From: an uncultured Clostridia bacterium
Lineage (GTDB): Bacteria; Bacillota; Clostridia; TANB77; CAG-508
Direction: 5' to 3'
Length of the DNA: 32,489 nucleotides
NCBI GenBank assembly: GCA_944387535.1
Contig: CALXFI010000013.1
Coordinates: 1 to 32,489, forward strand
How positions within the stretch are numbered: position 1 is the first letter of the stretch; each line of letters begins with the position of its first letter. The notes below the pieces were generated by a model. It had not been told where the DNA came from and made no database searches. It was given only the letters and a program-made list of their open reading frames with translations. Below are positions 1 through 32,489 of this stretch, piece by piece. The position numbers and the translations under genes were made by a program.

Positions 1-1
1 A

Positions 2-76
2 GGCCCCGTGGTCAAGCGGTTAAGACATCGCCCTTTCACGGCGGAGACATGGGTTCGATTCCCGTCGGGGTCACCA
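2..76 (+). tRNA. tRNA-Glu (TTC)
   Basis: Full cloverleaf with encoded CCA. The acceptor arms GGCCCCG and CGGGGTC pair (one G-T), the discriminator is A73 and the T loop is TTCGATT. The anticodon loop CTTTCAC gives anticodon TTC, decoding GAA/GAG. It lies 4 nt upstream of tRNA-Thr, so the two are probably one transcript whose promoter is outside the window. Confidence 0.96.
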
Positions 77-80
77 AAAT

Positions 81-157
81 GCCACTTTAGCTCAGCTGGC
101 CAGAGCATCGCACTTGTAATGCGAGGGTCATCCGTTCGAATCGGATAAGTGGCTCCA
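81..157 (+). tRNA. tRNA-Thr (TGT)
   Basis: Full cloverleaf with CCA encoded at 155-157. The acceptor arms GCCACTT and AAGTGGC pair perfectly. The anticodon loop CTTGTAA gives anticodon TGT, decoding ACA. An 18-nt stretch of its anticodon arm (103-120) recurs with one mismatch at 5353-5370 in front of tRNA-Lys. No convincing U-tailed hairpin follows within the next 50 nt. Confidence 0.96.
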
Positions 158-207
158 AAAGGTCATTAGTCTTGCAGAAGCTTGATTATTGGCTTTTTTA
201 TTTTGCT

Positions 208-232
208 AAAAAAAGATAGCTTTTGCTATCTT
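208..232 (-). terminator. Intrinsic terminator of the XRE gene
   Basis: Perfect 8-bp hairpin AAGATAGC/GCTATCTT (213-220, 225-232) with a TTTT loop. On the minus strand it is followed by a run of seven U. The arm overlaps the stop codon of the XRE regulator. Confidence 0.8.
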
Positions 233-563
233 AATTATCATTTTCTAACATAAATTCAATTAATTTGTCTATTATTTTTTTATTCTCGTCAGATAAAAAA
301 TCATATTTGTCAATTGTAGTATTTACATTTACAATATCTTTGAAAAGTCTATTTGGAGAACATTTAGTTATATTACATATATTTATTGCAGTATTTAAAC
401 TAATACCTGCAGTTCCTCTTTCAACACTGCTTAAAAACTGAGGTGTAACTCCTAATTTTTCCGAAAATTGTTCTTGTGTAAAGTTTGCTTTTTTTCTGAT
501 ACTTTTTATATTACTACCTAAACTCTTGCTTTTAAATTCTTTTAATTTTTCAATCTCTAACAT
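231..563 (-). CDS. XRE-family helix-turn-helix transcriptional regulator
   Basis: A 110-residue protein with one XRE/Cro-type HTH at about residues 18-72. The recognition region reads TQEQFSEKLGVTPQFLSSVE, followed by RGTAGISLNTAINI, the usual family pattern. The C-terminal 35 residues are charged and helical. No membrane segment or second domain is seen. GGGTGAT lies just before the ATG. The gene is divergent from the unknown gene at 733, and their 169-bp intergenic region carries paired ACTTAA/TTAAGT half-sites around the neighbour's -10 box. The simplest reading is a local repressor, possibly autoregulatory, of a small accessory module. DNA binding is well supported by family; target and inducer are inference. 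Confidence 0.9.
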   Translation of the reverse strand: MLEIEKLKEFKSKSLGSNIKSIRKKANFTQEQFSEKLGVTPQFLSSVERGTAGISLNTAINICNITKCSPNRLFKDIVNVNTTIDKYDFLSDENKKIIDKLIEFMLENDN

Positions 564-654
564 ATAATCACCCGATAAAAGTATATTTTACTTTATAGTA
601 TTTTAGAACAATATTTTATATTTAATTTTTGAATAAAAATAAATATTATATATT

Positions 655-715
655 TACTTAACCAAAAAATGTGTTATAATTTATTAAGTATAATTTTAAG
701 TTAGAAAACTTAAAA
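655..715. promoter_or_regulatory. Candidate operator: four ACTTAA/TTAAGT half-sites
   Basis: ACTTAA occurs at 656-661 and 708-713, and its complement TTAAGT at 684-689 and 696-701. They form two nested dyads: TACTTAA...TTAAGTA flanking the -10 box, and a perfect 9-bp dyad TTTTAAGTT/AACTTAAAA (694-702, 707-715) downstream of the start site. The placement suits a repressor site, presumably for the adjacent XRE protein (inference). The second dyad would also form an RNA hairpin in the leader. Confidence 0.5.
672..680 (+). promoter_or_regulatory. Extended -10 promoter of the gene at 733
   Basis: TGTTATAAT at 672-680 is a perfect extended -10 (TGn-TATAAT). No good -35 lies 17 nt upstream, as is common for extended -10 promoters. 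Transcription would start near 687, giving a leader of about 45 nt that contains the second ACTTAA dyad. Confidence 0.6.
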
Positions 716-732
716 GATAAGGAGATAGATTT

Positions 733-1209
733 ATGGGTTTTAAATCCACGAAAACAGACAAAAAAGTAACAGAAATAATTGTTAGACTTTATTTAAGACA
801 TTACACTTTCGCTGATATTTTTGATTATATTAATGGTAAAGATATATTAGAAATATTTTATGAAAGGTTGGATGAACATATTCAAGAAATACCTAAAAAT
901 ATTACAAACACGTATAACGTAACTAAGGAACAAGTAATTAAAATTATAGGGAATAAAGACAAACAAGGGACAGCAATACTTAAATTTAAATTAAAAGATA
1001 TAATTGAAAGATATAGAAGCAAACAAAAAGCATCGCAAGATGCTATTAAAGATTTAAAAAATGATATAAAAGAGATAGAAGAGCTTTTAGTAAAAAAGAA
1101 AACAAGACTGCATTTTTCAGAGGAAGAAAAGAATAATTGTATAATATATCAAATGTTAAAAAATGAAGATTATGAAAATTTGAAAAAAATAAAATTAAAA
1201 ATCAAATAA
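733..1209 (+). CDS. Unknown protein with C-terminal coiled coil
   Basis: A 158-residue basic protein I do not recognise. Residues 1-80 have mixed helical character with an aromatic patch (LYLRHYTFADIFDY). Residues about 90-135 form a Lys/Glu-rich heptad-like stretch (KDIIERYRSKQKASQDAIKD and following), probably a coiled coil. There is no signal peptide, membrane helix or recognisable catalytic motif. A clear SD (AAGGAG) lies 8 nt before the ATG. It is divergent from the XRE gene and convergent with the unknown gene at 1237. The context suggests a small accessory or prophage-derived module under XRE control. A DNA-binding or structural role is possible, but no function can be assigned. Confidence 0.75.
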   Translation: MGFKSTKTDKKVTEIIVRLYLRHYTFADIFDYINGKDILEIFYERLDEHIQEIPKNITNTYNVTKEQVIKIIGNKDKQGTAILKFKLKDIIERYRSKQKASQDAIKDLKNDIKEIEELLVKKKTRLHFSEEEKNNCIIYQMLKNEDYENLKKIKLKIK

Positions 1210-1213
1210 AAAT

Positions 1214-1237
1214 AAGCTCTAGAATTAACTAGGGCTT
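1214..1237. terminator. Bidirectional terminator
   Basis: Hairpin AAGCTCTAG/CTAGGGCTT (1214-1222, 1229-1237), 9 bp with one G-T pair. A/T-rich sequence lies on both sides, between two convergent genes. Confidence 0.6.
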
Positions 1238-1593
1238 TAAAATTCTTCAAAATTAACATCATTGTTATCAAAATCATCATTTGTTGCTTCTGGTTGAATT
1301 TCTGCATTAGAATTATCAGGAATTTCTTCAGAAACTATATCAGTTGAAAAAGAAAATACTTTCTTCTCAGCTCTTGCTTTTTCATCAAACTTTTTATTAA
1401 ATTCTTCTTTAGCTTCATTTAATGTCTCTTGCATAGCATTAAACATATCATCTACATCTTTTCTTGTAAAATCGTAAGAATTACTTCTAGCCATTGGTTC
1501 TAAAATTTGAATATCATGTAATACATTATTTACTCTTTTCCCTGCAAATTCTACAAATTTTTTTCTTTTTTCTTCATTAACTACTCTTTCCAT
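1237..1593 (-). CDS. Unknown small acidic protein
   Basis: A 118-residue protein I do not recognise. Residues 1-75 are predicted helical (KKFVEFAGKRVNNVLHDIQI, then DVDDMFNAMQETLNEAKEEF). Residues 80-118 are low-complexity and acidic, rich in Asn, Asp and Glu. There is no signal peptide or membrane segment. AAAGGA lies 8 nt before the ATG. It is convergent with the coiled-coil gene. Short helical proteins with acidic tails like this are common in phage and plasmid-like regions, but no phage structural or replication gene is nearby, so that origin is only a possibility. Confidence 0.7.
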   Translation of the reverse strand: MERVVNEEKRKKFVEFAGKRVNNVLHDIQILEPMARSNSYDFTRKDVDDMFNAMQETLNEAKEEFNKKFDEKARAEKKVFSFSTDIVSEEIPDNSNAEIQPEATNDDFDNNDVNFEEF

Positions 1594-1715
1594 ACTACAA
1601 TCCTTTCTTTCTTCATAAAGTTTTAAAATTTCCTAATACACAATATCACAATTTAAAGAATTTTTCAAATATTAATTATAAAAAAATGAAAAAATATTTA
1701 TAAAAGGCGAAAAAA

Positions 1716-1743
1716 GAAGCTCGTCCCCCAATGTCTCATCCTT
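1716..1743 (-). repeat. GGGACG-core dispersed element, copy 1
   Basis: Read on the minus strand this is TGAGACA, TTG, GGGGACGAGC and then a T-rich run. TGAGACA near a GGGACG/CGTCCC core recurs at 8265-8316, and GGGACGAG recurs at 10874-10881. It is intergenic and probably a degraded copy of a dispersed hairpin family. Confidence 0.45.
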
Positions 1744-1770
1744 GATAAAGTTTAGATTTTATGTTATTAT
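1742..1770 (+). promoter_or_regulatory. Promoter of the SDR gene
   Basis: TTGATA (1742-1747), 17-nt spacer, TATTAT (1765-1770), with TGT immediately before the -10 (extended -10). An alternative TATAAT lies at 1770-1775 but its spacing to the -35 is too long. Confidence 0.55.
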
Positions 1771-1795
1771 ATAATTTGGAAATTAGGAGGAAGAG

Positions 1796-2527
1796 ATGGA
1801 AAAAATAGTAATAGTAACAGGAGCATCAAGAGGAATAGGTAGAGAAATAGCAAAAAGATTATCCAAAAAAGGGCTTAAAGTAATTGCGAATTATAATAAG
1901 TCAGAAGAAGCAGCAAAGGAATTAAAAGCTGAATTAGAAAAAGAAGGAATAGAAATAGATATTGTAAAAGCAGATGTATCTAAAAGAGAGGACGCAAAAA
2001 AATTAGCTAAATTTGCATTAGATAAATATGGAAAAATAGATATTTTAATAAATAATGCAGGAATTTCAGAATATAAATTATTTACAGATGAAACAGATAA
2101 CGACTGGAATAAAATTATAAATACTAACTTATATTCAGCATTTGCTTTGTCGCAGGAAGTTATTCCTAATATGGTTCACAATAAAAATGGATTAATTATT
2201 AATATGTCATCTGCTTGGGGCGTTGTTGGAGGCTCTTTAGAAGTTATTTATTCTGTATCAAAAGCAGGGATGGATGGACTAACTAAGGCATTAGCAAAAG
2301 AGCTTGGTCCATCAAATATTAGAGTAAATTCAATAGCTCCAGGTATGATTTATACGCAAATGAATTCTAAGTTTACAGAAGAAGAATTAGACCAAATAAA
2401 GGAAGAAATACCATTAGGTACAATAGGAAAGGCAGAAGATATTTCAAAATGCGTAGAGTGGTTAATAGAAGATAAATATACAACAGGTCAAGTAATTTCA
2501 ATAAATGGAGGATGGATTATAACATAA
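1796..2527 (+). CDS. SDR-family oxidoreductase (FabG/YmfI type)
   Basis: A 243-residue classical short-chain dehydrogenase. The Rossmann motif GASRGIGREIA is at about residues 9-19, NNAGIS at about 86, catalytic Ser in NMSSAW at about 137, and YSVSK (YxxxK) at about 152-156. It ends in the family's typical TTGQVISINGGW. It should be cytosolic and NAD(P)H-dependent, reducing a 3-oxoacyl-type carbonyl. Two roles fit: FabG (3-oxoacyl-ACP reductase), or the closely related YmfI reductase that Firmicutes use on the 5-aminopentanone modification of elongation factor P. The gene stands alone with no fab genes beside it, which favours the second, but sequence reading cannot separate them. SD AGGAGG lies 6 nt before the ATG. 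Confidence 0.88.
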   Translation: MEKIVIVTGASRGIGREIAKRLSKKGLKVIANYNKSEEAAKELKAELEKEGIEIDIVKADVSKREDAKKLAKFALDKYGKIDILINNAGISEYKLFTDETDNDWNKIINTNLYSAFALSQEVIPNMVHNKNGLIINMSSAWGVVGGSLEVIYSVSKAGMDGLTKALAKELGPSNIRVNSIAPGMIYTQMNSKFTEEELDQIKEEIPLGTIGKAEDISKCVEWLIEDKYTTGQVISINGGWIIT

Positions 2528-2554
2528 AAAGCGATACTTAAAATGTATCGCTTT
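2528..2554. terminator. Bidirectional terminator
   Basis: Perfect 10-bp hairpin AAAGCGATAC/GTATCGCTTT with a 7-nt loop. It starts right after the SDR stop codon and lies between convergent genes. Confidence 0.85.
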
Positions 2555-2571
2555 AATATATATTTGCTATA

Positions 2572-3042
2572 TTAATCATTTTCTTTCAATTTTCTTTTAT
2601 AATTTCCTGAAATTAGTTTAGGTAAATAAGTAATTATTTTATAAACAGCTAAACGAACTTTTTTACTCCATAAATAAGATCTTCTTAATTTTCTAGCAGA
2701 TCCTAAAGCAACAGGTTCATCATCTAAAACAACTAATTCATTTTGAACTTTTTCTAATGGAAATACATAGTTTTGTCCATTGTTGTTATCCCATTCATCA
2801 TTTCCATTTTTAAAACAGAAATTAAAAGTATCGCCTTCTAATAATTGGATTTCTGCTTGAAATCCTAAATCTGTTTTTTCCATTTTTATATCAGTAACAT
2901 TATCCCAATTTGAGCCAAAACCATAATGAATAGACACTACGTCAGAACCATCTTGATATAGTTTCCCTAAATATGAGATTTTAACTTTACTATTTTCAAC
3001 TAATTTGTCTGTATTAAAGAATATATTTTTTGATAATTCCAT
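2572..3042 (-). CDS. Starch-binding-type CBM25-like domain protein
   Basis: A 156-residue protein that is mostly one beta-sandwich carbohydrate-binding module of the CBM25/53 type. The pattern HYGFGSNWDN (about residues 40-49), a central KMEKTDLGF strand, and FNFCFKNGNDEWDNNNGQNY (about 73-92) matches the binding-face signature of these alpha-glucan modules. After about residue 110 there is a strongly basic, helical tail (KLRRSYLWSKKVRLAVYK). There is no signal peptide or catalytic domain, so it is probably cytoplasmic, and a role at internal glycogen is plausible but inferred. SD GGGAGAG precedes the ATG. It is convergent with the SDR gene. Confidence 0.78.
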   Translation of the reverse strand: MELSKNIFFNTDKLVENSKVKISYLGKLYQDGSDVVSIHYGFGSNWDNVTDIKMEKTDLGFQAEIQLLEGDTFNFCFKNGNDEWDNNNGQNYVFPLEKVQNELVVLDDEPVALGSARKLRRSYLWSKKVRLAVYKIITYLPKLISGNYKRKLKEND

Positions 3043-3130
3043 TTAATTTCTCTCCCTTTTTTGTCTTTTGCTGTAAACATTATAATATTAATTTCTACAA
3101 TGTTCAAGTATTTTTTATAAAATTTTCTTT

Positions 3131-3162
3131 ACATTTTTGTTACAGTTATGTAACAAAAATGT
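3131..3162. repeat. Perfect 13-bp inverted repeat
   Basis: ACATTTTTGTTAC (3131-3143) and GTAACAAAAATGT (3150-3162) with a 6-nt loop. It lies upstream of the minus-strand CBM gene and 4 nt from the next hairpin. The position suits neither a promoter nor a terminator of the neighbours well, and it may be part of a mobile-element remnant. Confidence 0.6.
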
Positions 3163-3167
3163 GAACT

Positions 3168-3203
3168 ACCCACCACCTAAAGGTAGTGGGTTTTACGCTC
3201 CCT
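3168..3203 (+). mobile_element. Possible IS200/IS605-type end hairpin (remnant)
   Basis: Imperfect hairpin ACCCACCACCT/AGGTAGTGGGT (3168-3178, 3181-3191; one mismatch), followed by TTTACGCTCCC. A GGGT-closed hairpin followed by TTTACGCTCCC resembles, from memory, ends of clostridial IS200/IS605-family elements. No tnpA or tnpB is present. It is probably a solo remnant; resemblance only. Confidence 0.4.
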
Positions 3204-3280
3204 TCTTATAAAAATAATAAAATATTGATAAAATAAAGTTTCTCTAACATTTAGTACAATATGGAAAAACTAAAAAAATA

Positions 3281-3309
3281 TTGTAAAAAAATTTGCTTTA
3301 TGGTAATAT
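3281..3309 (+). promoter_or_regulatory. Promoter of the VanW gene
   Basis: TTGTAA (3281-3286), 17-nt spacer, TAATAT (3304-3309) preceded by TGG (extended -10). The leader would be about 26 nt. Confidence 0.55.
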
Positions 3310-3341
3310 AAAAGAGAAATAAAAGTAAAAGGGGATTTTTT

Positions 3342-5252
3342 ATGGGAGAAAAAGTTATGGATGAGAAAAAAGAAGAAACAAAAGAAGTAGAGAAGAAAAA
3401 AAAGACCAAAAAGGAAGAAACAAAAAAACAAAAAGAAAATAAAGTAGAGAAAAAAGAAACTAAAAAAAGTAAAAAAGAACAAGAAGAGAAAAAAAATAAA
3501 GAAGAAAGTCCTAAATTTAAGAAATCAGAAGAAAAACCAAAAAAGCAAGAAAAAGAAATGGAAAAAATGGAAAATGACAAAAAGAAAAAAAACAAAAGGA
3601 AATATGTAATACTTGCGATAATTGTAGGAGTTCTTTTGATAATAGGACTTTTGATTTCAACAGTATTTGCATTAATAAATATTGGAAATGAAAATATTAT
3701 AGATGGAATATCAATTAGCGGAATAGATGTGTCAGGGTTATCAAAAGAAGACGCAAAAACAAAAATAGAATCTGTTTATAGTGAGAAGAAAGAAAAAGAT
3801 ATTGCATTAAAACATGGAGAATATGAAACAACGTTAAGCCCAGTTCTAATGGAAGTAAACTATAAAATAGATGAAGCAGTAGAAAATGCATGTTCAATTG
3901 GAAAAAGTTCAAATATTTTTGTAAATAATTATAATATTTTATTTGCTTTATTTAATAAGAAAGATATACCTTTAGAAATGACAATAAATGAAGATGTAAC
4001 AAAACAAACTATAGAAGATATGAATATTAGCTTACCAGATGTTGTAATCGAATCTAGTTATTCAGTTGAGGGAAACGAATTAATAATAACTAAAGGAAAA
4101 GCAGGAGTAAAAATAGATACAGATAGTTTATTGGCACAAGTAAAGGAAAGATTAACTAATCCAAATGCAAGTGATGAAACAATAGATATACCAGTTATAA
4201 ATAAAGAACCAGAACCTATAGATATTGATAAAATTCATGAAGAAGTATATAAAGAAGCACAAGATGCATATATAGTAGAAGAACCATTTGAAGTGCACCC
4301 GGAAGCACAAGGTGTAGATTTTGATGTAGAAGCAGCAAAAGAAATACTAAAAGAAGATAAAGAAGAGTATGTAATACCTTTAATAATTACAGAACCCAAA
4401 GTGACATTAGACCAATTAGGGGAAGAAGCATTTCCGGATTTATTAGGAACATTTACCACAAGATATGATGTAAGTGATGTTGATAGAACAACTAACTTAC
4501 AACTCGCTTGTCAAAAAATTAATGGAACAGTAGTTTTAGCAGGAGAAACCTTCTCATATAATGAAGTTGTAGGAGCAAGAACAGTTGCAGCAGGATATAA
4601 AAATGCTAAGGTTTATGAGGCAGGGCAAGTAGTAGATGGAATAGGTGGAGGTATTTGTCAAATATCTTCAACATTATATAATGCAGTATTATATGCAAAT
4701 CTAGAAATAGTTGAAAGAAGAAATCATCAATTTGTAACTTCATATGTACCAGCAGGAAGAGATGCAACAGTAGTTTATGGTTCAACAGATTTTAAATTTA
4801 AAAATACAAGACAGTATCCTATAAGAGTTGTTGCAACAGCAAATGCAGGAATCGCTACAATATCAATTTATGGAATAAAAGAAGAAGAGGAATATACATT
4901 TAAATTTAATACAAAAACAATATCTACTATTCCTTATCAGACTCAATATATAGATGATAGTACATTACCAAAAGGATCAGAAGTAGTTAAGCAGAAAGGA
5001 ACAAATGGATTAATAACCGAAACATATATTTCTAAATATTTGGATGGAAAACTTATTTCAACAGAATTACTTTCAAGAGATACTTATAGCGCAATGACAA
5101 GAATAGTAAGAAGAGGAACAGGAGCGGTAGCTAATTCTTCTACACAAGGACAAACAGTAGAAACTACAACTCAAAATGCAGAATCACCAACAGAGTCAGT
5201 TACGACAGAGCCAAATCAAACAACAGAAGAAATAATAGAACCAGCTGCTTAA
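3342..5252 (+). CDS. VanW-family membrane-anchored protein with G5 domain
   Basis: A 636-residue envelope protein. Residues 1-87 are an extreme Lys/Glu-rich cytoplasmic tail. A single membrane helix spans about 88-112 (YVILAIIVGVLLIIGLLIST). About 115-350 is an extracellular region with two repeats of the putative peptidoglycan-binding type (ISGIDVSGLSKEDAKTKIE). About 364-520 is the VanW domain, with GETFSYNEVVG, GGGICQISSTLYNAVLYANL and ERRNHQF. About 526-590 is a G5 domain, then a Thr/Glu/Gln-rich tail. The order anchor, PG-binding repeats, VanW, G5 is a standard Firmicutes layout and points to a cell-wall role. The biochemical activity of VanW is not established. SD AAAGGGGAT sets the ATG. 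Confidence 0.92.
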   Translation: MGEKVMDEKKEETKEVEKKKKTKKEETKKQKENKVEKKETKKSKKEQEEKKNKEESPKFKKSEEKPKKQEKEMEKMENDKKKKNKRKYVILAIIVGVLLIIGLLISTVFALINIGNENIIDGISISGIDVSGLSKEDAKTKIESVYSEKKEKDIALKHGEYETTLSPVLMEVNYKIDEAVENACSIGKSSNIFVNNYNILFALFNKKDIPLEMTINEDVTKQTIEDMNISLPDVVIESSYSVEGNELIITKGKAGVKIDTDSLLAQVKERLTNPNASDETIDIPVINKEPEPIDIDKIHEEVYKEAQDAYIVEEPFEVHPEAQGVDFDVEAAKEILKEDKEEYVIPLIITEPKVTLDQLGEEAFPDLLGTFTTRYDVSDVDRTTNLQLACQKINGTVVLAGETFSYNEVVGARTVAAGYKNAKVYEAGQVVDGIGGGICQISSTLYNAVLYANLEIVERRNHQFVTSYVPAGRDATVVYGSTDFKFKNTRQYPIRVVATANAGIATISIYGIKEEEEYTFKFNTKTISTIPYQTQYIDDSTLPKGSEVVKQKGTNGLITETYISKYLDGKLISTELLSRDTYSAMTRIVRRGTGAVANSSTQGQTVETTTQNAESPTESVTTEPNQTTEEIIEPAA

Positions 5253-5263
5253 AATGGATAAGA

Positions 5264-5291
5264 AAGGCCAATACGAAAAAGTATTGGTCTT
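5264..5291 (+). terminator. Terminator after the VanW gene
   Basis: 11-bp hairpin AAGGCCAATAC/GTATTGGTCTT (one G-T pair) with loop GAAAAA. The following U tract is poor (TAACTATT), so termination may be partial. Confidence 0.6.
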
Positions 5292-5296
5292 AACTA

Positions 5297-5325
5297 TTGA
5301 CAATTCAAAAAAAAAATACTATAAT
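5297..5325 (+). promoter_or_regulatory. Consensus promoter of tRNA-Lys
   Basis: Perfect TTGACA (5297-5302), 17-nt spacer, perfect TATAAT (5320-5325). Predicted start near 5332, upstream of the tRNA-Thr remnant and tRNA-Lys. Full consensus is typical of stable-RNA genes. Confidence 0.85.
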
Positions 5326-5352
5326 AAAAAAAGTCTGAACAACATTTATAAA

Positions 5353-5370
5353 GAGCATCACACTTGTAAT
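5353..5370 (+). pseudogene. Decayed tRNA-Thr fragment
   Basis: Matches 17 of 18 nt of the anticodon arm of the intact tRNA-Thr (103-120). Downstream similarity continues weakly, with several differences that are G-to-A or C-to-T. The acceptor and T arms are gone. It sits between a consensus promoter and tRNA-Lys, suggesting an ancestral Thr-Lys tRNA transcript whose first gene decayed. Confidence 0.6.
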
Positions 5371-5394
5371 CTAAGTGTTATTCACAATAAAAAC

Positions 5395-5470
5395 GGCTCT
5401 TTAGCTCAGTTGGTAGAGCAACAGACTCTTAATCTGGAGGTCCTCGGTTCGAAGCCGAGAAGAGTCACCA
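5395..5470 (+). tRNA. tRNA-Lys (CTT)
   Basis: Cloverleaf with encoded CCA. The acceptor arms GGCTCTT and AAGAGTC pair (one G-T), and the T arm is CTCGG/CCGAG. The anticodon loop CTCTTAA gives anticodon CTT, decoding AAG. The outermost anticodon-stem pair (27-43) reads A-G, a minor irregularity. It has its own promoter and terminator. Confidence 0.94.
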
Positions 5471-5475
5471 TATTA

Positions 5476-5510
5476 AAGCTTCTTGCTAAAAGGTAAGAAG
5501 CTTATTTTTT
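5476..5510 (+). terminator. Intrinsic terminator of tRNA-Lys
   Basis: 9-bp hairpin AAGCTTCTT/AAGAAGCTT (5476-5484, 5495-5503) followed by ATTTTTT. Confidence 0.85.
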
Positions 5511-5600
5511 ACTTAAAAATCTCCAATTTTAAGTTAGTGAAATAAAAGATGAAAGTAATTTTAATAGATGCTTGAATGGGTTTGAAATTAAAAAATAATG

Positions 5601-5629
5601 TTGACAAAATGTCTGAAACATACTAAAAT
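5601..5629 (+). promoter_or_regulatory. Promoter of the corA-like gene
   Basis: TTGACA (5601-5606), 17-nt spacer, TAAAAT (5624-5629). The leader is only about 30 nt, too short for a magnesium riboswitch. Confidence 0.75.
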
Positions 5630-5667
5630 AATAGTGTTGGAGAAAAAAATAAAAAGGGGTGATGGAT

Positions 5668-6618
5668 TTGCTAAAAATATATAATACAGATATGGAAACA
5701 AATGAATTTCAAGAAATAAAAGAATTTAAGAGGGGCTCATGGATTAATTTAGTAAATCCGTCGGAAAATGAAATAAAAAAGGTTTGTGAAAGTATTAGTA
5801 TACAAGAAGAATTTATAAGAGATGCCTTAGACTATGAAGAAAAAGCCAGAATTGACCAAGAAGATGATGACGATACAACTCTTTTTGTAGTAGACGTTCC
5901 AATTATAGAAAAAGGTGAAGAAAACGAAATATATACAACAATGCCTTTAGGAATGATAGTTGTAAGAGATGATTTCTTTATAACAGTATCATTAAGGAAA
6001 AATAAAATTATTGAAAGTTTTGAAAAAAGAAAAATAAAGAATTTCCAAACATATAAGAAAACAAGATTTATTTTTCAGATACTATATTTAAATTCATCTT
6101 TTTACTTAAATTATCTAAAACAAATAAATAAAGAAACAGAAATTGCAGAATACATATTAAAAAATTCTATGAGAAATCAAGAGCTTTTAAAAATGCTTAA
6201 CTTAGAAAAAGGTTTAGTATATTTTACAACATCATTAAAATCAAATGAGTTAGTAATGGAAAAAACTTTAAGAGGAAAAATAGTAAAGTTATATGAGGAA
6301 GATAGTGAAATACTAGAAGATGCAATCACAGAAAACAAACAGGCAATAGAAATGGCTCAAATATATACAAATATCTTAAATGGAACAATGGATGCATATG
6401 CATCAATTATTTCAAACAACCTAAATGGAGTTATGAAGACATTGACATCTATTACAATTATTTTAGCTATACCAACAATGATTTCTAGTTTTTGGGGAAT
6501 GAATGTTAATTTACCATTGCAAAATACTACATTTGGATTTATTATAATGATTACTATTTCAGTAGTACTTACATTATTAGTTTCTTGGTGGTTAAAAAGA
6601 AGAAATATGTTAGATTAA
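5668..6618 (+). CDS. corA: CorA-family magnesium transporter
   Basis: A 316-residue protein from the chosen start, with the family layout. A large N-terminal cytoplasmic domain contains long helices. Two membrane helices lie near the C-terminus (about 252-275 and 285-307), with the signature FWGMN between them at about 275-279, and a short basic tail (WWLKRRNMLD) follows. It should form pentamers that conduct Mg2+ or a related divalent ion inward; the GMN motif is the selectivity filter. I chose TTG at 5668 because the SD AAAGGGGTGAT sits 8 nt upstream; the GTG at 5659 and ATG at 5662 lie inside that SD. It has its own promoter and terminator and is convergent with the CapA gene. The exact ion cannot be read from sequence. 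Confidence 0.92.
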   Translation: MLKIYNTDMETNEFQEIKEFKRGSWINLVNPSENEIKKVCESISIQEEFIRDALDYEEKARIDQEDDDDTTLFVVDVPIIEKGEENEIYTTMPLGMIVVRDDFFITVSLRKNKIIESFEKRKIKNFQTYKKTRFIFQILYLNSSFYLNYLKQINKETEIAEYILKNSMRNQELLKMLNLEKGLVYFTTSLKSNELVMEKTLRGKIVKLYEEDSEILEDAITENKQAIEMAQIYTNILNGTMDAYASIISNNLNGVMKTLTSITIILAIPTMISSFWGMNVNLPLQNTTFGFIIMITISVVLTLLVSWWLKRRNMLD

Positions 6619-6650
6619 AAAAGAAAATGGAGTAATTCCATTTTCTTTTT
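6618..6650. terminator. Bidirectional terminator
   Basis: Perfect 14-bp hairpin AAAAAGAAAATGGA/TCCATTTTCTTTTT with a 5-nt loop. A and U runs are built into the arms. It overlaps both convergent stop codons. Confidence 0.85.
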
Positions 6651-7938
6651 AGGTTCCTAAAATACCTTGAATTTTCGATAATTCACTTTTTAATTGATTA
6701 TAAAAAGTTTCAGTAATTGAGCTATCAATATAATTTTCATAATTATAAATTGTTTTATTAATATCAATTAATTTCATTTTCTGTTTTGATTTGCTAGTAT
6801 CTTTGTACATATAAATTGGTATGTATTCATAATTATCAATAGAAATTGATCCATCTACATGCTTTGTAATATCTAAATTTAAAATAATTGAGTCTCTTGT
6901 ATATTCAGCATTTTGGTCAGCTATAAAATTACCTAGAGAATAAATTACAAAACCATCTTTAGTAGTGCCATCTTCTAGAGTAACAGTTCTTTTTTCCATT
7001 GGCTCTAATACATGAGGGTGTGTTCCTAAAATAACATCTACACCATTTTGGAATAAGAAATCTGCCAAGTCTTCTTGAGTAGAGTTTTGAGTCGTTTTAT
7101 ATTCATTCCCCCAATGCATACAAGCAATTATAATATCAGGATTTTCTGCTTTTGCGCTATCAAGTTGTTTTTTCATTAAATCTTCATCAATTAAATTAAC
7201 GCAAAATGGTTTATCAGAAGGAATTGGAATTCCGTTAGTTCCGTAAGTATAATTCACAAATGCAATTTTGATTCCTTTAACATATTTGATTAAAGTTTTA
7301 TTTTGAGCTTCTTCAGTTTTATATGTGCCAAGATGAGCGATATCTGCAGCATCTAAAACATCAATTGTTCTAGAAAGCCCATTGAATCCTTTATCTAAAG
7401 CATGATTACCTGCAGTGGAAAGGACATCTACGCCAATATCTTTTAATTCATAAGCTAAACTATCAGGGGTATTAAATGTAGGATAACTACTGTAACCAAC
7501 TTCTTCACCTGCAAAAGTTGTCTCTAAATTACCAACACATATATCAGCAGTCTTCGTATAAAGACTAATATTATCAAAGACATAAGAAAAATCATAAGTA
7601 TTTGTATCACTATTATAGGCATCATTATATTGAGTATTGTGACACATAATGTCCCCAATAGCAGATAAAGTAAATGTTACATCTGTTGGTTCTTCTTCTT
7701 TTTCTTCCTCAGAGTTTTGTTGTTCGTCTTGTTGTTTTTGTTCCTCAATTTCTTGTTTTGAGGTTTCAACTAAATTTTCATAATCACTTTTATTTTTAAA
7801 ATAATAAAAAATAGCAATTGATATGAAAATAACGAGTAAACATACAACAGTTGAAATTAAAATTCTATGAACTTTAGTATAATCAATATCAGTATTTTTT
7901 CTTCTTCTTCGATTACGCGTACGCACATCTCTTCTCAA
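6649..7938 (-). CDS. CapA-family protein (PGA_cap metallophosphatase fold)
   Basis: A 429-residue protein. A short very basic cytoplasmic N-terminus (RTRNRRRRKNTD) is followed by a membrane helix at about 26-46, a Glu/Gln-rich linker, and then the external domain. That domain has calcineurin-like metal-binding motifs in order: IGDIMCHNTQ, VGNLETTF, GNHALDKG, HWGNEY and GTHPHVLEP. The family includes CapA/PgsA of poly-gamma-glutamate capsule synthesis, but no capB or capC is nearby, so a capsule role is not shown and a general envelope hydrolase role is equally possible. TTG at 7938 is preferred because the SD GAGGTGAT ends about 5 nt before it; the GTG at 7947 lies inside the SD. Confidence 0.9.
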   Translation of the reverse strand: MRRDVRTRNRRRRKNTDIDYTKVHRILISTVVCLLVIFISIAIFYYFKNKSDYENLVETSKQEIEEQKQQDEQQNSEEEKEEEPTDVTFTLSAIGDIMCHNTQYNDAYNSDTNTYDFSYVFDNISLYTKTADICVGNLETTFAGEEVGYSSYPTFNTPDSLAYELKDIGVDVLSTAGNHALDKGFNGLSRTIDVLDAADIAHLGTYKTEEAQNKTLIKYVKGIKIAFVNYTYGTNGIPIPSDKPFCVNLIDEDLMKKQLDSAKAENPDIIIACMHWGNEYKTTQNSTQEDLADFLFQNGVDVILGTHPHVLEPMEKRTVTLEDGTTKDGFVIYSLGNFIADQNAEYTRDSIILNLDITKHVDGSISIDNYEYIPIYMYKDTSKSKQKMKLIDINKTIYNYENYIDSSITETFYNQLKSELSKIQGILGT

Positions 7939-8061
7939 AAAAATCACCTCTTATTTTTACTACAAAATATCACAAAAAATAAAAAAATTCAACAATATGA
8001 ATAATTTTAAAAAATTTTCACATAATAGAAATAGAGAAAATTTATGATAGGAGGAAATAAG

Positions 8062-8250
8062 ATGAAGGTTATAGATAAAATTGCACTAGTACTAATCATA
8101 ATAGGAGCTCTTAATTGGGGATTAATAGCACTATTTAATTTTGATTTAGTTGCAACACTATTTGGTGATATGACAATAGTTTCAAGAATAGTATATGGAT
8201 TAGTTGGAATATCAGGATTATGGGGAATAAAATTATTATTTGATGATTAA
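8062..8250 (+). CDS. DUF378 (YuzA-type) small membrane protein
   Basis: A 62-residue protein with two hydrophobic helices and the DUF378 signature IGALNWGLIALFNFDLVATL, followed by a VYGLVGISGLWGIKLL helix. The function of the family is unknown; it is a small integral membrane protein. The ATG at 8062 follows SD AGGAGG by 8 nt; an upstream in-frame start at 8044 would precede that SD. It is monocistronic, and the GGGACG hairpin downstream may act as its terminator. Confidence 0.88.
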   Translation: MKVIDKIALVLIIIGALNWGLIALFNFDLVATLFGDMTIVSRIVYGLVGISGLWGIKLLFDD

Positions 8251-8264
8251 TATATGAGAAAAAA

Positions 8265-8316
8265 GGGGACGGGTCTTTCTTGTATCATAAAAATTGAGAC
8301 AAAAAGCCACGTCCCT
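8265..8316. repeat. GGGACG-core dispersed element, copy 2 (full-length inverted repeat)
   Basis: Two imperfect arms of about 22 nt: GGGACGGGTCTTTCTTGTAT (left, about 8266-8285), and a right arm (8296-8315) whose complement reads GGGACGTGGCTTTTTGTCTC. The loop is A-rich. It is intergenic between the DUF378 and ABC-F genes. The GGGACG start and TGTCTCA end suggest a REP-like hairpin unit. Confidence 0.7.
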
Positions 8317-8327
8317 AAAATTCTCCC

Positions 8328-8356
8328 TTGAAAAAAATAGGAAAATATTGTATAAT
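8328..8356 (+). promoter_or_regulatory. Promoter of the ABC-F gene
   Basis: TTGAAA (8328-8333), 17-nt spacer, perfect TATAAT (8351-8356). Confidence 0.7.
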
Positions 8357-8387
8357 TACCTACGATAAAAAAATAGGAGGAAAAAAG

Positions 8388-9972
8388 ATGTTAGTAGCAA
8401 ATAATGTTACCGTAAGATTTGGTAAAAGAGTATTATTTGAAGATGTAAATATAGCTTTTGGAAAAGGTAATTGCTATGGAATAATCCGGAGCAAATGGTG
8501 CTGGAAAATCTACATTTTTAAAAGTTCTTTCAGGAGAAATAGAGCCAAGTAAAGGTGATGTATCTATAGATAAGGGAGAAAGAATATCAGTATTAAAACA
8601 AGATCACTATGCATTTGAAGATTTTACAGTTATAGATACAGTAATCATGGGAAATAAAGAATTATATGATATAATGAAGAAAAAAGAAGAAATATATGCA
8701 AAACCAGATTTTTCAGAAGAAGACGGAATGGAAGCTGCAAAATTAGAAGAAAGATTTGCAGAACTAGATGGTTGGAACGCTGACTCAGATGCAGCAAAAC
8801 TTCTAAATGATTTAGGAATAGTTCCAGAAGATCATTATAAATACATGAGAGAAATAGAAGCAAAAGACAAAGTAAAAGTACTTTTAGCACAAAGTTTATT
8901 TGGAAATCCAGATGTATTATTACTAGATGAGCCAACAAACGACTTAGATGTAAAAAGTATAAATTGGTTACAAGACTTTCTAATAGACTTTGAAAACACA
9001 GTAATAGTTGTATCACATGATAGATATTTCTTAAATAAAGTATGTACTCATATTGCAGATGTAGACTTTGGGAAAATAAAAGTATATCCAGGAAACTACG
9101 ATTTCTGGTATGAATCAAGTCAACTTGCATTAAAACAAGCAAGAGAGCAAAATAAGAAAAAAGAAGAAAAGATAAAAGAATTACAAGACTTTATTGCTAG
9201 ATTTAGTGCTAATGCTTCAAAATCAAAGCAAGCTACATCAAGAAAGAAAACATTAGAAAAAATACAATTAGAAGAAATAAAGCCTTCTAATAGAAAATAT
9301 CCATACATAGATTTCAAACCAGATAGAGAGCCGGGAAAAGAAATATTACAAGTAAAAAATGTCTCTAAAACAATAGATGGAGTAAAATTATTAGATAACA
9401 TATCTTTTGATGTAAAAGAAGGAAATAAGATTGCAGTTTTAGCAGATAATGAACTTGTAAAAACAGTATTATTTCAAATAATTGCAGGAGAAGTAGAACC
9501 AGATGAAGGAGAAATCGTATGGGGAACTACAATAACAAATAGTTATTTCCCAAAAGATAATAACTACTTATTTGAAACAGACGAAAATGTTACAGAATGG
9601 CTAAGAAAATATTCAAAAGATCCAGATGAAACATATGTAAGAAGCTTTTTAGGCAGAATGTTATTCTCAGGAGATGAAGCATTAAAGAAGGTGAATGTTT
9701 TATCAGGAGGAGAAAAGGTAAGATGTGTATTATCAAAAATGATGCTATCAGGAGCAAACTTCTTAATATTTGATGAACCAACAAACCATTTAGATATGGA
9801 GAGTATAACATCATTAAATGAAGGCATGAAGAAATTTACAGGAAATATCATATTTACATCACATGACCATGAATTAACGCAAACTGTAGCAAATAGAATT
9901 ATTGATATAAAAGAAAGCGGAGAAGTAATAGATAGAGAAGTTACTTATAATGAATATTTAGGAGTTGAATAA
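8388..9972 (+). pseudogene. ABC-F ATPase (YbiT/YkpA type), frameshifted in the first Walker A
   Basis: The first 33 codons (from ATG 8388, SD AGGAGG 7 nt upstream) read MLVANNVTVRFGKRVLFEDV and on to GII. One extra C at 8486-8487 then breaks the frame. Removing it restores GANGAGKSTFLKVLSGEIEP and an unbroken 527-residue protein to 9972. ABC-F proteins are soluble twin ATPases that act on ribosomes. Visible motifs are LLLDEPTNDLD (first Walker B), the charged linker, LSGGEKVR (second signature), LIFDEPTNHLD and the YNEYL tail. The second Walker A is degenerate (ADNELVKT, no GxxGxGK), and the first signature is EIEAKDKVKV. The intact rest suggests a recent mutation or an assembly error rather than a decayed gene. 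Confidence 0.88.
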
Positions 9973-9978
9973 TTAGTT

Positions 9979-10016
9979 GCTGTTTTTTGGGACGTACTCA
10001 AAAAACAGCATTTTAT
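9979..10016 (+). terminator. Terminator hairpin, GGGACG-core copy 3
   Basis: Perfect 11-bp arms GCTGTTTTTTG/CAAAAAACAGC (9979-9989, 9999-10009) with loop GGACGTACT, then a T-rich tail. The same arms and GGACG loop recur at 10777-10807 (inverted) and 25653-25683. Confidence 0.85.
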
Positions 10017-10073
10017 ATTTTTTAGGTAATAAAAATATTATAATTTTAAAAACTAATATGATAGGAGTATAAA

Positions 10074-10637
10074 ATGATTAAGAAAATTGGATTGAAAAAG
10101 TTTAAAGTTTTATATAGAAAACATATTGTAAAAGATTTTCCAAGAGCGGAAAGAACTACTTTAAATAAGTTTAAGAAAAGAATTATAAGAGGACAAGAAG
10201 TAGTATATGTCTATGAAGAAGAGGGAAAAGAAAAAGCATATATTATAATAGCTAATTTAGATAATTATGTTTTAATATCTTTTCTTGCTGTATTTGAAGA
10301 ATATAGAGGAGAAGGTATTGGAACTAAATTATTAAAGGAAATAAAAAATAACTTTAGTAATAAAAAAGGTATTTTATTAGAAGTAGAAAATCCTATATAT
10401 AGTGTAGACGAAACAGATAAAGTTATAAGAGAAAAAAGAATTAAGTTTTATGAAAAATCTAATTATAATATAATAGATGGAGTAGAAGTTAACTTACATT
10501 CTACAATGTTAAATGTTATGATGCTAAATATAAATAATACCACAATAGATAAACAAGAAATAAAAGAAGAACTCAATAATTTTTATACAAGAATTTTTAG
10601 AAGATATGATAAGAATTTATTTTTTAGAATAATTTAA
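10074..10637 (+). CDS. GNAT-family N-acetyltransferase
   Basis: A 187-residue protein. Residues about 60-110 hold the acetyl-CoA-binding core: strand YVLISFLAVFEEYRGEGIGT followed by KLLKEIKNNF, where RGEGIG is the Q/RxxGxG/A pyrophosphate loop. The N-terminal 30 residues are basic (MIKKIGLKKFKVLYRKHIVK). The C-terminal third is divergent. It should transfer an acetyl group from acetyl-CoA to an amine, but the substrate cannot be read. SD AGGAG lies about 7 nt before the ATG. It appears monocistronic. Confidence 0.85.
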   Translation: MIKKIGLKKFKVLYRKHIVKDFPRAERTTLNKFKKRIIRGQEVVYVYEEEGKEKAYIIIANLDNYVLISFLAVFEEYRGEGIGTKLLKEIKNNFSNKKGILLEVENPIYSVDETDKVIREKRIKFYEKSNYNIIDGVEVNLHSTMLNVMMLNINNTTIDKQEIKEELNNFYTRIFRRYDKNLFFRII

Positions 10638-10704
10638 AAGTATAAATAAAAAAGTAAAAAGAATTATTTGTTCTAAGTTTTCTCAAATCTTTTAAAAAAT
10701 ATAT

Positions 10705-10733
10705 TTGACTTAAATCTTACGCATTGTTATAAT
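10705..10733 (+). promoter_or_regulatory. Promoter of tex
   Basis: TTGACT (10705-10710), 17-nt spacer, perfect TATAAT (10728-10733). It predicts a start near 10740 and an unusually long leader of about 180 nt before tex. Confidence 0.65.
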
Positions 10734-10755
10734 AGGACTGTTAGTAAACAGTTCT
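10734..10755. promoter_or_regulatory. Dyad over the tex start site
   Basis: AGGACTGTT (10734-10742), AGTA, AACAGTTCT (10747-10755): a 9-bp dyad with one mismatch/G-T pair, abutting the -10 box and spanning the predicted +1. It could be a repressor operator. It could instead be the terminator of the upstream GNAT gene, since ATTTTTG follows. Confidence 0.5.
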
Positions 10756-10776
10756 ATTTTTGAGAAATTAATAAAT

Positions 10777-10807
10777 GCTGTTTTTTTACCCCGTCCCAAA
10801 AAACAGC
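10777..10807 (-). repeat. GGGACG-core hairpin, copy 4 (inverted)
   Basis: GCTGTTTTTT (10777-10786) and AAAAAACAGC (10798-10807) flank TACCCCGTCCC, which on the minus strand reads GGGACGGGGTA. The arms match those at 9979 and 25653 in the opposite orientation. No U tail follows on the plus strand, so it is a leader hairpin rather than a terminator for tex. Confidence 0.75.
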
Positions 10808-10909
10808 AAGAGAGAAGAAAAAAAGAGAAAGAAAAGAAAGAGAAAACAAAAAAAGAAAAAAGTAAAGAAAAAAGGGACGAGAAGAAGAAAAAATGGAAGA
10901 GGAAAGAGG
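10808..10909 (+). other. Purine tract in the tex leader
   Basis: Of 102 nt, 98 are A or G (pyrimidines only in ACA, GTA, ACG and ATG contexts). It contains GGGACGAG at 10874-10881, another GGGACG core. It begins directly after the inverted hairpin and runs into the tex ribosome-binding site (GAGG). Confidence 0.8.
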
Positions 10910-10920
10910 TAATAAGAATA

Positions 10921-13104
10921 ATGGATAAAATTATTAAAACTATAGCAGAAGAGTTAGGAATTAAAGAAAAACAAGTTGAAAATGCAATTAAATTAATAGA
11001 TGAAGGAAATACAATTCCTTTTATTGCACGTTATAGAAAAGAGGTAACAGGCGGATTAAGTGATGAAATTCTTAGGGATTTAGGTGAAAGACTTACTTAT
11101 TTAAGAAATTTAGAGCAAAGAAAAGAGGAAGTTGTAAAATCTATAGATGAACAAGGAAAATTAACAGACGAAATTTTACAAGCTGTTGCAATTGCTAAAA
11201 CTTTAGCAGAAGTTGAAGATATTTATAGACCTTATAAACAAAAGAAGAAGACAAGAGCAACTGTTGCTAAAGCTAAAGGATTAGAACCACTAGCAAATAT
11301 AATATTAGAACAAAAAGAAACAAAAGATATAAATGAAATTGCAAAAGAATATATAAATATAGACAAACTATCAGAAGAAGATAAGAAAAATAAAGATAAA
11401 ATAGTAGCAACAGCTGATGATGCAATTGCAGGAGCATTAGATATAATTGCTGAAATGGTTTCTGATGAGCCTAAATATAGAAAACAAATAAAGAAAATTT
11501 GTTATAGAGAAGCTTTAATTGTAACAAAAGCAGCTAAAGAGGATGAAAAATCTAATTATGAAATGTATTATGATTACAATGAAGCTATAAAATATATTCC
11601 AAGTCATAGAATTTTAGCAATAAATAGAGGAGAAAAGGAAGGTTTCTTAAAAGTTAAAATAGAAAAACCAGAAGATAAAATTTTAAATTATATAGAAAGA
11701 GATATAATAAAAGGTGAAACACAATTTACTTCTATGCTAAAAGAAACTATTTTAGATAGTTTTAAAAGACTAATAGAACCTTCAATTGATAGAGAAATAC
11801 GTTCTGATTTAACTGAAAAAGCAGAAGAAAAAGCGATTAAAGTATTTGGTAAAAATTCAAAACAATTATTATTAGGAGCACCTATAAAAGGCAAAACTGT
11901 TATGGGCTTTGACCCAGCTTACAGAACTGGTTGTAAAATAGCAGTTATTGACGAAACAGGAAAAGTTTTAGATTATACAACAGTATATCCAACAGAGCCA
12001 CAAAATGATGTAGAAGGTGCTAAAAAAGAGTTATTAAAACTAATTGATAAAGATAAAGTTGATATGATAGCAATAGGAAATGGAACGGCATCAAGAGAGT
12101 CTGAAATGTTTGTAGCTGATATGATAAAAGAAGCAAAAAGAGATGTTCATTATGTAATTGTAAGTGAAGCAGGTGCATCTGTATATTCAGCATCTAAGCT
12201 TGCTACAGAAGAATATCCAGACATAAATGTTTCAATAAGAGGTGCAATTTCTATTGCAAGAAGGTTACAAGACCCTCTAGCCGAACTTGTTAAAATAGAC
12301 CCAAAAGCAATTGGAGTTGGGCAATATCAACATGATGTAAATCAAAAGAAATTATCAGAAAGTTTAACAGCAGTAGTAGAAGATAGTGTTAATAAAGTTG
12401 GTGTAGATGTAAACACAGCAACGCCATCACTTTTATCTTATGTATCAGGAATTAATAATACAATTGCAAAAAATATTGTAAAATATAGAGATACAAATGG
12501 AAAATTAAAGAATAGAAAGGAATTATTAAAAGTTCCGAAGTTAGGAAAAGTAGCATTTGAACAATGTAGCGGTTTTTTAAGGATTTATGATGGAGACAAC
12601 CCATTAGAAGTAACAGCGGTACACCCAGAGTCTTACGAAGCTACAGAAAAGTTACTTGCTAAAATTGGTTTTGATAAAAATGATTTAAGAAACAAAGAAA
12701 AATTAGAAGGTTTAAGGAATAAATTAAAAAGTATAAATGTAGAGGAAATGGCTAAAGACTTAAACATTGGTGAAATGACTTTATCAGATATAATTGAAGA
12801 GTTATCAAGACCAGGAAGAGATCCTCGTGAGGATATGCCAAAACCTATTCTAAGAAGCGACGTTCTAAAATTAGACGACTTAAAAGAAGGAATGGTACTA
12901 ACAGGTACAGTAAGAAATGTAATTGATTTTGGAGCTTTTGTAGATATTGGCGTAAAACATGATGGTTTAGTTCATATATCAGAAATGAGTGATAAATATG
13001 TTAAAAATCCATCAGATATTGTATCTGTTGGAGATATTGTGAAAGTTAAAGTAATTAAAATAGATAAAGAAAGACAAAAAGTAGCTCTTTCAATGAAAGT
13101 TTAA
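10921..13104 (+). CDS. tex: Tex-family RNA-binding transcription accessory protein
   Basis: A 727-residue protein of the usual family length. The N-terminal helical Tex region is about 1-320 (IPFIARYRKEVTGGLSDEIL is the conserved start). A YqgF/RNase H-like domain is at about 325-430 (GFDPAYRTGCKIAVID, AIGNGTASRESE). Helix-hairpin-helix repeats are at about 500-560 (TPSLLSYVSGINNTIAKNIV). The C-terminal S1 domain is at about 652-725 (GTVRNVIDFGAFVDIGVKHD). Tex binds nucleic acid and affects transcription and ribosome-associated processes; the exact mechanism is unsettled. The start is set by AGAGG upstream of the ATG. An exceptionally purine-rich leader precedes it. Confidence 0.95.
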   Translation: MDKIIKTIAEELGIKEKQVENAIKLIDEGNTIPFIARYRKEVTGGLSDEILRDLGERLTYLRNLEQRKEEVVKSIDEQGKLTDEILQAVAIAKTLAEVEDIYRPYKQKKKTRATVAKAKGLEPLANIILEQKETKDINEIAKEYINIDKLSEEDKKNKDKIVATADDAIAGALDIIAEMVSDEPKYRKQIKKICYREALIVTKAAKEDEKSNYEMYYDYNEAIKYIPSHRILAINRGEKEGFLKVKIEKPEDKILNYIERDIIKGETQFTSMLKETILDSFKRLIEPSIDREIRSDLTEKAEEKAIKVFGKNSKQLLLGAPIKGKTVMGFDPAYRTGCKIAVIDETGKVLDYTTVYPTEPQNDVEGAKKELLKLIDKDKVDMIAIGNGTASRESEMFVADMIKEAKRDVHYVIVSEAGASVYSASKLATEEYPDINVSIRGAISIARRLQDPLAELVKIDPKAIGVGQYQHDVNQKKLSESLTAVVEDSVNKVGVDVNTATPSLLSYVSGINNTIAKNIVKYRDTNGKLKNRKELLKVPKLGKVAFEQCSGFLRIYDGDNPLEVTAVHPESYEATEKLLAKIGFDKNDLRNKEKLEGLRNKLKSINVEEMAKDLNIGEMTLSDIIEELSRPGRDPREDMPKPILRSDVLKLDDLKEGMVLTGTVRNVIDFGAFVDIGVKHDGLVHISEMSDKYVKNPSDIVSVGDIVKVKVIKIDKERQKVALSMKV

Positions 13105-13128
13105 AATAAAAAGTGAAAATATGAAAAA

Positions 13129-13159
13129 AATAAGAAGCGGTTTAAAATCGCTTCTTATT
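13129..13159. terminator. Bidirectional terminator
   Basis: Perfect 11-bp hairpin AATAAGAAGCG/CGCTTCTTATT with a 9-nt loop. An A run lies upstream and a T-rich tract downstream. It lies between convergent tex and the response regulator. Confidence 0.85.
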
Positions 13160-13168
13160 TAATGTTTT

Positions 13169-14260
13169 TTAATTATTGTTATAATCTTCATCTTCAATTC
13201 CTGTATACTTTTCTTGTATTTGTTTTATTTCGTCATAATGATTTTCTAATATACTTAAGAATAAATCATCTAAGTTAGGGTCAAATTGAGTTCCTCTATT
13301 TTTTCTAAATTCTTCTTTAATAACATCTAGAGGTAAAGAGTTACGGTAAGACCTCTTAGAACTCATAGCATCAAAGCTATCAGCGACAGCTGTAATTCTT
13401 GCTAAATAAGGAATATTTTCTCCTGCAAGCTTACTTGGATATCCTTTTCCATCATATCTTTCATGATGATGTTCAACTATTGGTAAAATATTTTGGAAAA
13501 TTTTTGCATGTGATAATATATGTACACCAATATTTGGGTGTTGTTTAATTTGAGAATATTCATCATCAGTAAGTTTAGATTCTTTTTGTAAAATAGAATC
13601 AGGAACACCAATTTTTCCAATATCATGGAACAAACCGCCTATTCTTAAGGTTTCTAAATCAGCATCTGGTAATCCTAGATATTTTCCAATTAAAACAGAA
13701 AATTCAGACACACGGTCAGAATGACCTCGCGTATATGTATCTTTTGCTTCAACTGTATAACGTAAGGTTTGAATACTCTCTAAATAAGCTTGCTCTAATT
13801 TTTCATATGTATCAGATAATTCTTCATTAATTTTTTTAATTTGGTTCATTTGTTCAATAGATTTTATACCAGATTCAATAAGTAATAGCAATTGATCAAA
13901 TTTATCACTTTTTTCACAGTAACCTTGAATGTCCAACCTTCTAATAGTTTCTAGTGGTGGAGCTAAGTCTTTGTGACCTGTAAGCAATAATATATACAAA
14001 TCTTTATTGAATTTTCTTATTTCCTCAACTACTTGATCACCATGAATAGGTGTCATAATAAAGTCTAATATCATAAGGTCAAAGTGTTCATTTCTTACTC
14101 TTTCAATTGCTTCTAGTGGATCTGTTATTCCTACAAAATTATAGCCAGACCTTTTTAAGAAAATAGATAAAGAATCAATAATTCCTTGTTCATCATCGAC
14201 AGCTATAATTTTATAATTCTGATTTTCATTATTTTCTAAATTCTGCAATCCTTTTCTCAT
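13169..14260 (-). CDS. Response regulator with HD-GYP domain (putative c-di-GMP phosphodiesterase)
   Basis: A 363-residue protein. The receiver domain is at about 15-130, with the acidic pair D22-D23, phosphoacceptor D66 in LMILDFIM, and conserved Lys in YCEKSDK. A coiled linker is at about 135-165. The HD-GYP domain is at about 170-340, with HDIGKIGVP (HD 212-213) and the full HHERYDGKGYP signature (265-275). HD-GYP proteins hydrolyse cyclic di-GMP, or cGAMP-type dinucleotides in some lineages; all key residues are present, so activity is likely. ATG at 14260 fits SD GAGGT; the TTG at 14272 lies before the SD. It follows the histidine kinase on the same strand with a hairpin in the 122-nt gap, and they are probably partners. 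Confidence 0.93.
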   Translation of the reverse strand: MRKGLQNLENNENQNYKIIAVDDEQGIIDSLSIFLKRSGYNFVGITDPLEAIERVRNEHFDLMILDFIMTPIHGDQVVEEIRKFNKDLYILLLTGHKDLAPPLETIRRLDIQGYCEKSDKFDQLLLLIESGIKSIEQMNQIKKINEELSDTYEKLEQAYLESIQTLRYTVEAKDTYTRGHSDRVSEFSVLIGKYLGLPDADLETLRIGGLFHDIGKIGVPDSILQKESKLTDDEYSQIKQHPNIGVHILSHAKIFQNILPIVEHHHERYDGKGYPSKLAGENIPYLARITAVADSFDAMSSKRSYRNSLPLDVIKEEFRKNRGTQFDPNLDDLFLSILENHYDEIKQIQEKYTGIEDEDYNNN

Positions 14261-14318
14261 TTTATACCTCAAACATATGTAATATTTTTTATAATTATAT
14301 TAATAAAAAAAATAAAAA

Positions 14319-14357
14319 TCAAGAGTTTTAACAAAAAAATTTGCCCGAAACTCCTGA
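14319..14357 (-). terminator. Terminator or attenuator between kinase and regulator
   Basis: On the minus strand, TCAGGAGTTT pairs with AAACTCTTGA (14357-14348 with 14328-14319; one G-T pair) around a 19-nt loop. TTTTTATTTTTTTT follows. It would reduce transcription from the kinase gene into the HD-GYP gene. Confidence 0.7.
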
Positions 14358-14382
14358 CTTTTATGATAAAACAAACGATATG

Positions 14383-16182
14383 TTACAAAGGTAATATTAT
14401 AGTAAATGTGGTACCTTTACCAACTTCAGATTCAAAAGTAATATCTCCACCAAAGTGAGCTTTTATAGTAGAATAAGACATATAAAGACCAAGTCCTGTA
14501 CCATTTTTCCCCTTAGTTGTAACCATTTCTTTAAATAACTTATCCTTAACCTTTTTAGGTAAACCGCAGCCATAATCTTTCACAGAAATATATAGTTTAT
14601 TATCTTTTTTATTGACAATTAAATCAATATTTTGTTCAGTCTTTCCTTGATATGCTTGTATAGAATTTGCTATCATATTATTAATTACTTGAACTAAGCT
14701 ATTTACATCTCCGTGTAAGGTTGTATGTTCAGGTACATTTATAGATACGTTTAAATAAATTAATGCACTCTTTAATTCATGTTTCATTAGGATATCAACA
14801 CGTTTAACCAATTCTTCTATATCGAAATTAGTATCTTCAGCCTCTGACATTGTAACTGCTTGACCTTTTACAACAGTAATAATATCTGACATATAACTTG
14901 TATATTGCCTTATTTTATCAATCCACTCCATCATATCTTTTGCAATGTCGTGATGGTCTTGAGAGTTTACTTCTGGATCATCAATTGAAGAATCATATTC
15001 TTTGATTAAATCAGATAGCCCTTCAGTTGCTCCAGCTATAGACATAATAGGTGTTTTTAAGTTATGAGCAATACCTCCAATTAATTGTCCTAGAGAAGCT
15101 AAACGTTCACTTTCCATAAGCATATCTTGATTATCTTTAATTTTCTTTATATCTAAAACGTGTTGAGTGATATCTTTAAACAAAACCAAAACACCTATAA
15201 ATACCTTATTATTAAATAATGGACTAATTTCAACAATAAAATATTTATTAGCCTTTGTGTCATAATATTCTATCCTATATGTTTTCTTATCTTTTATAGA
15301 TTTATAAAAAGTAGCTTCAAAATTATCTAAATTTTTAGATGAATGTAGTAATTCAAAAATAGTCTTTTTACGTATATCTAAATCTTGAAGCTTAAATGTT
15401 CTTTTAAATGTATCATTATAATCTACAATATTATTGTTGGCATCTAAAACTAAATAACTATCTGACATTACATTGACAATCTTTTGAAGTGCTATTGGTG
15501 ATATGCTTAAGAAGTTTAATTTTAGTATTGCAAAAGCATAAAATAGCATGGCAACAACAAATGAAATAGGTGTTAAATATACGCTCATTTCAACTAATTT
15601 CAAGGTACCTAAAAAATTTATAACAATAGGAATAATAGTACCTAAAATAATCAAAATAGATTGTCTTGAAAATATACCAGATGTCTTTAAAGATGTTTGT
15701 ATTAGCATAAACATACTTATAAATAATAAAGCATAAGTATAAACAGAATGTACATAGAAATAAGGTCCTACAATACCTTGATCTATTCTAGGAGAAAATT
15801 TTACGAAGAATAGATGATGCCAAGGGTTTGTCCATAATACTAATAAAGAAATTACTGGTATTATAAATAAAAGTAAATAAACTTTTTGAAATTTTATTTT
15901 TGTATTTTTAAAAATTAAGGCAGTAAAAAATACCGCAACAGGTAAAAGACAAGTACCTATATAAATAAAATACTCAAAATCCATAGGGTCAATATCATAG
16001 TAACTGCATAGTATATCTTGTAAAGATACACCAAATGATATAATAAAAACACATATAAGCATTGCTAAAAAACTTTTTTGCAATTGAGCAAGAGGTCTTT
16101 TAGATAATACATAAAAAATAAGAAATACAATTGATAAAGTAGAAATAATCAAACAAGTAAGTGGTAAATTTATAGTATTCAT
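14383..16182 (-). CDS. Membrane sensor histidine kinase (7TM-PAS-HisKA-HATPase)
   Basis: A 599-residue protein. Residues about 1-225 form seven hydrophobic segments of the histidine-kinase N-terminal 7TM sensor type. A PAS domain at about 235-350 includes SYLVLDANNNIVDYNDTFKR. The dimerisation/phosphoacceptor region has GQLIGGIAHNLKTP with His at about 371. The ATPase domain at about 460-599 has NNMIANSIQAY (N box), DYGCGLP (G1) and GTGLGLYMS (G2). It should autophosphorylate in response to a membrane-associated or intracellular signal and pass phosphate to the HD-GYP regulator downstream. SD GGAGG lies 8 nt before the ATG. It starts 106 nt after the NRPS stop on the same strand, so it could be co-transcribed with the NRPS or have its own promoter in the dyad-rich gap. 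Confidence 0.93.
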   Translation of the reverse strand: MNTINLPLTCLIISTLSIVFLIFYVLSKRPLAQLQKSFLAMLICVFIISFGVSLQDILCSYYDIDPMDFEYFIYIGTCLLPVAVFFTALIFKNTKIKFQKVYLLLFIIPVISLLVLWTNPWHHLFFVKFSPRIDQGIVGPYFYVHSVYTYALLFISMFMLIQTSLKTSGIFSRQSILIILGTIIPIVINFLGTLKLVEMSVYLTPISFVVAMLFYAFAILKLNFLSISPIALQKIVNVMSDSYLVLDANNNIVDYNDTFKRTFKLQDLDIRKKTIFELLHSSKNLDNFEATFYKSIKDKKTYRIEYYDTKANKYFIVEISPLFNNKVFIGVLVLFKDITQHVLDIKKIKDNQDMLMESERLASLGQLIGGIAHNLKTPIMSIAGATEGLSDLIKEYDSSIDDPEVNSQDHHDIAKDMMEWIDKIRQYTSYMSDIITVVKGQAVTMSEAEDTNFDIEELVKRVDILMKHELKSALIYLNVSINVPEHTTLHGDVNSLVQVINNMIANSIQAYQGKTEQNIDLIVNKKDNKLYISVKDYGCGLPKKVKDKLFKEMVTTKGKNGTGLGLYMSYSTIKAHFGGDITFESEVGKGTTFTIILPL

Positions 16183-16211
16183 GCTTTTTCCTCCGTTTCT
16201 AAAAGATAATC

Positions 16212-16275
16212 TGAAAAAGATAAGTACATACTAAATTTAATAAATTAAATTAAAGTAAAATACATATCTTTTTCA
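16212..16275. repeat. Nested inverted repeats between NRPS and kinase
   Basis: Perfect 11-bp outer arms TGAAAAAGATA/TATCTTTTTCA (16212-16222, 16265-16275). Inside them is an inner dyad AATTTAA/TTAAATT. No U tail fits a simple terminator. It could be a regulator site or an mRNA-stabilising structure. Confidence 0.5.
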
Positions 16276-16288
16276 AATTTTATCAAAT

Positions 16289-19200
16289 CTATTTAAAGAA
16301 TTCAATCTTCTTAAAATAATTAATATATTTAATTAGATAATTTTTGTCAATTTCTTTCCAATAAAAACCAATATGATTTAGATATTTTTCTGTAAAACTA
16401 CAATCTAATTTAATTCTAGAAGTATAAATTAATTGTTTATCTTTATTTAAATCATGTATAATTCCAGAAAGAAGACCTTTTTTATTATCATCTTTTAATA
16501 ATTCATTTATAATATTGCTCATTTCATCATTAGAGACTGGTAATAATTTGTAACCCATATCATTTAAAGTATCTATAAGTAATTTGATAGGTAATAATTT
16601 TGTATCATAAATATGAAATACATTACAAGGGCTAGTGTAGTTAGCAATTTTTATTATAGCATTTGCGCATAAATCTACAGGAGTTAATTCAATTTCATGC
16701 TTAAAAGAGTAATCAGGAAATGCACCTATATTAATAAATGATTGTAATCTTTTTGCAAAAGCATTTTCCTCCACATTTCTTTGGAATTTGCCATCTGAAT
16801 ATCTATTGGTTATATTACCAATTCTAACAATTTGTGCGTTTAATCCATCTAAAATTGCTTCTAATACAATTCTTTCTGCTTCAAATTTGGTTATTGTATA
16901 AACATTATTTAATTTTTGTTTTATATATAAATCTCTTTCAGAAAATACAATTTTATCATTGATATTTTCTGGTGTTTCAACTACAGTTTCCTCTCTTTCA
17001 CCATTTCCAGAAATACTTATTGTTGAGACATGAATTAGCCTTTTTTTGAAAGACTTACAAATTTGAACGACATTATAAGTTCCTTCAACATTTATTTTTT
17101 CAAATAATTCTCTTTGGCCAAAATGCTTAACAATTGCACCAGAATTTATAACAGTTGTTACATTATTTTTTATAACATCTAGAGCTTCATCAGAAAGTCC
17201 AATATTTGGTTTAGAAATATCACCTTCTAATACATGTATTCTTTGTTTATATTTTTGGTAAAAACCATCTCCAAAGTAGTAAATAAGGGTATTTCTTAAT
17301 CTTTCACGAGGAATCATATTATCTTTTTGCCTAATAAGACAATAAATATCTCCATCATTATTCTTCAAAAATGAATATATTAAATGTGAACCCAAATAAC
17401 CGGTAACACCAATTAATAAAACATTTCCTATATCAACCTTTTCTATATTAGTTATATTTTCAATTGTATTTTTTGATAATAGATTATTTATTTTACTATA
17501 ATCATAAGCTTCTAATTTGCTTTCAGGTTTATAAGAGATTTTAGAAGCTAAATCTCTTATAGTAGGAAAATTAAATATATCAGCATATTCAAAATTAAAT
17601 CCTTCTTTTAAAGCCTCTATTTGCATATTAATAGCTAAAATAGAATCTCCACCTATATCAAAGAAATTGTCATCAATAGAGATAGAATTATTATGTAAAA
17701 GTTTTGACCATATATTTAATAATTTTTTCTCTTTAGCATTTAACTTTTCTTGTTTTATAGGAGTAGTAGTGTTGTTTAAATCAGGTAAAGGTAAAGCTTT
17801 TCTATCTATTTTCCTATTTATAGTATAAGGCATTTCTTTAAGCTTAATAAAATAAGTTGGAACCATATAATTAGGAAGAGATTTTCTTAAAAAGTCTCTT
17901 ACTTTATTTTCAGGGATATTTACATCTTTATCACAAACATAATATCCGCATAAAAATTCTCTTGATTCAAGTTCTACTTTGTTAACAACAGAAGCGGTTA
18001 TTCCTTTGATGCTTTCCATCTTTGATTCTATTTCGCCAAGTTCTATTCTTAATCCACGTAGTTTTACCTGATTATCAATTCTACCAAGACATTGTACTTT
18101 TCCATCAAAAGTCCATCTACCAATATCACCAGATTTATACATTTTCCCTTCACCAAATGGATTATCTAAAAATCTTTCTTTAGTCATTTCTGGTTTATTT
18201 AGGTAACCTAAACCAACTTGAATTCCAGAAATATATATTTCTCCGACAACTCCAATAGGTAATCTATTACCATTTTTATCTAATATATGTATTTTAGTGT
18301 TCATAATAGGTGGTCCTATTGTAATTTTATCTTCACCATTTAAATTTTGTACATTTGATAAAACTGTTATTTCGCTAGGACCGTAAATGTTATAAATGGT
18401 AACGCCAGGAGAAAGTTCTCTTAAATCTTTTACAAATTTTTCTGGTAATGGTTCTCCACCAAAAACCATATGTTTAATATTAGATAAGCCGGAAGGATTT
18501 AATCTATTATCATAGTTGATTTTCATAAGGCTAGGAGTTACAGTCATAACGTCAGCACCGTATTTTTTTATCAAAGCATCTAATAATATTGGATTTCTAT
18601 GCTCTGCGTTATTTGCAAGTAATACTTTCATACCATGAGTTAATGATACAAAAATTTCATATACAAATATGTCAAAAGGCGTTGAGGTAACTGATGCTAT
18701 ACAGTGTTTGTTTCCTTCTTTTAAATAGTCAAGAACTAAGGTCATAGCTTTAACCATATTAGCAAAACCAACTTGATGTAATAAAACACCCTTTGGTACG
18801 CCTGTAGAGCCAGAAGTATATATTACGTAAGATAAATCAAAAGGATCTACTTTAACATTTGGATTATCAAAATTTCTATTATATAAGTCATTATCAAGGT
18901 CTACTTCTATAATATTATTTGTGTTTTCAATTTTATCCCTTAAAGCTCTTTGTACAAGAACATATTGAGCTTTACTGTTTTCTAAATAATACTTAGTTCT
19001 GTCTTGTGGATAAGTAGGGTCCAAATTTAGAAAAGCAGCACCAGCTTTTAAAATTCCAAACATACTAACAATTGTTTCTAAAGAACGATTAGCCATAATA
19101 GCTACAATATCGTTAGGTTTAACACCGATATTAATCAAATGATGAGCTAAACTATTAGCTTTTTTGTTTAATTCAGAATATGTAAGTGTTTTATTGTCAC

Positions 19201-22200
19201 AAATCACAGCTACATTATTTTCATTTTGCTTAACCACGTTTTCAAAAATAGAAACTACAGTATCATCATTAATTTCACCATCAGTGTTATTGTAAAGTGA
19301 TAATAACATGTCTTCTTTTTTGGTGATAATATTTATATCATCTAAAGAAGTAGATAAATTGCTAGTTAAGTTTTCTAGTAAAAACATATAATGTTCAAAA
19401 ATACTTTTAATTGTTTCTTCATTAAACAAATCAGTATTATATTCAAAGTTAATTCCATAAGTACTTGGGTCAATTTCAATATTTAAATTGAATTTTGCAT
19501 ATGATATTTTAGAAGCAATAGTTTTTATTTTATTACCAGTTAATGATTTATTGTTATTTTCATTTTGATAAGAAAATACAACATCAAATAAAGAACTATT
19601 TGCAGGTATTTTTAAGTCTTTTACTAACATATCATATGGATAAGGTTGATTAGATAATGAGTCTAATACTAATGATTTTACCTTATTTAAAAATTCTTCT
19701 AATTTAATTTTACCATCAATACTTATATTTAAAGCAACATTATTTACAAACATACCAATCATGTTTTTTAATTGAGATGAATATCGTGCTTCTATTGGAG
19801 AACCAACGATAATGTTTTCTTGACCAGTATATCTATATAATAGAACATATAAAATTGATAGGAAGATCATATAATTAGACATACCATATTTTTTCGCTAA
19901 TGTTGAAACTGAGTCAAATAGATTTTGTGGTATTTTGTAATAAACTTTATTACCATTATATGATTTTTTGTCACCAGGCTGATTATCATATGGCAAGTTT
20001 ATAATAGGTATTTCATAATTTTTAAATCTCTTATTCCAGTAATTTTTAACAGGTAAAATATTTTCGCTATTTAAATAATCATTTTCCCATACAGAATAAT
20101 CTTTATATTCAATATCTGAGTCTTCAATGTTTTTACCATTATATAAATCATAAAATTCAGAAATTAAAATATTTAAAGATGTTCCATCCATTATTATATG
20201 ATGTGTATCTATTAGTATTAGAGAAGAATTATTAATATAATGCAATTCAACTCTAAGTAAAGGTGCAAAATCTAAATCAAAAGCTTTTGGAAAATTATTT
20301 ACAATAGTTTGTATATCACTATCTAATACAATTCCATCATCATAAAATTTAACTTTGATTTTACAACTATCTAAAACAAATTGCTTAACTTCTCCATTAG
20401 AAGTTGAAAAATAAGTTCTAAAAACACTATTTTTTTCAATAATCTTGTTAAATATATTTTCTACTGTTTTAACATCTAAAAGTTTATCTATAATAATTCC
20501 ACCACTAATATTGTATAAAAGAGAAGAGCTAGCCATTTTTGAAGCATAATATATTCTCTTTTGGGCAGATGACAAAGGATAATTAGCCTCTTTAGATGTT
20601 TTAGGAATATTATAAATATTAAAATCTGTACTTTTTTGTTTATCTAAAAATAGAGCTAATTTTGAAATTGTATTATGTTTAAATAAATTAGTTACAGTTA
20701 AATTAATTTTAAATTCATAATATATATCTAAAGAAAGTCTAATAGCTAACAAGGAATCCATTCCTAGTTCAAAAAAGTCATCATATATAGAAACATTATC
20801 TAGATTTAGTAATGAACATATCATATTATGTAATTTAATCTCAGTTAATGTTGAAGGTTTAACATAAGTTATTGGTTTTATATCTATATAAGGTAGATTT
20901 TTTCTGTCTATTTTTCCATTAGGAGTAAGTGGCAATTTATCTAGCACTATTATATGATTAGGAATCATGTAATAAGGCAATAAATCAGATAATTGATGTT
21001 TTATATAATCAGGTGTAATCATAGAGCTAGATGTTGCAACATAGGAACAAATAGCAGGCACATCATTTATCTTTTTAAAGATAGTAACTGAGTTTGTAAC
21101 ATCTTCTATATTTTTAATTGTATTATTAATTTCATTTAATTCAACTCTGTGACCACGATATTTTATTTGAGAGTCATTTCTTCCAATAAAAGATATAAAT
21201 CCTGCTTTATCCCAAAAACCTATATCTCCAGTTTTATAAATCAAACTACTTGATAAAGAAGAGATATGTACAAATGATTTTTTTGTCATTTCAGGATTAT
21301 TTAAATATCCTTTTGAAACACTTGCACCAGTAATACAGATTTCTCCAGGAAGGCCAACTGGTTGTAAATTATTTAAAAAGTTCAATATATAAATATTGTT
21401 ATTTTTTAAAGGATATCCAATTGGTACTGTAGAATTTTCTTTAGTATAATGATAAACGTAAAAAGTAGAGCATATTGTAGCCTCAGAAGGCCCATATCCG
21501 TTAACAATTTCTATATCTTTATTCAACTCATAGAAATGATTCAAAGTAGAATTTTTAATTGTTTCTACACCAACAGATAATTTATTAATTGTAAAATTCC
21601 TGTTATTAATTTTTACAAAGTTATAAATATCATCTAATATATTAGGTGGTATAAAAGAAAATGTTATATTATGTTCTTCTAAAATATCAATTAACAAAGG
21701 AATATTTGTTAAAGTATTTTTTGGATATAGCACTAAAGTAGCTCCAAAACATAAAGGTGTAAATAATTCCTGAACACTTGCATCAAAAGATATGTTAGCT
21801 ACAGATAAACAATTATCTTCATGGCTAAACTTATTTTCAAAACAATCATTTAAATTATAAATAAAATTAATTAAATTAGAATGTGTTATAGGAACACCTT
21901 TAGGTTTTCCAGTAGAGCCAGATGTATAGATAACATAACAAAAGTCATCTGGTGAAATTGATATATTTAAGTTGTTGTTATCAAAAGACTCTAAATCAAT
22001 TTTTTTAGGGGTTACAGTAGTTATATTTTCTATTTCTATATCTTTATCTGTTACCAATATTTTAGAATTACTATCGCTTAAAATATAAGTTACTCTTTCT
22101 ATTGGATAATCTGGGTGCATAGGTAAATAAGCTCCGCCAATTTTTTGAATTGCTAAAATAGATATAATAAACCAGTCAGACTTATTCATATAAACACCGA

Positions 22201-23728
22201 CAATATCTTTTGCTTTCGCACCTTTAGATAGTAGATATCTTGCAAATCTATTTACAATGTCATTTAACTCTGCATATGTATATACTTTATCTTTATAAAT
22301 CAAAGCATTTTCATTTGGATATTTAATAACCATATCTTCAAAAAGTTTGATTATATTAGAATCAAGAGGACATGCTAAAGTACGATTATTAAATTCATTT
22401 AAGATTTGAGATTTTTCTTTATCTGTAATACACTCAATATCTTTTATAAGAATAGAGTTATTAGACAAAACCTCAGAAATAATCTTTAAAATACGTAAAT
22501 GCCAAGAGTTAACTTCTTCTTTAGAATATTTATCAATTAAATAATCATAATCAACTCTCAAAGTACCTGTATCATTAAGGTCATATAAATTAATTGCAAC
22601 TTCATCAATAGCTGTTCCATTAAAAGCCCAATTAGTTTCATAACTATTAGCATCTTCAGAAGCTCTTGTGATTTGATAAGACACAGAAATATTGTATAAG
22701 TTAGAGATAGAATCGTTTTGTTTTCTTATATCTTCAACAATACTACCATAAGAGTATTTCTGATGTCTAAAAATAGACATTATATCAACTGTATTTTTTG
22801 TAGCAAAATCTAAAAATGAAACATCAGGTACTACATGTGCACGGAAAGGAATTGTAGATATAAACATACCAGTAGAATTCTTTTCCCTAAAATTAGTTCT
22901 ATTTAAAATTGGTGATCCAATAGCGAAGTCATCTGTATTAGTTGAATTGGCAACAAAAATGGATATTATAGACATAAAGAAAGAATATACTGATAATTTA
23001 TTAGTTTTACAGTATTCATTAATTTTGTTCATCATATTTTGGTCAATATGGTAAGTGTCTCTTGTTGCCTGACGAGAAGAAGTTAAATTGTTTGATTTCC
23101 TACTTATAGAAGGAATAGAAACAACATTAGAAAAGTCAGATAAATAACTTTCCCAAAATTCTTTATCTTTTTGACATTTGTTACTATTACTATAATTTTC
23201 TGAAGAATTTATGAAATCTACATAAGAAAATGTAGGAGAATCATATTCAGTATTATTAAGTAATGAGTGATATATTTTAACAATTTCTGTTATTGTAATT
23301 CCTTGAGACCAAGAGTCAGAAATAATATGATGGATATTTAATACTACTGCTACATATCCATTTGGAAATAAAGCTAATTTAAATTTAAAAAGAGGCGAAT
23401 TTAATAAAGTAAATTTCTCTTTTACCATAGAATTTTCTAAATTTCTAAAATCTTCCATAGAAGAAACATTAACAACCTCGATATCAAAAGGTTGATAATC
23501 AACAAAATATTGTACCGGAACACCATTTTCAAGTGTCAATTGAATTCTAAAGCTATCATTTTTGCTAACTAATATATTTATAGCTTTTTTTAGTAAATCA
23601 ATATTAATATTTTCCTTAATAAGTCCAGAGCCACAAATATTACAAATATTGGTGTCAGAATAATAAACTTCCATATTCCAAATATTTTTTTGTGGGTTGG
23701 TTAAACCATAAACATCCTTTTTTAACAT
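16289..23728 (-). CDS. Dimodular NRPS, C-A-T-C-A-T-R (predicted peptide aldehyde synthetase)
   Basis: A 2479-residue single-chain assembly line. C1 is at about 5-430 (HHIISDS at 133-139; the usual DG is DS). A1 is about 460-950 (YTSGSTGKPKG about 602; NGYGPSE; KIDRK). T1 is about 960-1030 (Ppant Ser in LGMDSLLAI). C2 is about 1045-1480 (canonical HHIIMDG about 1180). A2 is about 1500-2000 (YTSGSTGVPKG about 1640). T2 is about 2005-2075 (IGGDSILAI). The terminal thioester reductase is about 2105-2479 (GVTGYLGSHL; YTITK). A C domain on the first module implies an acylated first residue, and the R domain implies NAD(P)H-dependent release as an aldehyde or alcohol. No PPTase lies in the window. 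ATG 23728 fits AGGTG 6 nt upstream; the GTG at 23737 is less likely. It has a consensus promoter and is divergent from an acyl ligase. Substrates are not known. Confidence 0.96.
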   Translation of the reverse strand: MLKKDVYGLTNPQKNIWNMEVYYSDTNICNICGSGLIKENINIDLLKKAINILVSKNDSFRIQLTLENGVPVQYFVDYQPFDIEVVNVSSMEDFRNLENSMVKEKFTLLNSPLFKFKLALFPNGYVAVVLNIHHIISDSWSQGITITEIVKIYHSLLNNTEYDSPTFSYVDFINSSENYSNSNKCQKDKEFWESYLSDFSNVVSIPSISRKSNNLTSSRQATRDTYHIDQNMMNKINEYCKTNKLSVYSFFMSIISIFVANSTNTDDFAIGSPILNRTNFREKNSTGMFISTIPFRAHVVPDVSFLDFATKNTVDIMSIFRHQKYSYGSIVEDIRKQNDSISNLYNISVSYQITRASEDANSYETNWAFNGTAIDEVAINLYDLNDTGTLRVDYDYLIDKYSKEEVNSWHLRILKIISEVLSNNSILIKDIECITDKEKSQILNEFNNRTLACPLDSNIIKLFEDMVIKYPNENALIYKDKVYTYAELNDIVNRFARYLLSKGAKAKDIVGVYMNKSDWFIISILAIQKIGGAYLPMHPDYPIERVTYILSDSNSKILVTDKDIEIENITTVTPKKIDLESFDNNNLNISISPDDFCYVIYTSGSTGKPKGVPITHSNLINFIYNLNDCFENKFSHEDNCLSVANISFDASVQELFTPLCFGATLVLYPKNTLTNIPLLIDILEEHNITFSFIPPNILDDIYNFVKINNRNFTINKLSVGVETIKNSTLNHFYELNKDIEIVNGYGPSEATICSTFYVYHYTKENSTVPIGYPLKNNNIYILNFLNNLQPVGLPGEICITGASVSKGYLNNPEMTKKSFVHISSLSSSLIYKTGDIGFWDKAGFISFIGRNDSQIKYRGHRVELNEINNTIKNIEDVTNSVTIFKKINDVPAICSYVATSSSMITPDYIKHQLSDLLPYYMIPNHIIVLDKLPLTPNGKIDRKNLPYIDIKPITYVKPSTLTEIKLHNMICSLLNLDNVSIYDDFFELGMDSLLAIRLSLDIYYEFKINLTVTNLFKHNTISKLALFLDKQKSTDFNIYNIPKTSKEANYPLSSAQKRIYYASKMASSSLLYNISGGIIIDKLLDVKTVENIFNKIIEKNSVFRTYFSTSNGEVKQFVLDSCKIKVKFYDDGIVLDSDIQTIVNNFPKAFDLDFAPLLRVELHYINNSSLILIDTHHIIMDGTSLNILISEFYDLYNGKNIEDSDIEYKDYSVWENDYLNSENILPVKNYWNKRFKNYEIPIINLPYDNQPGDKKSYNGNKVYYKIPQNLFDSVSTLAKKYGMSNYMIFLSILYVLLYRYTGQENIIVGSPIEARYSSQLKNMIGMFVNNVALNISIDGKIKLEEFLNKVKSLVLDSLSNQPYPYDMLVKDLKIPANSSLFDVVFSYQNENNNKSLTGNKIKTIASKISYAKFNLNIEIDPSTYGINFEYNTDLFNEETIKSIFEHYMFLLENLTSNLSTSLDDINIITKKEDMLLSLYNNTDGEINDDTVVSIFENVVKQNENNVAVICDNKTLTYSELNKKANSLAHHLINIGVKPNDIVAIMANRSLETIVSMFGILKAGAAFLNLDPTYPQDRTKYYLENSKAQYVLVQRALRDKIENTNNIIEVDLDNDLYNRNFDNPNVKVDPFDLSYVIYTSGSTGVPKGVLLHQVGFANMVKAMTLVLDYLKEGNKHCIASVTSTPFDIFVYEIFVSLTHGMKVLLANNAEHRNPILLDALIKKYGADVMTVTPSLMKINYDNRLNPSGLSNIKHMVFGGEPLPEKFVKDLRELSPGVTIYNIYGPSEITVLSNVQNLNGEDKITIGPPIMNTKIHILDKNGNRLPIGVVGEIYISGIQVGLGYLNKPEMTKERFLDNPFGEGKMYKSGDIGRWTFDGKVQCLGRIDNQVKLRGLRIELGEIESKMESIKGITASVVNKVELESREFLCGYYVCDKDVNIPENKVRDFLRKSLPNYMVPTYFIKLKEMPYTINRKIDRKALPLPDLNNTTTPIKQEKLNAKEKKLLNIWSKLLHNNSISIDDNFFDIGGDSILAINMQIEALKEGFNFEYADIFNFPTIRDLASKISYKPESKLEAYDYSKINNLLSKNTIENITNIEKVDIGNVLLIGVTGYLGSHLIYSFLKNNDGDIYCLIRQKDNMIPRERLRNTLIYYFGDGFYQKYKQRIHVLEGDISKPNIGLSDEALDVIKNNVTTVINSGAIVKHFGQRELFEKINVEGTYNVVQICKSFKKRLIHVSTISISGNGEREETVVETPENINDKIVFSERDLYIKQKLNNVYTITKFEAERIVLEAILDGLNAQIVRIGNITNRYSDGKFQRNVEENAFAKRLQSFINIGAFPDYSFKHEIELTPVDLCANAIIKIANYTSPCNVFHIYDTKLLPIKLLIDTLNDMGYKLLPVSNDEMSNIINELLKDDNKKGLLSGIIHDLNKDKQLIYTSRIKLDCSFTEKYLNHIGFYWKEIDKNYLIKYINYFKKIEFFK

Positions 23729-23766
23729 ATTTCTCACCTACATTAAAAATATTTTAATCTAGAAAA

Positions 23767-23795
23767 ATTATATTTTTTTTGTCGTAAATTGTCAA
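23767..23795 (-). promoter_or_regulatory. Consensus promoter of the NRPS
   Basis: On the minus strand: perfect TTGACA (23795-23790), 17-nt spacer, perfect TATAAT (23772-23767). A full-consensus promoter suggests substantial expression unless repressed. The leader would be about 32 nt. Confidence 0.85.
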
Positions 23796-23866
23796 GAGAT
23801 TTAATTTATATATTTTATTTGATTTTAGATACAATTTTAAGCTAGGGAAACTTTAGTAAGAAAAGA

Positions 23867-23893
23867 TTGAAAAAAATAGAAATTTGTTATAAA
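23867..23893 (+). promoter_or_regulatory. Promoter of the acyl ligase
   Basis: TTGAAA (23867-23872), a short 15-nt spacer, and TATAAA (23888-23893) with TGT before it (extended -10). It lies back to back with the NRPS promoter, about 70 nt apart. Confidence 0.5.
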
Positions 23894-23919
23894 ATTGCAA
23901 TTAAAAGGAGGTAATGCAT

Positions 23920-25647
23920 GTGAAAAATGGTAGAGCAAGAAAAGTGTATAAACCTGAGATAATAGAAAATTATAGAGAACTACTAGATAGAGTTACTTCA
24001 AAATATAAAAATAATGTGGCTTATAAATATAAGAAAAAGCCATCAGATACCGAAGTAATAGAAAAAACATATGAAGAGTACATAAGTGATGTAAAAGCTT
24101 TATCTACAAGTTTGTTAGAGTTAGGATACGAAAGAAAAAAGATAGCTTTAATTGGAAATAATAGATATGAATGGTGTACAACATATATGGCTGTAACTAC
24201 TGGAAATATGATAATAGTTCCAATTGATAAAGCATTACCTGAAAATGAAATTGAAAATTTGATTACAAGAAGCGGAGCAGAAGTAGTCTTTTTTGATAAA
24301 AAATATAATGACGTTATGTTAAAGTTAAAAAAAGATAAAAATAATAATGTTAATACTTTAATTTCAATGGATAATGAAAATATAAAAGAAATAGAAAAAT
24401 ATAATGAACTTTTAAAAACAGGATACAAATTATTAGAAAGTGGAAGTACTAAATACGAAGATATAAAAATAGATTCTGAAAAAATGTCAATATTGTTATT
24501 TACTTCAGGTACTACAAGTACTCCAAAGGGAGTAATGTTGTCTCAAAAAAATATTTGTAGTAATTTATCAGATTTTTCGTCTTGGGTAAAAATATATCCA
24601 AAAGATATTTTGTTGTCTTTTTTACCAATACATCATACATTTGAGTGTACTATAACATTTCTTTATGGTATGTATAGTGGAGCAACAGTTGCATTTTGTG
24701 ATGGACTAAAATACATACAAAAAAATATGAAAGAATATAAAGTTTCAATATTAGTAGCTGTACCACTAGTGTTAGAAACAATGTATAAAAAAATACAAAA
24801 AGGAATAAAAGAACAGAAGAAAGAAGATTTAATAAAAAAAGTTACTAAGATTTCTAATATTTTATTAAAATGCCATATTGATTTAAGAAGAAAATTCTTT
24901 AAACAAATATTAGATAATTTTGGAGGAAACTTAAGAGTTGTATTATATGGAGCAGCTCCTATGAATAAGGATACAATAATTGGATTTAATAATATGGGAG
25001 TTGAGTTAGTACAAGGTTATGGCTTAACAGAAACATCACCAGTAATTGCAGCAGAAACAGATAAGGAAAAAAGACCAGGCTCAGTAGGTTTAGTTTTCGA
25101 TGACTTAGAAGTAAAAATAGATAATCCTGATAAAGATGGAGTAGGGGAAATTTTAGTTAAAGGTCCAAGTGTAATGATGGGCTATTATGAAAACGAAAAA
25201 GCAACAAAAGATGCTTTTAATGATGGATGGTTTAAAACAGGAGATTATGGATATTTTGATAAAGATGAATTTTTATATGTTACAGGAAGGAAAAAAGATA
25301 TTATTGTTTTAAGAAATGGTAAAAATGTTTATCCAGAAGAAATAGAAGTATTAATTAATAAAATTCCTTATGTGAAAGAAAGCTTAGTATATCAAAGAGA
25401 ACAAAGTGCTACAGATACAATGCTTTGCGCTAAAATTGTTTATGATAAAGACACAATAGAAAATATTTTAGGGAAGAAATCAGAAAAAGAGTATAAAGAA
25501 GATATATGGAAAGAAATTAAGAAAATAAATAAAAACTTACCAGTATTCAAACATATAAAGAAAATTGAGATAACAACACAAGAATTTGCAAAAACTACTA
25601 CTCAAAAAGTTAAAAGATATAAAGAATTAGAAAAAGTAAGTAAATAA
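23920..25647 (+). CDS. Long-chain acyl-CoA/acyl-AMP ligase (AMP-binding enzyme)
   Basis: A 575-residue ANL-superfamily adenylate-forming enzyme. The P-loop LLFTSGTTSTPKGVMLSQ is at about 190-208, YGLTETSPV at about 366, FKTGDYG at about 435, GRKKDIIVLRNGKNVYPEEIE-type hinge sequence at about 452-472, and the catalytic Lys region TTTQKVKRYKE at the end. It activates a carboxylic acid, probably a medium or long fatty acid, as acyl-AMP and then as a thioester. There is no fused carrier domain. GTG at 23920 is 8 nt from the SD AGGAGG; the in-frame ATG at 23914 is only 2 nt from it. It is divergent from the NRPS across 191 bp, which suggests (inference) that it may load the starter acyl group. Housekeeping fatty-acid activation is the alternative. 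Confidence 0.9.
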   Translation: MKNGRARKVYKPEIIENYRELLDRVTSKYKNNVAYKYKKKPSDTEVIEKTYEEYISDVKALSTSLLELGYERKKIALIGNNRYEWCTTYMAVTTGNMIIVPIDKALPENEIENLITRSGAEVVFFDKKYNDVMLKLKKDKNNNVNTLISMDNENIKEIEKYNELLKTGYKLLESGSTKYEDIKIDSEKMSILLFTSGTTSTPKGVMLSQKNICSNLSDFSSWVKIYPKDILLSFLPIHHTFECTITFLYGMYSGATVAFCDGLKYIQKNMKEYKVSILVAVPLVLETMYKKIQKGIKEQKKEDLIKKVTKISNILLKCHIDLRRKFFKQILDNFGGNLRVVLYGAAPMNKDTIIGFNNMGVELVQGYGLTETSPVIAAETDKEKRPGSVGLVFDDLEVKIDNPDKDGVGEILVKGPSVMMGYYENEKATKDAFNDGWFKTGDYGYFDKDEFLYVTGRKKDIIVLRNGKNVYPEEIEVLINKIPYVKESLVYQREQSATDTMLCAKIVYDKDTIENILGKKSEKEYKEDIWKEIKKINKNLPVFKHIKKIEITTQEFAKTTTQKVKRYKELEKVSK

Positions 25648-25652
25648 AAGAT

Positions 25653-25689
25653 GCTGTTTTTTAGGACGGACTCAAAAAACAGCTTTTTT
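25653..25689 (+). terminator. Terminator hairpin, GGGACG-core copy 5
   Basis: 10-bp arms GCTGTTTTTT/AAAAAACAGC (25653-25662, 25674-25683) with loop AGGACGGACTC, then TTTTTT. Arms are identical to those at 9979 and 10777. Confidence 0.88.
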
Positions 25690-25748
25690 CTTTTAAAAAA
25701 TGGTTTAAAAATGGAAAATACGGAAACAATATTTTTGAGGTGGAATAT

Positions 25749-26885
25749 TTGGGAAGAAGAAAGAAAAATAAATCAAAAAAAATAATATTTGTTTCTATTT
25801 TTTTTATATTTATCTGGATATTTGGATTTTATTTATATACTACATATCAAAATATAGAAATAAATGAAAGCAACTATACAGCTGAAAGGCAATTATCCAC
25901 AAAGACTGAACAAACTGTGGAAAGTGTAGAAGAAAATAGCACAACAGTTGCAGATATGCTAGAAGAAACAACTAAAAAAGTAGTTGGAATATCAAAATTA
26001 AAAAATGCGGGAAGTAGTATTTTTTCAAGTAGTGAAGAAAGCGATTTAGGATTAGGTACAGGTTTTATAGTAACATCTGATGGCTATATTTTAAGTAATA
26101 GCCATGTGACGGGAGAAAAATATAGTAAGTGCTATGTAACATTAGAAAATGGAACGAACTATGATGGAACAGTAGCTTGGAGCGATACAGATTTGGACCT
26201 TTCTATTGTAAAAATAAATGCAAAAGATTTACCATATGTATTTTTAGGAGATTCAAATTCCATTAGAGTGGGGGAAACAGTTTATGCAATTGGAAATCCA
26301 ATAGGATTTGAATTTAGAAGAACAGTAACATCCGGAATTGTTAGTGCAAAAAACAGAACAATAAAAATAGATGAAGAAGATAAATCATCTTATATGACAG
26401 ACTTAATTCAAACAGATGCAACAATAAACCCTGGAAATAGTGGAGGACCTTTAATTTCCCCAAATGGAGATGTTATTGCAATAAATACTGTAAAAATATC
26501 AACAGCAGAAGGGATTGGTTTTGCAATACCAATTAATATAGTAAAACCAATAATAGAAAGTTTTAGAAAAACTGGAAATTTCGAAGAAGCAACAATAGGA
26601 ATTTATGCTTATGATAAAGAAGTAGTGCCATATTTAAATTCGGGTTATAATTCAATTAACTTTAATACAGGTATATATGTTGCACAAATTACTCCAAATG
26701 GTCCAGCAGATAATACAGAGTTAAAAGAGGGAGATATTATTACAAGTATTGATGGAAAAGAATTAAATACAATGAATGATTTGAGAGAATATATTTATAC
26801 TAAAAAGCCAAATGATGAAGTAACATTAAAAGTTACAAGAGGAAAGATAAATAAAGAAATAAAATTAGTATTGGGGAAAAAATAA
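25749..26885 (+). CDS. HtrA/DegP-type serine protease with PDZ domain
   Basis: A 378-residue protein. After a basic start (GRRKKNKSKK) comes one membrane helix at about 11-32, which anchors it in the membrane. An extracellular trypsin-like domain follows with SNSHVTG (His about 120), TDLDLSIVKI (Asp about 150) and NPGNSGGPL (Ser about 230). A C-terminal PDZ domain is at about 285-375 (ITPNGPADNTELKEGDIITS). It should degrade or refold damaged exported proteins. TTG at 25749 sits 8 nt after the SD GAGG; the GTG at 25740 overlaps that SD and is less likely. It is separated from the acyl ligase by a terminator. Confidence 0.94.
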   Translation: MGRRKKNKSKKIIFVSIFFIFIWIFGFYLYTTYQNIEINESNYTAERQLSTKTEQTVESVEENSTTVADMLEETTKKVVGISKLKNAGSSIFSSSEESDLGLGTGFIVTSDGYILSNSHVTGEKYSKCYVTLENGTNYDGTVAWSDTDLDLSIVKINAKDLPYVFLGDSNSIRVGETVYAIGNPIGFEFRRTVTSGIVSAKNRTIKIDEEDKSSYMTDLIQTDATINPGNSGGPLISPNGDVIAINTVKISTAEGIGFAIPINIVKPIIESFRKTGNFEEATIGIYAYDKEVVPYLNSGYNSINFNTGIYVAQITPNGPADNTELKEGDIITSIDGKELNTMNDLREYIYTKKPNDEVTLKVTRGKINKEIKLVLGKK

Positions 26886-26901
26886 AGATAATAAAAATGA
26901 G

Positions 26902-26936
26902 ATTAGGGACACATTTTGCCTAGATGTGTCCCTAAT
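26902..26936. terminator. Bidirectional terminator with GGGACA arms
   Basis: Perfect 13-bp arms ATTAGGGACACAT/ATGTGTCCCTAAT (26902-26914, 26924-26936) around a 9-nt loop, between convergent HtrA and M23 genes. It may be a relative of the GGGACG hairpin family. Confidence 0.8.
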
Positions 26937-26942
26937 TTGACA

Positions 26943-27977
26943 TTATTCCATGCTTTCGTCCATATACTCAAATCTTCTAGAATAATCTTTGGTTTCTTGA
27001 TTAGACATGTAAACTTCTGAGCGGTTTTGTTTTAAGAATTCTATTATTTCATAAACATCAATCCATATCTCATTTGGACTATCTACTTGTGATTCGTCAA
27101 AAATGAGTTGAATACCAAAATGAAGGTGTGGAGCATTTATATTATTTACATTTTCTTTTATGCTATATCCTGTCATACCAAGATATCCAATAACGTCTCC
27201 TGCTTTTATAGTATCTCCTTCTTGTAAGTTTTCTACATATGGATGATCTTTTCTTAAATGTGCATAATAGTAATATCTTTTACCATCAAAGCTTCTAATT
27301 CCTATTCTCCAACCGCCATATTGGTTCCAACCTAAATGCTCAACTGTTCCAGATTCTACGGCTACAATTGGAGTTCCAATACTTCCCATTAAATCATTTC
27401 CTAAATGTGTCCTTTGAAAACCATAAGACCTAGACTTTCCGAAGTCATCATAGTGTGAAAAAGAATAGTTTTTAGCTATTGGAAGAAATGCTTTTATACC
27501 ATATTTTTCTGTAAAGGAAGTTTCTCCATTTTTGTTTGGTGTTTCTATAGAATAATTACCTATAAAGTTAGAAAGAATAGCGCAATAAGCTTGGTAATAA
27601 TAGTTATAATATTTTAAATCTTTTGTAATATCTTCTATAGTTTCACCATTTTGTAATTTTTCTACTAATTTATCTAAATCACTCTTTTTAAAGTTATCAA
27701 AATCACCGCCATATTTACAAGCAAGGTAGCTCAATAATTCTATCCAATTATATTTAATTTCAGAATCTTTATTATGGGAGTCTATATCTAATTTTGCAGT
27801 TAGGTTCATAGCTTCAGATGTAACATTAAAGTCAACCCATTTTATATAATCATCTTCTTTTTCTTCATTTTCCTCATTTGCAAAAGATACAAAGAGAATG
27901 ATTGCAAGTGATAATATGAACAAGCTTAAAAAACAAATTATTAATTTTTTATTTATTTTAAAAGATTTGATAAGCAA
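26943..27977 (-). CDS. Membrane-anchored M23 metallopeptidase
   Basis: A 344-residue protein from the chosen start. A basic start (LIKSFKINKK) leads into a membrane helix at about 12-32 (IICFLSLFILSLAIILFVSF). A divergent, mostly helical domain spans about 40-165. The LytM/M23 domain spans about 180-300, with HLGNDLMG (zinc His and Asp, about 188-195), YAHL (about 240) and HLHFG (about 285). It should be an extracytoplasmic endopeptidase cutting peptidoglycan cross-bridges, or a wall-remodelling factor. The three zinc-site motifs are intact, so it is probably active. TTG at 27977 fits SD GGGGTGA with 8-nt spacing; a longer reading would run through the divergent deaminase gene. Confidence 0.88.
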   Translation of the reverse strand: MLIKSFKINKKLIICFLSLFILSLAIILFVSFANEENEEKEDDYIKWVDFNVTSEAMNLTAKLDIDSHNKDSEIKYNWIELLSYLACKYGGDFDNFKKSDLDKLVEKLQNGETIEDITKDLKYYNYYYQAYCAILSNFIGNYSIETPNKNGETSFTEKYGIKAFLPIAKNYSFSHYDDFGKSRSYGFQRTHLGNDLMGSIGTPIVAVESGTVEHLGWNQYGGWRIGIRSFDGKRYYYYAHLRKDHPYVENLQEGDTIKAGDVIGYLGMTGYSIKENVNNINAPHLHFGIQLIFDESQVDSPNEIWIDVYEIIEFLKQNRSEVYMSNQETKDYSRRFEYMDESME

Positions 27978-28089
27978 AAAATTCACCCCATACAAATATA
28001 TGGTAAAAAATTTTATATTATGATAATATATAAAAGGTAAAATTAATAATAAATAAAAAAGAAAAAATAGAAGCGGAAAAGGAGAGTGT

Positions 28090-28554
28090 ATGATGAATAG
28101 ATTCATGAAAATTGCAAATGAAAATGCTGAAAATGGTATAGCCAAAAAGGAGGGCGGACCATTTGGTGCGGTAATTGTAGATAAAGAAGGAAATGTTATT
28201 TCAAATGGAAATAATAAAGTGTTAAAAAATAATGATCCAACAGCGCATGCTGAAATTGTTGCAATAAGAGAAGCTTGTAAAAAATTAAATACTTATGATT
28301 TAAAAGATTATATATTATATACTTCTTGTGAACCATGTCCTATGTGTTTATCTGCAGCTATCTGGGCAAATATAAAAACCATATATTATGGTTGTACAAA
28401 AGAAGATGCAAATAGTATTGGTTTTAGAGATGATATTATTTATGATTATTTAAAAGGTGAAAATAAAAATCTAGTAAAATTAGAAAATATAAATAGAGAA
28501 GAATGTTTAAAAACATTCGATAAGTATAGTAAAGAAAATGGGATAATTTATTAA
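28090..28554 (+). CDS. guaD: Guanine deaminase-like nucleoside deaminase (GuaD/TadA fold)
   Basis: A 154-residue cytidine-deaminase-fold enzyme. The zinc motif TAHAEIVA (about 55-62) and CEPCPMC (about 80-86) are complete. GGPFGAVIVDKEG (about 20-32) and the C-terminal region with GFRDDIIYDYLKG and YSKENGIIY resemble B. subtilis-type guanine deaminase more than tRNA adenosine deaminase TadA. It would convert guanine to xanthine in purine salvage. ATG 28090 or ATG 28093 are both possible behind SD AGGAG. It is divergent from the M23 gene, and the DUF2207 gene follows 30 nt downstream, so the two are likely one operon. Confidence 0.85.
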   Translation: MMNRFMKIANENAENGIAKKEGGPFGAVIVDKEGNVISNGNNKVLKNNDPTAHAEIVAIREACKKLNTYDLKDYILYTSCEPCPMCLSAAIWANIKTIYYGCTKEDANSIGFRDDIIYDYLKGENKNLVKLENINREECLKTFDKYSKENGIIY

Positions 28555-28584
28555 AATATTTTTTAAAAGAAAATAGGAGGGGTA

Positions 28585-30319
28585 ATGTTGAAAAAAATAT
28601 TAAGAATTTTTTTAATATTTGTATTCTTTTTACTTATTATTGGTATTTCTAAAAATGTAGAAGCAAATTCAATAAGTAAGATTTCAATGGATATATATGT
28701 TGATAATAATGGAGATGCTACTATTAATGAGGTCTGGAATTGTAGGGCTGATAGTGGAACTGAAGTTTATCATCCATATTATAATTTAGGAAAATCAGAG
28801 ATAGAAAATCTAGAAGTAAGTGAAAATGGAAGAAAATATCAAACATTATCATCATGGAATACAAGTGGAAGTTTATCTACAAAAGCATATAAATGTGGAA
28901 TAAATAAAATTAGTAACGGAGTTGAACTATGTTGGGGCATTAGCCAATATGGTTCACATACATATAATGTAAAATATACAATAAGTAATTTTATAGCAAA
29001 TTTAACTGATTCACAAATGATTTATTGGACATTTATACCATATGATTTTTCTGATCCAATAGGAAGTGCTTACATAAAAGTCCATACGAACTTTAATATA
29101 CCAGATTCTGTTGATGTATGGGGATATGGTAATTATGGTGGAACAGCATATGTATATGATGGATATATAGAAATGCAATCTGCTGGCAGGTTAGATAAAG
29201 ATGAATATATGACAATGCTAGTAAAATTTCCAAGTGGTACATTTAATACATCTAACACAATAAATCATGATTTTAATTATTATTATAATATGGCAGAAGA
29301 AGGCTCTGTAAAATATAATGAAAAGCCTACAAGTTTTGGAGAAGTTGTTATAAAAATATTAAGTGCTTTAATAAATTTAATTCCACTTATAATAGTTTGG
29401 ATAGTATTCTTTTTATCAATAAAAAGATTTAAAGACAGTGGGGCATCTAAATTAAATTTTGGAGTAGGAGGCAAAGAAATACCAAAAGATGTACCATATT
29501 ACAGAGATATACCTTGTAATAAAGATATTTTTAGAGCGTATTACATAGGATATAATTATACTTTATTAAAAAATAAAACTGACCTTTTAGGAGCAATTAT
29601 ATTAAAATGGCTTAAAGATTCTGTTATTAGAATAGAGAAAAAAGAAGAAGGAATATTTAAAAAGGAAAATATTTTAATTTATTTAAATGAAACAATGCCA
29701 GAAACTTCTATTAAAAATAATACAGAAAGAAAATTATTTGATATGCTTTATGAAGCAAGTAAAGATGGAGTATTGGAAAATAAGGAGTTTGAAAAATGGT
29801 GTAATAAGAGCTATTCTAAAATATTAAAATGGTTTGATGATATTTTAAAAGAACAAAGAGATTTATTAGTACAAGAAGGGAAAATTACAGTTCAAGAAAA
29901 AACTACTTTAAAAGTTTTTAAAAGTAAAGTTTATACAGCAACTCACGAGTTAAAAGAAGAAGCAATACAATTAGAAGGATTAAAGAGATTTTTAAAAGAA
30001 TATACTCTTATAAAGGATAGAGAACCAATTGAAGTAACTCTATTTGAAGAATATCTAATATATGCACAAATGTTAGGAGTTGCCAAAGAAGTTGCTAAAG
30101 AATTTAAAGAAGTTTATCCTAAGATTATAGAAGAATCTAAATTTACTTCTTATGATAATATTATTCTTATAAATATGTATGCGTCACATAATATTGCAAT
30201 AGCAAAGAGTGCAGAAAGTAGAGCAAGAAGCTATTCATCTGGTGGAGGAGGCTTTTCATCAGGTGGAGGCGGAGGCGGTTCCTTCGGCGGAGGAGGAGGC
30301 CGGAGGAGGTTTCCGTTAA
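28585..30319 (+). pseudogene. DUF2207 membrane protein, frameshifted at its Gly-rich C-terminus
   Basis: The signal peptide is at about 1-27 (KILRIFLIFVFFLLIIGISK, then VEANS). An extracellular DUF2207 domain is at about 28-240, a membrane helix at about 263-285 (LINLIPLIIVWIVFFLSI), and a cytoplasmic helical part at about 290-545. The Ser/Gly-rich tail should end GGGGGFR-stop. One extra C at 30300-30301 shifts the frame so that reading continues about 97 codons into antisense aspS. Removing it gives a stop at 30317-30319, just before the terminator, and a 577-residue protein. The function of DUF2207 is unknown; it is an integral membrane family common in Firmicutes. ATG 28585 or TTG 28588 may be the start, and the latter fits the SD spacing better. 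Confidence 0.88.
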
Positions 30320-30341
30320 TAAAAAATATGACAATAATAAA

Positions 30342-30366
30342 AGAGAGTTCAAAAAATGAACTCTCT
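30342..30366. terminator. Bidirectional terminator
   Basis: Perfect 9-bp hairpin AGAGAGTTC/GAACTCTCT with loop AAAAAAT, between convergent DUF2207 and aspS. Confidence 0.8.
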
Positions 30367-30370
30367 AATT

Positions 30371-32131
30371 CTATTTATTTTGTGGAATTGTTCTTATATG
30401 AACATCTCTTAATAAATCCATCTTTATATTACTTGGAGCTCCCATCATTAAATCTTGAGATCTACTGTTTAATGGGAATGCAATTACATCTCTTATTGAC
30501 TCAGTATCTGCTAAAAGCATTATCATTCTATCAATACCATGAGCTATACCTGCATGTGGTGGAGCTCCATATTGGAATGCTGTATATAAAGCTCCAAATT
30601 TTGTTTTAACTTCTTCTTCTGTATATCCTGCCATTGAAAATGCTTTGAGCATTATTTCTATGTCATGATTTCTAACGGCACCAGAAGCAAGTTCAACGCC
30701 ATTACATACCATATCATATTGATATGCTAGAATTTCTAATGGGTCTTGATTTTCTAAAGCGTCTAATCCACCTTGTGGCATAGAAAATGGGTTATGGCTA
30801 AATGCAAGTTTTCCATCATTATCTTCAAACATAGGAAAATCAACAATCCAACAAAATTCAAAACGGTTATTATCTATTAAATCTAATCTTTTTCCTAATT
30901 CATCTCTTACTTGACCTGCAAGTTTTTCAACTACACCAGGAACTTCTGCAACAAAGAAAATACAGTCTCCTGGTTTTGAGTTTGTTCTTTTTTGCATTTC
31001 AATTCTTGCATCATCTGTAATAAATTTAGCAATAGGTCCTTGGAAAGAGCCATCATCTAATATTCTTAGCCATGCTAGTCCTTTTGCCTTTAATTCTTTA
31101 ATTGCAAAGTTTGTCATATCTTCAAAGAAGCTTCTTGGCTTATCTCCGACATTATGTGTTGCTATAACACGAACTATCATATTTTTGAAAGCTCTTAAAT
31201 CTAAGTGTTCAAAAATATCAGTAACATCTACAATTTCTAATGGGTTTCTTAAATCTGGTTTGTCTGTTCCATATTTTAACATTACATCTTTATATTTTAA
31301 TCTTGGAAATGGACAATCATTTATTTTTTTATCAGAAAACTCTTTAAATAAATTGTAAATTACAGGTTCTATAGATGATAATACATCTTCTTGGTTAGCA
31401 AAGCTCATTTCCATATCTAATTGATAAAATTCACCTGGAGTTCTATCTGCCCTAGCATCTTCGTCTCTAAAGCACGGTGCTATTTGAAAGTATTTGTCAA
31501 TTCCAGCAACCATTAATAATTGTTTAAATTGTTGAGGTGCTTGTGGCAAAGCATAAAACTTTTCAGGATGTAGTCTACTAGGAACCAAATAATCTCTTGC
31601 ACCTTCTGGTGATGAACTAGTAAGTATTGGAGTTTGTACCTCCAAAAAGTTTCTTTCTATCATTTGATTTCTTAAAAATTGTAAGATTTTTGCACGTAAT
31701 ATTAAATTATTTTTTAATTTTTCATTTCTTAGGTCTAAGTATCTATATTGTAATCTCAAATCTTCTCTTATATCTTGATTACTGTTAATTTCAAAAGGTA
31801 AATTTAAAGTTCTTTTGCCTAAGATATCAATTTTTTCGATTTTAATTTCTACTAAACCTGTTACTAATTTAGGGTTAATAGTTTCCTCATCACGTTTTTT
31901 TACAGTTCCATATACTGCTACTGCTGATTCAATTGGAATATGTGATGCAAAGTCTACATCTTCATCTTTACCAGATGTAACAACTTGTGTTATTCCATAC
32001 ATATCTCTAATATCTAAGAAGACTAAACCTCCTAAATCTCTTATTGTTTCAACCCATCCTGATATTTTTACTTTTTCTCCTACGTTTTCTAAACGAAGTG
32101 CGTCACATTTTAATGTTTTGTATTCTGACAT
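30371..32131 (-). CDS. aspS: Aspartate--tRNA ligase
   Basis: A 586-residue bacterial-type AspRS. The N-terminal OB fold (anticodon binding, KISGWVETIRDLGGLVFLDI) is at about 17-36. The class II catalytic core has motif 2 (FRDEDARADRTPGEFYQLDM) at about 221-240. The inserted GAD domain is at about 280-420, and motif 3 (GIAHGIDRMIMLL) is at about 534-546. It charges tRNA-Asp with aspartate. The ATG at 32131 is preceded by two tandem copies of the SD block. Upstream on the same strand is a T-box leader with a GAC specifier and a UGGC discriminator-pairing element, both right for tRNA-Asp, so expression rises when uncharged tRNA-Asp accumulates. Confidence 0.98.
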   Translation of the reverse strand: MSEYKTLKCDALRLENVGEKVKISGWVETIRDLGGLVFLDIRDMYGITQVVTSGKDEDVDFASHIPIESAVAVYGTVKKRDEETINPKLVTGLVEIKIEKIDILGKRTLNLPFEINSNQDIREDLRLQYRYLDLRNEKLKNNLILRAKILQFLRNQMIERNFLEVQTPILTSSSPEGARDYLVPSRLHPEKFYALPQAPQQFKQLLMVAGIDKYFQIAPCFRDEDARADRTPGEFYQLDMEMSFANQEDVLSSIEPVIYNLFKEFSDKKINDCPFPRLKYKDVMLKYGTDKPDLRNPLEIVDVTDIFEHLDLRAFKNMIVRVIATHNVGDKPRSFFEDMTNFAIKELKAKGLAWLRILDDGSFQGPIAKFITDDARIEMQKRTNSKPGDCIFFVAEVPGVVEKLAGQVRDELGKRLDLIDNNRFEFCWIVDFPMFEDNDGKLAFSHNPFSMPQGGLDALENQDPLEILAYQYDMVCNGVELASGAVRNHDIEIMLKAFSMAGYTEEEVKTKFGALYTAFQYGAPPHAGIAHGIDRMIMLLADTESIRDVIAFPLNSRSQDLMMGAPSNIKMDLLRDVHIRTIPQNK

Positions 32132-32160
32132 TTAAAATCCTCCTTTAAAATCCTCCTTTT
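32132..32160 (-). promoter_or_regulatory. Tandemly duplicated Shine-Dalgarno block of aspS
   Basis: AGGAGGATTTTAA occurs twice in a row on the minus strand, placing AGGAGG at 32144-32139 and 32157-32152. Only the proximal one has standard 7-nt spacing to the ATG. This is a direct 13-nt duplication. Confidence 0.75.
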
Positions 32161-32185
32161 TATTATATAAGCAAGGATACAAAAA

Positions 32186-32395
32186 GTCCCTGCTAATATT
32201 GCAGGGACGAAATTACTTTTTCCGCGGTGCCACCCAGCTTGAAAATTTATAATCAAATTTTCCACTTTATTTAATCTGCTCCAATATGTTTCACATTTTA
32301 GGTTGTCCTTCAAAGGTTTCCAGCCTATGACCTTTGTTCTCTATTAAGTTACTTCTAAAAGCTTTGTATTGTACAAGCGCAATTTCTTATATTTT
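32186..32395 (-). ncRNA. T-box leader (tRNA-Asp sensing) of aspS
   Basis: Read on the minus strand. A Stem I region includes AGAGAACAAAGG and its partner CCTTTGAAGGACAACC. The specifier codon is GAC (Asp) at 32307-32305, followed by a purine. The T-box core GGGTGGCACCGCGG spans about 32235-32222. The terminator hairpin GTCCCTGC/GCAGGGAC (32208-32201, 32193-32186) is followed by TTTTT. UGGC pairs with a GCCA end, matching the G discriminator of tRNA-Asp. The start is approximate: TATAAT at 32407-32402 is a possible -10 without a clear -35. The region between the tRNA-Arg and aspS holds nothing else. Confidence 0.93.
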
Positions 32396-32444
32396 ATGAA
32401 AATTATATTTGTAATATACATTAAAAGCTTAAAAAAGTTTTTAA

Positions 32445-32489
32445 TGGTGCGCCTGGAGGGACTCGAACCCCCGGTCTCGAACTTCGTAG
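32445..32489 (-). tRNA. tRNA-Arg (ACG), 3' part
   Basis: Partial gene cut by the window edge. On the minus strand it reads from the anticodon loop CTACGAA (anticodon ACG, wobble A read as inosine), through the T arm GGGGG/CCCTC and the acceptor strand CAGGCGC, to the discriminator A and encoded CCA (32447-32445). Confidence 0.9.

Follow-up and report, generated by a model that had tools for sequence, protein, structure and literature searches.

A reductase-terminated nonribosomal peptide synthetase of uncultured Clostridia and the sensor half of its neighboring kinase as a candidate exchangeable signaling cassette

The window, that is, the whole stretch of DNA analyzed here, comprises 32,489 nucleotides from an uncultured Clostridia bacterium and carries a nonribosomal peptide synthetase (NRPS) gene on its minus strand (16289..23728). 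The frame is open for 2482 codons from a GTG at 23737, but because the Shine-Dalgarno sequence AGGTGAG directly precedes the ATG at 23728, this ATG, which gives a protein of 2479 aa, is the better start. A reading made from the sequence alone (the sequence-only reading) had chosen the same start and had described one polypeptide in the order C-A-T-C-A-T-R with intact carrier serines, an HHIIMDG motif in the second condensation domain, and GxTGxxG and YxxxK motifs in the reductase domain. All of these were confirmed by motif reading and by a Pfam scan, which gave two Condensation, two AMP-binding, two PP-binding, and one NAD_binding_4 match. The domains, all on the minus strand, are C1 (22403..23728), a probable acyl-starter condensation domain with the motif HHIISDS (Pfam, motifs, C-domain tree, and PDB profile scores); A1 (20888..22372; Pfam), with the specificity residues DAQFSGGIC; the carrier T1 (20633..20872; Pfam and the motif GMDSLLAI); the condensation domain C2 (19298..20593; Pfam, motif, and PDB profile scores); A2 (17783..19267; Pfam), with the specificity residues DIYTVGIVL; the carrier T2 (17528..17752; Pfam and the motif GGDSILAI); and the reductase R (16292..17437; Pfam, the motifs GVTGYLG and YTITK, and the PDB relatives 6vtj and 4f6l). 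Amino acid assignment was abandoned for A1 and A2, as their residues gave no confident substrate; the codes of some relatives fit those that we take to specify Val, Thr, Gly, and Asn. Taken by itself, the NRPS adds a new member to the reductase-terminated NRPSs of gut bacteria, a class that is already known.

Two further genes, on which the sequence-only reading was silent, follow the NRPS on the same strand. The first encodes a sensor histidine kinase of 599 aa (14383..16182; Pfam) of the type designated HKa, which begins 106 nt past the NRPS stop and has its own Shine-Dalgarno sequence, GGAGG. It consists of a sensor half with HisKA_7TM and PAS domains (15127..16182) and a conserved core with HisKA and HATPase domains (14386..15126), the domains being assigned by Pfam and the border by the comparison of sister loci described below. 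The second encodes a response regulator of REC-HD-GYP type (13169..14272; ORF list, Pfam, and the motifs HDIGK and HHERYDGKGYP), in which the Pfam scan found no DNA-binding domain. With a kinase gene and an HD-GYP gene behind it, the probable role of the NRPS shifts toward signaling. For comparison, we used the window and 40 relatives, a non-random pick from the 86 NRPS-bearing genomes of the genus (match below 1e-50). The regulator was in view at 35 of these 41 loci, mostly but not always adjoining the kinase, with HDxGK in 35/35 and the GYP pattern in 34/35, and GGDEF proteins occurred in 97/97 genus genomes.

Divergent from the NRPS, on the plus strand, lies an acyl-CoA synthetase-like (ACS) gene (23914..25647; Pfam), a possible acyl supplier found near the NRPS in 12 of the 41 loci. 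It is followed on the same strand by a gene for an HtrA-like protease (25740..26885; Pfam), syntenic in 36/41 loci. Membership of HtrA in the system was not supported, because HtrA stays where the NRPS is absent (L142-L144), and the protease is probably outside the system. Farther along, a DUF2207 frame (28585-30609, plus strand) overruns a glycine-rich tail and extends ~239 bp antisense into AspS (30371-32131, minus strand); the tail may contain a frame slip. An ABC-F frame (8647-9972, plus strand) encodes 441 aa versus 527 aa in L142, L143, and L144, and its start may be missing or lie in another frame.

The sequence-only reading had also pointed out that the window holds no phosphopantetheinyl transferase (PPTase), and none was seen by eye among its ORFs or in the six proteins scanned with Pfam. 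The organism's own assembly (1.55 Mb, 74.6% complete) contained one PF01648 match, a 137-aa frame of AcpS size. Among the 97 genus genomes, 88 had a PF01648 match and 86 had exactly one, mostly in frames of 121-170 aa, and this search returned no Sfp-type PPTase in the own assembly or in the 97 genomes. Given one AcpS-size PPTase per genome, a single enzyme presumably primes the carriers of both fatty-acid synthesis and the NRPS.

The window protein was matched at E<=0.001 in 90 of the 97 genus genomes, several of which had full-length matches at 40-82% identity. The own assembly held one NRPS match among the matches listed (3 of 7 first-look candidates scored) and a single R-domain match (4/4 candidates scored). 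A kinase of the same family lies behind the NRPS in 41/41 genus loci, with a gap of at most 35 nt in 32 of them. In a sample of 195 genomes from 39 genera of the family, read from listings of 150 rows each, the kinase was found on the same strand within 2.5 kb downstream in 136 of the 142 listed genomes with an R domain. Beyond the family, in 34 genomes of the order picked for having the kinase, adjacency was seen by eye in 28 of the 31 with an R domain. Upstream sequence was available for 76 of 80 kinase-matched named contigs, which are all HKa by ranking and overlap the genus set (e.g., L063 and G087:C14, both of 53,621 bases) and so are not independent of it; NRPS domains were present there in 76/76 (59 complete two-module, 1 one-module, 2 three-or-more-module, and 14 that were cut, split, or odd). 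These named relatives are genomes of uncultured organisms, and since the titles of some mention rabbit, goat, chicken, or wild mouse, the organism of the window is probably gut-dwelling.

The NRPS and the kinase are also absent together. Eleven of the 97 genus genomes had no NRPS match below 1e-50 in a first search that scored only the three best candidates per genome, and the identical 11 had no kinase match below 1e-20; 4 of the remaining 86 had no kinase match. When the search was repeated with all candidates scored, the R domain was absent from the 11 NRPS-less genomes and was not found in G018, G026, G035, and G067 either. Among these four, a full kinase match occurred only in G067, and G035 had a remnant of the kinase core fused to a regulator. 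In G028, which had no kinase match, the contig terminates inside the kinase frame. In G014, two NRPS frames of 1889 and 598 aa (L150, 8769-16218) had no kinase nearby; an efflux-like gene was seen by eye upstream of them. Three of six NRPS-less genomes examined (G017, G092, and G078) had HtrA, regulator, and Tex contiguous, with NRPS and kinase missing; such empty sites are found at L142-L144. The other three (G023, G077, and G032) had kept a regulator-like protein minus its receiver part. HD-GYP proteins that match the regulator minus its receiver part lie at L145 (9569-10258) and L146 (9596-10279), in genomes without NRPS and kinase.

The NRPSs of the genus occur in a two-module form (~2480 aa) and a one-module C-A-T-R form (~1400 aa). 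All 25 two-module loci, in one of which the NRPS is split into two frames, had the 7TM/PAS kinase HKa, and 15 of the 16 one-module loci had a kinase designated HKb, the exception being L050 (HKa). HKb has the same core as HKa and an unlike sensor, in which hydrophobic segments and an outer loop were seen by eye and HAMP matches fell below the Pfam cut-off. Family-wide, a match from the kinase start was classed as HKa and a core-only match in a long frame as HKb-like; outside the 41 genus loci, HKb-like is thus a class by size, and the comparison of sensors covers these 41 loci. Among intact NRPSs of the family, an HKb-like kinase accompanied one module in 43/43 cases, and HKa accompanied two modules in 53 cases, three modules in 3 cases, and one module in 6 cases; in one of these one-module cases, HKa comes second in a kinase tandem that HKb opens. 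These family counts omit rows with broken NRPSs (20 HKa, 6 HKb-like, and 2 truncated), 11 kinases with no R domain next to them, and 3 truncated kinases that adjoin one-module enzymes; three kinases first classed as truncated beside two-module NRPSs proved to be HKa whose sequence is divided between two frames. Outside the family, core-only kinases accompanied one module in 11/11 cases by eye, so that a core-only kinase stood only beside one-module enzymes in 54/54 intact cases (43 in the family and 11 elsewhere). In family f5, HKa-like kinases accompanied one module (8) or two (6) by eye; the counts for other families omit G305, G309, and G317, in which kinase and R are not adjacent in the usual order, and G323, which has a partial kinase. 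Eight genera (g1, g2, g10, g19, g21, g32, g34, and g39, by eye) have both an HKa pair with two or three modules and an HKb-like pair with one. A strict one-to-one correspondence of sensor type with module number is ruled out by the HKa/one-module loci L050, L106, and L149 and is also broken by G209, G174, G234, G156, G223, and 8 of the 14 cases in f5.

Several loci departed from the common layout. The split HKa kinases, in which sensor and core occupy different frames downstream of a two-module NRPS, lie at L165 (2413-4231), L166 (9181-11017), and L167 (2257-4093), two in genus g8 and one in g38. Tandem kinases behind one NRPS were found at L173 (2091-6041; HKb then HKa) and L174 (2004-5798; HKa twice). 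NRPSs of three or more modules stand beside HKa at L168, L169, L170, L117, and L133. At L136, upstream of 10001, an NRPS frame of 1291 aa was read as A-C-T-C-T; R was not found in it, and an HKa kinase adjoins. At L149 (14418-19901), a frame of at least 1828 aa diverges from the NRPS, with a condensation-like start by eye and no match to the domains of the window; it is possibly a second assembly-line gene.

In a tree of the flanking proteins Tex and HtrA, built by a quick method from 37 of the 41 loci (L036, L037, L044, and L052 had no usable Tex or HtrA), the NRPS architecture changed 10 times, at least 5 of which were forced by starred branches, versus 11.9 times with shuffled labels. Its clustering on the tree was no greater than in ~1 in 6 shuffles (89/500). 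The sensor type changed 9 times on the same tree and tracked the architecture in 5/5 independent starred-branch pairs (p 0.0625) under nearly all ways of choosing the pairs. Between the close sisters L041 and L060, the flanking proteins and the regulator are 88-97% identical and the kinase core 86%, versus 24% for the sensor, 38% for C1, and 39% for R. The outer border of the replaced block lies beyond the called start of ACS, by 3 nt in L041 and by 52 nt in L060, and the inner border coincides with the sensor/core border within the kinase gene. An identical inner border was found between L048 and both L029 and L030.

Distances were compared by partial Mantel tests, which are liberal, in 24 two-module and 16 one-module loci; L061 was dropped, and L050 was kept in the one-module set in spite of its HKa kinase. 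Given Tex, the sensor correlated with the NRPS at r=0.90 in the two-module set and 0.96 in the one-module set. The core correlated with Tex at 0.67 and 0.77, respectively, and the sensor with Tex at 0.32 in both sets. Within the two-module set, the correlation of the sensor with C1, which lies ~6 kb away, was 0.74, compared with 0.42 for the core. When R was held constant in this set, the sensor correlated with C1 (0.58), A1 (0.55), and C2 (0.48), weakly with the core (0.20), and not with A2 (0.07, p 0.15); the values in the one-module set were 0.29 for C1 and 0.41 for A1. The A-domain specificity residues of the 16 one-module loci correlated with the sensor at r=0.81 (0.79 given Tex) and also with the core, Tex, and HtrA at about 0.5 each, and in 12 of these loci the locus with the nearest sensor had residues differing at two positions or fewer. 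Counting against a matched signal, the A1 residues of the window differ from those of L022 and L023 although the sensors are 78% alike. These results indicate that the sensor half and the NRPS diverge and are exchanged together and that the core, the regulator, and the flanks follow the species.

The main rival to a signaling role, which we regard as unlikely, is that this pattern reflects linkage only, the kinase sensing something else or regulating the operon and the block being swapped whole. The NRPS and kinase genes do adjoin; however, they are missing jointly while the regulator often remains. Unrelated middle sequences force crossovers into the conserved flanks, so that borders must sit there whenever alleles are too dissimilar for crossovers within the block, and linkage would also accommodate an A2 that contributes nothing once R is constant. 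By contrast, the distant C1 tracks the sensor better than the adjoining core does, also given R, which speaks against linkage alone, and the sensor size class matches the module number across genera.

As to the product, C1 stands at the start of the polypeptide in 41/41 loci. The last position of its motif is A or S in 39 of the 40 domains read (L061 was left out), with L035 alone having G, and L025 and L059 carry N instead of the first H. In a tree of 64 C domains (FastTree, with a long-branch warning; the split NRPS of L061 was excluded), the C2 domains formed one side of a branch with a support of 100; on the opposite side, the C1 domains of one-module enzymes were intermingled with those of two-module enzymes. 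The C1 and C2 profiles scored 118 and 86 bits, respectively, against PDB 7c1k and 73 and 51 bits against 4jn3, both of which we take to be starter condensation domains. The scores were 190 versus 459 bits for 2jgp and 132 versus 308 bits for 6mfz, both of elongation type, and nearly level for 8f7h (134 versus 137 bits). The top PDB match for C1 is still 2jgp, and the overall profile picture is mixed. The first position in every polypeptide, the C1/C2 split in the tree, and the one-module enzymes, which offer C1 no other partner to condense with, favor C1 as a starter domain.

The sequence-only reading had predicted an N-acyl dipeptide aldehyde. Its basis, an NRPS that is a single protein beginning with a C domain and ending in a reductase, stood, and from this architecture the acyl group and the aldehyde can be fairly inferred but not read off directly. 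An N-acyl dipeptide aldehyde is the likely product of the window NRPS, with probable release as an aldehyde rather than an alcohol, and the one-module relatives would make N-acyl amino aldehydes. We see only a slim chance that C1 has no activity or fails to load an acyl group, such that a free dipeptide aldehyde would form and cyclize to a pyrazinone, as with AusA. The departure of C1 from HHxxxDG at the last position, the N in place of the first H in two relatives, and a best PDB match other than a starter would fit such a loss; however, C1 is retained with its own conserved motif throughout the genus, it is the sole C domain of the one-module enzymes, and 12 loci have the ACS gene near the NRPS.

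The most economical reading is a private signaling system in which the synthase and the receptor half move as a unit. We put a probability of roughly 0.6 on the proposal that the NRPS makes a signal that is sensed by the neighbor kinase and feeds c-di-GMP turnover. C1-A1-T1 would join an acyl donor to the first amino acid, C2-A2-T2 would add the second, and R would release the chain by reduction. The membrane kinase behind the NRPS would sense the product through its 7TM/PAS half and pass phosphate to the REC-HD-GYP regulator, altering c-di-GMP breakdown, with c-di-GMP hydrolysis as the expected output. The synthase and the sensor half would form an exchangeable specificity cassette, and the kinase core, regulator, and flanking genes a common chassis. 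Because the Pfam scan gave no DNA-binding domain for the regulator, the kinase more likely reads the product than switches NRPS transcription. The acyl starter, the aldehyde, exit from the cell, ligand binding, phosphotransfer, and the c-di-GMP output are all steps that we infer from sequence. We give even odds to the broader proposal that uncultured bacteria of an entire order, many of them from animal guts, use as pheromones the N-acyl amino or (di)peptide aldehydes that their NRPSs make. Each synthase and its kinase sensor half would form a matched pair, a pherotype cassette exchanged between species on a fixed chassis of kinase core and HD-GYP regulator.

It is improbable, in our view, that the product is chiefly a protease inhibitor or another bioactive directed at the host or competitors, with the two-component system reporting need or effects. 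The accessible text of PMC12327764 and PMC10039858 describes dipeptide aldehydes of the gut as inhibitors of proteases, and the HtrA-like protease adjoins in 36 of the 41 loci; but HtrA persists without the NRPS (L142-L144), and a sensor half that is exchanged along with the NRPS would be unexpected if the stimulus were independent of the structure of the product. Making protease inhibitors has so far been the main role ascribed to the gut dipeptide-aldehyde NRPSs. Should the product prove to be a pheromone whose receptor is genetically linked, what the class does physiologically could be tested directly, and the present system would supply receptors for compounds hitherto regarded as protease inhibitors.

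The enzyme class, a variable sensor beside signal genes, and NRPS-made autoinducers are each already known from the sources available to us. AusA, the aureusimine NRPS of Staphylococcus, has related A, T, C, and R domains (R structure 4f6l, 184 bits) in the order A-T-C-A-T-R and is not known to have an N-terminal C domain. The window NRPS starts with a C domain and scored 1406 bits with the NCBIfam AusA model versus a cut-off of 2500, and on these grounds an AusA-like pyrazinone NRPS was rejected. Reductase-terminated NRPSs of gut bacteria that give dipeptide aldehydes and pyrazinones (Guo 2017, via PMC12327764) and the ruminopeptin system of Ruminococcus bromii (Schneider and Balskus 2018, via PMC12327764), compared by their description in that source, share with the window a two-module NRPS, reductive release, gut Clostridia-type hosts, and the dipeptide aldehyde class. 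Unlike in that description, genes for a kinase and an HD-GYP regulator come after the window NRPS, and enzymes of one, two, or three modules occupy the same kind of locus. In the accessible text of PMC2812497, mru0068 of Methanobrevibacter ruminantium and swol1094 of Syntrophomonas are likewise C-first two-module enzymes with signaling genes alongside, and an N-acyl product is suggested; their neighbors differ, being serine phosphatases, an anti-sigma factor antagonist, and MatE. That text gives a terminal thioesterase, and the legend of its Figure S8 a thioester reductase domain. Pvf of Pseudomonas, like the system proposed here, has an NRPS-made autoinducer, which needs the N-oxygenase PvfB; as far as the accessible part of PMC10194917 goes, its receptor is unknown and no linked kinase is described. 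A PvfB-like diiron N-oxygenase was found neither in the six Pfam-scanned proteins of the window nor by eye in its other ORFs.

Agr is a pherotype locus of the same kind as ComQXPA. In ComQXPA of Bacillus, according to the accessible text of PMC4008528, the signal genes stand beside the kinase ComP, in which the membrane sensor half is variable and the cytoplasmic half conserved. As far as these descriptions go, the window system resembles ComQXPA and Agr in a sensor half that varies with the synthase, a conserved core, and specificity groups, and differs in having an NRPS and an HD-GYP regulator in place of a ribosomal peptide signal and the DNA-binding regulator ComA. By eye, no ribosomal pre-peptide or processing enzyme was recognized in the ORF lists, which cover the larger frames. 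Among the literature matches listed, in which many subscription papers were out of reach, no title or abstract start describes an NRPS-kinase-HD-GYP operon; nor does any of these matches, with subscription papers thinly covered, pair an NRPS synthase with a kinase sensor that is exchangeable. If the reading of a signaling cassette is true, the synthase predicts the ligand of the receptor, and the at least 136 NRPS-kinase pairs in the 195 sampled family genomes are a natural specificity data set. The known forms of bacterial communication would then also gain a pherotype system based on an NRPS and coupled to c-di-GMP, the assembly-line counterpart of ComQXP/Agr.
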